Origin: Antitrichia curtipendula
Taxonomy: Eukaryota; Streptophyta; Bryopsida; Hypnales; Leucodontaceae
Reading direction: 5' to 3'
NCBI GenBank assembly: GCA_951230915.1
Contig: OX579637.1
Coordinates: forward strand, 10,478,001 to 10,542,000
Length of the DNA: 64,000 nucleotides
Within the stretch, counting starts at the first letter, position 1. Every line of letters begins with the position of its first letter. The notes beneath the pieces were generated by a model. The model did no database searches. It was not told where the DNA came from and worked only from the letters and a program-made list of their open reading frames with translations. Shown piece by piece: positions 1 through 64,000 of the stretch. Both the position numbers and the translations under genes were made by a program.

Positions 1-778
1 ATCCTAAAAGTTTTTTTTTTCAATAAGATGCTCGACCTACTCAAAAACCAAGAATATCCTAAACTTTCTACTATCAAACCCAAATGAGATGTATGAAGGC
101 TTTCTAGATAGTCAAAAATATAATCGATGGGAATAAAATACTATTAATTAGAATTCCAATCCCTTATGCTGCTTTAACTGCCCTTCGTCCATTGTTTTGA
201 TCTTATTTGGGCATAACTTCTGCCGCATAAAACCGAATGTGAAAGCAATTATATGACTACAAAGCTTATGACTACTAAACGCATTTGTCCCTTGAGGTAA
301 CAACGGTTCTTTAGGGGTTGAGCCCTTCATTCCAAGTGTTCCTACGGATTACAGTTATGTATGTTATTTCCGCAATTTTCATTCCCGCCATTGGATCAGA
401 AGTGAAGGCATTTTCATTACGTCATCTCCAAATAGTTTAAGAGTAAGATCCTACGGTTACATTTTCAATATGATCACCTTCTCAGTTTTGATCAAGGAAG
501 CACAGTTTCCTCGACAATGGCTACGGATTTTATGGTTACAATCACGTCAGTCTTTTATAATCACCACTTAAATCTAGGGTTATCGTTCAGGGCTTATATC
601 ATTAACAGTATCCAGTCTCTACCCAGCCTCTATAGGAGCACATTATCCATAATATCTATTGAGAAACGCAAATATATCAAAATAATAGGCTGCCAAACAA
701 GGATTTCCCGAGCAATACTTTTCACCAATAACTTGTATAACCAAAACATAAAAGGGAACAATGGATTTTAAAACTTAC
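1..778. other. AT-rich stretch without a recognisable gene
   Basis: Short open frames occur on both strands (for example 148-330 minus and 517-771 plus), but none shows a domain, compositional bias or splice context that supports coding. The stretch would contain the first intron and any further exons of the minus-strand exon at 779-1135, but I could not place an acceptor with confidence. Confidence 0.4.
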
Positions 779-1135
779 GTGACGAATTTGGTCCGACGCA
801 CTTCCTAGAAAACCGGATAATTGAGTCAATGATTCGAACTCCTCTTCTTCAGCACCATTGAATTGTCCTCTTTCATCTTCAGAGTGAACTAAGGAATCAT
901 ACTGTGATTCTATCAAATCGTTCTTGGAATTGTCATTCAACCTAGCACTCTCAATCTTGCCCCCCTCCACTTCGACTCCAGTACCCAACATCTTGAACGT
1001 AGCAGCCAAAGATGTTCCTCTCCCTTCTCCAAACCTGGTCTGATAACGTCTGGCCATTCTAGACCTCTGAAGTTGTTTCCTAGTGGAAAACCTGAGACCT
1101 CCCTTCCGTGTCTTTCTTTTTGACTCTTCTCGCAT
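779..1135 (-). CDS. Possible first exon of an unrecognised gene
   Basis: The frame opens with ATG at 1135 and runs 119 codons to a strong donor, GTAAGT, at 778-773 on the minus strand, so I end the exon at 779 rather than at the next stop (722). The predicted peptide starts very basic (RKTRKGG, then many Lys and Arg) and turns acidic (a Glu run near residue 97). This suggests a nuclear or nucleic-acid-binding tail, but no family is recognised. It is divergent from the transposase at 1606, with about 470 bp between the two starts, so it could be a second gene of the same element or an unrelated gene. Downstream exons were not found. Confidence 0.3.
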
Positions 1136-1605
1136 TACTCCCTTTCTATATGGCTACTCCCATTGACCCACATAACTACTTGCATCATTTGCTTATTGCT
1201 AGTCTCTCTATTTCTCTTTTTATAGTGCCATGTAACTGACTTCTTACTGACTAACTTATACTCACTAATTTAACTAGTACGCCGCCAATAACATTTTGGA
1301 AACTCTCAACGGATGCAATGCTTGACTGCATTTTGAATGTTCCTGCCATCTCACGTACATGGAATTTGAAATGTTACCAAATCTATGCTAGATTTCTGTA
1401 ACGACATTCTAAATACGCCTCTGACTACCGCCAACAGGACATCATTGTTTTAGATGTCATTATTGCGCTTCTATTCAAATCAAAATTCACCAAGATACTT
1501 AATCACCCTAAATCGCCATGTAACTCCTTCCTCAGTACTGTCATTTAATTCTTTTTAACGGCTACAGAGAATTTGACCTTCTACACAATTCTACTACCCT
1601 CGCGT

Positions 1606-4600
1606 ATGCTACATTCTCTACAAATTGACGCCTCCCAAAATAGAGCATCATCTTCCCAAACCAATACCCTGTACTCAATCATTAGGGCCATGGCTTTCAT
1701 TCACGGTATGGACCGCTCTGTTCCATTGTCACTGCCTGTGGGTGATGATGGTGTCGTATGGATCTCCGAGGCAATGCTCTCTCAGCGCTTTAGATTACTT
1801 CGAACATTCATGTGGTTAGAGCAGGAAGTTTATGATGCCCAAGGTGTAGAAGTAGTTTCAACAGTATTGCAAAAGAAAAGAGTTAAGGATAGAGAGCTAA
1901 CCTGGAGACTTCCGGCTGGGAAATTCAGAGTTCTGGGCTACCCAATGAATAGTCCCTCAATTTTTTCCCCAGAGTCTAGGAAGTCCACAATCCACACATC
2001 ATTCCCAGCTTCTGTCAAGCTTGAGGGCTCTGAGAATGACACCATTCTTTTGAGTGAGTCATCTGATGACGATGTCGTTCCTAGATATCGAGTCCCGGAG
2101 TATTCTTTTCTCTCTCCAATCAATGAAACCGTCGTAGAACCTGAAGAGAGCGAATTGCAGTCCCTCTCGAGCTTGCCCTCGCTAAATTCCCGACCGCCAT
2201 TACCTCGTTCTAAGGAAACCTCTTCCGTTCTTGAGTGCCTTAAGCAATTGCAAACTAGACCACGTGGGAAGAATGACCTGAAGTTCTTAAATCTAGATAC
2301 TCTACGTTGCGAAAAGGTCAAGTACCTACCACCGAAATTTAATGGGGATGTGCTTTTCGAGCTCCCTCCTCTTCCTTCTTCTACTTCTTCATCTATAGGT
2401 CGCCAAATGGAAGGCATGGATAAACGATTCGATGGACATGCATGGACCAAAACTTACACCACTAACATTGTGAATGATTTCGGTCTCACGTTTCGATCCT
2501 CTAGCTGTGTTGGTCACCTACAATGTAAGAACACCGCTTGCCCGAGGTTACGTCGCAGCGGCTCACATAACGAAACAGACTGGGAGGGTCTTTCGCCGCA
2601 CGTCTTTCCTTTTGGAGATATCCCTCCGCTGAACTCGACCCTAGTTTGCCGGATCTGTAAGTCTCCTCCATCTTGCCTTGAATCATGTCCATCTAGAATG
2701 TATTACATTGTCAACAAAACTGTTATTGGTAGGGCTTGCATCCATATTGGTACACACCAACATCCTATTGCTAAGGGCACTTGTCGTCAATCTGTTGAGA
2801 AAGTCATTGAGCTTGTATGTAACGAAGTCTCCAAAACCCCTATTGCAAAGAACTCCGCAATTGCTCTAGCTGCTAGTAAGGAATTCTTGTCAATTGAGAT
2901 CTTTGCGCTTGACCGGGAGGGCACGCCCGAACCGCTTTGTGGAGATTCCTTGGTCAGGGTTATGGAGAGGTTTAGGATTCTTAGTTCTCCAAACATCAGA
3001 AATGCTATCTCTTCCTTCCGACCGACTGCTAATGGGGGACCACTTGACAATATCATCAAACTGAAGTTGCAGAGTCCCTATGCATATATCCAAGACAGTG
3101 TCTTTCCAGGGCAAGGTCAAGAGAAGGTGTACCTGTTCAAAATGTCGGAAGAAGGCCCGGGCAGCGGTGTCGACCTCGTCAAACGTATGCAACCTGGTGG
3201 AGACCTCCAAAACTCTTGGATCATGTTTGACCATGTCAAACAAGTAAGGGGCTGGACTACAATGGCCGCCCATGTCTATGACACTGAGTACTGCCGTGTG
3301 ATGAGCATCGCCGTCTGTGACATGCAGAGCGAGGATGTCGAATCCTAGAAGTTGATGTGGCAGTCGTTGAACAAGTTGATGGCACGCCACGGAATCCCAA
3401 ACCCTAACTTCAAAGGCTTCATGGCGGACAGCGCCCAAGCAAATTGGAACGTTGTCCGTGTTGTCTATGGGAATGGCGACCCAACTGTAAAGATGGTGGA
3501 CAGAGAAAGATCTTGTTTGCTTCACTGGGTGACATCTTTGAACAGACACACCAATAAGCTCATCAAATCGGAGTTTCGAGAACAACATGTCCGCCTTTGC
3601 CGACAATACAAAGACGCCAAGACATTTGAAGAGGCGGAAGAACTTTACCTTGGCATCAAAGGTTGGTGGCTCTCATCGCGTGCGGCCTCTGAGGATGCAG
3701 TGCGTGAATTGGACGACTGGTTGGGTTTCTGGCACTTCCGTTATTGCCAGTGGGGAGGCTTCATGGACATGGTATAACCCTAAACCCTTTAACCCTAATT
3801 TGTAACTCTGCTTTCCTTGCTACAGCTATACTTGTTAAGCCTAACTCTAAACGACTCATCTTCTTTCATTTCCAGCACTATTGTACTAAAGCCTTGAATG
3901 TGTGCCGTGTAATACAAAAATTGGACAAAGAGCAATTGGCGGAAATGCCATCGTGCAATCTTGCGGAGATAATGCACAACAAGTGGTTGCAAATGTCGGG
4001 CAACCGGGGGACTTGCCTCTATGTAGCTACGACGGACGACATGATGCGTGCCATGATGCAATCTACCAATTATTGGGCGTTCTTTCAAGGTCACGCATCT
4101 GGCACTGGGCCCCACCTCAATGAGCTTCGTCTTCGGGCTGCCAGAAGGTCGAACGACCCAGTAAAGATTGCTGCCGCAATTAGCATGCTTCTTGGGGCAA
4201 ATAGATTCACCACTAGGGTTCCCCACTTGGAAGGGGAAGAGGTCTTTGGATCAAGCAAACGAAAGTTAGATTTGCCACCCGGATCAGAAGAGGACTCCCA
4301 CCGCCATGACAAAGTTAATTTCTCCCATCCCCGTGTTCAAACCCGTTCAACGCGAGCTCGAACTGACGCTGGGATTTCGAACGTCATCGCCACTCCTACT
4401 GAATCTATACCATCCTATCTTCCGCATGCTACTTCTATTCTTGAGACAGAGTGCAATCCATTGCAATGGCACATTGCACGTTGCAAGAAGGTGGGAAAGA
4501 AATGTCACAGCGTTCAAGTGGGGCAGAAGAAAAAATGTGGTGCACTTGTCTGCAAGGATAAGAAGAATGGTACTCCTGCTCCAACTTATAACGGTCGCAT

Positions 4601-5306
4601 GACCGAGTATGGAAGTAGGGCAATCATCATTTTTGATTTTTGGTTTTGCCCCGATGATATCTTGCGATGTGTTCACGGATCCAAACTTAGGTGGGTGTAT
4701 GACTAGCCCGTTCTTCCAACGATTTGGCCTGTTGCTCGTGGCACCCATTTGACAAAGGGTGAGATCCTCATTCTGGAAGAGGAAGGCTTTCAACTACAAA
4801 CGAAAGACTTCGACATGTCTCTCCGGCGCCTCTTCCATAACTCATCTACATCAGCTATTGTTGACATTGTGAGTCCAAGGCCGTCAGACGGTGCTTCACA
4901 TCCTACCAAGCGATATGGCAGGACCATCAAGCGCTCTGAAAGTGCCCCTACTGTAGACCATCGCAACAAGTGGAAAACAGCCCAAAATGTCAAGGCTACT
5001 GTGAAGAACGTGACGCTTATTCCATATCCTGGTTATGGTAGAATCATTACCAAGGATTCAGGTATATATCCCAAACAGAAGACATATATTGTTGCTTTAT
5101 GTGACTTTCTGTCTTGCACGTGCGAGGATTTTGTTACAATGAGCATTGGAGCCTTGGGCAAACAAAAAGCATGGATGAACTGCAAACACTTGTATTATGT
5201 CTACCGATTCTTGTGCAAGGCAAACTCTGAAGACGACAAGTACATACATGCACCAAGTCTTAGCTTTGATGAAGTACAAACCCTACTCCGCCATAGTAAT
5301 CTCTAA
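1606..5306 (+). pseudogene. MULE-like transposase gene with GCM/WRKY-type zinc region and SWIM zinc finger
   Basis: Two long frames join through a clean intron, 3772-3875 (ATG|GT..CAG|CAC, phase 0 on both sides). The product has a Cys/His-rich region near residues 310-410 (GHLQCKNTACP, later HIGTHQHP) resembling GCM/WRKY-type DNA-binding folds. Next comes a DDE-like core (FDHV, then FMADSAQANW after the first stop), and at the C-terminus a CxC..CxH SWIM finger (SCTCED..NCKH, about 5116-5190). This order is known from MULE transposases. In-frame TAGs at 3346-3348 and 4704-4706 interrupt the frame, with clear coding on both sides. The first ATG is at 1606; the ATG at 1690 has a better context (GCCATGG). 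Probably a dead autonomous element or a recently inactivated gene. I could not find its terminal inverted repeats. Confidence 0.7.
3772..3875 (+). other. Intron of the MULE-like gene, containing telomere-like CCCTAAA units
   Basis: The intron starts GTATAA and ends TTTCCAG, and exon frames match at phase 0. Just inside the donor lie CCCTAAACCC and AACCCTAA, a short plant telomere-like stretch (about 3777-3800). Confidence 0.7.
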
Positions 5307-5392
5307 GTTTTTTCTTTCTTGGTCATAATAGTCCTAGCATGTTATTGCCCCTTTTTTTTTGTTTATGTCTAGAATTTCTCAAAAATTTGTAG

Positions 5393-5456
5393 GGCCAGAA
5401 GGCCTCCTCGACACTGAGGAGGCCTTTTGGCCTTCACAATGAATTTGTGAAGGCCA
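5393..5456. repeat. Two overlapping perfect hairpins downstream of the transposase
   Basis: Arm 5393-5409 pairs with 5416-5432 around a 6-nt loop (11 perfect inner pairs, AAGGCCTCCTC). Arm 5428-5439 pairs with 5445-5456 (TTGTGAAGGCCA) around a 5-nt loop. They share the GGCC block 5428-5432, so only one can fold fully at a time. It sits about 90 bp after the transposase stop and could be part of its 3' end or a terminal fold of the element. Confidence 0.6.
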
Positions 5457-6213
5457 TTGTTTTTGTTATTTTTTTGGTAAAATTTTATTAGGGCATAAAT
5501 AATGTATTTTGGGACATAGAATCCTATTTTTTCCATTCATGGAAAAGAGAAAAATACAAAAAAAGTATATATATTCCCCCAGATAATGAGCCTAAACTGC
5601 TCTTTGGTAAAGAAGAATGTTTTATCCATTCTTTTAAATCTTATAGGTCACTCATCCATCTTATGCCCCAAAATGTAGATTTTTCAGTGTAATATCTAAT
5701 TGGTTCTTTTCACCCAAGGTTCACTTTTTGTACCCACTGAAGTTCATGTGGTTCATTGAGTTGTTTTTGCAACAATGGAGGAAATTCTTTCTCCATACCC
5801 AAAACGTCGTATATCTCAAAAGTCTGTACATCCACAAAATATAGCATCCAAAATTGTTCATCATCCAAAATTGTTCATCCAATCCACAAAACAATTTTTT
5901 TTTTAATAAAATTTAAAAAAAAATTTAATAAAAAAGAAAAAAAAATTTTAATCTTCTCCAAAATTATAATATTTTAGGTCAATTTTGACCTCACTGCTCA
6001 CCGCTCACTGCTCACCGCTCACCGCTCGCATTCTAGCGTCATTGAGTATTATACGGAGGCTTGGGTTGTGTGTTTGTGTGTTTGTGAGGTGTGAGGAGGA
6101 ATTGGGAAGGAGGAATCCGGATTCATATTGTTTGGGTTTAGTGTGTGAAGGAGGATTTGTAACGGAGTTAGATCGGATCTGGAGGACTTTTGCATTAGAA
6201 TCTTTATAATACT
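5457..6213. other. AT-rich non-coding stretch with a 7-bp tandem repeat
   Basis: Mostly A/T runs. At about 5991-6025 there are five tandem copies of the 7-mer TCACYGC. The frame 5985-6209 begins inside this repeat and has no recognisable features. Confidence 0.4.
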
Positions 6214-6219
6214 AGAACG

Positions 6220-7118
6220 TTAATCCAATTGGAGTGGTGCGGGTGAGGTTCCGAGATTGAGAGTGGTCCCGTGTGGAGTTAAGTGGCCGCTAGGGGGAAA
6301 ACCTCCACTTACTGGAAGATCTACCAACTGCAGAGATAGTCTAGTTCCTAATAGATTTCTTCCTCTGCTGAATCTAGATAGTGTGCATCTGTCATTGTAG
6401 TGGATATAAGTGACCGGATTTTGCGTGACCTGCTTTTCGGAAAGGCCATCCAAAAAGTCGTGAGGAGACGGAAACCCACTTTGTCGCAACATTGAGATCT
6501 GTTGGTTGTTGTTGCATGCGTCGTTAGCGTGTAAGTATCTTTAACACAAAAATGTGGTAAGATGACACGAGTTATCGTCCTAGGGAATTCTAATATGTTG
6601 CTGTAAGTTTCGGGTATCCGGTTCACTTCCCAAACACCCCAAGCAATCCGTTCAACCTATTGCTTCTCTTTCGGAAACTAGTGTTATCCCAATTTTAGTC
6701 CGGACCCGTCTTCTTCTGGAATCCGGTTCCAGCATTCTAAGTACTGGTTTTAGATACCTTTGTTTTACCCTCAGGGGGTCCGCTATTGATCTTTTCGAGA
6801 GATAGGGACTTCACCACTCTTGATTCTCACTCTCTCTATTCTTAACAAACGAAATAAAATCCAACACCAAAGAATTATACTGTAATAGCAATGGAAGAAA
6901 TCCATACCCTCACAACCTTCCAGATGACTTATCCAGAAAGTAGGTCACACAAGGCCATGTTCGGTCCTCCTTTCTACAACGATGGATCAAGACTTTCAGG
7001 AACTAAGTGCTAACGTCCTAGCTGTCGACTGTTCCAGAGGTTGGCAGACCTTCTGATGGCTGAATATCTTCCTCTGGCCGTTGCTTATCTTTGTACAGAA
7101 TCCTCCAAGGCCTTATTC
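6220..7118. repeat. Foldback copy of a dispersed repeat also present at 56290-56910
   Basis: The right part (about 6529-7110) runs in the same direction as 56290-56900: both contain GTGTAAG..CTTTAACACA, then TGTGG..AGATGACACG, TATGTTGCTRTAA and CAGGGGGTCCGCT. The left part (about 6220-6510) matches the reverse complement of 56630-56910 (GTGAGGAGACGGAAACC, GTGACCTGCTTT). Left and right parts are therefore diverged inverted copies around 6510-6530. The unit looks like an LTR or terminal region of a retroelement, but no LTR ends were proven. The right arm is cut by the CACTA element at 7119. Confidence 0.6.
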
Positions 7119-8384
7119 CACTATAAGAAAACGCAGGGAAAAAAAATGTCAAAATTGACGTTTTTTTTTACGCGGTGACGTCAACTGTGATGTGCTAAAA
7201 AATCCGTCAAAATGTACAAGCCAAAAACACGGCCATGAACATGGGCTTGACGCCGCGTCAAACCAAAAAACGCGTTTTTAGAAACGCGTCAAACTTGACG
7301 TCAAAATTTTAGCATGGGCATGCCATGTCAGCGGATAGCGACACGTAGGATCACTTTTCATCCATGAAGTGTCCTCTGACATGGACCCCTCGGAAATCTG
7401 ACGTGGACTCGGAAGAAAAGTGACATGGCATGCCACGTCAGCATAATTTCAAAACATTTAAAATTTTTGACTATGTTTTTTGAAACATCGATTTTGACAT
7501 CGTTTTTGATGTTTTTTTGGACATCAACTAGAACAGCCTGTAGCAAAGTGAATTGACAATAATTAATTAAAATTATTTAAAATTAAAATGAACAAACAAA
7601 ATTATTGAATTCAATAAGAGAAAAAAAACTTACCCATTTACTTTAAGATGGCCGAATGAATGAATTACTTCATTGAATGTGAAAATGAAGGGTGGAGAAG
7701 ATTTATTTATACTTAAATCCATGGTTGTCTAAGGTGTGACAAAAGATATGGGATAATTTGAACAAGGAACTTGACTTTGGATGTTGTTTTTGACATACTG
7801 ACGTTGTATTTGACATTTTCCTAACGTTGTTTTTGACATTTTGCAAGGATGTTGTTGTTGATGTCATGTTGACGTTGTTTTTGACATTCTGCAATGATGA
7901 CACTTCTTTTTTACTTATCCCATATAGTTTGTCAATCCTCCTACCACCCCATTAGTATAAAAAACTCCTTTTCTTCATCCATTGTGCACATCCATCCACT
8001 TCTTTTTTTTCAAAATTTGCCACGTGGTTGCCTTTTTCTTAAATTTTTTTAAATTTGGTCAACATTTTAGCATTGACCATATTAATTTCACTAATTCATC
8101 CATAGCCAAAAAATTTGTTTGCTGACATGGCAATCTTTGTTTTTTTTGACGTCACAAAAAACAGACCTAATGTTATTTTAGACATAATTTTGAGCAACGC
8201 ATCGGAATTGACATTCATCTGGATGTTGTTTTTTGTAACTGTGTCACAATGAACGTCACGCAAAAACGCGCATTTTTTCTCGTGTTTTTTGAAAACAAGT
8301 GGACGTAAAAAAAAACGCGTTGACGTCACAAAAAACATCACGCGTTAAAGGAAAACATAGGAAAAAATGCGGTTTCTTATAGTG
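7119..8384. mobile_element. Non-autonomous CACTA-superfamily element with TTC target duplication
   Basis: The left end reads CACTATAAGAAAACGC and the right end, reversed, CACTATAAGAAACCGC: 15 of 16 positions agree. Both ends are flanked by TTC (7116-7118 and 8385-8387), the 3-bp duplication typical of CACTA (En/Spm) elements. The 1266-bp interior has no transposase frame. It is full of TGACGT/GACGTCA words and repeated phrases such as GTTGTTTTTGACAT in both orientations, which look like the subterminal repeats to which CACTA transposases bind. It depends on an autonomous relative elsewhere. It inserted into the dispersed repeat to its left. Confidence 0.85.
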
Positions 8385-8387
8385 TTC

Positions 8388-8465
8388 ATTAAAATGAGAC
8401 AAGTTCGGGTCTCATTTTAATACATTCTATATTTAGAGTACAATTAGTGTTCATTAAAATGAGAC
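8388..8465. repeat. Short inverted and direct repeat beside the CACTA element
   Basis: ATTAAAATGAGAC (8388-8400) is inverted at 8409-8421, and the phrase GTGTTCATTAAAATGAGAC occurs at 8382-8400 and again at 8447-8465. The second copy includes the same GTGTTC as the CACTA right edge, so a local duplication at the insertion site is possible. Confidence 0.5.
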
Positions 8466-8918
8466 TCTTCAATAAATTGATACTCACATAAAATAAATTG
8501 TGATTTAATACATTTCCATAGTTCTAAAAAAAAAAACTACATCCCTCAACAAACATTCTATTTATTTTTATTTCGTAATAGATATAGAAATAAAAGAGAC
8601 TAAAAAGTTATGAAGTGAAGCATTTCATTAAACTAAAACTGGCTTGTGCCAAATCCTTACTCTAAATGATTGTAATATGACACTTTCCATCACAAAACTT
8701 TTACAAGATAAAAGTAGGGAAACATATGTAAATGCTCTACATGAAAATGCAAAGAGAAGGTGAACAAATACTATTAATAGAAATCAAGTATGTTACATCA
8801 TCGCTACATTATGATAAAAACAATACAACATACAACTGCAAACAACTCAAAATACCTAAATGCAAAAGCATATAGAATCAAAGATCTAAAAATAATACTC
8901 TTCTAATACAACTACAAA
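8422..8918. other. AT-rich spacer, probably 3' region of the minus-strand gene
   Basis: No open frame of note; poly-A/T runs. It follows the acidic C-terminal end of the DUF7869-like gene and could contain its 3' untranslated region. Confidence 0.4.
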
Positions 8919-11777
8919 CTACTCTTCCTCTTCATCCAAGACGTCATCGTTATTGCAATTCGGCATAAAGATCGCCACTGATGATTTGATGATGTTCATT
9001 TGTGCCTTCAGAGTAGTAACTCTCGAAATCACTTGAGGAACATCGTCGACCACTTTCTTTCCACGTGGCTTGAATGCCGTCATGATATAGTCCGTGTTTG
9101 ACCAACAAGGAGGGATTATACGATCCATACATCACACATTCCCTGCTTTTGTGTCCCACCCAGCATACGTATCCAAGTCAATGAAACAACCTGATGTAGG
9201 TGTCCAGTACTGAATTTGGATCAAATGCATATGTCCCGGATTCGGATTCGGATTTGTAAGTGCTCTAGCAAGCCAGAAGGGCTTTGGGTCATCATCAGCG
9301 GGTCGCACAATGACAAAATATCCCGCAAACAAATCCTTATCAATACGAAATGAAGGTCTCGGACGGTCGTGCCTATGCCCAACAAAAGGTTTGTCCTGAG
9401 CAAATTCTTCTCGCACTGTACCATCTTCTCGCATTCGGTCCTCTGGTTCTTCGGTGATCCTAGAAGCCGGCCAAAATCCATCTTTCAACGTCTCACGAAC
9501 CACTAGAGGTTCATCTAAAGCCGCCCTCACACCCTTCCAATACTCTTTTATGGAACCATTTAGAAGCATGAACTCTCCAGACTCTTCGTTATTTGCCATT
9601 CTGCTCCAGTGTGAAATAAAACCATCCAAATCCTTTTTGATTTCACCTACTGCCCGCATTTGTTGTGGAGCCAAAGGTGTTGGACTTCCACTTGGCACTT
9701 TGGAACGACCGTCTTCTATCTCAGACCACAACCGAATCCCTCTACCGTGCTCTGGCAACCAGTCCTTGTCCGTACACAAATTCTTGTACTCCATCAAAGG
9801 CCATCCACTTGAATCCATGTAAAATTTGAACTGTTGGGGCGCAGAATGACCTTCCAAGAAGTCTCCACCTGTACCCAAGTACCCCTGCACAAATAGCTTA
9901 AAATTAGGAACTTCCTCGATGAAGTGAGGAATGACGGGATGACTTTCACAATCCATGAAGGATTTCATAAGCCTAGGAAGTGTTTCGTAGTCTTTCATCT
10001 TCAACATTGTGCTCCATTGACCAAAGAGAGCGTCGATATCTTCATGAGTATGCCCAACAATGAGGAAGTTGATGTATATCTCACGAAAAATGCCTTTGAA
10101 CACAAGTAAAAAACAAAAAGCAAAAACCCATCGGTTCTTGTTGTCCCCGGATGCATTGTCTAGCTGTAAAGTCAATATAGGCGGCAAAGGACAATGAGCT
10201 ATTGGTTCCTGTGGAGGAGGAAGAAGGGAGTCTAAACATATATTTGAGCCTTCCAATACCGCCTGGGATAAAGGAGATTGGTTGTCCTCCGTAGAAAACA
10301 GAATGCGGGATGAATTCTTCGGAACTCCTTCAAGATCACACAACAACCTTGCAATAGATCCAACGGTATGCTTTGAGTCTGTAGGAAAAATCTCCAGCCC
10401 ATAGTGCGCATATCGAATGTCGCCATGACCATGAACAATCATGCCGGTGACAGCAACTGGCAATTTCATGTATGAATCCATTGCCTTGGTCTTGTGAGAG
10501 AAGTGCGGAGAAGCAGTCTTCGAGTGGATGATGCACAACATTTTTTCAGGGAACTCTTCCGACACATATCGATTTGAATAGTACAATACTCTATGGGTCT
10601 TTTGTCTACAAAGATGGGTGTTCAAAATTCTGTCCCACTTGCCCTGTGCTGTAGACAACAGAGTGCAAGCATTCCTCAACTGCTTGTAAGTATCGCATAG
10701 ACCACACCTTGCAAAAGTGTCCCCACGAGCCTTTGCAGAATATTCAGGAAAAGAAGCACGTCGAATGCCACTCAACCCACTAGAAGAAATTGGCGGCAAA
10801 TTGAACTTGGCATTGGCTTCATTGATTTTTGGTAGTTGGTCACTCCAACAAAACGCAGAGGACAAAACCATTGCGGGCACTTTCTCTCCTGAAGCTAATG
10901 TTCTTGTTTTGTGCGGCATTTTGTCTGCTTGCCCTACAACCAAGGCCCGAAGTGTGGCGGTGGCTTGCACAATCTGTGTGCGTGGCTTATTAGACCCCAA
11001 ATTCCCATGCGACTCTGCTACCTTCCCATCATTGGCCATGCGCTTGAACCTGTAGAAGGTCGCTTTTGATATCCCGTGGATGTTCCACCAGACAAGGAGG
11101 CAAACATCAATACTCTTCAATGTTATCCATTCCTTTCCTGTCTGGTCTTTGTACTTTTGCCTATGCGCTTCAAGAAGGCATCGCTTGCAGACATATACTC
11201 TTCCAGTTACATGCAATTCAGAACAAATCGCCTGAATTTCGCTACAGGAAAAATGCTGTAAGCAGTTCTTATAGCAACAAGACACAATGGACACTCCAAT
11301 AATCGATTGGGTAGTGAGAAGGGTTTCTTTTTTAGGAGGTAGATCAAGCTCCCTCCTCTCTCGAGAACTCTCATAAGAGCACACTCCCACACGTGCACGA
11401 CGGTTCAAAGCATTCACAGCAGTGTTGTACAAATCTGTTTGTTGATGATCATAGAGGCTAACACCGTTTAAAAATACTCGCGCAATGTGCCAAGAATGCA
11501 TCGACCACATCCAACCTGATGGAACCTCCATCTCACATAGAGATTCTGCAATTTGAACAGCGACTCGATCGTCACCAAGGGGCTTCCCGTCAATGTCGAT
11601 GACGAGATTGGCATCAACGCTACGACAGATTCCCTTCGCGACGTCATCTCCAGCTTCGTTACGCAAAGTAACAGCTTTTGTGTTCCAAGACAAACGAGGG
11701 ATGCCATCACAGTCAGCGACATCCGGGGCCAAAATTGGAATAGGGATAGCAAAATTGTCGGGACCATGGATGTCCAT
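8919..11777 (-). pseudogene. DUF7869-like transposase-related gene, one in-frame TGA
   Basis: I start at ATG 11777, one base after a good acceptor (TTGTAATTGTAG at 11790-11779), so upstream exons are likely non-coding or missing. The 881-codon frame ends in TGA at 9134-9132. The same frame then continues for another 70 codons to an acidic tail (DVLDEEEE) at 8919, so the TGA probably replaced CGA. Visible parts are Cys-rich pairs (CYKNC..C, VCKRC) near residues 165-200, a helix-turn-helix-like stretch (GISKATFYRF), a CGLC pair, and in the middle LQLDNASGDNKNRW followed by GHTHEDIDALFG. The last two are hallmarks I associate with DUF7869 proteins, thought to have an RNase H-like, transposase-related core. 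Function is unproven. The family name is from recalled motifs, not a search. Confidence 0.6.
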
Positions 11778-11838
11778 CCTACAATTACAAAAACAAGCAC
11801 AAGTCATGGGAAGCCAAGGTATAATGACGACTTCATGG

Positions 11839-12760
11839 TATTTACCTTCGGCACAAAGGTACCTGATAGCGACTGGAACGGACAACCAAGAAAATGTACT
11901 TGTTCATAGCTGAGGTACCAAGGGTGAAAACAACATCTCCATAGACAATATTTGAATCACTTGAAGAAATAGTGGTGGACACACCGAACATAATAAGATA
12001 GCACTCACATCAATTTTCATTCTGAGGCAAACAATGACTATGTACAAAATATTAATGGACATCTATAATGCTCCTACACATCCATAATTTAGTCGCATTT
12101 CACTCATCAATCCTCACATCCAGCATGGCCACCACATTAATAAGTACAACCACCTCTAGCCCACACATCAGGATTCACAAACTTGATATGGAATCGGACG
12201 ACATAATCAGTACTATAGTAATAAGCCATCACCGATTTACCTTCGTATCGAAGGTAAATTCCCCATTACAACAGAAGGACACTAGAATACCGAATGAATA
12301 TAATTCACAGAACAACATCATAGTGGAGGTCATTCAAAATCATTAACATATAACGTTTACTTCGAGCCGAAGGTAAATTATCATGTCATAAATCTCCAAA
12401 CAAATAATTACTAAACCAAAATATTACCATGTCAAAAACTATCCGAAGCGTCCGTGTCCGAAGAAATAGAAGAAGAGTCTTGAAATTAGCCTCGAGTCGA
12501 AGTAAAATGAGCAGAGGAACATAAACTGATTATCAAGGATCTTGATCTCCAGTGTCATGATTATTATTCAAGAATATGGTGAATTGAATATACAGCTTAT
12601 TCACAACATCATTTATTACCTTCATACCGAAGGTAAATCTAACAAACTATATATTTCAGAGACTACAATGTACAACCTCACCGTACCCTCGACTCGAGGA
12701 TACAGGGTGGTGGTTCATGGCTAGACCTACATTACCTTTGACTCAAGGCTAATGTGGAGT
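11839..12760. repeat. Cluster of small palindromes with core TTTACCTTCG-N3-CGAAGGTAAA
   Basis: A perfect example is at 12236-12258 (10-bp arms, 3-nt loop). Diverged forms lie at 11839-11861, 12355-12378, 12490-12508, 12617-12640, 12686-12699 (CCCTCGACTCGAGG) and 12730-12755. Several are spaced 115-135 bp apart. They lie directly upstream of the DUF7869-like gene, so they may be regulatory sites or the subterminal region of its element. Confidence 0.6.
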
Positions 12761-14490
12761 TTGCAACCTTTATCCGGAATTTACGGCGTAAAAGTCGGTA
12801 CACCACATGAATGATATTGACAGTGCCGCGAGTGTATAATGTCATCTGCAATGTCAGATTACCTCAATGCAGACAAATTCAATACAACGTGCATCTGTCA
12901 TATCATTTCCAGGAATTCCTTAGAACCGCGAATACACAAACAGCATCGCAAAACGTACACTACACAACTATATAAGAGATATGGGATTTTTTTACAGGCC
13001 ATTCTTCACAATGATAACTGCTCAGCAGTGCACAAATCCCATGCAAGCGCTAGAAACAGCAAATACGGACGTAAGTCTCAAAATCTAAGCGTCTCTGCTC
13101 TGATCAGGTCAGGCGGAGAAGGAACGACAGCAAGTACGAGAATGACTGGAAAATGCCTCCATCGCTGTGCGCGTCCCGAGCTAAGCCTGCAAGGTAGAGG
13201 GAAGAAGATGGGAAGAAGACGCGGGAAGAATAGCGCGCCACATTCCGAAATTCAAACGGACTCTGATTTCCCGTGCAGTCAGTGCTTTTCCAAAACATGG
13301 ACGGCTTTCAATTATATTCCGTTGCAAAAAAAGAAAAAGAGTCGCGTCCCCGGGGAGGCTTCTCCAACCACTATTTTGAGAGCGCCTTTTCCAAAGATTA
13401 TGCGCACTCGGCATGATGGAACATGGGATCCACTTTCCGTAGCCGCTTTTAATGAGAGCGTTGACATTCCGTATATGACTAAGATAGCAGGTCCGTAAAC
13501 CGCCCACCTAAGGGCTGGAATTGAATTTGGGAAGGTAAAACTTCATGAATTATTTTTCAGTAAACATTACTTGAAAGAGAAGTGGATTTGGCATCCAACC
13601 CAAGTCGTTTCACATTTCTTTGAGCTTTGTGGAATTAATTATATAATTTTAAAGTTGAACAGGCATCGGGCTCTAAAATCGACCCTGTAAAATGTACACT
13701 ATTTGTACATTTATGAAAACTACGAAAAAGAAACATGTACGGACACTGTACAATAAAGGTAGGGCACCATTTGAAAGCTTGCACCACTTTGGATCCTGAG
13801 TCTTACCTTAAAACTTTGAATCTATTTATTTGGATTGTGTCCAAAAGATTTTCAGAAGTTCATCCAAATTTAGAATGTTTTTTTACGCATGCTAGCTATT
13901 TTTTTACTTTATTTTATTTCATATTCTTTATGACTCAACTAAAGGGAATCTCCAATTTAGTGGATGATTAGGATACTTGTTTTAGAATGTAGGGTTCATG
14001 AGTTCGATTATAGGATTCAATGTCTGCTTCAAAAAAAAAAAGGCGACTACTATTATTTTTAAATACGATACTCCGGGTACTTCTCAAAAAAATGTGCAAA
14101 AGATAGGAAGGTCATAATTTTGTTGACTCGAGTGCAACTATGTTTAAAAGACCTAATTAGCTATAAAGTAACATTCCCCAAACCAAGGTCCCAATAAACA
14201 TTTCAATCTCTGACTAAAGGAATGGCTCCATATCAATTTGTTAAAATCTTGAGAAAAAATCATCTCATTCTCAAATTCAATGCCATTCGTCTTCAAAGCA
14301 CAGCCCTAAAAAAAAATTAACGTGAACATCAAACTTCAGTAATTTCTAAAATAATTCCAATTCTAATATCGAATTCTTTCCAATATAGTTTAACTGGCTT
14401 AGGCGTTCAGTGCCCATATAAATATTAATGCATGACATTACGAAATTAATCCAAAGCTGCTCCAATTTGAATGTCACTAAATATTGCACA
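12761..14490. other. Non-coding stretch, no gene recognised
   Basis: A 219-codon plus frame at 12839-13498 exists but has no domain-like segments and an irregular composition, so I do not call it. From 13500 to 14490 the sequence is AT-rich with no signal. Confidence 0.4.
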
Positions 14491-15433
14491 GAAAATTCTA
14501 TAACATTTGATCTTTGACACCATTAAAGTACAGGTCTGGTTTTATTATAATTTTGTTTCATTCACGTGCGAGTGGATTGCAATTACACATCAAACTAATA
14601 TTTGTGAGCATTTAAGTACTTGTGGGTAACTATTTGCAACTTGTACGATTTGTGTGAAGTCTCTTTCAATATGAAATTCTATGACATTTGATCTTTGACA
14701 CCATTAAAGTACATATTGGACTTATTCTAGATTTTTTTGAATTGACGTGCGGTAGGATTGCAATTACACATCAAATTAGTACTTGTAGGCATTTAAGTAC
14801 TTCAGGGTAACTATTTGCAATTTCTACGATTTGTGTGAAGTCTCTTTCAATATGAAATTCTATGACATTTGATTTTTGACACCATTAAAGTACAGGTTCG
14901 ACCTTATTCTATATTTTTTGGAATCCACGTGCCTGTGGATTGTAATTACACATGAATTTAATATTTGTGGTCATTCAAATACTTGAGGGTATTTCCAACT
15001 TGTACGATTTGGTTCAAATCGCTTTCAAAATGGAATTCTACGACATTTGATTTTTCACACCATTAAAATACAGGTTCGACCTTATTCTATATTTTTTGGA
15101 ATCCACGTGCGTGTGGATTGCAATTCCACATGAATTTAATATTTGTGGTCATTCAAATACTTGAAGGGTATTTCCAACTTGTACGATTTGGTTTAAGCCG
15201 CTTTCAAAATGGAATTCTATAACATTTGATTTTTCACACCATTAAAATACAGGTTCGACCTTATTCTATATTTTTTGGGATCCACGTGCGTGTGGATTGC
15301 AATTCCACATGAATTTAATATTTGTGGTCATTCAAATACTTGAGGGTATTTCCAACTTGTACGATTTGGTTCAAGCCGCTTTCAAAATGGAATTCTATAA
15401 CATTTGATTTTTCACACCATTAAAATACAGGTA
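14491..15433. repeat. Tandem satellite, unit 178-181 bp, just over five copies
   Basis: The phrase AAATTCTATRACATTTGAT begins at about 14493, 14674, 14855, 15033, 15212 and 15390, giving periods of 181, 181, 178, 179 and 178. Each unit also has CACACCATTAAARTACAGGT, a TCCACGTGCGTGTGG block and TTGTACGATTTG. The last three units are more alike than the first two. The array stops about 250 bp before the mitochondrial insert. Confidence 0.85.
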
Positions 15434-15687
15434 ACATATCAAATGTCTAGCTTTTATTTTGTGGAACACCAATTCAAATAATGCTCCAAGAGTCGAATAG
15501 CCAATAATTTTCTTAGAAACTCTCTCAACTGCCAAAAAAAAAAATAGGAACTAATTCAAACTAGCCGAGGTTTTGATTTGAAATCCTAGATACTGGCGGG
15601 CCTTCGGCCTTACTATTATTCGTTAAATTGAGTGTTACTCAAATATCCCCGGAGCAAGAATTGGAAGTAAACCCTATTAAAATATCC
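15434..15687. other. Junction between satellite and mitochondrial insert
   Basis: No gene. The open frame of the nad6 fragment runs on to a stop at 15616, but its last 24 residues do not resemble nad6, so the mitochondrial match appears to end near 15688. The block GGCGGGCCTTCGGCC (about 15595-15609) is GC-rich like mitochondrial spacers elsewhere in this insert, so the true edge could be nearer 15590. Confidence 0.4.
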
Positions 15688-16020
15688 TATATAATCATTA
15701 TCTACAATGAAGAAAATTTCCAACAAAAAAATAACTCCAATAATACCACTTACAGGTAAATAACGCAATACATTCTCGTGAATTTTTGCTATTTTAATAT
15801 TCAACATCATAACTACAAATAAAAATAGAACGGCAATAGCTCCTACATAAACCACTAAAAAGATCATAGCAAAGAAGTCGAGACCTAACAAAACAAGTAA
15901 ACCCGAAGTGTTGAAAAAAACTAAGATGAAAAATAAAACAGAATGGACTGGATTTTTAGCATGTATTACCATAACACTAGAGACTAAAGCAATGCTTGAA
16001 AAAACAGAAAAAAGTATCAT
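15688..16020 (-). pseudogene. nad6: NADH dehydrogenase subunit 6, 5' part
   Basis: Residues 1-111 of mitochondrial complex I subunit ND6, starting MILFSVFSS at ATG 16020. It contains the hydrophobic helices and the conserved DFFAMIFLVVYVGAIAVLF segment, up to VDNDYI. After that the frame diverges and stops at 15616, so the gene is truncated by rearrangement. The missing C-terminal part lies 6.4 kb away on the other strand (22421-22624). The intact protein would be about 200 residues. Confidence 0.85.
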
Positions 16021-16021
16021 G

Positions 16022-16181
16022 GTTATTTGATACACCTAAAAAATGGATTCTATATAAACCAATGGATCGTGAAAAATCCTTACTACTAGCAATTACTTTA
16101 TTTTTGATCAGTCTTTTCTTTTTATACCCTTCTCCTCTATTCTTAATTAGCCATCAAATGGCACTAAGTCTATGTTTGTAA
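16022..16181 (+). pseudogene. nad2: NADH dehydrogenase subunit 2, last exon
   Basis: The frame from LFDTPKKWILYKPMD through FFLYPSPLF to the end MALSLCL, stop TAA 16179-16181, matches the C-terminus of plant mitochondrial ND2. It should follow a group II intron, but here its first codon abuts the start codon of nad6 on the opposite strand, so the upstream intron is lost at the breakpoint. The preceding exons are at 22031-22418, minus strand. Confidence 0.8.
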
Positions 16182-16414
16182 GTTGTATGCCTGATAAATA
16201 AATAAAATTTTCTCCGAGGCTTTCACTCCAAAGGGCATCGTCGTATGCTTAACATTAATTGCCCGGTGTATTTCTCAGGGTACATTATGGAAGGATCTGT
16301 CACCCAAACATTTTAGCTAAAGCCTTGGTCTCCAAAGGATATTCCCTCCAGGTACCTTAGGCAAGAAAAAAGAATAGATTTTTGGGGGAGAAAACTGGGT
16401 GGAAAAAGACCCAA
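16182..16414. other. Mitochondrial spacer
   Basis: No gene seen between the nad2 exon and tRNA-Gly. Confidence 0.4.
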
Positions 16415-16485
16415 GCGGAAAAAGGGACTTGAACCCTCAACCTCAGCCTTGGCAAGGCTATACTCTACCATTAAGCTATTTCCGC
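16415..16485 (-). tRNA. trnG-GCC: Mitochondrial-type tRNA-Gly (GCC)
   Basis: A 71-nt cloverleaf on the minus strand. The acceptor GCGGAAA pairs with TTTCCGC-type 3' end, the anticodon loop is CTTGCCAAG with GCC, and the T-loop is GGTTCAAGTCC. All stems pair well, so it could still be intact in sequence. Confidence 0.9.
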
Positions 16486-16577
16486 CAGCTCTGACAAAAC
16501 GAAACAATAAGAAGAAAGTAAGAAGGCCTTTACACTTATCAGATGTATTCTTTTAGTAGAATTTGATGGATAGGCCC

Positions 16578-16649
16578 ATGCTTGGAAAGATTCGAACTCT
16601 CAACCCCCAAATCCGTAGTTGGTGCTCTATCCGATTGAGCTACAAGCAC
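16578..16649 (-). tRNA. trnR-ACG: Mitochondrial-type tRNA-Arg (ACG)
   Basis: A 72-nt cloverleaf on the minus strand. The acceptor GTGCTTG pairs with CAAGCAT (one terminal G:T), the D-arm is AGCTC..GAGC, the anticodon loop CTACGGA gives ACG, and the T-loop is TTCGAAT. One C:T mismatch in the anticodon stem may reflect decay. Confidence 0.8.
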
Positions 16650-17287
16650 AAATTTATTATTCTTAAGCACTACATGTCATGTAGGCTGCATTACTACAAA
16701 GAAAAAACATATATATATATATGAAAAAATATTTTAAGAATTGAAAAAAAAAAGAGATATGTTTTTTTTCCCCTATTCACTTAAACGATGGTATACTTTG
16801 AAATTAGAATAGTATTACCCTATTGCATTATTTCAAGGCGTTTATGCCTTCTGTGACCCGAGAAAGTTTTATTATAGCACCGTGGTCAAATTAGTCAACA
16901 TTTTGACCGCAGTTAAGGGATCTGGATGCATTATAACACATTAGTAATCAAGTTCAAAAAAGAATACTTTGTTGATTGATTTGATTAGCTCGCGTTTAGG
17001 TTTTACTGCCAAAAAAATATATATATATATATATTTTGTTTTCTCATTTCTCCCAATTTATTGGCTCCATCCAAAAAGCAAAAATGTAGACGTTATTAAA
17101 GGTCGCTCTTGGTGTAATGTTGACTAGGTACAGAGTTTTTTTTTTAGTTGAAAGCGTCATGGACTATCGTAGGTAAATGAGAAAAAAAGTGGCACATAAA
17201 CGGGCCACAAGCCGCAAATTGTGCCACTTTTTTTTTCTTTTTATTGCAACGCAGCTGTGGCTGACTATTTTTCTTTGAAATAATTTT
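16650..17287. other. Mitochondrial spacer with AT dinucleotide runs
   Basis: No gene seen. Two runs of (AT)n occur at about 16711-16722 and 17017-17033. Confidence 0.4.
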
Positions 17288-17360
17288 GTCCCTTTCGTCT
17301 AGGGGTATAGGACATCGTCTTTTCATGGCGAGAACATGGGTTCGAATCCCGTAAGAGATA
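17288..17360 (+). tRNA. trnE-TTC: Mitochondrial-type tRNA-Glu (TTC), probably decayed
   Basis: Begins GTCCCTTTCGTCTAG like plant mitochondrial tRNA-Glu, with anticodon TTC in CTTTTCATG and T-arm GGGTTCGAATCCC. The 3' acceptor strand reads AAGAGAT where pairing requires AAGGGAT, leaving a C:A mismatch. That is a G-to-A change consistent with decay. Confidence 0.8.
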
Positions 17361-17681
17361 GCCTTACTTACATATGCTTCGAGAGCCAAGCGAAATGAGC
17401 TTTCTAGTGCACGTAGGAATTTTTTGTTCGGAATAGAAAAGGACACAAAAAATGGAAAAAAGACTTTTTTTTCAGTGTCTTCGCTCTTTATTCCAGTTTT
17501 TCACCGTTCTCCTCTATTATTTTTCCCCGTGCCCTCATGATAAACGAAAATCGTGGAGGCATAGTGATGAAAGGGCGCAGGATATAGCAGCCAATGGCCC
17601 CATTTCCAGAACGAATAGAGCATGAGAAATAAAAAATAAAAATTTTATGCAACTTTCTAAGAAAAACCAAGTAAGTGAAAT

Positions 17682-18062
17682 ATGCCTACAATAAATCAAT
17701 TGATTTGTCATGGTAGAGAGTCAAGACGGCGCACACAACGTATTCAAGCTTTAACTCAATGTCCTCAAAAGCAAGGAGTATGCCTGCGTGTTTTGACGAG
17801 AACACCAAAGAAACCTAATTCAGCTTTACGCAAGATAGCCAAAGTACGTTTAACCAATCAAAATGAAATAATTGCTTACATTCTCACCGAAGGCTATAAT
17901 TTGCAAGAGCATTCTGTGGTTATGGTTAGAGGGGGTAGAGCAAAAGATTTGCCAGGTGTAAAATACCATTGTATTCGAGGAATTAAAGATTTGCAGGGAA
18001 TACCGAGTCGACGTCGAGGCAGATCTTAATATGGTACAAAAAATCCCAAAGATTCTATATGA
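17682..18062 (+). pseudogene. rps12: Mitochondrial ribosomal protein S12, early stop
   Basis: The frame starts MPTINQLI and contains the near-universal S12 block [17 protein letters not shown] and the [19 protein letters not shown] block. A TAA at 18027-18029 cuts it at 116 residues. The same frame then continues KY/YGTKNPKDSI to TGA at 18060-18062, the expected S12 end, so the stop removes the last ~10 residues. That TGA overlaps the rps7 ATG (ATGA), the usual tight rps12-rps7 pair. Several universally conserved residues are changed (for example Pro to Leu and His to Tyr in the IPGxGHNLQ block), as expected for C-to-T decay. Confidence 0.9.
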
Positions 18063-18745
18063 ATTTATTTGTCAAATCATCAAATTTCAGCTTTGTGTCT
18101 GATTCATCGAAGGCAGGGATCAAAAAAAAGGAAAATTGGCCATTTAGCGGAAAAAATCTATTTTTTTTTCTAGAAAGCTTTTTTGCGCGTTGTCTATTGC
18201 ATAGTAGATATTTATGCTATGCCCTTCCAGGGCATGTGCTATCAAGACCTAAAGGTCGTGGAGCAAGCATATACAATAGCTCAGACAATTTGGGCTATAT
18301 CCGGGGCTTGCATGGTAAACAAAAACAATTAATAAAAAAATTGGTCCATATTTGCATGATTAATGGTAGAAAAACAAGATCTTGTACTATTGTTTATAAA
18401 ACTTTTCATTGTCTAGCTCAGCATGGCGATATATTGAGACTTTTGGTTAATGCCATAGAAAATGTCAAGCCTGTTTGTGAAGTGAAAAAGGTAAGAATTT
18501 CTGGTACTACTCAATTAGTACCATCTATTATAGCAGCAAATTGTCAAGAAACCTTAGCCATTTGTTGGATGCTCGAAGCGGCAGCCAAACGACGTATTAA
18601 CAAAAAAAGCATGAGCTTAGATCAATGTTTAGCTGATGAGATATTGGATGCTTCCCGAAAGATGGGGATTGCACATAAAAAAAGGGATGATCTTCATAAA
18701 CTGGCTCAAGCCAATCGTAGTTTTTTGCATTATAGATGGTGGTAA
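18059..18745 (+). CDS. rps7: Mitochondrial ribosomal protein S7
   Basis: A full-length frame of 228 residues, close to the ~230 of bryophyte mitochondrial S7. It includes the conserved RPKGRGA, GLHGKQKQLIKKLVH, VNAIENVKPVCEVKKVRI, LEAAAKRR and the C-terminal SFLHYRWW. It starts in the stop of rps12. Unusual Cys residues at positions where Arg is expected (for example after GRKTRS and in FH-C-LAQHGD, I-C-WMLEA) fit CGT-to-TGT changes. The frame is open, but the copy is probably not expressed as a mitochondrial protein if this is a nuclear insertion. Confidence 0.85.
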   Translation: MNLFVKSSNFSFVSDSSKAGIKKKENWPFSGKNLFFFLESFFARCLLHSRYLCYALPGHVLSRPKGRGASIYNSSDNLGYIRGLHGKQKQLIKKLVHICMINGRKTRSCTIVYKTFHCLAQHGDILRLLVNAIENVKPVCEVKKVRISGTTQLVPSIIAANCQETLAICWMLEAAAKRRINKKSMSLDQCLADEILDASRKMGIAHKKRDDLHKLAQANRSFLHYRWW

Positions 18746-19382
18746 ACTATTTGAGGTAGGAAAAGAAGGGGATCAGGCGATGAGAGAGGCGAAGCACATT
18801 ATTTAGAAACTTTTCTGCGCTTCGCCTCCTTTTGCCTCGTCCCATTTGGGGATTGGGAAGAGAAAAAAAAGGCCAAGCTTCGTTATGCGCTTGGCTACTC
18901 ATTTGGAAGGATCTCATGGCTTTTATCATAATGAAACTATTTGTCCCTTCTTAGAATTAGACATTAAGTGTCTCAGCTCAAGATAAGTTTGCCGCATCAA
19001 AGAAGAGTTGCGAGAAAGTGGGCGCAGCAAAAATCTATGGCGACCAAAGAGAACTTTTGTCAAGCTGCGGGGGGGGGGGGAGGAGTATCTGCGGCCTCTT
19101 TGTTTCGGTAGGAATTAGTCCCCGGGGTCCTGGGACATTCGTTTCCGCCAACGGGGAACTCTACAAGAGGCCGCAGGGCGCAGCAAAATATATATATATA
19201 TAGAATATTTTATTTTTTGTAGCTTTTTGCATCCCGCGCGTTCAGAGGTCTTCGACCATCGGTGTGCATTATTCTACGTCATCAAAAGCAAATCCAACTT
19301 TTTTTATTATGGTTGACGATGACGCGCTTAGAAAGTAAAAAAGTGATGTAGCAACTGTTTTGATGCTCCCTACACCAGTCTT
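18746..19382. other. Mitochondrial spacer
   Basis: No gene recognised. It contains a run of ten G at about 19071-19080 and repeated GCGCAGCAAAA words. The phrase CGGCCTCTTT (19092) recurs inverted at about 19166-19175. Confidence 0.4.
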
Positions 19383-20121
19383 TTAATGAAGGTTTATAGC
19401 ATCATTTAAGTAAATACAAATTAAAATAGTAAAAACATAAGCTTGTAATATAGCAAAACCTAATTCCAAACCAGTTAATGCGAATACTATTAAAAAAGGA
19501 GCAAGATGCTCTATATACATAATACCCCCCCATAGATAGCATAGTCCAAGCAAACCTGCTTAGAATCTTTACTAAACTATGACCAGCCATCATATTGGCG
19601 AATAAACGTATTCCTAGACTTAATGCGCGAAAACGATAAGAGATTAACTCGAGAAGTACTAGGAAGGGTGCTAACGGCAAGGGTATTCCTTGCGGCAATA
19701 AAAGACTAAAAAAATGAAGCCCATGTGTTTGGAATCCAACTATAGTGATTCCAATAAAAAGAGATAATGAAAGACCCAGGGTAATTATAAAATGACTTGT
19801 TACTGTAAAACTATAAGGTATCATACCAATAAGATTACTAAATAATAAGAAAGTAAAAGTGACAAAAATTAGAGGAAAAAAGCGTTGTTTTATCGAAGAA
19901 GGACCGCTTATTTGTTCATTTACCAAGTTAAGCACAAAATCATAAATAATTTCAACAGAGGATTGCCAAGCATTTGGTACTAAGTGTCCTCCATTTAAAG
20001 TAACGAAATGAACTAGAAGCAATACTAGACTGATAGTTAATGGCATAAACAAAGATGAATTGGGTCGGTAGGCGAAAAAAATCTTTTTTTTTTGCTCCAT
20101 TTGAACCTTACTTAGGCCCAA
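19383..20121 (-). pseudogene. atp6: ATP synthase subunit a, frameshifted near the C-terminus, 5' exon missing
   Basis: From NSSLFMPLTISLVLLLVHF onward the frame follows mitochondrial F0 subunit a, including IGMIPYSFTVTSHF, LELISYRFRALSLGIRLFANMMAGH (essential Arg in ALSLGIRL) and [11 protein letters not shown] run of seven C (plus strand 19525-19531) has one base too many. The open frame therefore leaves the family at that point and stops at 19402, whereas the other frame continues to the normal end (..NDAINLH, stop 19385-19383). The usual N-terminal ~25 residues are replaced by sequence next to a group II domain V, so the first exon is absent. Confidence 0.85.
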
Positions 20122-20146
20122 GGTTTAGAGCCATTCCCCTCCTATA

Positions 20147-20180
20147 GAACCGTACGTGATAGTCTCCCATCATATGGCTC
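20147..20180 (-). ncRNA. Group II intron domain V upstream of atp6
   Basis: A 34-nt hairpin on the minus strand, 5' GAGCCATATGATGGGAGACT and 3' ATCACGTACGGTTC, the canonical domain V shape. It implies that a group II intron ended just before the atp6 exon. The intron body is not here. Confidence 0.75.
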
Positions 20181-20319
20181 CTCTAATCATATTTTTTAGA
20201 GGTACTAAATACAAATCCATAAATCAGCAAAATGATGGTTGCGTTTATAAGAAAGATCTCTGGGAAAAGCGCCAAAAAATCATGTTCAAACATTTCTTCA
20301 AACCTCTTTTTTATGTTTT

Positions 20320-20817
20320 TCAATCAAATTTTCCATATTGCACTAAGTTACTTACGGAAGTATGCATACACTCTAAGAAAACTTTGGGGTAGACACCCAT
20401 CCCAATAACTCCAACAATAAAAGGGAAAAATATTAGAACTTCTCTTCTATTTAAATCGGAGAATTTTTGGAGGAATTTGGGTTTGAAATTCCCAAAAATT
20501 ACACGATTATATGGCCAAAGAGAATAAGCTGCACCTAAAATCATTCCAAGTGCCGTTAATGTGGCCACTAAGCTATTTCTCTGGAAAGCTCCTACTAAAA
20601 TAAGAAATTCTCCGATAAAGCTGCTAGTACCAGGTAAACTCATATTGGCTAAGGTAGAGAATAAGAAGATCGTAGAGAACATGGGCATGGTGCTGACTAA
20701 ACCTCCATAATATTTAACATGTCGAGTCTTATGTCGGTCATATAAGACACCAACACATAAAAAAAGGGCTGAAGAAACCATTCCATGACTTAACATAAGT
20801 AAAATACTAGTAGTATG
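20320..20817 (-). pseudogene. nad4: NADH dehydrogenase subunit 4, 3' exon
   Basis: Codes for the ND4 C-terminal part from SILLMLSHGMVSSALFLCVG through PGTSSFIGEFLILVGAFQ to SVSNLVQYGKFD, stop TGA 20322-20320. The 5' boundary is not a natural exon edge: about 20817 it is joined to a scrap of nad5. A Pro at SLW-P-YNR, where Leu is usual, is the type of site edited C-to-U in land-plant mitochondria. Confidence 0.85.
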
Positions 20818-20862
20818 AAAAGAGAATTAGCCCAAAAATTGGTACCTAAACCAATCATCATA
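20818..20862 (-). pseudogene. nad5: NADH dehydrogenase subunit 5 exon scrap fused to nad4
   Basis: MMIGLGTNFWANSLF is the ND5 segment that directly follows a group II intron in many plant mitochondria. It is preceded here by an intron 3' end (domain V 20938-20905) and after 15 codons passes into nad4. Confidence 0.75.
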
Positions 20863-20940
20863 TGGGTTCCTAAGCCGTTCCATTGCTGGAACGGCTTGGC
20901 TTCAAAACCGTACGTGAGGCTTCCGCCTCATACGGCTCCT
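20863..20940 (-). ncRNA. Group II intron 3' end (domains V and VI) before the nad5 scrap
   Basis: Domain V spans 20938-20905 (GAGCCGTATGAGGCGGAAGC..CTCACGTACGGTTT). Domain VI follows as AAGCCGTTCC..GGAACGGCTT around the loop AGCAAT. Confidence 0.8.
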
Positions 20941-21559
20941 CTCAGAATTTTTATGTCTTCTTGCTTGTCTCCAATATGGCAGTGCTTGTTCATAAGTTCT
21001 CTACGAACAAACAAAGATTTCACGTTGATGTGCTCTACTTTTAGGCTCTCATGGTTTTCTAACATGTTTGGGCGATGTAATAAAAAAAGAGCCCTTTAGC
21101 TTTTTGGTTACCGCATTTGGAACCTTTAGATTTCAGTAGATAGTAGATCCGTTAAAGGTGCGCAGTAGAACGGAGAAGTCAAGAGCAAAAAAAAAATCTA
21201 GATTTTTTTGCTGTTGCGCTCTTTTTTCACGCGGCTTTTCATTTTATCAGGCTCTTATCTTGTGTTGCCAACATGTGCTTGTGGCTAGCTATCCAACTCA
21301 GTTTGACCAGGTAATATTCTCTTTTCACCCCGAAGGCCGTTGTGCAAGAGTCGTACAAAATCCAGTTATCTTGGTATACTTTCTTGTTGAAGAGCCAGCT
21401 TGTCTTTTCGGGGAAGTACTTCTGTTTGATTCTATCACGACCCCATGTCGGATGCCGTTGGTATACCCATGCTCGGATCCTTTGAAAGATATCATGGTCT
21501 AATCTCCAAAATAGATTGTTGCATTTAGAGTATTTGAAGTAGTTGCCCCATCCTACTAT
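20941..21559. other. Group II intron body / mitochondrial spacer
   Basis: No intact gene. It lies between the maturase relic and domain V, where the end of a maturase frame would be expected, but I could not recognise domain X. Confidence 0.4.
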
Positions 21560-22020
21560 TCAGGGTACTAGGGTTATGATAAGTTGGTAGGCTGCTTTTC
21601 CTTTTGACAATTGAATGGCCCGTTGCATATCTTCAAGAAATCTCCAGCAAGACTCATGAGACGGAGTTATTAAAGTTCTAACTTTGCCCCATTTCCAGAT
21701 ATGATTGATTAAAAACCCTAGAAATTGGATCCCGGATCCAGTGTCGACTACTTGGATTTTCTCTAAGTGCAATTCTAGTCCCATGCACTTTAACCATTCC
21801 CTCAAGAATGCCTGAGCTTGTTCTATGATCTCTTCGGATTGGTGAAGTACAACGAAGTCGTTGGCATATCTAACCAGTATCGGAGTTGGTCCTTTGGGAT
21901 ATGCTCTCAGTGACCACTCTGTTAAAGCCGTCTCCATCCCATGGAGAGCAATGTTGACTAGCAATGGAAAGATCACGCGATAGGTGCCCCTTTCCATGTA
22001 CTGAGCATTATTTCCTTGAA
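21560..22020 (-). pseudogene. Group II intron maturase, reverse-transcriptase fragment
   Basis: The frame holds the RT region after the catalytic block: PLLVNIALHGMETAL, then ILVRYANDFVVLHQSEE (YADD-type motif as YAND), and LHLEKIQVVDTGSGIQFLGF. The block before it, usually TPQGGVISP, reads GTYRVIFP, and the N-terminal RT blocks are absent, so it is a truncated inactive relic. On the minus strand it lies between nad2 and the nad5 intron end. Confidence 0.8.
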
Positions 22021-22030
22021 ATTTCCTATA

Positions 22031-22418
22031 TCATTATTTTCACAAAGCGTATATAATAGAAACAACTGATAACACTAGTAACAACTCCTATTAAGGCTAG
22101 TAAGTAAGCCCCACAGCCTAAAGCAGCAAAAAACAAATAAAATTTGCTACAAAATCCGGCTAACGGGGGTATTCCTACGTATGAAAACATGGTAATAGAC
22201 GGAGTAATAGCTAAAATAGGATTAGTTTTGGCTAAAGCACCTAAATCTGCTATATATTTGAAACGGTTTTGGCGTAATGCTAAAACTATGGCGAATACAT
22301 TGATGGTCATTAATACGTAAATAAAATCACCAATTAGTAGCGATTGAATCCCTTCTATGGTTCCACATGAGAAACCGATAAAAAGATAACCTACATGTCC
22401 AATAGAACTATAAGCTAA
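22031..22418 (-). pseudogene. nad2: NADH dehydrogenase subunit 2, internal exon
   Basis: Codes LAYSSIGHVGYLFIGFSCG to SCFYYIRFVKIM, the ND2 stretch before the last intron. It ends where the last exon (16022-16181) should follow, but the next bases (ATATAGG) are not a group II intron start (GTGYG), so the intron is broken here. Its 5' edge abuts the nad6 3' part head to head. Confidence 0.8.
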
Positions 22419-22420
22419 GT

Positions 22421-22624
22421 TGGACTAATTTGGAAACATTAGGCAATTTACTTTATACCACCTATTTTGTTCTGTTTTTGGTTTCTAGTCTTATTTTATT
22501 AGTAGCTATGATTGGGGCTATAGTACTTACTATGCATAAAACTACTCGAGTCAAAAGACAGGGTGTGTTCCGACAAAATGCTATAGATTTTGAAAATACT
22601 GTCAAAAAAATCAGAGATATTTGA
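22421..22624 (+). pseudogene. nad6: NADH dehydrogenase subunit 6, 3' part
   Basis: WTNLETLGNLLYTTYFVLF to KKIRDI, stop TGA 22622-22624, is the C-terminal part of ND6. The 5' part is at 15688-16020 on the other strand. About 25 central residues are missing from both pieces. Confidence 0.85.
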
Positions 22625-23884
22625 AGGCTTTAGCTCTCTGAAGCCATTAAGAAGCTCAAAAAAAAAGGTATATATACTTTTTTTTGTACGCTTCTCCTTT
22701 TCTCTGTCATGCCTTCCCAATCTCCGCTTTTCTTTTGCACGAAGCAAAGGAAGCAGGTAAACCCCCGGAAAACTAAGGTTTTCCGGGACTAAAGTCCTTC
22801 GTAAAGCCAATAATAAATATAGAGCGAAAAGAAGAAAAGGTAAATACAAAAATATAGATTTTTTTGACGTATGCCAGAGCAGACGACTTAAGTCCTACTT
22901 TACATTTTAGTGGTCGAAGAATTGAAAAGCAAACAAATTTTCTATTTTATTAAAGAAATTGCTGCGTGCTGCAACCGCCAAAAAGCGCGGGGCGGAACAG
23001 CAAATAAAACTAGAGGTGGTGGCATGACGGCTCGTTTTCTTTTCTAAGTTACTGCATTGCCCTTGATGCATTTATCTTTTCTATTCAATCCAAACCCCTT
23101 TACTGCAACTTTTATCTTTATGGCCAAAGGCGCGAAGCGCAGCCAAATATTTTTTTGTGTTCTTTTCCTAGGAGTTCCGCGGTTAGCACAAATGACTGTT
23201 AAGTGCGCTGAATATATTGAGACATGATTTAGCTTTTTACTATGCCATTGTTCGGAGTATATCTAAACAACTACCTTACCTTTATTTGAAGACAAATTAA
23301 AAAAACGTAGCATACTATAGATTATGTCTAAGTTAGGCCTCATATGAATAAATCTTATGGTTAAACGCAATTCATTTGGGTTTTTTTAGCTCTAATCAAT
23401 ACTTCGTATCAGTCGTATTCTGGGATCGAGGATAACAAAAAGAATGATGCTTCCTAATAAAGGACACAGAATGAGACCACTGAGATTAGAATAAAATGGA
23501 GCTAAAAATTAGAACATAAATGTTTACTCTTTTTCCAGAAGATCCCGGGGATGCGCAGGCTGCGGGTCCAGCTACGCCCTCCCGACTTTCCAGCTAGCTA
23601 CGCCCTGCACTTCTATACATAAAGCCCGCAATAATTGCATAACTTGATGAGCTTTTATACGCGCATACTATGTAATTGCATGCTTCGCCTTTCACCGCTT
23701 TATTCCATGCTCAAGGGCACAGCGACAAAAAATCTATTAAAAAATCTATAGAAAGAAATTTGAAAAATCTATTTTTAATCTATTTTTTTTGTGTTTTTTT
23801 TGCTTGTTAGGCTCTCTTATAAAGGGCCTCAGTCCTTATCCACCATTAGTGTGTAATGTTAGTTGGCTTGGTTTACTTAGTGTT
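22625..23884. other. Mitochondrial spacer, no gene recognised
   Basis: Contains GCGAAGCGCAGC-type words and a duplicated phrase AGCTACGCCCT (about 23571 and 23597), typical of plant mitochondrial spacers. A hydrophobic minus frame ends near 22849 but matches nothing I know. Confidence 0.5.
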
Positions 23885-24065
23885 GTGCGCCTAGGAGGGT
23901 GCGTTTGAGGAGACGATGGTTGAAAACAATTGCTCGGATAGACTCCCTAACCTTATGTGGGACTAGACCGCAAGGAACCATAGCATGGGTACCATCCGCG
24001 TTTCGTCGCAAGTACAATCATACGCATAGGAGTAAGGTAACTTCCCCCAACGAAAGGCGGGGCCG
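23885..24065 (+). ncRNA. Group II intron 5' region, cut by the assembly gap
   Basis: Starts GTGCGCC after the exon-like TTACTTAGTGTT, with TGAAAACAATTGCTCGGATAG and the ..GGTAACTTCCCCCAACGAAAGG.. block typical of domain I of plant organelle group II introns. The host exon is too short to name. Confidence 0.7.
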
Positions 24066-24265
24066 NNNNNNNNNNNNNNNNNNNNNNNNNNNNNNNNNNN
24101 NNNNNNNNNNNNNNNNNNNNNNNNNNNNNNNNNNNNNNNNNNNNNNNNNNNNNNNNNNNNNNNNNNNNNNNNNNNNNNNNNNNNNNNNNNNNNNNNNNNN
24201 NNNNNNNNNNNNNNNNNNNNNNNNNNNNNNNNNNNNNNNNNNNNNNNNNNNNNNNNNNNNNNNNN
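24066..24265. other. Assembly gap (200 N)
   Basis: A round 200 Ns, so probably a scaffolding gap of unknown true size. It hides the right edge of the mitochondrial block. Confidence 1.
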
Positions 24266-24646
24266 AGTTAACTTCTGCGAATGAGTTTTAGGGTTAGGAA
24301 GATCTGGTTTTAAAATCTCTTCAATTGCAATTGTCATTGAAAAATGTGGAAATGACACTCAATGTAAGCGTTCTTTTTATTTTCAAAATGCACAGAACTT
24401 AAACGACTTTGAAGGCAATATTGTTGCATTGTACAATTACATTTTAGAATGTCATGCTCCATTTACAATAAAATGCACAGAATCAAATTTTATTGAATTT
24501 GTCCTTTGTATTGGAAACCCAAAAACCTTAATGGTATTCCAAACATCAGTTTACTACAATGAAGCGGCAATAAACAATCGATTGCCACATAGTGCCATCT
24601 ATGTATCATAAGTATTTGGACATCTAGGTTTACATCCCTTCAGTCC
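24266..24646. other. AT-rich non-coding stretch
   Basis: No gene seen. It includes the likely 3' region of the hAT gene. Confidence 0.4.
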
Positions 24647-27600
24647 CTAAGGATTGTAATCACTATCTCCCTTCACTTCAGCCCCGCTACTCTCACCTCT
24701 TCTTTTCCATCCGGTGTCTTCATCGCTGGATGCCTCTTCCATATTGTCTGATGAAGATTGTAGAATTCTCACTCCGGAACCATGTACTTCCCTAGATTTA
24801 CGTGATCTGAATGCTTTACTCTCCTTTTTCACTTGTAATATGGACTTTCCAATGCTTTCCCTAAGGTCGGTGACCGGTTTTATTTTCGTCATCGGAGTAG
24901 GCTGAACTGCATCTAGGGGGGTTCTACTCACATTCGCTTTCTTCGATGGAGACATAACAAAAGGCTCTATTGCTCTTTTCTTTTTGTCTATTTTAGACTC
25001 TTTCACAACTAATTGTCCTGCTTTTTCGCCTCCTTGAATGATTACCTTCGTTGCGCTCAAGGACTGCGGTATACGGTTTGCTGATTTGAGAAGACCTTGT
25101 GATGAATGCCTAGATTTTTGAGCGAACATTTGAGCCAACGTCTTGTCCTTGTCATCATCACTACGTGATGAAATGGATAGACTGTGATTAATGAATTGCC
25201 GTTTTCCACATGATGAACCTCCACAACCATCCAAAGTTGTACTAACAGTTGTAAGTAGTGTACGTACACCCGGTGCAAGACCAGTACGCGGTGGTAATTG
25301 GGGATCTCGCAGAAGTGGCTCCTTTCCTTTTCCATTCCGGGTTAGGATTGGACTCCTAGACTTCATAAAACGCATGTCTTCATTCTCTTCTACTTCACGT
25401 GGTTTGATATTCTCAATCCTTGGTTCACCACTCTTCTTGTTCGAGAATACCGCTTTCAATTGAACCCTTGTGTTCCCCATATTCATTGGGACCTTTACCC
25501 CCAATCCGCCCTTGTCATTGTCTTTGTCAATCTGTTCCGCTTGTGCCACTACCGTGGATGGAGAGTTGGGAATTGGAATCTCTTCACTCATTTCAGGAGT
25601 CCCACCATTGATAAGCATTGCCCCATTTATTGCCGCATCTTGTACATTCATTGCCTCCTTATCCGCTAAAATCTTTTCGCTAGTCAACAACCCGGTCCCA
25701 TCCATATATTTGGCTATCGGAAGGTTCTCTTCATCACATCCACGATTGTCTTCATCTGATGTATAATCGTAGACGTCTCGATCATTGGCTCCCAAATCTT
25801 CATCATTCTGATTAGGGCTTTGAAACGGCTCATCTTTCGAAATCGGCTCATCATAGTTCACAGCATTTCCATCATAAAATGCAGCCTCATGATTTTCAAC
25901 ATCCGAATTGTGCATGTCATTGTCCATAGCACCTCCATCATCGAATGTGGGCTCGCCATCTTCCGAATCCTCATTTTCGGAGATAGGCATATCTGTATCT
26001 TCGAAAAGCACGTTCTCCTGATACCATTTTTTCTCATCCCTTTCCTTGGATTGGGCTAAGACTTTTGAATTGGTGTATACGTACACCAAATCATCTGCTC
26101 TCTGTGGCTTCAACTTGTTCCTAGATTTGTTGTGAACAAAAGAATAGCTACTCCAATTTCGTTCACACGAAGAAGAGGAGACCGGTTGTGCCAATATCCT
26201 CTTGGCAATTGGAGCAATGAGCTTTCCACACTCGCCTTCAAAATCCCACCAAGCATGTGCCGACAATTGCTGTTCACTCGGCTCCAACATATTGTGGAAT
26301 GGCGGTTCCCTAAGTCAAAAAGCAACAAACTCCTTCACAACCGCGGCGTAATCTCCTAGTTTACAAATTTTCATGAGAACACGCTTGCATGCCTCTATCG
26401 CATTTTGATCGTCGGCTAATTCTTTGTCTTCCAGAAGGTAGGGATTCAGAAGAGCTCCTGCAAAATGCAGATCGGTCTCTACCATTTTACGTCGGTCTTT
26501 AAAATACGCCAGCAGCGGATCGGCAAGAGCCTTGTTCAAACAAAAAGGCTCTCCAACCAAACCGGAGACGTGTTTTTCTAGATTTCTCATAATGTGCAAA
26601 ACCTTGCCCATGCAGGGCATCTTCGCATCCAAATCACGTAGCCCATGCACAACAGGACCCACCAAGTCCTTAAAATTCTGACAACGGCGCCAGAAATGCT
26701 CGCTCATAAGTATCTTAAATACCTCTCGACAGTCACTGCAAGATTTCGATGTCCGGCCAAACTTCCTCACGTACTCATTCCACTGCGGGTCCGTCACTGT
26801 CTGTTGCAATGGACCCTTCACCTTCAACAAACGTGCAATTGTGATGAAATTGGAGGCAAACCTTGTTTCACTCGGCATCAACAAGCTATACTTGGGCTCG
26901 TACTTCCGATATATTGCAAGCGATTTATGCCTCATCTTGAAGAACTTCACTACGGTTTCCGCATTGTCCACTTGGTCCATTATCCATGCTTGTTTTCCCC
27001 AATCTTTTAGCAACAAATTCAAGGCGTGTACCGCGCAACCTTGGAAAAAAATGTGTGGATATGTAGCAATCACTAGAGCACATGCTGCGGGATTCACAGG
27101 CGCACTATCTGTAGTCACTTGCACCACATTTTGAGGGCCCACTTGGACTATGAATTTCTCTAGGAGAGCAACCAAATACGTAGCGTTGTTATCGGCCCTA
27201 GTCGTATCCACCGCTCCTAGGAACTGCTCCCCCGCAGAGGACACTAGCATGGCATTTATCAATGGCGGATTCCCGGTCGAGCTCCATCCATCAATGGACA
27301 GCGTTGCTCCGAACTTTCTAATGTTGTCTTCGGTCCTCTTCTGTAAATTTGTCTGCACCTCTGCCTTTGCTTCGTCAAGCAATTTATTGCGTATGTCATT
27401 GTACGATGGCGAGATGTAGGGCCTACCAAACTCAGCTGTTTTCTTCACTGCTTCTTTGAATGCTGGATTTCGAGCTACAGCAAATGGGATGTTGGCCGCA
27501 TAAAAGAATTTGGCCTAGATTGCATTTAGAATACGTTTATTGGCCGTCTCAAATCCATCCGATAGCCTGCTCTGCCTCTGCGGCCTACTGCTTGATCCCC

Positions 27601-28000
27601 GCACAGTGTCACGTTCGCTTGATGTTTGTGTATTTGGATTTCCATCAGAGGCCGCACGAAAGGATTGTTGCTGTGTTGTGCACGAGTCTTCTTGTGTACA
27701 AAGAGACGTCTGCCTCCCACTTGAAAGATCATTGGCAACCACAAGCATGCCATTGCCATCCACATTGTCTCCTATAGATTTTTGTGGTATATCTCCATTG
27801 CAGCGAAGAAATAGATTTTGAACTTGAGATGTCAACTTCGGACAAAGGCTTATTCCGTTATCTCTCAAACCTGATGCACCTTTATATCCTAGATGGCTAA
27901 ACAAACGGCTTGTTTTCCTCGCGAACACCAATTTGCAAGCTTTGCATTCCACTTTACCAACCGATGGGGTACCATACCAACAAGACCAATCCTTGCTCAT
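24647..28000 (-). pseudogene. hAT-superfamily transposase with BED finger, two in-frame stops
   Basis: A single frame of 1118 codons (ATG 28000 to TAG 24649-24647) is broken only by TAG at 27517-27515 and TGA at 26317-26315. From the N-terminus: a BED-type zinc finger (VECKACKLVF..SHLGYKG..C), then a DUF659/RNase H-like core (SIDGWSSTGNPPL, TTDSAPVNPAACALV, CAVHALNLLLKDW). The hAT dimerisation region follows the TGA (WWDFEGE, AKRILAQPVSSSSCERNWS, RADDLVYVYTN). A long acidic, then Ser/Lys-rich, C-terminal tail of about 400 residues is unusual for the family. The codons before and after each stop stay in family register, so the lesions look like CAG to TAG and CGA to TGA. Terminal inverted repeats were not identified. 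Confidence 0.85.
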
Positions 28001-28238
28001 AGTGACCAATTCGGATTGTTTATATTCGAATGAAATTGTAAAAGTAACGCAGTAACGGGTTGATAAATTTTGTCAAAACAAGACACACAATGTGTGCACA
28101 AAGCCTTGATAACCAAAGCCCCCCTGTCCACTGAACTATACATTACCAAGCAAGGGACCCAAAATGGGTCGGAACCTAGCTATTGGAAATCAAAGCGTTC
28201 AGTTTCTCAAGAGTGCTTGCAAATGGCAAGGGTCTGGA

Positions 28239-28245
28239 ATTTATA
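28239..28245 (-). promoter_or_regulatory. Candidate TATA box of the hAT gene
   Basis: TATAAAT on the minus strand, 240 bp before the ATG and about 70 bp from the CCGTCCGA array. Confidence 0.45.
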
Positions 28246-28309
28246 GTTCTAAGGTCGCTAGTGACCGTCGAACAGGGAATGAAGAACATTATTTCGGTCC
28301 CAACGGTTA

Positions 28310-28620
28310 GGTGGACTGTCGGACGCAGAATCGGACGGGGTCGGACGGCGTCGGACCGTCCTAATGATCGGTCGGATAGGGTTCAGAATTCGGTCGGCAG
28401 TTCAGTCGGCGGTGCACAGGTCAGACGGGCTCTCCGTCCGAACGTCGGATGGTCGGTCGGCGGTGCACAGGTCGGACGGACTCTCCATCCGAACGTCGGA
28501 CGGTCGGTCGGCGGTGCACAGGTCGGACGGCCTCTCCGTCCAAACGTCGGACGGTCAGTCGGCGGTGCACAGGTCGGACGGCCTCTCCGTCCGATAGTCG
28601 GACGGTCGGTCGAACCGACC
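28310..28620. repeat. CCGTCCGA-rich array containing a 51-bp minisatellite
   Basis: Dense GTCGGACGG / CCGTCCGA words. GGTGCACAGG recurs at 28411, 28462, 28513 and 28564, an exact 51-bp period with four copies. The open frame 28183-28713 only reads this repeat as a 17-residue peptide repeat and is not called as a gene. It lies upstream of the hAT gene. Confidence 0.85.
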
Positions 28621-29856
28621 GATTTCTGTTTGGGTTCACAAAGTGAAGGGCTCAAGTCTCAAGGGCTTGATCCTTACATGCCTAAGGCCCTATCTAGCGT
28701 ATCTAGCTTGTGAAAAAAGAGCATAGACTTATGGAGTTATAGTTGGCGCATTGTATGTTCTCTACACTCAAGGAAATTGTTTGTTTTCCAAAATCAAACC
28801 GTAGATGTGTTCAATGTTTTAGCTTATTACTATTATTAATATACACACCAATCTCTAGTGTCAAATTGCATATGAGTTGAAAAAAGTTGAAAAAATATAT
28901 GTGTACTTCCCATGCCCATTATGTTTGACAAATTAGGAAACAAATTTTTCTTGGGATTGGACGTGAGATGGACAACTAAAAATCATGTTAGCACACTAAA
29001 ATATACTTTTAAAATTGGTTCCTTTGATTTATATATACGTAAAAAGCTTTTACTTATTCCATTTTGATTTTTGAGATGGAAATTACAAAGTGTTTTCTAT
29101 TTTGCGGGCAGTTATGGATTTGCTATTGTAAAATAAACTTTGAAGTCTTGTATTTAACTCAATTTTTAATAGTTTTTGGAAAAAATTAAAACAAAATAGG
29201 TACATTGTTTAGGGCAACAGTAGAACCGTTGGGATTGAGGTTTTTCAATTGCGTAATTATATTTTTTCAATTTAGTGTTTTGAACCAACCTCTACTTTTT
29301 GCGTCTTCCTATTTTTTTCATATATGTTGTACAATTCCAAATGATCTGAAAATTTTCAAGCACGTATCCAAATTGGTTTCAAGAATTAATTTAAGGAGTA
29401 ACCACCATTTTGGACATTTTTCCATTTAAATGTGACCTTGTCAAGTGCAGCGGCCCTTTTTTGGGCTGTGCCCGAAAAAGTTTTTTTCAGCAATTACAAA
29501 TCTAATACCTTATAATTTACAAGGTGAAAAATTCTGAAATTTTCCCTATTCTACACATTAACAAGTTTACTACAAAATCTACCAAGCATGTGTCCTAGCA
29601 TTTAGGAATTCATCCAACAGTGACAGAAAAGTAACTTGTAATAGAAGGACGCAAATCACATAATTGCCCAAAAGGGATAGCACAAAATACCATAAACTCT
29701 TAGCAAATCAAAACATATTTGCATTCTGCACATATTTTTATATTAAAAGAAACTCATAAATACCATGGGTACATTGCTTTAGTGGTACTACATTCTCCTG
29801 AGATCCAAACAACACTCCACGCAATTCTACCGTATTCCAAAAAAAGGCCACCGGCA
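28621..29856. other. AT-rich spacer
   Basis: No gene seen. Confidence 0.4.
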
Positions 29857-32084
29857 CTATATATTATTACCACTACGTTCCCCCGTTACACGAGACGGAC
29901 CCTCATCACCCATGAGTCTTGCACTTCTGCGGCGAGGCGTATGCACAAGACTTGTTCCAACGGTGGGCCCTGCGGACCTAGCTTCCAAGTCAATGAGGCC
30001 AAACTGTCGTTTTGTTTCCGGAGAGTGGTCATCGTCGTCTTCCAACCTCCATTTCTGCTTCCGCTTGGGAGACAAGTCCACTTCCCCTGCCTTCAACGCT
30101 TTGAGTGCACTATCCACTCGACGGACCAAGGCGTTGACCGCTGCGTCATCATCTTGCATGTATAACCATGCAGGACGATCTCCTCCCATTAGAAACACCC
30201 TCCATGCACTTATGATGTCGCCCACCCTCTTATCAAATTCCCTTGCCACGTCCACATAATAATGCCCTGTAGTTGACATCACATCTATTTCCACAAAAGC
30301 ACGAACTTTTGCGGCTTGTTCCAACTTGGACAAAAGTAGGGCCCTGCCTATCAAAGTGTGATTGTACGCCGAGTATTGCTCATGGAACTCTTGAGCATGC
30401 TCTTGTTCTATCCAATTGCCATCTCCATCTTTACGCACCTCCTTTTCCGGAAATCGGAAGAATTTCTTGTGTTGCATGCTCCAATGTCCTCCCATGTTGC
30501 GACAAAACATTTCACGAGCCTCGTCATCCTCAATACCTCTGGCCCGCAACTCCACTTCTCTGTCCTTGGTCATCCACACGTAATGATCATTTTCACATAA
30601 AGACGCCTTGGTTAGGTTGTGCACTTGGTCTAATGAATTCCACGTTATAGGTTTTCCCCAATGCATGTAATTTTGAAATTTGTATGGCGCTTGGTCAAGT
30701 GGAAGGTTCCATCGATTGTATTCGTGGCCGGGGGGCATACCTTCTAAGATCCCAAGCATTTCATAGAACCTTGGGCAGAAAGGAGTTTTACACTCGGGAC
30801 ACCGTGATTGAATGAGAGATGCTTTGACAATGCATGTGACATGAAAAATGTGGCGGCATTGACCCATTGTTAGGGCTCCTTCCGGACCAGTATGACTTAG
30901 GCAAATGCTACACGTGCCCTCCATGATTCCGACGTTAGGATCACGAGCGTGCACGACTTCCTTCTCATTCTTCTTGATGTGTGCTGAAAACGTGTTGTAA
31001 GGGACCCATCCTTCCTCTGCTTCCAAGGTCCAATTGATGTGGAGATGCTGGTTGTTATTTGCATGGTTCAAGCGCTCAAACATTGTATCCATGTCTCCCC
31101 AATACGTAATGTCGGTGGACCCCCTCGGATGTGCCTCAAACATCTGTTTCAGTCGCCAAAAAGAGCTCTCCACGGCTTTGCATTCATCTTCCGACTTCAT
31201 TGCTAATTTCAGGAGCCTTTTCATTGCTCGGGATACTACGGTCGGTTTGTCTTTGAGCTTCTGTACCCATGCCAACCATCGAGAGTCCGCACTGCCCGAT
31301 GGCATGTTGCTATCCAACCACACTATTCGTTTCAAGCGCACCACCTCAGACCAAGCATGGGCATTCTCTTTGGTCGCTTCATCCAATTTTTGCTTCAATT
31401 CTTCGACCTCACTTCCTTCCGTTTGCATGGAAGCATCTTGCAATGTTGGAGTAGGATTACAAATGGCGGTTTTAGGGTTTACTTCCCTGCTCTTGTGGCC
31501 CTCCACAGCTGCATCTTTTTCAAAAGGAAGAGAGAGTTGATCACTCTCTTGAGTCTCTTGCACCTCTTGTGTTATGGGCACCAACCCTGGAATATCCTTC
31601 ATCGGCTGCTCAAATGAGCGCTCATAGATCCTCTGTAGCCTTTCGTACTTCTTTTTCAATTCATCACATTGTGCCTTCTAGTTGTCATTGGAATCGTTCA
31701 AGGCCTTCAACGTCTGATTTTCTTCTGCTAGAGCAACCAAGTCTTTCAGCTTTTCGTACTTGTTGTCAAGGAATGGTAATATAGCCTGCGTGTACTTCAT
31801 GAAAGCCACGGCACCAATAATCAGTTCAGGCAATACTTTGTCTGAGCGGCATGGGACTCCTTGGGCCACAACTTGTTGATGTGGTACATTTTTACATACT
31901 TCTTGCACATCCTGGAGTTCCAATATTCCGCAGTCTCCTTCTCCCAATCTGGCTCCGCTTTGATGTTAGGGTCGTCCGTAATCTCCAAATGGAGCCCGTG
32001 GGGTGCCCCCTTCCGTTTAGTTTTCTTACTGCTTTCCGCCCCTGGATTCATCCTACTAATATCCGCAACAACTTCACCGCTCAT
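29857..32084 (-). pseudogene. RING-H2 zinc-finger gene of a repeated family, one TAG and one frameshift
   Basis: Starts at ATG 32084 with a Lys-rich region and CKKYVKMYHINKLW. Near 31850 the coding moves to another frame (VLPELIIGAVAFMKYTQAIL), so there is a one-base shift. An in-frame TAG at 31680-31678 follows NDSNDN, and the last 600 codons are open to TAG 29859-29857. The middle has a coiled-coil-like stretch (KQKLDEATKENAHA) and then a RING-H2 finger about 30922-30785: CSIC, QCRHIFHVTC, RCPEC, with all eight ligands present. RING-H2 proteins are usually E3 ubiquitin ligases. The C-terminus is basic (RKQKWR, RRRSARL). A decayed second copy is at 43511-46240, and the first ~60 residues are shared with the gene at 36474. 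No transposase or RT is seen in it. Confidence 0.65.
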
Positions 32085-32313
32085 GACTGTCGCTTTGAAT
32101 TTGTAACCGCTTCAAAAATCACTGAAAGTGACCCCCTTGAACCACGTGTATTTCAATCGAAAAAAGAGCGTATGTCGTTATGAAAAATGAATGACCCCAA
32201 CTCTCCACCATGTAGGAGCAGCTCGCGCGGTGAAGCAAGAACAGAACATCTGACACGGTTCTAATACCTCTGAGAGGAGAGAAGAAGTGAGGAAAAATGA
32301 ACATCCCGTGCGA

Positions 32314-32320
32314 CCTTATA
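32314..32320 (-). promoter_or_regulatory. TATA box directly behind a CCGTCCGAC word (RING gene)
   Basis: Minus strand reads CCGTCCGACTGCTATAAGG, the same arrangement as at 36170 and 39410. It is 230 bp before the ATG. Confidence 0.6.
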
Positions 32321-32327
32321 GCAGTCG

Positions 32328-32750
32328 GACGGCAGACCTAAGTCAGGTCCAGTACCGAACCTGTCCCGGACGTCGCGAAGCGTCCCCGGACCTGAGGTTC
32401 GTCGGACAGATTGAGGCCGACCGCTTGGGGTCGGACGGGCAGCACGCCGTCCGACCGCCAGACCGAGACGTCCGACCTCCGAACTTGGCCGTCCAAACTC
32501 GAAGCGGATTACGGCCGGCTGTTGGACGCCGGCGACCACTCTGGGACTGCTGTCCAATTCCTCGACCTAAACCCCCGTCCGATGCCCAATCCGACCGGCC
32601 GTCTGATGGCCCGTCCTACACTCCTACCAGCCGTCCGATGCCGCTTGCGATCCGCGTCCGACCCCCATCCGAAGCGCCGTTCAGACCCGCCGTCCGACGA
32701 TCGGTCGGTCTTCGTCCGACCGACATCCGACTCGCCGTCCGATCAAGTTT
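32328..32750. repeat. CCGTCCGA-rich array upstream of the RING gene
   Basis: About 420 bp of irregular GTCGGACGG / CCGTCCGA words in both orientations, far more GC-rich than the flanks. No tandem period was clear. Open frames through it are by-products of the missing stop codons. Confidence 0.8.
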
Positions 32751-33819
32751 TCGGAAGTATATAAATATAAGATTCAGTGATCTTAGGATCCTTTTCCAAG
32801 GCCCATTATTCATGAAACAAGCATCCAATGCGACAACGGCTGCTGAAATCAGGAGATAAAAAAATCATGAACTCATGAACTTGCAACATCAGAGGTCAAC
32901 TTGAGTAAGGTAGGAGGCTCAGAAATGGAGCATCTAAGGGCTGGTCTGCGTTTTTCATGTATTTCTTTGGACGGGAATATTTTTAGCTCATTTTTCAGAC
33001 ATAGAGAAATTGACGAGGAATCTATCCCAAGTGGTTTTGTATTTTTCCGATCATTTTTGAATTACTTATGAATTTTCAAACAAGTTTGGTCGTAGGTCCC
33101 TATTTGTGACCCTAGGTCTTTCATAAACAGTTCACTTGCAATTCTAAATAAAAATGGGGTAACCAAAGAGAATGATTGGCTCTTACAATTAATTAGAATT
33201 TTTTCCTTGATTCATTCAATGAATGTACTAGTCCATTTCACAACCATCTCATGTCCATTTCACAGTCATTTATAGGGTCCATTCTTAATGCCCGCTCTGT
33301 TTTACAGCCTCCTACCTTAGGCGGAAGTAGTGGCCTCCTTTGTCCTTCGAACTCATTTGAGTTTGAAGTGGTCTCTAGTTCGATTCCCAGTGACATCATC
33401 TACCTTGTTTGATGATGTCACCTCCCTGATTGTGGGATTTGGTTTGGTCGTGGTAGCCAACCATCCAAAAAAAAAAAAAAACGTCCAACCAAATTGTGTT
33501 TGTATTTGGGAGGAAATCACGATTTGCTTGTGGAGGGGGGAGGTGTTGAAATGGAGTGCTTGGAAGGGGTGATCTCGAGTTTAGAAGGAGGATGTTTGTA
33601 GTACCATCCAACTACAAACATTTATGTTCTAAACTCGAAATTCTCCATTCGAAACCCTCAAGATTGGACACCTGCTCCTTCCACATGTAAATAATATTTG
33701 CAACTCATGTACAATCATGCCTTGGCTTGACGTTTTTTCTTTTTTCTTTTTTTGCGGGGGGGGGGGCGGATAAATGAAATTTAGAGTGCGACCATGATAT
33801 GATTTTCATTTGATCTCTT
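32751..33819. other. Non-coding spacer
   Basis: No gene. It includes a nested hairpin (33575-33638) and A- and G-runs. Confidence 0.4.
33575..33638. repeat. Nested hairpin
   Basis: TCGAGTTTAGAA (33575-33586) pairs with TTCTAAACTCGA (33627-33638). Inside, ATGTTTGTAGT (33592-33602) pairs with ACTACAAACAT (33611-33621) around an 8-nt loop. Confidence 0.6.
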
Positions 33820-34610
33820 CAAATTAGAACAAAGTTTAAATGAATTGATTTTAATACTTCAAACGTAAATGGAGGCACCATTATTTCATTTTGTGCACTT
33901 CAAATAAAACCGAAGCCACCATGATTTCACTTGGATACTTCACAAATAAAACGAAGCCACCTTCATTTAATTCACCTACTTAAAAATAAATCCAAGCCAG
34001 CATGATTTAATTTTGCTAAATCACATTCAAATCTAGACACCATAATTTAAATTCTGCTTCTTCACATTAAAATCAACACACCTTGATTAAATTTTGCTAC
34101 TTCAAATTAAAATCAAGCCACCAAAATTTAAATTTTGCTACTTCAAACAAAAATCAAGACACCATGATTTACATTTGGCTACTTCAAACTAAAATCAAGA
34201 CACCATGATTTACATTTGGCTACTTCAAACTAAAATCAAGACACCATGATTTGAATTTTGTTACGTGAAACTAAGACCAAGCCAACATGATTTAAATTTG
34301 ATACTTCACATTCAAATCAAGCCACTACGATTTAATTTTCCCACTTGAAACCAAAATCTAATAACCATGATTTAATTTCTGCTACTTTATATTAAAATGG
34401 AGGCAACATAATTTAAGTTTTGGTACGTGAAACTAAAACCACGCCACCATGATTTAGATTTGGGTACTTCACATTCAAATCAAGACACGATGATTTATAT
34501 ATTGCCATTTCAAGCCAATTTTGCTACTTCAAACCAAAATCAAGCCACGGTGATTTAAATTTTTCCATTTGAAATCGAAATAAAGCCACAATGATTTTAA
34601 AATGGATATC
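33820..34610. repeat. AT-rich minisatellite, unit about 41 bp
   Basis: Diverged copies of CTTCAAACTAAAATCAAG followed by ACACCATGATTTACATTTGG. Three near-identical units start at 34141, 34182 and 34223 (41-bp period), and the rest of the array is degenerate. Confidence 0.8.
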
Positions 34611-35274
34611 CAATCATTTCTTTTTTAATATGGTTTGGCGTTGATTTATGTGTTTCCCTAGATAAATAAGAATAACCATTATCCCATATGCCCCCTTGTT
34701 ATGGTGTCATCTTTAATTTCATAAGGATATCCAATTTTTTTTCCCACTACGGTCTAACGTTAAGTCATGTTTTTTCCTAAAGAAATAAGAATACCCGTAT
34801 GCCTCCTTATTATGGTGTTGTCACTAATTTCATAAGGATACCCATTTTTTGTGCATGAATGTGGTTGATCCACATTTCTTTTACAAGAATAACTAAGTTG
34901 TCTCTCTGAGCTTCTAGATGCCCCTCTATTTGGACATGTTCATCATGTACAATTCTACGACACTTAACAGACAATTGTTCATTTGTGATGCAATGTTTTT
35001 AAAGAAAACACTAAAAGTCTAAAACGGGGATTGCATAGGAGTTAATCATCACATTTTAATATAAAATTAGAAATTTTAAACTTCAACAAGCTTGCATAAG
35101 TACAAGTCTGAACTCTAAATGTTTGCCAAATTTTTTAGGAGTTATAGACTTGTATGCATGGAAGCTTTCAAAATGTGCCTACACAATTCAGTAGTGTACG
35201 TAGAGATTCTTTACATGAACTGACATCATCACATACTCTGAACAAATGAATATTATAAACGTATTCTAGGTCAA
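34611..35274. other. AT-rich spacer with a ~115-bp diverged duplication
   Basis: 34616-34737 and 34740-34838 share AAATAAGAATA, TTATGGTGT and AATTTCATAAGGATA. No gene seen. Confidence 0.5.
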
Positions 35275-35300
35275 GGGTTTAGGGTTTAGGATTTAGGGTT
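35275..35300 (+). repeat. Interstitial plant-type telomere repeat
   Basis: Three and a half TTTAGGG units, one with A for G (GGGTTTAGGGTTTAGGATTT..). This supports a streptophyte nuclear origin. Confidence 0.75.
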
Positions 35301-35887
35301 CAATTTCTGAAAATAATTTCAGGTTCTTCCAACATAGCTTTGGAAAGGAATCTACAAGAGGTTCAAAAATCATAATTCCCTCTGGCATCAATGCAGTTTG
35401 AATTAAGGTAAAACTACCTATCACCCCCCTGACTTGCAATCTGAATATCTTGGGGCCAATTTCAATAGTGGTACCTCTTTTTCAAAGGTGTGTGCTTGTT
35501 TCACAAATCAAACCCAAGTGGAATTATAATTTTTCGATTAAAACTGTAATTTCTATAAATTTTTGAAGTAATTGGACTGAAATTACAAAACCGTCAGTAG
35601 ACTACAGAAATAAACGTTCCCTAATGAACCCATAACCGCCCAAGTCAAGTACAAAATACTGACCATTAATAGAGTGACACATTATCCCTTGTTGTCATAA
35701 AAAATCAGATTTTATCATAGAACGCTTTAATTTCTGTCATAAGACGAATGAAAGTGGATGTTTTGTGGACAGATTTGGATGTTTTATGGACAAAATGAGG
35801 TGACAGAATTAGGCTGGTCTACTCACTGAGTTGGAAAATTAACAACAATGGGCTATTTTACCTTAAAACTCCTCCTTTTTTCTTGCC
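35301..35887. other. AT-rich spacer
   Basis: No gene seen. Confidence 0.4.
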
Positions 35888-36169
35888 CCAGTATCCACGC
35901 TGTCTGATCAGAACGTCGTCTGACCACCTGGGCGTCCGAAACTGGAGCCGTCCGACGAGGCCCGATTCTGGTCGTCCGAAGTTGCTGTCGATCACCCGCT
36001 GCCCCGTCCGACGATCGGTCCGTCACTCCGACCGATTTTTCCGTTCCCTTGGTCGTCCACCTTCCGTCCGTGGCCGTGCGATTGGACATCCGGAACTTCG
36101 TGGCCGTCCGATTTGGGCGTCCGAACCTAGAGTCGTCCGATGTCCAGAGCGACGTACGCCCCGTCCGAC
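35888..36169. repeat. CCGTCCGA-rich array upstream of the 36474 gene
   Basis: Repeated GTCCGA / CCGTCCGA words in mixed spacing, ending exactly at the TATA box at 36170. Confidence 0.8.
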
Positions 36170-36178
36170 TATTTAAGG
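36170..36178 (+). promoter_or_regulatory. TATA box directly behind a CCGTCCGAC word (36474 gene)
   Basis: CCGTCCGACTATTTAAGG (36161-36178), 296 bp before the ATG. Confidence 0.6.
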
Positions 36179-36473
36179 GCGCGTCGGTCGGCTCACTTTT
36201 CACAGTCGTTTCCCTTGCGTAGTGGGCTGATCCAACGCCTTCGGGATTCTGCGCGCCCCTTCCAGCTTGGTGTGTGAACGGCTTTGGCCTGTGGTTCGAG
36301 ATTGAGGTGCTGTTAGTCCTAAGTCCGGTTTTGAAAATCGAAACTAAGTTGTTTTTATAATGTGCAAGTCCCCTTTTTTCATCCACATTCTAACTTCATA
36401 GCATTGCACGGATGTGTTGAAAAAATCAATTAAAATTCTAAAATCGACCCCTAAAAACGTAATCAAAGTTACC

Positions 36474-37544
36474 ATGCCACGCGGAGAAAGTGCACCGAAG
36501 GGAATATCACAAGAGATGAATTGGGCAGAATGGGAAAATCCTCTTTGCGTAGTGGAGCCGGGATGGCAAGAAGAGCCCAAAAAAGTGTGGGATTGCACAA
36601 CGTGCAAAAAGTATGTGAAAATGACATACATCTCCAAATTGTGGTCACGTGCATGTGCGGAGGTACAAGCTCGACGTTGGGAAGGGCAAATGACCACGTG
36701 CAATAGCGTCCATTTTGTTCGCTGGTACGAAGAGATTCTATCGGCATGCGGTTTACCAATGTCGAAAACGAATGTCATGACTTATTCGACTATGGCCATG
36801 GTGTGGGCGGAGATTGTACTCCACAAAGACGTAGATTGGAAAACAGTGTATGGGAAAAATGTAAAAACTCTGAATCGCCGACAGCACATGATTTATACCA
36901 ATTGGGTTGGAGCGAGCGATTGCTTGCCAGAGTGGTCCAATCGAGGACATTCTGGAATACCGTCGGTTGTAATGCTTGACTCAGAGGATGATGTTTTGGA
37001 CGACAATGATGTTCCCGATGTTGAAGCACCTGTGACATTTGGAGAGAGACACAAACGGTGAGAAGCTCGCGAAGACATTGAGTACGAGGAACAGATGCGA
37101 GAGGCAATGCGTCGTAGCGTGGAGGACCGTGGTCGACAACATGGGCATGACCGATCGCACCACCTTGACCGTGGTTCACGTGCCCCACAAGATTCAGGAA
37201 GAAGTTCACAATACAGTAATGCATCCCAAGGTGGCTCTCGAAGCATGCGGTATGACGATGCTAGCCAAGGTGGCTCCCAAAACTATCTTGGGAGTACTAC
37301 ACCCGCTTCATATCATCATCATGGAGGTTCTTATTATGGTGGTTCAAGTGAAGGAGGGTCCCAACACGATGTTCCCATTCCTGCTCCTCCTCCTTTTGGA
37401 GGTCCTTACTGCCCAAATTACGAAAAAGGAGTGGCTCCAAGTGGACAGGGAGACACCTACGGAGGAGGACCATATCTTGGTGTTTATGGGTGTGGTTCTA
37501 GAAGCCCAAATAAGAGAGATGATACCGATTCTGATTCAGAGTGA
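36474..37544 (+). pseudogene. CKKYVKM-family gene with a Gly/Ser/Tyr-rich tail, one in-frame TGA
   Basis: ATG 36474 has context ACCATGC. Residues 1-195 carry WDCTTCKKYVKMTYISKLW, homologous to the start of the RING gene at 32084, then a helical stretch (VMTYSTMAMVWAEIVL) that recurs in the decayed copy at 44586-44810. A TGA at 37059-37061 (CGG TGA GAA) interrupts the frame. The same frame continues with a tail rich in Gly, Ser, Tyr and His (SQGGS repeats, SYYGGSSEGG) to TGA 37542-37544, 357 codons in all. CGA to TGA would explain the stop. Alternatively GTGAGA is a splice donor. Function unknown. Confidence 0.55.
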
Positions 37545-38169
37545 AGCGGTGTTTTGTCTTATAGTGCAAGCTTGAGCACCTTATCCATTGATGGTAATGG
37601 CCGTGGATTGTTGTTGTTGGCAAGCATTGTAAAGTGATGTTGGGGAATTGCAGTTCCTGATTTTCTAAGTTAGCGGGATTAAGTTTTTATGTCCATATAG
37701 AAGTACATTGGTAGCCATGTGATGGTATTATCCTTGAATACCGTTGTTGTATAACCAATGTTTTTTTTTAATATACATATGGTATCGGTCCGCGTTCTAC
37801 AACTGAGTGGCGTATGTAAATCTCCAACAAAGAACATAATGACTTCCGTATTGACCTCAAAAAATGCACTGTATAAGTTATTTTTCCAAGAAATGATTGA
37901 CGCATCACATTGTGCCCCCCCAAACATAGTCCATACATTCTGAATCATGCTTGGAGTCCAAATTGAGTGAATGAAAACTTCACATTTAAATCCGAAGCAT
38001 AAATTGGTATTGTTTCTAGTTGTGGTGGTGGATTTATATTACCTCCCCTTCTTCTTTTTTTGCTTCTGTTTCATTATCATTCATTCCATCCACCTTTTTT
38101 GCTTTTAGTTTCCTTTCCATTCATTTCCAATTCTTATTAAATCTGGAGTTTCAATACTTGGACAACAAA
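37545..38169. other. Spacer
   Basis: Probable 3' region of the preceding gene. No other gene seen. Confidence 0.4.
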
Positions 38170-38640
38170 TGAGAGACCCTATCGCAAAAAAACCGAAGTT
38201 TCATTATCATTCATTCCCCATCCTTATTTGTTTTCAGAGGACCATCATTCTTTTCCAATTTTTTTTTGCTTTATGTTTCCTTGTCATGAACTTGCACATT
38301 TTTTTGGGCTTTTTGTTTTATGACCATTCATTCCCAATTTTTTTGGGCCTCATGTTCCCTTGGCATGAATTCCCCAATTTTTTGGGCTTTATGTTGTCTT
38401 GTCATGCATTCCCCAATCTCCATGTTTTCGGACTTTCCTTTTCCTGGTCGTTCATTCCCAAATTTTTTTTGGCTTATTTTTTCCTTGTCATGCCATCCCT
38501 AATTTTTGGGGGTTTTCTGATCTTGTTAGTCATTCTTCAATTTTTAGGGCTTCAAGTTTTTTGTGACGTTCATTCCTCATTTTTTTGGTCTCTCAGTGTA
38601 CTTGTCATTCATTTCCAATTTTTTTCCAAGTGTTAACCCC
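38170..38640. repeat. T-rich diverged minisatellite, unit about 45-55 bp
   Basis: Repeated phrases CATTCATTCCCAATTTTTTTG and GGGCTT..TGTTTTCTTGTCATG. The frame 38169-38636 is a translation of this repeat and is not called. Confidence 0.7.
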
Positions 38641-39214
38641 TAAATGCCAAAGCCACACAAATGTGATGTTTGCAGAACTTTGAAGTTCAATAAAACCTAA
38701 CCAAGTTGCTATTTTTAGTAGTTCATACTTTTAGAAAATTCTTCTACAAGTCTAGTTTTAGCTACAAAAGTCCGATCTTGAAAATAAATGATAGTGGTTT
38801 TTCTATTCAAGTTTTTGTACAAGGGTACCCATTGCAAATTTGCAATCTTGACTTCCCTTTCTGTTGAGAGCTCTTCAAAATGAGCCTCAAATATACTAGA
38901 TCTTGGAGGAAAATCCACATTCAAAATCCATTTAATAAAATTGTGGAGTACATTTGAAGAAGCCATAAATTGATTGGGGTTATACAAGTTAGGGCTATTA
39001 GGCCCTTTAACTGTTTAACAGTTTAACCTCATATTGTTTTGGTCACCAAATTTTTAGATTTATCTTTCAATGGAAGAAGATTGAAAGATTTTAGTAGTTC
39101 TAGCACCCTCATGGTCAAACATTATAATCTTGAACTCCATCCGTGATATTTTTTTTTTTTTTTTTTTGTATTAGACCTCTAACATATGTAGTTTGAATCT
39201 GTCCCAACTGGAAA
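38641..39214. other. AT-rich spacer
   Basis: No gene seen. A run of about 19 T lies at 39150-39168. Confidence 0.4.
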
Positions 39215-39409
39215 CCCCATCCGACCCTGACCCCGACCGAGAACCCGGACGACCGAACTTTCCAAAACCCGGACGAACCACCCGTCCGATACCCCGTCCG
39301 ATACCCGTTACAGCCGTCCGATCGGTCGGTTTCATCAGACGGCCGAGTCGCGACCGGCTGATCGGACGGCGGAGAATCGGGCCGACTGCCGAGAAGGCCG
39401 TCCGACAAG
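39215..39409. repeat. CCGTCCGA-rich array upstream of the kinase-like gene
   Basis: GACCCCGACCGAGAACCCGG followed by several CCGTCCGATACCC words and CGATCGGTCGG. The last CCGTCCGAC runs into the TATA box. Confidence 0.8.
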
Positions 39410-39416
39410 TATAAGA
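39410..39416 (+). promoter_or_regulatory. TATA box directly behind a CCGTCCGAC word (kinase-like gene)
   Basis: CCGTCCGACAAGTATAAGAG, 263 bp before the ATG at 39673. Confidence 0.6.
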
Positions 39417-39672
39417 GTGGTGGACGGCCCGATCGCCCTCACTCTTGCCTTCTCCCTTGTGTTTAACAAGAGGAGCGGAGAGCTTGGTGGTTTATCCTCC
39501 ATTGGCTCCTTTCTTAGGGAAGGCAAGAGTCGGATTACAAGGGGCCCCTTATTGCTGTTTTTTTCAGTTTGGACGTGACGGGCTAACGGTGTATGCATTA
39601 TTTTTGATTTGAAGTGAAATCCCGAGTTCAATTTCATCTTTTGAATATTCATTGATAGTACAGTTCAGCAAG

Positions 39673-41166
39673 ATGCCGAGGCCAAAGAAGGGAAAGAAAG
39701 GCAAGCGGGTGCTGTCAGATGATGAAGAAGCTAGGATAACTAAGGAATATCCCATAGATGCTTGCAAAGAATTTTTGATCGAATTTATTGTCAAGTTTTA
39801 TGAGTCCGAAACCACCACATCCCTGGATAGCAAATATGTTAGATATCAAGAGGAATGCATTCAAAAATTCAAAGACGACATGGCGCAGAAGATGTTAGAA
39901 GCACTGAACGTTCCGCAATGGAGGCATGAGATGGACAAACCGCGCTTCAACAAATTCTTGGCGAACAGGGTGAACGATGCATTTTGGAATGCCAAAGTGA
40001 TTGTAGAAAAATTCAGCAAGAGCTACCATGCACAGGATGCAGACTTCGAGCAAGTCATTCTCAGGGCAGACTTGTTTATTCAACGGTGCCGTCCATTTGC
40101 TAATTCACGGAATAGGCAAGGGTCAATGTTTTGGTGGAAGAGCGTTGAGGGAATGGCGGAATTGCAGAAGGGGCGACGGCATCTCGTAGCGCTTCCAGAA
40201 ACAGCAAGGGTGATTGCACAAGATGACAAAGTCATGATGGGCGGGTATGCAACAATTCGTAGGGTCCGAATTGAAGGATGTCTTGGGCTACCCGTATTTT
40301 GGGAGTTTGCATCAAAGGTATCTCGCCAACATGGCATACAACCAAAACTCGCAAAATTGGAACACCAAAACTAGTCAATGGCGGTGAGGATTCCACATGA
40401 TGGAGTCATACGATTTTATGCAGTGCATGCAACAAACAACAAAGGGTATTCATACTGGTGGAACGGCGGAACACTGCGGCAAATGTTGAACTTGGATGTG
40501 CAATATCCAGGCAACATAGGTATTGCTTTGGCTTGTGCAAACGCTGATCCCGAAGAGGTGATCCGAGCTTTCCGTCTCGCTCGTTGGAAGAGGAAGCGCA
40601 CGGAGCTTGCATGGGCATTGCTGCACATCATGAATGCAGTGCACAATGCTGGACATCTCCACAATGATCTTTCCCCGGACAACATCATGTTTCACTTTCC
40701 CGAAGACGAGTCCCTAGTCTACATTGGAGTTTGCGATTGGGGCTTGACTTCCGTAAGTAGCGAAGCACCCAAATCCTTGTACACGTTCACATCTGCGGGT
40801 GAGAAGGAAGAAGCTTTGCAAAGGAGGTGGTGGGTAGACCCCAATATTGCATATTTGCATAAGCGAAATGCGGATGTGGAAATCATTTCCAATTTATCAC
40901 GAAAATCAGAGGAATATGCGGTGGGTCGAATAGCTCAAAAGATCAACAAACAATGCATGTCAGTGGCCTACCACAAGTTACACCGGGAAATCCAAGGACA
41001 TACAAAGTTTAGCCATGAGGATTTGGCAATGGTGTTTCATCAATACTTGGAGCGACTTTGCAATGAAGACAACGGTTCACGAGGTAGTTTGGCTGAAATT
41101 ACCAATCGATTTACCAATTCTTACAATTGGCCAATACCAGATGAACACTTCCGACATTCATATTAG
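39673..41166 (+). pseudogene. Protein-kinase-like gene, one in-frame TAG
   Basis: ATG 39673 opens a Lys-rich start (RPKKGKKGKR). A helical N-terminal region of about 150 residues follows, with no family I recognise. A kinase-like fold starts near residue 185: a weak Gly-rich loop (VMMGGYATIRRV), a FASKV Lys candidate, a catalytic loop HNDLSPDNIM with the Asp and Asn present (about 40657-40686), and CDWG in place of DFG (about 40729-40740). A TAG at 40372-40374 splits the N-lobe from the rest, with the same frame open on both sides. The final stop is TAG at 41164-41166. If read through, the kinase could retain catalytic residues, but it may also be a pseudokinase. 498 codons in all. Confidence 0.65.
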
Positions 41167-41514
41167 TACTTGAGCGTACTATATAGACTATAGAACTGTA
41201 GAAGTATTTAATCAACGTAGAAGTGAGTATTTACGTTTGTGGACCATATGGCCTAAATAGTATTATTTTCCATTTCCAGTATATACCAATTTATATGCAA
41301 TTGGATGTACATTTTGGATTCTATAGTGTCCGGAAATTGTATATCTTCTCCATCATTTTTTATATGAAATATATAAACCACTTTAACCAAAAATGCATAA
41401 ATTCTTATTGATGGATGTTGGATTCATAAGGTTCTGTGAGAAGTTGTATGAATTGTCATATGAACGTGCATGTAATAGGACAATGCAAATGGAGTACATT
41501 ATATTTAGGTTTTC
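41167..41514. other. AT-rich spacer
   Basis: Probable 3' region of the kinase-like gene; no gene seen. Confidence 0.4.
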
Positions 41515-42645
41515 AGTAATGTCTACCCATTTTTAAAAAAAATTGAATACCCTTTAGGATATTCAAATTTCTATTCTACCCTTTTTTAACAAAAAATTCA
41601 ATACCCTTTAGGGTATTCAATTTCCTATTGTACCCATTTTTTGAAAAAATTGAATACCCTTTACTTCTTTAGGGTATTCAATTTCCTGTTCCACCCATTT
41701 TAAAAAAAAATTGAATACCCTCTAGGATAATCAATTTCCTATTGTACCCATTTCTTTAAAAAAATTGAATGCCCTCTAGGAATCTAGGGTATTCAATATG
41801 TATTCTATCTAGGTTTTTTTCAAAATGGAATATCCTTGAGGGTATTGGATTTGAAGAAACATCCATTTAAGAAAAAAAATGAATACCCTAGAGGAGTAGA
41901 GGGTACTATATATATCTATTGTACCCATTTTTTTTCCAAATTGAATACCCTTCAGGGTATTCAGTTTTCCTATTCTACCCATTTAAAAAAAATATTCAAT
42001 ACCCTAAAGGATATTCAATTTCCTATTTTACCCATTTTATTTTTCAAATTCAATATCCTAGAGCGTATTCAATTTCCTATTCTACCTATTTAAAAAAAAA
42101 TTGAATATCCTCTACGGTGTTCAAATTTCTATTCTATTCATTTTTAAAAGAAAATTGAATTTCCTCTAGGGTATTCAATTTCCTATTCAACCCATTTTAA
42201 AAAAAATTGAACACCCTAGAGGGTATTCAATTTCCTACTCTATTGATTCATTTTTTTAAAGTTTATACCCTCCAGGGTATTCCATTTCCTATTCTACCCA
42301 TTTTGGGTTAAAAATCGAATACTCTAGAGGGTAAGAGGGTATTCAATTTCCTATTCTACCCATTTTTAAAAAAAATTCAATACACTAGTCCCTAGAGGAT
42401 ATTCAATTTTCTAATCTACCCATTTTTAAAAAATAATTGAATTTCCTGTAGGGTATTCTATTTCCTATTCAACCCATTTAAAAAAATTTGATTACCCTAC
42501 AAGGTATTCAATTTCCTATTCTACCTATTTTTAGAAAAAATTCAATACCCTAGAGAGTATTTAGTTTCCTATTCTACCCATTTCTTTTTGAAATTGAATA
42601 CCTTAAAGGCTTTTCAATTTGAAAAAATATTTATTTAAGAAAAAA
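41515..42645. repeat. AT-rich minisatellite, unit about 53-65 bp, roughly 18-20 copies
   Basis: Units of the form TTGAATACCCTCTAGGGTAT followed by TCAATTTCCTATTCTACCCA and an A-run. Each unit contains a GAATACCCT / AGGGTATTC palindrome. Copy starts are irregular (41542, 41597, 41650, 41709, 41763). Frames through it are repeat translations. Confidence 0.85.
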
Positions 42646-42649
42646 ATCG

Positions 42650-42880
42650 CCAGTCCGACACCCGCTCTCGTCCGACTTTCCTCCAGCCCGTCTGACCTCC
42701 GACGGAGCGTCCGCATTTCCGTCCGACCTCTGACCCTCCGTCCGAAATCCCGTCTGACCTCCCGACCCCCCGTCCGACCATCCACTGGATGGGGGGTCGG
42801 GGTCCGTCCGAATGCCCAGGGACGTCCGCAAGCCAGCGTCCTGGGACTCTGGACGTACGTCCGGACGTCTGGACAACCCT
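42650..42880. repeat. CCGTCCGA-type GC-rich array, fifth copy
   Basis: Many CGTCCGACC / TCTGACCTCCGAC words, abutting the AT-rich minisatellite. It lies about 630 bp before the decayed RING-family copy. No clear TATA box follows. Confidence 0.7.
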
Positions 42881-43510
42881 GGTACTTAGAATACAAGTTC
42901 AAATATAGGGAATAATAACTTGAATTATCCTTTTATACATCAGTATTACATTGGATGCTTGTAGCCTTGGATAGCGGTCTTTAGAAGCGGATCTACACTT
43001 TTTAGAATTCAATGTTTTATTAGAGAAAGACTCCAAAATTAGTGAACAGATAAAAGTATTAAATAGAACACTGGCTGTTTTGACAAATAGGTGGACAAAT
43101 CCATCATACAACGGACGGTTGGGCAGATAGCGAGGTCTATTCTTGCTTAGCAAATCGCAGGTACAAGGCTACTTTGCAAGGTCTGGGATAGGTCCATTGT
43201 CAAACTGTGCCAAGGATTGGTTGCAAACAAGTATAATGGCAAACGATCTCCTCATTCTTCTTCACTTCTTTTCTTCTGCGGTACCAAACTAGATGTACTA
43301 TTGTTGCTACATGTGCTAGTTGTCGGTACATGGTAAAGGGATGGGATCCTTCAACTATCATTACGAATTTTCATTTACAAATTCACTCATGTACACACAT
43401 TTCACAACGCTCTTGTACAATTAATATTTAATTTGAAGTGCTTACAAATTCAAATTGCCAATCATACCTAATTAAAGTGGTGCAGGTAGTAATGGGATGA
43501 TTTTAGGAAA
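42881..43510. other. Spacer
   Basis: No gene seen. Confidence 0.4.
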
Positions 43511-46240
43511 TGAAAAAAAAAGGACTAAACAAAAAGGACCATACATGGGCTTCATTTTGAGATTTTAGATGATCCTTGCATCAAAGCCAAAAGCAATTGA
43601 GAGAAGGAAAATACTAGACCTCTAAATTCTACAAGCAATATGTTAAAATGTACCACATTGATAAAGTGTAGCCTCAGGATTGCCAGATGACCCATATATA
43701 AGATTATTGTTTTAACCCCTAAAGGACCAAGTGTCCGTTCAACGTATGCAAGAGATCTCGGGTAGGTTCCTATAAACTCATTTTTGGTTTGGTGTTCATG
43801 AAATTTGGACACTAAGTATAAACATGTACCTCCTTCATGAAAAAATATTTTATTTTCCATCGGGTGCCCGGATCAAAAGTTATGTTGCCTTGAACTTTTT
43901 TGGCAGCTCGAGCAATTTGGGAATCTTTGGGGAATCGTTTGCAAAAAAGATTATCAGGTTCTGAAATTTGGTTTGTATATAACTAATAAAATATGGCATA
44001 TAATTGTCCAAGAAAAACAAATTTTAGTTGTCAAATCACATTCTAAGAGGAGGCAAGCTTTGTTAGCTATGTTGGGGTAGTTTCAAGAAAAAACATTTTC
44101 TTCTAACTTCAAGTCCTATTATCTTGCAATCAATGAAGTCAAAATTCTTGAAATTTTTTCCATATATTCAAAATGTTTGTCTCCAATTTCTCACCGTTTG
44201 GATTTCAAATAAAATATTTCCTCATTGCACAAAAAAATGACTAGTGTATTGCCAATTCACTTAACCTCCTTGCGTTGCAAGGTGATTTAGAATAATTTAG
44301 ATCCCATGTTTTCTTCTAAATTTTTTTGTGAGTGAACCTAATATCATATACTTACAAATGGCCAAAAATCTCATGTTTGTGTAGAGCAAAAATTTGACTT
44401 TAAATGAGTCCAAAGTCTGCTGACCCTGTTTTGCAGGATTGAAAAAAAGTTTTTTTCTCACTTCAAATGCTATAATCTTTCAATCCGCGTGGTGAAAAGG
44501 GCTGAAATTTTTTTTGCACTATGGTAAAACACTTTAGCTTAGTTTTGTATGGTTGAAATTCCAAAAAAAAATTTGATTTTCTTTTTTGAATAATATACCA
44601 AAAAGTCACAGTTTTTGGACTGTCTCCATAAAAATCCTCCTCAGTCCTTTAGGGGTTAAGCCATGGATTTGCAACCACCTGCATTTTTTCTATGAATTGG
44701 AGGAGGTGTGGCGGACCTTCTTTGAAAACAAGGCAAAGAATAAGAGACACATGAACTATAGTGTGGCATCCATGGTGTATGCAGAACTCATATTGGCCCG
44801 CAAGGTGCATTGAAGTACGTTTTCAACAACAACACAATTTTCACTTTTGACTGGGAGAAATATTGTGAAAAAATGTGAGGCATCTTCTTTGCCACAAGAA
44901 GATATCAATGAAGAACAAATTGCAAGGGCCAATGCTACAATTAATAGTCTTATAGATAGCAATGTTCTAGACAGTCTGACATATAAACCTCAAAATCCTT
45001 CCTTGCCAACAATATCAAATTCAACTTTATGTCCCAAATTTGAAGTGCATCCACCACAAAGAAATGAAAAGCAATCCATCTATGTGGCAATAAATTTTAC
45101 CATTGATGGCGGAGACATTGAGAGCAAGTATTTGCATTTGTTAGCTTTAGGCAAGTTCCAACCGGAGCTTATTTGTCAAATGCCTAGTACCAAGGAACTA
45201 AAAGACTTATTGGAGTGTTCCTTTTGGTGAAAAAAATTTGAGGAACAACATAGAGAATTTGAACTCAAGAACAAGACCAATAGCTCTATTCCACCCAAAT
45301 GTGGAGCTATATTTGGCCATTTTCTGCAAACCATTTACTCATTGACATGTTTAGCTCCACTTGTAGTGCAAATTTCTCTAATGGTTATGGAAATGGTAGA
45401 AGAATTAGCCAAGAAGTTGACTGAGCTATTAATCGGTACCTTGGTTTTTATGAATTATTATTTTAATTGATTTCTTGTTACTTTTCAACAGCAAGGTGAA
45501 CAATCTAAAACATTTGATGGCCTTTGATGAAGACAATTAGAAGTTGATGGTAGAGCGTGAGGACTTGGTATAAAAGTTAGAGATGTTGGAGAAGACTTGA
45601 AAGCGCAAAAAGTCTATAATGCTTGCCCACATGAATTTTATTGACAGTTTGAAGAATCAAATAGCGGAGTTGCAGCTCACTGCGGGCCATGTCAACGTCC
45701 CATTCATGGAGAAAAGTCAAGAATTTAGATGAGGTTGAGGACATCGGCAAAGGTGAAGTGGTAGTACGTACCGCCACCCTTAACACTATCTCCATATTTA
45801 CAGATGCTTCCATGTAAGGTGAAGGTCATGAGTTTGAAGAGATAAAACAAAAATTGGACAAGGTAATTCCAAAAAAGGTTGTTGCCTAGTTGAAGTTGGA
45901 TCGATAGAAATGAACAATGAACATAGATGAATACATGCCATAGAATGGATTGAAGTCTTATGGTTGACATGGATACAAAAACTTCAAGACAAACTCTCTA
46001 TAATATCTTGAGCAATGTAAGGGCTTTGTAAAATTGAAATGAAGTTGGATGAAAAATGCAATGCTGTTGAGACCTCTTTGACAAAGTTCAAGAGCATGAT
46101 TGATCAACATCTGTGTGGAGAATACACCAAAAGTACATGTTGGGGAGATATAAATACCATATTCGAGTGGTTGAACCACACAAAGAAGGAAGAGGGTACC
46201 CAAATTGGAAGTAGAGGAAGCAGGGTTGCTATTTTGTGAG
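43511..46240 (+). pseudogene. Decayed second copy of the RING-gene family
   Basis: Translating the plus strand gives, with stops and shifts, the same order as the 32084-29857 gene. Near 43515 there is a Lys-rich start followed by KQYVKMYHIDKV (about 43635). At 44700-44810 a stretch like that in the 36474 gene appears (NYSVASMVYAELILA). At 46039-46200 MKLDEKCNAVETSLTKFKSM..WGDINTIFEWLNH matches DECKAVESSF..WGDMDTMFERLNH of the RING gene. The RING finger itself is absent because the copy ends near 46240. Many stops make it clearly dead. Confidence 0.65.
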
Positions 46241-46609
46241 CCTGTGAGCGTGTGAGCATGCGAGCATACTTTTTTTTTGTTCAAAATTGATGAAGTACCT
46301 ATGACCGTGGAAATTGGAATGAAGACTACACCTCACAATGTATGATGGAAAAAAAATTGTGATTTAAATTTTTTGATTGTAGAGTAACTCAATCCATTTT
46401 TAGTGAAATTCAAATTTTATTCATACTATGTTAGGATTTTTATAAAGAAAAAGATATTTAGTCTACAAATCACGATTGCAGTGAAGTAAGGCTATTAATT
46501 TTTGTTGTTTGATCTGGATTTTGTAGATAATTCTAATTGAAGTACAAAAAACAACGTACAATAAATAATAAAATAAAAATCAACGCCCAAAAACGAACAA
46601 AAAATAGAG
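46241..46609. other. AT-rich spacer
   Basis: No gene seen; probable 3' region of the minus-strand gene that ends at 46610. Confidence 0.4.
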
Positions 46610-49600
46610 TTATGTAGATGATGAAGACATAGAATGAGAGTGGTCACTACTCTCAATCGATGAGATCTCCTGCTCTGATTCTAGGACTATCTCATCTATA
46701 AATTGTAGAATTGTAGGGTCTAAAGACTTAGACTTTCTCCGTCCACAAAAATCCTCTTGACAGGCCAATGTCCTAGCTACAGCCTCTACATACGATGGCA
46801 ACAGAAAGGGCTTCTCCGGGCTTGGAAAAAACGATGGTAGAGAGAAAAATGGCCGGGGAGCCACCGAATTGCAAGTCATGCTGCAAATGAAAAAATGATA
46901 ATTAGGAATGACAAAAAGTTTACGTTCACAAAGAAAGAAGCTTACAAGAAAAAGTTGAAGTGAAATTAATGAATAGTATACATCTCTCTTTAGAAAGTTT
47001 GGAACAAAAGCAAGCATGGGTAGACTTACTTACTGAAACGAGATTTCTTCACAATGTGGGGAACTTCAATTTCCTGACCTTCATCATCGTCAGAATCCTG
47101 TACAACGGCAGCGACTTTAGGTGGAACATCTTTTTGTGCACGAATCATTGAGGCCAAAATTGCCTCAAAAATGCCTTTGTCTTCCTCAAGTGCAATGAAG
47201 TGTCTGCTCAAAAACTTGCAGGCGTAGATGAAAGCCCCTAATCCACAGATCAAAACAAATCGAATTACTACAATATTCAATGAGAATTGGAGAAAAAATA
47301 AGAATACACATAAACAATAGAAGACAGTGAATGCTCATGCAAATACCTGTCGCAACAGTGCAATCAATGACAACATCGTTGGCAAACGTTGATGCTTCTA
47401 TCAACATTTGCATGAAACAGGGATCCTTCTTTCTTGCACCCCTCCAAGGTTTGAATTTGCTATCCATGGTCAACGTCTCTTTCTTCGTGAAATTCTGAAT
47501 AACATCATCAATTGCCACATCTACTCCTAGCTCCCTCAGCTTTGGGCATGGCTGGAATTGAAACTTGGAAGGACCAATACCATCCAAGTTCCTGAACAAC
47601 AACATGACGCAGAAGAATTGAGTCTGCAAGAGTGCAAAGGTACACGTTGAATTAGTCCAAATTGAATGATCAAATATAAACTATTAGTTGCCATAACAAA
47701 CCCATAGAAGCTGAAATGTCATCAATTAAGACAATTGAAATATAAGTTAACAAAAAATGCACCACCTGCAATAGAAGATGTCATATTCAAGAATGAAATC
47801 ATTTTTGTCAACATAAGACAAATAAATGAATAAACTAGGAAAAAGTGAAGGATGATCATACCGTACATCTAGTAGACATTGGTGAGGCCAGGTGAAGCCA
47901 GTTCGTTCCCCACCAATCCTTCATCTTTTTAAATGAATATGTTGCAACGTACTTCAAAATCGTAGCCTTCACGACAGGACTCCGAGAATGAATAATGAGT
48001 AATGCACCGTCATCGTGCAAATGACCATCAGCGAACTCAAACACCGCATCCATCCAAGAAGGGTGGACCATGTTCCACTTCGGAACACTATTTGCAGGTA
48101 CTGATAAACCTGAGACAAGCAAACCCTCGGGCATGTCCGCAATGACGAGGTCTACTCGGGGTTTATCACTCCGAACACCACCAAAGAAGCACTCCTTCTC
48201 TCCTATGTGCTGCAAAATCATTTAGCCGGTTAGGAAATAGACCATATCATTGTTTGGAAGGACAACCACCAAAAAAAATGAAAGAAAGTGAAAATGCAAA
48301 CCTTGTCAACAAAACTAACAATGTCGTGGTATACTTGGGGAAGAAGATCGGCCAAGACATCAGTAAGAGAGTAATTTAGAACCAGCTCGTCAATCAAAAT
48401 CTCTGAATCCTGCAGGTACTCCACAGTGGATGGACCATGCTGCATCTCGTCATTGCTGAGTGAAGCATACTCAGAATCACAATTGGTGCCACGTGAATTC
48501 GACCGCTAATGGTGGGAGCCCTCGTCTTTGGTGGATGAACGTAAGCCATCCTCTCGGGAATCCTTCTCCTTCCCCTTGTCCTTCTCCGCTGGTAGTACTT
48601 GCATAGACTCAGTAAGCTTCTTTATCTTCTTCGTGGCTCTCTCCTTTGCCTTGTCTACCGCCTCGGAGTTCTTGAGCGCAATTTTTTTGTTGATGTTGTC
48701 TCTCCTCTTGATTGCCTTCGCCTTGGCATCCTCATCAAGATCGGCAAACTCGTCCACATCCTCAACCACAGCATGGGTATTGATCGTCTTCTTCAGATGC
48801 TTCTCAGGCAATAACATGAATTCCGGCGGACAATCCAAATACCACGCACCGGTTTTCAAATGCAAACTCGTCCACCATTTCAATTGCGACCCCGAGAACA
48901 TGCAATGCTCGGATGAAACATCCAACCATGTTCCCAAAAATGCAGGTAGATCGTGCCTCTCAATTGCCCCCTTAGGCAACGGCTCATATTTGAAATACCT
49001 GTACAGACCAAATTCTTCAAAATTTAGAAAATGATCCAACAACGGCAATAAACGAACTTAATTAAGCATATCACAATGGCATTAAGATATCAAAATTCTT
49101 ATCGGTAGATCACCTGTTTCACAACTAGATCAGTGCCCTTGTGTTTCTTGAAGTCATCTGACTTTCTGAAGACATCGTATCCCCTAAATTGGGTCAAGAA
49201 AGCATGGTCCCATATTCGAATTCTCCAGTCCTCAACATAATCTGGAAAACTGTCGGGCTCCTGAGGAGAGTCCATAGCTAACTTTAGCTGGTCTTTCTTC
49301 ACAATGTTATCAAACATTTCAGCTCCCGTGTCATGTATCTACAAGGCCATTAAAAGTCATGATGTATACTAATAGATTACGTCGCAATCATAATTGCAAT
49401 AACCATGTAATGTCACTGTGGAATAGATGACAACCAGAAAATGAGATGAATAAAACATCAATGAAATACAAGAAGATCACTTATCCTTGCATACCAGCAC
49501 GCCTTCATTAGGAAAGACCTCAATTCTATCTCTCCAGTTGGCTTCAATGGGAACCTTCTTGCCTCCCTTGTCTGAACTGATGAGTTCCACCATGTGAGCC

Positions 49601-50638
49601 ACTTTACCTTATGCTCCTTGCTAACGTTGCATGTTGCAATCGACTGCTACTTCTCCAGAGTTATTTCTGGAATGATGTTGGAGCTCCAATGATGCTCGAT
49701 CTAAAAGCAAATATCAATTTAAGTTGAATGAACTAAATGAAACAAGAACAAAAGAAAGAGAGGTCTAAAGAGATGTTATCATACCTCCTAGAGCCACTCT
49801 TTTCCCAAATTGGAATTGGCTACAACAATCAGCTTTCCCAACTTCTGAACTAACTTTGATGTCTTCTCCTTCGTACCTAACCTCATTGTAGCCATGACAC
49901 CTATCTCTGACTGCAGCTCCACAGGTGTCTCTTTCCTATACAACTTAACTGCTAGGTCAACAGCCGCTGCTATCTCATACTGCAAAACAACATGCGAGTG
50001 AGAAAAATATTGGAAGGATTAATGCTTCTAAACAGCTAATACATAGAAAGAATACACACATGTTGATTTTTACCCGATAGATGAATGAAGTGAACACCTC
50101 AATCAACATTGAGTACCAACTTTTACGAAGATTTTGTTGGCACTGAGAAATCTTGGACTCACTCAAATGCTCAGAGAACTTCTCAAGAGGAAGCATGCCA
50201 TATTTCTGAACACAATAGAGCGTATGAACAAGACTGGTCTTGATGAACAAACTTTTTGTATGCCTGAAACAGAAAACAAAAACGTCAAATTCTTCCAAAA
50301 TGATCATATGGGAAACAAAAAATGAAAAAGTGCCTGAATGGGAGCACTTACTTATTGATGTCGTGCATAGTATGCATGGCATCACCAATCCTCCCATTTG
50401 TGTCAAGAATGATTGAGTCCACTGATATATGCCAATCCTTGTCACGGTTGTGGTGTTTACTAATGTAAGAGGTCCACGCCAGAAGTCTATGGTTGCCATC
50501 ACAGACGAAGAACTTGGACCCCTTGAAGTTTTGCAAGCCTGGTGTGGTGTCGATAATCGCATTGAAGATGTTGTTCTCTTCATTCCACATCGGCCCCCAA
50601 GCCTCTCTTTCCGCATCAGTCACCATCTCAGTCTCCCC
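46610..50638 (-). pseudogene. ParB-like / beta-class amino-methyltransferase fusion gene, ten exons
   Basis: Exons (minus): 50638-50352, 50263-50074, 49979-49785, 49700-49495, 49338-49114, ~48998-48302, 48209-47862, 47623-47347, 47237-47030, 46880-46610. All but the 5/6 junction have GT..AG ends and matching phases. Exon 1 carries FFVCDGNHRLLAW then ISVDSIIL, a ParB/sulfiredoxin-like signature. Exon 7 has VDLVIADMPEGL (position of the DPPY motif) and LHDDGALLIIHS. Exons 8-9 join as FANDVVIDCTVATG|AF..YACKFLSRHFIALEEDK, the FxGxG-type SAM motif. Catalytic motif before SAM motif is the permuted beta-class order of N4/N6 amino-methyltransferases. Defects are in-frame TAGs at 49790-49788, 49649-49647 and 48508-48506, a one-base shift near 49605, an unclear exon 5/6 phase, and DPPY degenerate to DMPE. 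The 5' end is lost against the repeat element at ~50700. Final stop TAA. Confidence 0.65.
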
Positions 50639-50639
50639 C

Positions 50640-51837
50640 TGCTCATTAGTGAGTGTGTCGCAACACAGGATAAGCAATTCCCATGTTATACTCCCAAAAA
50701 CCACTCTAAAGCATAACAAAGTGACTCTAAAGATCGAACCCACGAGATTCTGTGAAGTATCTAGCCTTATTAACGAACTAAGCCAAGTCAGTAGTAATAT
50801 CCATCTTTTTCGGTCCTCTCTCTATGACCGGAAGTTCAAACACCCAGAAAACAAAGGACCGGATTCTTTCTATCTTCCGATTCCAGCTAGTCTTCCGATT
50901 ATCGAATCCAACACAATCCCAAGACCCTATCTCTTCCGGTCCGGGTATCCGTCTAGGCCAATCCGCTCTAGACAACTCACAACCATTTCCTCTCCTATCC
51001 GGTTTGGTTTTACCTCTGTTTAGCCATCAGAGGGTTCGCCGCTTGCTTTTGAGAGTGGTAGGCCCACCACACCTTCCGTGACTTATAGTGGCTGAAGACC
51101 CACTTTCCAAATCTCTTCCTTCCTAGGCTAGTACGGATCCGGTTTGGTCCTTCACAGCAATCCAGATTGCAATCCGGTCCACTGGTCACACAAAGACCCC
51201 CCGTACGATCCTCTCAATACTACAACGACCCTGATGTCATCCTATTCCGTGCGAAGCTAAGGCGGTTACAAGTGTACCCGTCCGTTCCAACGTCAACTAG
51301 AATTCTTCCGTTTACTACTAAGATGGCGAGACCTCACAGGAGATCGGACACTCAACCGGATTTCTCACCCAGGAGTTCTAGCGTGACTAAGGACTCTCTC
51401 CCTATCCGCCTAGCCTAACAACAACTTTCTCACCCGGAATCTCAAATTCTAGACGCGCTGAGGCACTGAAGTTCACTCCCAACTCTATCCTATCCGCTCA
51501 CATGCACTTAGAACCAAGAAAAACACCAAGGGGAGAAATCCCAACGCATCCGCTCGTGCTTTCCGAACTCCCTCACGCACAACTCTGCCAAAACATGGGA
51601 GAACGTACAACAAGAAAGTACAAAGAGAGAACACAAAGAAAATGTAGATGGAAAGACTCCCCGTCCTCAGCACAAGGACTGAATTATATACACTTTGAGA
51701 ACTTCCAAAAATAACAAAAGGCAAAAAGAGCCGTTAAAAGTCAACCTAAATCCGGATCCTATCTTCCGGTCCTCCTAACACTACCGGTTCGGATTACTAA
51801 TCCGGATCCGTTCCTATCCTATCTTTCCTAACTTATT
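50640..51837 (-). mobile_element. 3' region of repeat-family copy C
   Basis: From 51837 down to about 51057 the minus strand matches the plus strand 63237-64000 behind copy D (AACGGATCCGGATTAGTA, TAGGTTGACTTTT, TTTTTGGAAGTT, GGAAGGTGTGGTGGGCCTAC). It continues below 51057 with CCGG-rich sequence until about 50750, where the ParB-methyltransferase gene begins. It carries no RT, integrase or RNase H. Confidence 0.65.
51682..51690 (-). promoter_or_regulatory. TATA-like box in the 3' region of copy C
   Basis: TATATAATT on the minus strand in AAAGTGTATATAATTCAGTCC-like context; the same box is at 63390 behind copy D. Confidence 0.45.
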
Positions 51838-53445
51838 CTACATCGCTATCCCGCGCCCCAACGAAGGACTCTTGGGCTCCGCCTCCAATTGCTCGAAGAC
51901 TTCTTCCAAGTTCCTGTTCCGCTCTCCGGCCATCGGATTTGGCATGTCAGAACCGGGAGAGTCTTCGATGTTGATCGGCGCGGTCTGGGAAGGCTGACTT
52001 GGCTTTGACTGCGGAGTCTGGTCCCTTCCTTCCCTTGGGTCTGGCACTTCCGGAAACGATTCCGGCATGGAGATGTCCGATAGGTGGACCCTCATCGATC
52101 CGGTCAACTTCTGTGTACACTCCTCCATCCGGTCCGCCGCTCCTTGTGCTAAGACCAAATTCTTCTCCACCTGCTCAGAGAAGTCAGTCAGGATCCGGAC
52201 TATCCGGGTACCGGATAGTTTCTTCTCCTCCAAGACTTTCTCGTCGAAGAGTCTGGCCCTGACTGCCACGCTTCCGGTCTCACCGAAAGTCGCCTTTACT
52301 GATTCCGCCACCTTCTGCGTTTCGTCCGCCATTACCCGGGTGGCGGCCATATCTTCCTTGAAGGTGGCCACTTCCGCCTTCAACATGTCGACCTCCTCTT
52401 GAAGTCGACGGATCTCTGCTTCCTGCTTTCGGATCTCGACCGGATTGGTGATGCACTCCGCTACCTTCCCTGGCAACTTGCTATCCGGTGCTGCCTGCAC
52501 CAACTCTCCGATCTGGATTAGGGCGATTCTCTTTGCCTCCCAGTCCGTGCGGATGTCGACGAGGGTCTTCACCAATTTCTCGAACGGGTCGACCGGTCCC
52601 TTCTTCGAACAGCTTGTCTTCTCCCCTTCCGGTGTCTTCTCCTTTCCGGTTTTATCACCGAGTGGAGATCCTCTTCCGGTCGGAGACGTCGTCTTGTGCC
52701 GCTTGGGCTGCCTCTCCGCCTCTTCTTCATCTTCTTCTTCTTCTTCTGTCTCGGATCCGGTTTCCTCTTCCTCCTCGTCCGTTTCCAATTCTCCGTATTT
52801 CAGGAGATTTTCCTGGGCCTTCTACTCCTTCTCTTCCGAGTCTAAAAGGAGCTGGTGTTGCTCATAGAGGTGGAAGAGGTAGAGACACACGGGTGTCGGC
52901 CTACTCCTTCCGACTCTCGTCGCCAACTGGGCCACCAGATCGAACATGATCCGGGCCCAGTCCGCTTTCCGGTCACCGCTCAGGGCACCGAAAATAGTGT
53001 TGCCGAGGGTGATTGTCACCCTTGTCGGCGTCTCCGGATGGAGGATCGGGATCAGGAACTGTAACAGTTTCCAGTGCCGGTCGTCGATGCAGTCTTCCAC
53101 CGCGTATCCGTCCTTGGGGTTGACCGCTCCTCAGAACTTGCCCCGGACGTACTCGTCCTTCCGGTTTGCCATCCCGTGGCCTCCTGCCCGGAACTTATAA
53201 ACCTCCCTCCAGATCTCTTCCGTCCATTGATGTGGAATACAGCGGATCGTGTTGTCGAACTGGTTCATCCACTTCCCCTGGATCTCCTTCACCATCCGCT
53301 CGTCCTTAAAACCCCAGGGTTTGTCGAGCAAACCCTGGCACCCCATCCAGTTGAGATCCAACTGGAGCATCTCCATCTCCTCCTCTATCGAAGGGAGAAC
53401 CGGAACGACCTTCTGGAGTTTGACCGGAGCCGACGGAAACTTTAC
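51838..53445 (-). pseudogene. Repeat-family coiled-coil protein, copy C (two stops, start lost)
   Basis: Same protein as copy D: SAPVKLQKVVPVLP at about 53430, MGCQGLLDKPWGFKDERMV, WTEEIWREVYKFR, then RHWKLLQFLIPILHPETPTR..TLGNTIFGAL. A TGA (about 53132) replaces the Trp seen in copy D (GKFW), and a TAG follows SEEKE (about 52821) at the same codon as in copy D. After it 316 codons are open: acidic runs, KRHKTT, a long coiled coil (EIRKQEAEIRRLQEEVDML..) and a C-terminus ending EAEPKSPSLGRGIAM, stop TAG 51840-51838. The start region near 53450-53480 is disrupted where copy B begins. Confidence 0.7.
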
Positions 53446-53499
53446 TTTTGGGAGTGTCCTGGTCCTCCTCCCCTATTCAGGGTTGACTTTTGGTCTGGG

Positions 53500-54990
53500 A
53501 TCCGTGCGTAGACCCTTTCTTGTTCCAGACTCAATTCAACTTGTTGACTATGAAGACTACGGGATCTTCATGCTACTCTTATCTTTCTGCGTTGTTGATA
53601 TGGGCAAAAAAGATGTCGAAACCACCTTGGAAGATTCACTTCCTTCCCTTGACCGGATAACTTCCCTGTTTTCAGTTTTGGATCAATTTTCTGTACAATG
53701 GCCTTCATCTCCAACAAATTTGTCTCCATCTTCTCTCCAAAATCTACCAAGACAGCCACGATCTTCAGCCCAATCTGTGACCCTTCCTTCAACACTCTAG
53801 AATCAAACAACTTGGCTTTGTTTAATACGTCACCCGGATTCCCGATGAAGTTCTAGATCCGGGTGAGAGCTTCATGGTACTCCAGAGAGAGTCTTGCTTC
53901 TTCAAACTTCTGTTTCAACTTGGTCTGAAGATCTCTTTCCTGGCTAGATAAGTCTTTTGTTCTCTCCTCTAACTTCTTCACTCCTTTGTTCTGAAGGAGA
54001 CTCTCCACTCCTTTATAAAGGTCAGATGGATTGGACTTTCCTATCAACTCACACATTTTCTGGATGAACTCTCTCTCACCGGAAACTTGATACCTAATCC
54101 CTTCTAGCTCCTCTATGACCTTGCTAAACGGATCATCCTTCCGGTCAATTGCCCAAATTGGATCTTTCCTCGCACTCTTTTCAGCCAGTGCTTTATCTTT
54201 CCTTGGACTTCTATCACTTCTTCTGGTTATGAAGACACCTCACCACACTTTTTTCCCTTAACGTCTTCTTCCGGTCCCAGACTAATCTTGTATTGGAACA
54301 TCACCGCCGCTAATTTATATCATGGCCTTTCTTTTTCCCTCAGCAAATCTAAGGACTAGTAAAGGTGGAAGAGAAATGGACTAAGGCTAGATGGTTTGGT
54401 CTTTCCGGCCGTGGTGCACATCTTTAAAACTAGGTCCCGTACTACCAATCCCCAATGCACCTTTCTCTCTCCGGATAGTGCTTAAAAAATAATATTAGCT
54501 AAGATGACCGTGAACCGGGTTGGCCTTTCTGGATTTAGGACTAGGACTAAGAACTCTAACACTCTCCTGTACCTTTGATTTGCACAATCCGCTATTGCGT
54601 AGCCATCTCTGGGGTTTACAAGGTTAGAAAACTTATTATTGCAGAACTTGTTTAGCCGGGAAGCCCATCCTTCTCCCTCAGGCAGAAAACAGTACACCAT
54701 TGCCCACAGCTCCACTGACCACTTTTACGGTTGAGCTTTCACCATACCCTGCCACTTGCTTGACAAATCCATAAGGAGCTCTCACACCATCACTTCGTCC
54801 CTTAGGTTCCACGGAACGTGGAGCAAACCTTGGCATCCGATCTGCTGCAGATCCTCATCCACGAACTCTCTCTCTTTCTTCCGCTTGGGCACGCCCAAAA
54901 TCACTGACCGAAGGGCAACCAGATGCAGTTCTTCCTCACTCTCAACCTTCACCATCTCTCCCAACTCTCTAAGAGAAGATCACACGTCTA
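53500..54990 (-). pseudogene. Repeat-family protein, copy B, heavily decayed
   Basis: Recognisable pieces in order on the minus strand are DEDLQQIGCQGLLHVPWNLRD (54880-54790), PRDGYAIADCANQRYRRVLEFLVLVLNPERPTRFTV (54640-54500) and coiled-coil scraps to 53570. At least ten stops and shifts are present. It lies head-to-tail before copy C and is the oldest copy by decay. Confidence 0.6.
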
Positions 54991-56289
54991 AATACTCTCT
55001 CCAGTATAAGAATCCGCTCACAAGTATCCGAATTCTATTCTCCTACTCTTCTCTCAGCCATGTATTAGGAAACCGGAAATTCAAAACACTTCAACTTCAC
55101 TCGCCAAAGCACTCACACAACCACATAGCTCCTTAGACTCAAAAAAATTCAAATGCAAAGTGAAACAAGTGAGAGGAATGGCCTCCATTCACCTATCCCT
55201 GAATCCGGTTCTGTAGCCATTGAGTTTACCGTTGCGACTATCATGTGGATTTTCTATCCGTTCTTCTTTCCCGTTCAGCGTCCAATACTATCCGTTGGCA
55301 TTCGATTGAGTTCCGAATCCGGATCCGGTACCTTGCAAAGTCTTCTTGCTGTCCAGGTCGGTCATTTCGGATTCCGGGTTCTAGTTAGGTTGGAAATGTT
55401 AATTTCCCTCCTTAACCATTTTACCTAACTCAAATATCCTAAGTTTTACTAATCCAAAACTTTAGTAATTTATCCCCTTCTATCTTGTAGAAGCAAATAC
55501 AATATACTAAGGGTAGATTCTTTACTTCTAAATCTACATGAACAAATGCAAATCATGTTTTTTAGTTTGCCACAAAATCCACATAGTCCATCCCCTAGGC
55601 TTTAATAATCAAATAATCTTCTAGGTTGCATACAAGGTAGAAGTTGTAGGCCGCTTTTTTTTAATTTATTTTGATGGTTGATTATTATAACTAAGCCACA
55701 ATCCTACAAATGGGGTGACATTTTCTATAAAGGAGATAATGCCATTGAAAATTGAACTTTAGATTTCATAGAAGCCAACCACTTAGAGACATTTTTCTAA
55801 AGGCAATTTAACTCCACGTTGGTCCTATTTGACCTGTGCATTGATGTTGTAGTCTTAGTTTTCCAAACCCTTATTATTATTTTGTTTCATTTTCCTACAC
55901 CTGAGATGCAAAGGCAAATGGGTAGGGACATTGTCACAATAAGGCGAGCACGTTGTGGGAACACCAAGGTATAGGCGGGGACTTCATAGGTGGTGGACAA
56001 GAAAGCTTTTTTGTTTAGACATTGACTATTCTAGACACGGGTATCGGCGCCCAGGGTTGTTCTGCGCGACCTGGCGACATCGCGACAGACAGACGTCACG
56101 TGACATCCAATAGACCCTCCGCGACGTCACATAAAGTCAAATTTACCTTTGACTTTTTAAAAAATTACCCCCCTTTTACCTAAGCCACGTGGATGCCATG
56201 TGGCGTCCGCGTGGCACATTGTAGGGCGCATGCGGGTGTGACGTGGACGGGCGACTTTGGGTAATCTAGGTGTAAGCACGCGTAATCTA
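54991..56289. other. Unassigned stretch between repeat copies
   Basis: 54991-55430 still has the CCGGATCC-rich style of the repeat family, and 55430-56000 is AT-rich. 56040-56270 is GC-rich with many CACGTG/GTGGCGTCC words. No gene seen. Confidence 0.4.
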
Positions 56290-57120
56290 GGTGTAAGCAC
56301 CTTTAACACACAATTGTGGTTAGATGACACGGAAAATCGTCCCAGGGACTCTACTATGTTGCTATAAATTTGGATTTAATCGGATTATCTCTAAAACACC
56401 CCAAGGGAACCTAAAACCTCTCTTTCCCTCTTCCGGAACTTTACTTCTTTCCGGTTTCTAATCCGGATCCGTCCTTTTCCGGAATCCGGATATAGTAACT
56501 CTTCGGTTTGTAATACCCCTGTTTTACCTTCAGGGGGTCCGCTTTTACTCTTTGAAGGGGCAGGGACTCCACCACTTATCAGTTACACAGTCTAACACCT
56601 ACAAAACAACCCAAGATACTCAACAGATCTAAATGTTGCAATAAAGTAGGTTTCCGTCTCCTCACGACTTTCCGGATGGCCTATCCAGAAAGCAGGTCAC
56701 ACAGAATCCGGTCTCTCCTCTCCACTACAACGACAGATACATAACTATCCGGATTTAACACAAGAGAAATTCTATGAGATAGTAGGCGACACTGCAGTTG
56801 GCAGATCTTCCGGTAAGTAGGGGTTTTCCCCTTGGCGGCTGCTTAACTCCGCACGGAACCAGAAGTGGTTCCGGAACCTCACCCTCAACACTCCAATCGG
56901 ATTACTGTTCTAGTAATTTAAAGATTCTAAATGCACAAGTCCCACAGATCCGTCCTAACTTCGCCACAGATTCTCCCTTACTGTTTTATTCCAAACAATT
57001 ATGGGATCCGGATTCCTCCTTCCTAGTCCCTCACAACTTCTCCAAGAAAACACACACACACACCACCCAAGTCATCCAAAAATACTTTAAACACATGGAA
57101 AGTATACTCGGTGTCTCAGA
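56290..57120. repeat. Dispersed repeat (second copy of the 6.2-7.1 kb repeat)
   Basis: Matches 6529-7110 directly and 6220-6510 in reverse. It lies downstream of copy A on the minus strand and contains CAGGGGGTCCGC and GGGCAGGGACTCCACCACTTA. It may be an LTR or 3' region of the element. Confidence 0.6.
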
Positions 57121-57364
57121 TTTGAAATGAGGAAATTGAAATGAAACTTCAAATTGCATAAGGAGGAATGAATGGGCAACAGACCTGCCCACCATTTAAA
57201 ACCCAAAACAAAAAGGGAAAAGGGGACCGAAAATCAAGCTAACCAACTACAAAAGAAGCCGAGATACTCGGCACCGAAAATTATCCCTAAAAATCCGGAA
57301 ACGGGCCCACACTTACGGAAAATTCTGTTCCGGAAACTAAAAAAATCCTAACTATCCGTCCTAT
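57121..57364 (-). other. 3' region of copy A
   Basis: No frame; CCGG-rich, follows the TAG of copy A. Confidence 0.4.
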
Positions 57365-59314
57365 CTACTTTCCGCGGCGCGTCTTCTTTGAACTACTTCC
57401 GCCTTGATTCGTAACTTCCTTCAGGTTGGCCTTGACAGGAGTCGACCGGAGAGCCGCGCGAGTCTGAATCTTCCTGGGAGGGGGCGGAAGATCTTCATCT
57501 GTTTCCGTCATGGATCCGGATTCGTAGTCGTCCTTGTCCGAATCCACGATCTCATTTACATCCTCCATCTCGTCCAGGTCGATGGGAGCTTCTTTCCCCT
57601 TTGGTGCTTCCCCTTCTGGTGCATCCGTCTCGCGCATATGCACAAAATCCTGGGGACTTGTCCGAGCCGGATTGGCCACCAACCCCATCCTCCTGATGAG
57701 GTTGTTATCCTCCATCGACTGTGTCTGTTTTACGGAATCGGAAGTTCCGCCATGTACTTGTGCGGGGGTTACCGCTTCCACTGGTGTTTCCGCCTGAGTC
57801 GGAGTACCTTGGGCTGGAATCTTCGCGGCGATCTGACTCCTCTGCGCCAACCATCCCTGTGGAATTTCGTGTGGCCGAAGAAGTGACCCAAGTCCTTCTG
57901 ATTTCGAGCGGATGGAGCTCTCGCCCACAGGTTTCACCGGAGTCTGAAGGTACGGATTGGTTGACAGATCCGGAAACGATGAGAAATTCATCGCCTGTTC
58001 CGGATCCACCCGAGCCACCAACGCCTGCATTTCCTTCAAGACTCTCTCCATCCTCGTTTGGAAGTCCATCAGGATCATCACCACCTTCGATCCAGTGATG
58101 TGTCCATCCGTCACCAGCTGTACGTCGTAAAGGGCCGCCTTGTTAACCAAATCCGCCGGTTGGGTGACCAGCGACTGCAAACTCCGAACCATGCCGAGGG
58201 CGTCCTTCTCATTCCGTCTCGCCAAGGAACATTCTCCTTCCGCCCAACTGGTCCGGGCTTGGAATTCATCCCGGGTCTTCTCCAGATTCCGGATCTCCTC
58301 GTCCTTCAGGCGGATCGTATCCGAATCCGGCCTTCGTCGGATCTCATCGATAATCTCCTCGGGCGGAACCTTCAGCTCGTCCGCGACCTCCTGGATGAAC
58401 GCGGTTGTCCTCACATGTAGGAGTCGCGCCTGTACCATCCATTGGTCCCCGACGTCGAAGAACTCCTTTCCGGAATTTCTTCTCTCCTCCGGAACTTGGT
58501 CCGGCTCCACTGGGTTCATTTCGGGCTGCTTCCCCCTTGAACCCGGATCCGTGGATTTCCGCTTGGTTCCCCTCCGCTTGATCCGGTCCTCCTCGAGTTC
58601 CTCCTCTTCCTCAACTGGGACATCCTCCTGGACTTCATCCATCAATCCGTACTTGAGGATTTCGCATCCGGTTTCGTAGATGAGAGTCTCATCCGGTGTC
58701 AGTACATCTCCATGATGGTACAGGTGGAAAAGGTAGGGGCAGATCGGGCTGTACTTAGCCTTGCTGACGTGATCCGCCAATTTGGTGACCACCGTCGCGA
58801 TAACTCTTCCCCAATGCACCACCCTCTCCTCCAGGCTTCCGAAAATTGTGTTGGCCACTGTTACGGTGACCCGGCTCGGCTTTTCCGGATAGAGTATCGG
58901 AATCATAAATTCCAATACTCTCCGGTGACGCTCGTTGATGCAGTCCGCGATTGCATAGCCTTCCTTGGCGTTGGGTGGATTCCGGAACTTCCCTGTTGCA
59001 AACTTATCCGCCTTGGAAGCCAAGCCGTTCCCGAACTTCCGAAACTGATACACCTCTACCCAGACGTCTTCCGTCCATTCCTTCCTCTGTCCTCTCACAG
59101 TCAGCTCGTACTGATTCGCCGTCCCATCAATGAGTTCCTGAATCAACTCATCTTTCTTCAAGTTCCAGGGTCTCTCTATCAGCCCTACGCATCCCATCCG
59201 TCGGAGATCCTCCTCCAACTCCTTCCGGACCTCCGGGTCATTTGGTATCGCCGGACAGACCATCCGGGCGATGACCGACACCCTCGCGGATCTCGGATTA
59301 CTACTTTCCGCCAT
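57365..59314 (-). CDS. Intact member of the repeat-family coiled-coil protein (copy A)
   Basis: 649 residues from ATG 59314 (an earlier GTG is less likely) to TAG 57367-57365. Residues 30-130: RMGCVGLIERPWNLKK, WTEDVWVEVYQFRKFGNG, GYAIADCINERH. Residues 130-205 (RRVLEFMIPILYPEKPSRVTV..ANTIFG..HWGRVIATVV..SPICPYLFHLY) resemble the plant transposon-protein domain Transposase_32 in pattern. Then an acidic stretch and NLS-like RRGTKRKS. Residues 290-440 are charged and coiled-coil-like, and the C-terminus is Pro-rich and acidic, ending KKTRRGK. A gag-like or accessory structural role in a retroelement is a guess. No protease, RT or integrase is nearby. It is the only undamaged copy of four, so it is either young or under selection. 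Confidence 0.65.
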   Translation of the reverse strand: MAESSNPRSARVSVIARMVCPAIPNDPEVRKELEEDLRRMGCVGLIERPWNLKKDELIQELIDGTANQYELTVRGQRKEWTEDVWVEVYQFRKFGNGLASKADKFATGKFRNPPNAKEGYAIADCINERHRRVLEFMIPILYPEKPSRVTVTVANTIFGSLEERVVHWGRVIATVVTKLADHVSKAKYSPICPYLFHLYHHGDVLTPDETLIYETGCEILKYGLMDEVQEDVPVEEEEELEEDRIKRRGTKRKSTDPGSRGKQPEMNPVEPDQVPEERRNSGKEFFDVGDQWMVQARLLHVRTTAFIQEVADELKVPPEEIIDEIRRRPDSDTIRLKDEEIRNLEKTRDEFQARTSWAEGECSLARRNEKDALGMVRSLQSLVTQPADLVNKAALYDVQLVTDGHITGSKVVMILMDFQTRMERVLKEMQALVARVDPEQAMNFSSFPDLSTNPYLQTPVKPVGESSIRSKSEGLGSLLRPHEIPQGWLAQRSQIAAKIPAQGTPTQAETPVEAVTPAQVHGGTSDSVKQTQSMEDNNLIRRMGLVANPARTSPQDFVHMRETDAPEGEAPKGKEAPIDLDEMEDVNEIVDSDKDDYESGSMTETDEDLPPPPRKIQTRAALRSTPVKANLKEVTNQGGSSSKKTRRGK

Positions 59315-59752
59315 TCGGAACCCGGAAACTACTGGCCTCACCTCTCGCTATCCGTAAACGCACTCTCACCAGACTTTCTCTCAACTAGCTAAGCGCGAAC
59401 GAGTTTGAAAACTCAAAAGATGAAGAGAGAAAGGCGGGTGGTGGTCTTTAAATAGCCAGAACAGCGCCTTTAGTTCCCGGATTGGAATCGAATTAGGGTT
59501 CTATTCCCGAGGCGCATCCCCTAGCCTCGTAGGTCGGATCCCTAGTTCGTAGGTGGCGGCGTTCCGGTTCATTTCCGGAAACCCTAACTTGGCCGGATCG
59601 GAAACTGGTTTCCGGATGAAGGCTTATTCCAAACGTAAGCTCTTCCGAAAAACAACTACCATTTCTTAACCTAAAGAAGTTTGAAAATTTCTACCTATTC
59701 CATCTATTCTACTCTATCTATACGGAACTTAGGTTTCCGTGTTGTGACAACG
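59315..59752 (-). mobile_element. 5' region of copy A with LTR-like start
   Basis: Begins near 59752 with TGTCACAACACGGAAACC, similar to the starts of the E fragment (TGTCGCAGTCC) and of copy D (TGTTGCAACC). It interrupts the E fragment, so copy A inserted into it. No target duplication could be confirmed. Confidence 0.5.
59446..59454 (-). promoter_or_regulatory. TATA box of copy A
   Basis: TATTTAAAG on the minus strand, 132 bp before the ATG. Confidence 0.5.
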
Positions 59753-60380
59753 TGGATGGACCTGGTCTGTTCCGCCTAAGCTGCGGTATGGACACAGACT
59801 AGATCTAAGACAGTCCTTTCCGATTCTACCTCACACAGTCCTAGCCGCACGTCCCGTTCTCTCGTTCTCTCTCCGATCTCAACCGGAATCCTGCACAGCG
59901 ATCGGTACGCAATCGGAAACCTACCCTGCAACACACCTCTAACACTCGCACACTCACGCACACACGCGAACACTCACACAGCGCCGAAACACGAGGAGCG
60001 CGACAAAACACTCTCACCAAACGGAGTTTGGAAAAAGGAATGCGACTGAGGAGGTGCTGGCCTTTTATAGTCTCTCTTGACCTAAAAATCGTCATGATGA
60101 CGTTTACCGGTCCGGTCCCACCAATCCGGTCTAACCCTAATCCGGTTCTATACCCCCAATCTGGTCCACTACTACTTCCGGCCAAGGATCCGATTCCAAT
60201 CCGGTTCCTGGGTGTCACCACTAGGATTGGATTCGTGCCAACTATTCCACTATTTCAATGTCTTTCCTAATTTTCCGTCCTCTGCTGTTTCTAGACAAAA
60301 CCTACATACTAATCGATAGTTTCCGTTCCGTTTTCTAGATAAACAACTGAAAACCAAAAATTCGGACTGCGACAGAGTGA
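59753..60380 (-). mobile_element. Truncated 5' fragment (E) of a copy-D-like element
   Basis: The minus strand matches 61061-61640: GAATTTTTGGTTTTCA, TATAAAAGG (60069-60061), ACCAAACTCCGTTTGG-like block, GTGTGAGTGTTAGAGGTGTG, CTAGTCTGTGTCCAT. The start codon is ATA instead of ATG (59785 region), and coding stops after about a dozen codons at the insertion of copy A. Confidence 0.7.
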
Positions 60381-60778
60381 CATATAAAAAACATTCGATC
60401 CATCTCTATACCCATGAACAAACTCTTCTTCCAATTTGGTGAGATCACTCTGAAGTGCGGGTCTAACCATGGGCATTTAGACAAGGCGACATAACGGAAT
60501 CCTTAGCCAAGATATGGAATTAGGCTTCAGGCGTAAATTGGCGATGGAGGCCACAGAATTCACCTTCTGTGACCTCCTATAGGCATCCTCTGATTTGAAT
60601 TCCTCTTAAGCCTCCCCCATACCTTGGTCAGTATTCATGATCACATTGTCATCGACAACGAGGGTTACATGCTCCATTCCAGACTCCAAAACTGGAACCG
60701 GTGCATCTACTTCCATCTGAAACATACAGGACAACGAAGAAGGTCACTGAGTATACAGAAGACTTGTGGCGGATCTCA
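60381..60778. other. Spacer
   Basis: No gene seen. Confidence 0.4.
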
Positions 60779-60780
60779 AC

Positions 60781-61060
60781 TCGTATGATTAGACCCTTCG
60801 GGGCGGCCCCTTCCCCTCGACCTCGAAGGTAGGGCCAGGGGAGGGCTGGCTTGATGTTGTCTGAGAGAACCAAAATAAAAATGGAGAGAGGGTGGCTATA
60901 GCTCACCTTGTATGATCAGACCCCCCAGGAAGGCTCCTTCCCCTCAGCGCCAAAGGCAGGGCCAGGGGAGGGGTGGCTTGATGCTGTTGAGGAAAATAAA
61001 AATAAGAACAGAGAGAAGGTGGCACGGGAGCTCACCTCGTATGATCAGACCCCTCGGGGC
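60781..61060. repeat. Tandem repeat, unit 127-129 bp, two full copies and part of a third
   Basis: TYGTATGATYAGACCC starts at 60781, 60908 and 61037. Units share CCCCTTCCCCTC, GGGCCAGGGGAGGG and TGGCTTGATG. Confidence 0.75.
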
Positions 61061-61614
61061 GTGTTGCAACCAGAATTTTTGGTTTTCACTTGTTTGTCTA
61101 GAAGATGGAATGGAAACTATCAATTAGTATCCAGATTTTGTTTAGAAAGAGAAAAGAACGGAAAATTAAAAAAGGCATTAAAGTAGCGGAACAATTGGAT
61201 AGAATCCGGTCCTTGCAATAATACTTAGGGACCAGAACGATATTGGAACCGTATCTGGAAAGAAGAAGATCGGATTAGGATTGGGCCGGAATGGTGGGAC
61301 CGGATCGGTAAAAGTCATCATGACCACTTTTAGGTCATGGGAGACTATAAAAGGCCAGGACCACCTCAGTCGTGCCCCTTACCAAACTCCGTTTGGTGAG
61401 AGTAGTTTTCTTTGCGCTCCTTGTTTTTAGCGTTGTGAGTGTATGTGCGAGTGTGTGAGTGTTAGAGGTGTGCTGTAGGGTAGGTTTCCGGTCGCGTACC
61501 GCTCGCTGTGCAGGTTTCCGGTTGAGATCGGAGAGTGAAAGTGAGAACGGGACGTGCGGCTAGGACTGGATGAGGTAGAATCGAAAAGGGACTATCTTCA
61601 TCTAGTCTGTGTCC
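61061..61614 (+). mobile_element. 5' region of copy D, LTR-like promoter
   Basis: Starts TGTTGCAACCAGAATTTTTG and is homologous to the E fragment over its whole length. It contains a TATA box and a 5' leader of about 240 bp. Confidence 0.6.
61345..61353 (+). promoter_or_regulatory. TATA box of copy D
   Basis: TATAAAAGG in GGGAGACTATAAAAGGCC, conserved in the inverted E fragment at 60069-60061. It is 270 bp before the ATG. Confidence 0.65.
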
Positions 61615-63236
61615 ATGCCGCAGCTTAGGAGAAATAGACCAGGGGCATCCACATCATCGGCTCCGGTTAAACTCCGGAAGGTCATTCCGGTTCTCCCCGC
61701 AACAAAGGAGGAGAAAGAGATGCTTAGGACGGATCTCACCCGGATGGGATGTCAGGGTCTTCTAGAGAAACCCTGGGGATTTAAGGATGAGAGAATGGTG
61801 AAGGAGATCCAGGGCAAATGGACCAATCAGTTTGACAACACGCTCAGATGTGTTTCGGCTGAGTGGACGGAAGAGATCTGGAGGGAGGTGTACAAGTTCC
61901 GGTTAGGAGGTCACGGGATGGCGAACCGGAAGGACGAGTACATCTGGGGCAAGTTTTGGAGAGCGGTCAACTCCAAAGACGGATATGCGGTGGAGGACTG
62001 TGTCAATGACCGGCACCAGAAACTTCTCCAGTTTCTCATCCTGATCCTATATCCGGAGAAGCCGACAAGGGTAACGATCACCCTCGGCAATACAATTTTT
62101 GGTGCCCTGAGCGGAGACCAGAAGGCGGACTGGGCCCGGATCATGTTTGATCTGGTGGCCCAGCTTGCGACAAGGGTTGGAAGGAGTAGGCTGACACCGG
62201 TTTGTCCCTACCTCTTCCACCTTTACGAGCATCACCAACTCTTGTTGGACTCGGAAGAGAAGGAGTAGAAGGCTCAAGAGAATCTCCTGAAGTACGGAGA
62301 GTCGGAATCAGATGAGGAGGAAGAAGAAACCGGATCCGAGACCGAGGAAGAAGAAGAAGATGAAGAAGAGACGGAGAGGCTTCCCAAGCGGCATAAGACG
62401 ACTTCCCCGACCGGAAGAAGGTCACCGATCGGGGACAAGACCGGAAAGGAGAAGACCCCGGAAGTGGAGAAGCTAGGTACCTCAAAGAAAGATCTTGAGG
62501 ATCCTTTTGAGAAACTGGTTGTGATCTTGTGCGACATCCGAGGAGATTGGGAGGCAAAGAAAGTTACCCTGTCAAAGATCGGGAAGCTGGTGCATGCGGC
62601 ACCGGATGGCAAGTTGCTGGGAAAGGTGGCGGATTGCATCACCAATCCGGCCAAGATCCGAAAACAGGAAGCCGAGATCCGTCGACTTCAGGAGGAAGTC
62701 AACATGTTGAAGGCTGAAGTTGCGACCTTCAAAGAAGAAATGACCGCCACCCGGGAGATGGCGGATGAGACACAGAAGGTCGCGGAAGCGGTGAAGGCGA
62801 CTTTTGGCAAGACCGAAAGTTTGGCAGTCAGGGTGAGACTGTCGATGAGAAGGTCTTGGAGGACAAGAAGCTATTTGATTCCCGGATAGTTTAGATCCTG
62901 ACAGACTTCTCCGAGCAGGTTGAGAAGACAATGGTGTAGGCACGGGAGGCAGCAAAACGGATGGAGGAGTGTGCGCAGAAGCTGACCGGATCGATGAGGG
63001 TCTCCATGCCGGAGTCGTTTCCGGACGTGTCGGAACCAAGGGGAGGAAGGGATCAGACTCCTCAATCAAAGCCAAGTTAGCCCTCCCAGACCGCACCGAT
63101 CAACTTAGATTCCTCTCCCAGTTCCGATCTGCCAAACCCGATAGCCGGAGAGCGGAACAAGAACTTGGGAGATGTCTTCGAGCAATTGGAGGCGGAGCCC
63201 AAGAGTCCTTCGTTGGGGTGCGGGATAGCGATGTAA
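61615..63236 (+). pseudogene. Repeat-family coiled-coil protein, copy D (stop and frameshift)
   Basis: ATG 61615 gives MPQLRRNRPGAS, then the N-terminal domain as in copy A (MGCQGLLEKPWGFKDERMV, WTEEIWREVYKFRLGG, RHQKLLQFLILILYPEKPTR). TAG 62266-62268 follows SEEKE, at the same codon as in copy C. The frame then continues through acidic runs, KRHKTT and the coiled coil to about 62838. A lost base there puts the end in another frame, which has two further TAGs and finishes EAEPKSPSLGCGIAM at TAA 63234-63236. Confidence 0.7.
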
Positions 63237-64000
63237 AGTAAGTTAGGTTCATGTAGGATAAGATAGGAACGGATCCGGATTAGTATTCCGATCCGGTAGT
63301 ATTAGGACGGACCGGAAGTTAGGATCCAGAATTAGGTTGACTTTTACAGGCACTTTTTGCTTTTTGTATTTTTGGAAGTTTTCAAAGTGTATATAAATCA
63401 GTCCTTGTGTTGGTAACTAGGAGTCTTTTCCTCTACATTTTTTTGTGTTCTCCTTGTGCTTTCTTGTTGTACATTCTCCCATGTTTGGCAGTGTTGTACG
63501 TCAGGAAGTTCGGAAGGCGCGAGCGGATGTATTGGAAATTTCTCCCCTTGGTATGTTTTCTTGATTCTAAGTGCATGTGAGCGGATAGGATAGAGCTCAG
63601 CGCATCTAGAGTTTGAGATTCCGAGTGAGAAAGCCATTGTTAGGCTAGACGGATAGGGAGGGATTCCTTAGTCGCGCTAGAACTCCTGGGTGGGAAATCC
63701 GGTCGAGTGTCCGATCTCTTGTGAGGTCTTGCCATCTTAGTGATAAACGGAAGAACTCTAGTTGATGTTGGAACGGACGGGTGCACTTGCAATCGCCTTA
63801 GCTTCGCACGGATTAGAATTACATCAAGGTTGTTGTAGTATTGAGAGGATCGTACGGGGTTTTTTTGCATGACCTGCAAACCGGATTGCTATCTGGACTG
63901 CTGGGAAGAACCAAACTGGATCCATATTATTCTAGGAGAGTTGCGATTAGTAAAGTGGGTCTTCAGCCACTGTAAATTACGGAAGGTGTGGTGGGCCTAC
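63237..64000 (+). mobile_element. 3' region of copy D, with TATA-like box at 63390-63398
   Basis: Homologous to 51837-51057 on the minus strand, running off the window end. TATATAAAT at 63390-63398 may be a second promoter or an LTR U3. No coding frame with recognisable features. Confidence 0.6.

Follow-up and report, generated by a model that had tools for sequence, protein, structure and literature searches.

A methyltransferase-like accessory gene with an altered catalytic motif in a putative Mutator-like transposon

Introduction

The VANC proteins of the Arabidopsis VANDAL elements, which are of the Mutator type, are anti-silencing proteins and, to our knowledge, are not methyltransferase-like. 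Genes that join a ParB-like domain to an N4/N6 DNA methyltransferase have been described in algal transposons. Sola1-1 of Ectocarpus is described as carrying such a gene, coding for 1104 residues, on the strand opposite to its transposase (Dinatale et al. 2025, PMC12477816), and in red algae the carriers are reported as giant EnSpm elements (PMC12477816). In bacteria, Bce_0392 of Bacillus cereus is described as a ParB-methylase fusion (PMC5512222). Bdelloid N4CMT, a chromodomain protein with 4mC reported in its host (PMC8885841), is described as a nucleus-encoded eukaryotic amino-methyltransferase of the permuted beta class, whereas the gene studied here belongs to a transposon and has altered motifs.

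This gene lies in a window of 64,000 nucleotides, which is the whole stretch of DNA that was analysed. Compared by description, it resembles the Sola1-1 gene in that it lies, as an accessory gene, opposite to the transposase in a large DNA transposon of a eukaryote, in its methyltransferase part and plausibly ParB-like part, and also in size, given that more than 1,000 residues are expected for its family. The carrier differs from the Sola1 and EnSpm elements as these are described, since target duplications of 9-10 bp and a transposase of the SWIM/CxxH type suggest a Mutator-like element, and, unlike the algal carriers described, it is found in a genome that contains mitochondrial fragments of a plant-like kind. 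As in the beta-class methyltransferases of the DpnA/CcrM type (PF01555), motif IV precedes motif I and the SAM-motif region aligns significantly; unlike these enzymes and the bacterial ParB-methylase fusions, the gene has D-[MLI]-P-E in the place of DPPY, a degenerate FxGxG loop and a spliced eukaryotic structure. Like VANC, the gene would come second in a Mutator-like element in which short tandem repeats lie close to the genes, but it is methyltransferase-like, and its anti-silencing role is a proposed one. Transposon-borne genes with ParB-like and methyltransferase parts are thus already known from the algal descriptions (PMC12477816), and the variant reported here is new.

Results and Discussion

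The first-pass annotation, made from the sequence of the window, proposed a spliced gene of ten exons between 50638 and 46610. All ten exons were found, on the minus strand, the introns begin with GT and end with AG, and the peptides quoted for exons 1, 7, 8 and 9 are present in the window sequence. The 3' part of exon 1 (50352..50655), with the motif CDGNHRLLAW, is followed on the same strand by exons 2 (50074..50263), 3 (49785..49979), 4 (49495..49700) and 5 (49114..49338), and by a linker, exon 6 (48302..48997). The border between exons 5 and 6, as drawn, is off phase by one base and therefore uncertain, so that the 5' end of exon 6 is given to within a base. Exon 7 (47862..48209) holds the catalytic region, where DMPEGL stands in the position of DPPY. 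The SAM motif is divided, with its first half (VVIDCTVATG) in exon 8 (47347..47623) and its second (GAFIYACKFLSRHFIALEEDK) in exon 9 (about 47030..47237), and exon 10 (46610..46880) holds the 3' end with a TAA; the junction between exons 8 and 9 is in phase 1, as proposed. All ten exons are matched, in the same order, in the six paralogue regions fetched, and of the 150 scored exon-7 places in the genome, 129 have exon 1 on their upstream side in the same orientation (122 of them at 2-3 kb), against 0 in the control. The conserved order, together with this linkage, indicates that the ten-exon structure is not due to chance.

The methyltransferase homology proposed for the C-terminal half was borne out by several profile searches. 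Exons 7-9 match PF01555 (N6_N4_Mtase) with E=2.6e-4 and 21.4 bits, which is under the curated cut-off of 26.7, the CcrM model of NCBIfam with E=1.1e-4, five methylase families of PHROGs at E<0.006 (best 6.9e-5) and the PDB entry 5hfj with E=2e-4. Exon 7 alone gave no match in Pfam for any of five sequences, and in hhalign it aligned to motif IV of phage methylases with E=6.3e-6 and a probability of 85. The fact that exon 7 (motif IV) precedes exons 8-9 (motif I) in the window and in all six paralogues agrees with the permuted beta-class order that had been suggested. By these matches, the C-terminal half is a homologue of amino-DNA-methyltransferases of the permuted class. Among the viral contigs and the prokaryote contigs scanned, no relative was found. 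A search with the full-length protein, whose query contained a wrong-frame stretch of exon 4, returned 7611 candidates with none at E<=10, and the Foldseek list held no match at E<=0.001. The AlphaFold model of exon 7 with four homologues (pLDDT 50.6) was too poor for use.

No paralogue with a canonical DPPY was found among the relatives read, and a search of the whole genome with the PF01555 profile, exon by exon, gave 0 matches at E<=0.001; this search does not exclude such a paralogue, given that it also missed the gene of the window itself. Motif IV reads D-[MLI]-P-E in 27/27 exon-7 sequences, where D25, P27, E28 and L30 of the alignment are fixed. The median dN/dS of exon 7 is 0.126 (121 usable of 231 pairs), and values of 0.07-0.11 were obtained over five to seven exons (7 pairs with dS>1). 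The gene sequence has therefore evolved under constraint across element subfamilies, and the absence of DPPY, which had been taken as a sign of a dying copy, is not decay, given that its replacement is fixed and dN/dS is low. The changed active site appears to have been kept by natural selection, which suggests a helper protein that does something other than ordinary DNA methylation.

The product is probably a methyltransferase-like accessory protein of a two-gene TIR transposon; it would bind DNA, have an altered or abolished catalytic activity and perhaps act against silencing. METTL14 is a pseudo-enzyme within its pair, and the methyltransferase-like half of this protein may similarly bind DNA or SAM without standard base amino-methylation, acting as a pseudo-enzyme or with altered chemistry. 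The N-terminal half would be a domain of the ParB/sulfiredoxin type with affinity for DNA of the element itself, and its most likely target would be the array of repeats that separates the two promoters. The product would help the element either by keeping host silencing away from the element's promoter or by influencing the form of the transposition complex.

It is rather unlikely, judging from the motifs, that the protein is instead an active non-canonical methyltransferase, in which D-[MLI]-P-E would methylate adenine-N6, cytosine-N4 or another atom and so mark the element's own DNA. None of the 27 sequences keeps the aromatic residue of DPPY, the one copy read from a second branch of the gene has DIKDGL at motif IV, and in all seven copies read motif I has DC[TI]xxTGA for its GxG loop, with the last Gly kept and the Phe and the first Gly lost. 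In favour of this reading, dN/dS is low, motif IV keeps its D and its second P, and in six of seven copies the second strand of the SAM site is followed by an acidic residue (ALEED or ALEDD), the frame of the seventh (C4a) being broken there. A motif IV with E replacing Y could still be catalytic. Self-marking has also been proposed in the account of Ectocarpus Sola1-1 (PMC12477816).

The identity of the N-terminal half was evaluated separately. CDGNHR is present in all 29 rows of the exon-1 alignments (13/13 in A5, which consists of chosen stop-free copies, and 16/16 in A6, with three loci common to both). We take DG(N/H)HR to be a ParB/sulfiredoxin-like motif, and the arrangement seen here, in which a strand of the IPLCR type is followed by a helix, another strand and then DGNHR, fits the ParB/Srx fold. 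However, exon 1 gave no match to ParB (PF02195 or relatives) in Pfam (the window part and three full exon-1 frames), NCBIfam, PHROGs or PDB. One of three exon-1 relatives scanned touched DUF1015 (PF06245), which we assume to be ParB/Srx-like, with an edge match at E=0.002, below its cut-off; Dermatopontin and the other matches were at chance level. As a yardstick, the PF02195 profile was matched in 0 of 7 phage records. Phage P1 Dmt was discarded for this purpose, being a D12 and C5 methylase without ParB, and it had no match to exon 1. A phage tblastn with full exon 1 gave two records at E of about 3, which were not used, and the AlphaFold model of truncated exon 1 alone (pLDDT 47.7) was too poor for use.

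The ParB domain proposed in the first-pass annotation is thus plausible from its DGNHR motif and its architecture, and from published look-alikes, while the profile searches gave it no support. That exon 1 is a transposon-specific domain in which DGNHR arose by coincidence would agree with these negative searches, but it is doubtful, given the invariance of the motif, the order of the strands and helix, the DUF1015 match and the fact that algal transposon proteins are described as joining ParB-like and methyltransferase domains (PMC12477816).

In the 400-Mb genome at least 150 scored places were obtained for exon 1 and at least 150 for exon 7, both lower bounds; the accessory gene is present in large numbers. 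Matches free of stops make up 119/150 for exon 1 and 111/150 for exon 7, and exon-1 relatives number 564. Many copies are broken, and among the six regions C10 alone is free of stops and frame breaks throughout its exons.

The carrier is a DNA transposon of 12-15 kb with short imperfect inverted ends and target duplications of 9-10 bp. Paired termini are present in four of the six paralogue regions, with duplications that are perfect over 10 bp in C1arr and C4b, 8/10 in C9a and 8/9 in C4a, where the end was taken at 17172 (1 mismatch, with duplication) and the other candidate lies at 16510 (3 mismatches). The long inverted repeats of C1arr (64-979/16508-17423) were rejected as element ends because the repeat recurs elsewhere in the region, and the termini that have target duplications are internal to it. 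In five of the six regions and in the element of the window, a transposase-like gene lies upstream of the methyltransferase-like gene and divergent from it. The latter is therefore the second, accessory gene of a two-gene TIR DNA transposon, as the first-pass annotation had allowed in mentioning an element-encoded enzyme. The central region between the two divergent genes has tandem repeats in most copies read, and arrays with units of 105-139 bp stand before exon 1 in five of six regions (C4a has none) and in the element of the window, where units of a 129-bp repeat occur at 60771..61059 and, with the numbering carried on beyond the window, the array continues at 64402-65612.

The putative transposase has no match in Pfam, including MULE and SWIM. 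CLLHW and CTCPDF...NCKH were seen in its copies, and we take a CxxH after the second D, a C-terminal SWIM CxCxnCxH and a duplication of 8-11 bp to be marks of Mutator-like elements (MULE). On duplication length and transposase motifs, the carrier is putatively Mutator-like.

That a bacterial ParB-methyltransferase moved into the nuclear genome, was intronised and is now dying as a host gene, as first proposed, would account for the ten exons and for the stops and insertion of the window copy, but it is refuted, given that the copies examined share paired termini and have target duplications, and, with at least 150 dispersed scored places per exon, constraint across subfamilies and close exon-1 relatives on many other contigs, has almost no probability left.

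For the transposon-borne accessory protein, an evolutionary scenario can be offered tentatively, with odds somewhat against it: in Mutator-like transposons of the plant lineage, a ParB-methyltransferase of bacterial origin may have become a pseudo-methyltransferase that binds DNA, or else an enzyme with a new D-[ML]-P-E site, and the product would load on the repeat array and block host silencing. If true, this would be an anti-silencing system made from a methyltransferase and amplified to hundreds of copies. More generally, methyltransferase-like genes of large eukaryotic transposons can thrive with a non-canonical catalytic motif under constraint, and given that such a motif occurs in highly successful genes, annotating them is no evidence for 6mA or 4mC. 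The many natural variants, the defined element and the putative binding array provide material for probing the function of a transposon helper.

The copy in the window is a pseudogene of this accessory gene. Exon 1 does not start at 50638 as annotated, given that 118-168 extra in-frame residues precede this point in five of the six paralogue regions and 38 in the sixth. Part of the missing 5' stretch (SEDAYRRSQKVNSVASIANLRLKP...) was found in the window at 60630-60378 (60378..60630, minus strand), displaced by an insertion of about 9.7 kb (50656..60377) that splits the exon, has TG...CA ends and a 5-bp GAGTG duplication, and contains gag-like frames; no long-terminal-repeat pair was found in it. 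The three TAGs reported within 50638-46610 are real, with one close to the end of exon 3 (V, Q or D in paralogues), one in exon 4 (L in paralogues) and one in frame in exon 6 (Q in paralogues, E in C4a), and the displaced part of exon 1 carries a fourth. The four TAGs and the insertion indicate that this copy is dead, in which respect the earlier view of a dying copy was right. Reassignment of TAG was ruled out, given that the stops of the paralogues are a mix of TAG, TGA and TAA, and so was a frameshift in exon 4, since the paralogues show one frame and so does the window exon apart from its TAG.

Adjoining the 3' end of the gene, a terminus of the transposon (CAGGGTTGCTATTTTGTGAGC) lies at 46221..46241 on the plus strand, with 1 mismatch against the paralogue terminus and 0 expected by chance. 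The host site of the insertion is a decayed relative (43153..46220, plus strand) of a RING/coiled-coil gene (29857-31677); the RING-gene homology ends at 46223, at the terminus of the element, and picks up again at 73046-73781 in extended coordinates. The far flank differs, and a target duplication of this element could not be shown. A second, related element has transposase exons at 1687..5303 on the plus strand and a possible terminus (5 mismatches) at 6044 on the minus strand.

Gene structure and lesions of the window copy

The gene runs from 50638 to 46610 on the minus strand as ten exons with GT/AG borders, the exon 5/6 border being one base out of phase as drawn and uncertain in position. 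Joining exons 8 and 9 in phase 1 restores VVIDCTVATG-AFIYACKFLSRHFIALEEDK. All ten exons were matched, in the same order, in each of six paralogous regions taken from the same genome (C1arr, C2, C4a, C4b, C9a and C10), and therefore the spliced gene proposed in the first-pass annotation stands. The three in-frame TAGs that it reported are present in exons 3, 4 and 6 and are lesions of the window copy, given that the paralogues have amino acids at these positions (V, Q or D in exon 3, L in exon 4, and Q, but E in C4a, in exon 6). A 9.7-kb insertion at about 50656-60377 interrupts exon 1; it ends in TG...CA and is accompanied by a duplicated GAGTG, but no pair of long repeats was found in it. 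The displaced part of the exon (60630-60378) contains a fourth TAG. Among the paralogues, stops occur in C1arr, C2 and C4b, while the frame is broken in exon 9 of C4a and in exons 6 and 7 of C9a; C10 is the only copy of the six with neither stop nor frame break.

A transposon gene in many copies

The studied gene is a transposon gene. The termini of the element, located by where homology stops between compared regions, are CAACGGTGCTAGACTGTGAGC and CAGGGTTGCTATTCTGTGAGC, which face inward and lie 12.1-15.0 kb apart in four regions. Target duplications of 10 bp without mismatch occur in C1arr and C4b, and those of C9a and C4a match at 8/10 and 8/9 positions, respectively; C2 and C10 showed a single terminus within the stretch examined. 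A second gene, carrying CLLHW and CTCPDF...NCKH motifs, lies upstream and divergent in five of the six regions, the exception being C2. Pfam gave no match to this gene, and for this reason it is from the duplication length and these motifs that we infer a Mutator-like carrier.

The 400-Mb genome contains at least 150 scored places for exon 1 and at least 150 for exon 7, both lower bounds, with 1119 and 1128 first-look candidates, respectively. Exon 1 is found upstream on the same strand at 129 of the 150 exon-7 places, 122 of them at 2-3 kb, and the control with wrong order or wrong strand gave no pairings. Stop-free matches, counted for single exons and not for entire genes, amount to 119/150 for exon 1 and 111/150 for exon 7, with both exons stop-free in 86 of the 129 pairs. 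The copy counts are inflated by fifteen equal-score exon-1 matches on contig C1 (41449264-42117180; both strands, spacing 38-69 kb), which may be an assembly effect or the trace of a recently amplified segment.

In five of the six regions, the stretch between the divergent genes holds an array of 105-139 bp repeats that stops near exon 1 (none was found in C4a), with about 14.5 copies in C9a and in C10. Upstream of exon 1 in C2 (C2:32089600-32101110) there are about 108 copies of 107 bp with a 95% match, and the array of the window element, with a 129-bp unit, lies at 64402-65612, in coordinates extended past the end of the window. This arrangement suggests a putative binding array.

Methyltransferase-like domain

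Homology to methyltransferases was borne out by two parts of the gene. Exons 8-9 matched PF01555 (E=2.6e-4, under the curated cut-off), the CcrM model (E=1.1e-4), PHROGs methylases (E down to 6.9e-5) and PDB 5hfj (E=2e-4), all of which depend on the SAM motif. A profile of exon 7 alone, built from the window and four metagenomic relatives, matched an alignment of nine phage methylases, one of them poorly aligned, with a pairwise E-value of 6.3e-6 and a probability of 85, placing VDLI.DMPEGL onto VDMILTDPPYGT. For exon 7 alone, Pfam gave no match in any of the five sequences, nor did the PDB profile search. A genome-wide search for a canonical PF01555 protein (control positive in 11 of 14 genomes) gave no matches at E<=0.001; this exon-by-exon reading also missed the window's own gene, so that the null leaves room for such a protein.

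DPPY, the catalytic motif IV, is absent from all 27 exon-7 sequences read, which comprise the window, the six regions, four metagenomic sequences and 16 more genome copies picked across the identity range among the matches listed without stops. D25, P27, E28 and L30 are invariant, and position 26 varies, with M in 19 sequences, L in 7 and I in one. The degenerate DPPY had been taken, together with the TAGs, to mean that this copy is dying or has a role that needs no methylation; as a sign of dying it fails, because the motif is changed in every one of these sequences. All seven copies read for motif I have DC[TI]xxTGA. The median dN/dS of exon 7 is 0.126 (121 usable pairs of 231 from 22 DNA sequences, the remaining 110 having been dropped for a saturated dS or one of at most 0.1). 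When five to seven exons are taken together, the ratios, which are rough because dS is near saturation, are 0.07-0.11 in seven pairs with dS>1 and 0.18-0.43 in three recent pairs, with dS unusable in five pairs involving C4b. Judged from its motifs, the methyltransferase-like domain carries a fixed non-canonical active site, and may be dead, altered or active. A second family branch, beside the C9a copy, has DIKDGL at motif IV and FFVWNGNHR; its search scored 150 places, at least 17 of them common to the first set in the parts of the lists compared.

Exon-1 domain

The motif that had suggested a ParB domain is conserved, CDGNHR being present in 13/13 rows of one exon-1 alignment (stop-free copies only) and 16/16 of another. 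ParB itself was confirmed by none of the profile searches, which covered Pfam, NCBIfam, PHROGs and PDB, and we therefore use the term ParB-like for this domain on the strength of its motif and of analogy only. The 13-copy profile found 564 proteins at E<=10 among 3716 candidates; the best 120 of these (E<=1.7e-64, 51-89% identity) have no Pfam domain, and one of three relatives scanned touched DUF1015 (E=0.002, under the cut-off). Before the window's exon-1 start, the paralogues have 118-168 extra in-frame residues in five of the six regions and 38 in C1arr.

Relation to known systems

PMC12477816 describes a 1104-residue protein, ParB-like plus methyltransferase, encoded in a Sola1 transposon of Ectocarpus and refers to cases from green and red algae. 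We recognised no further description of ParB/methyltransferase transposons in the literature searched, which was chiefly open-access. A bacterial ParB-methylase is mentioned in PMC5512222, and the bdelloid N4CMT (PMC8885841) is a different case. What would be new relative to the algal kind is the probably Mutator-like, strongly amplified carrier and the fixed non-canonical methyltransferase-like active site.

The window element and its surroundings

The far side of the window element was read from the next 10 kb beyond the window. One terminus, at 46221, lies within a decayed relative of a RING gene; in extended coordinates, a putative transposase occupies 67151-70999, the other terminus lies near 71454, and the continuation of the RING relative is at 73046-73781, on the same strand as its first part. 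The far flank differs, and a target duplication is therefore not demonstrable at the two flanks. A second element has a related transposase at 1687-5303 and a possible terminus at 6044 with five mismatches.

The RING-finger/coiled-coil open frame (29857-31677, minus strand; zf-RING_2, E=3.1e-7), whose decayed relative spans 43153-46220, may itself be repeated and element-borne. Inside this relative, a short MITE-like insert (43713-44660) lies at TTAA and is bounded by TTAACCCCTAAAGGAC and the reverse complement of that sequence. Long open frames on the minus strand encode a DUF7869 protein (9132-11903; E=1.1e-42) and a hAT-type transposase with DUF659 and Dimer_Tnp_hAT (24647-27514). The block at 16413-22030 is organelle-like: it contains three tRNA-like genes, group II introns and two further frames that we take to be atp6- and nad2-like. 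It probably represents mitochondrial DNA in the nuclear genome of a plant-lineage host.
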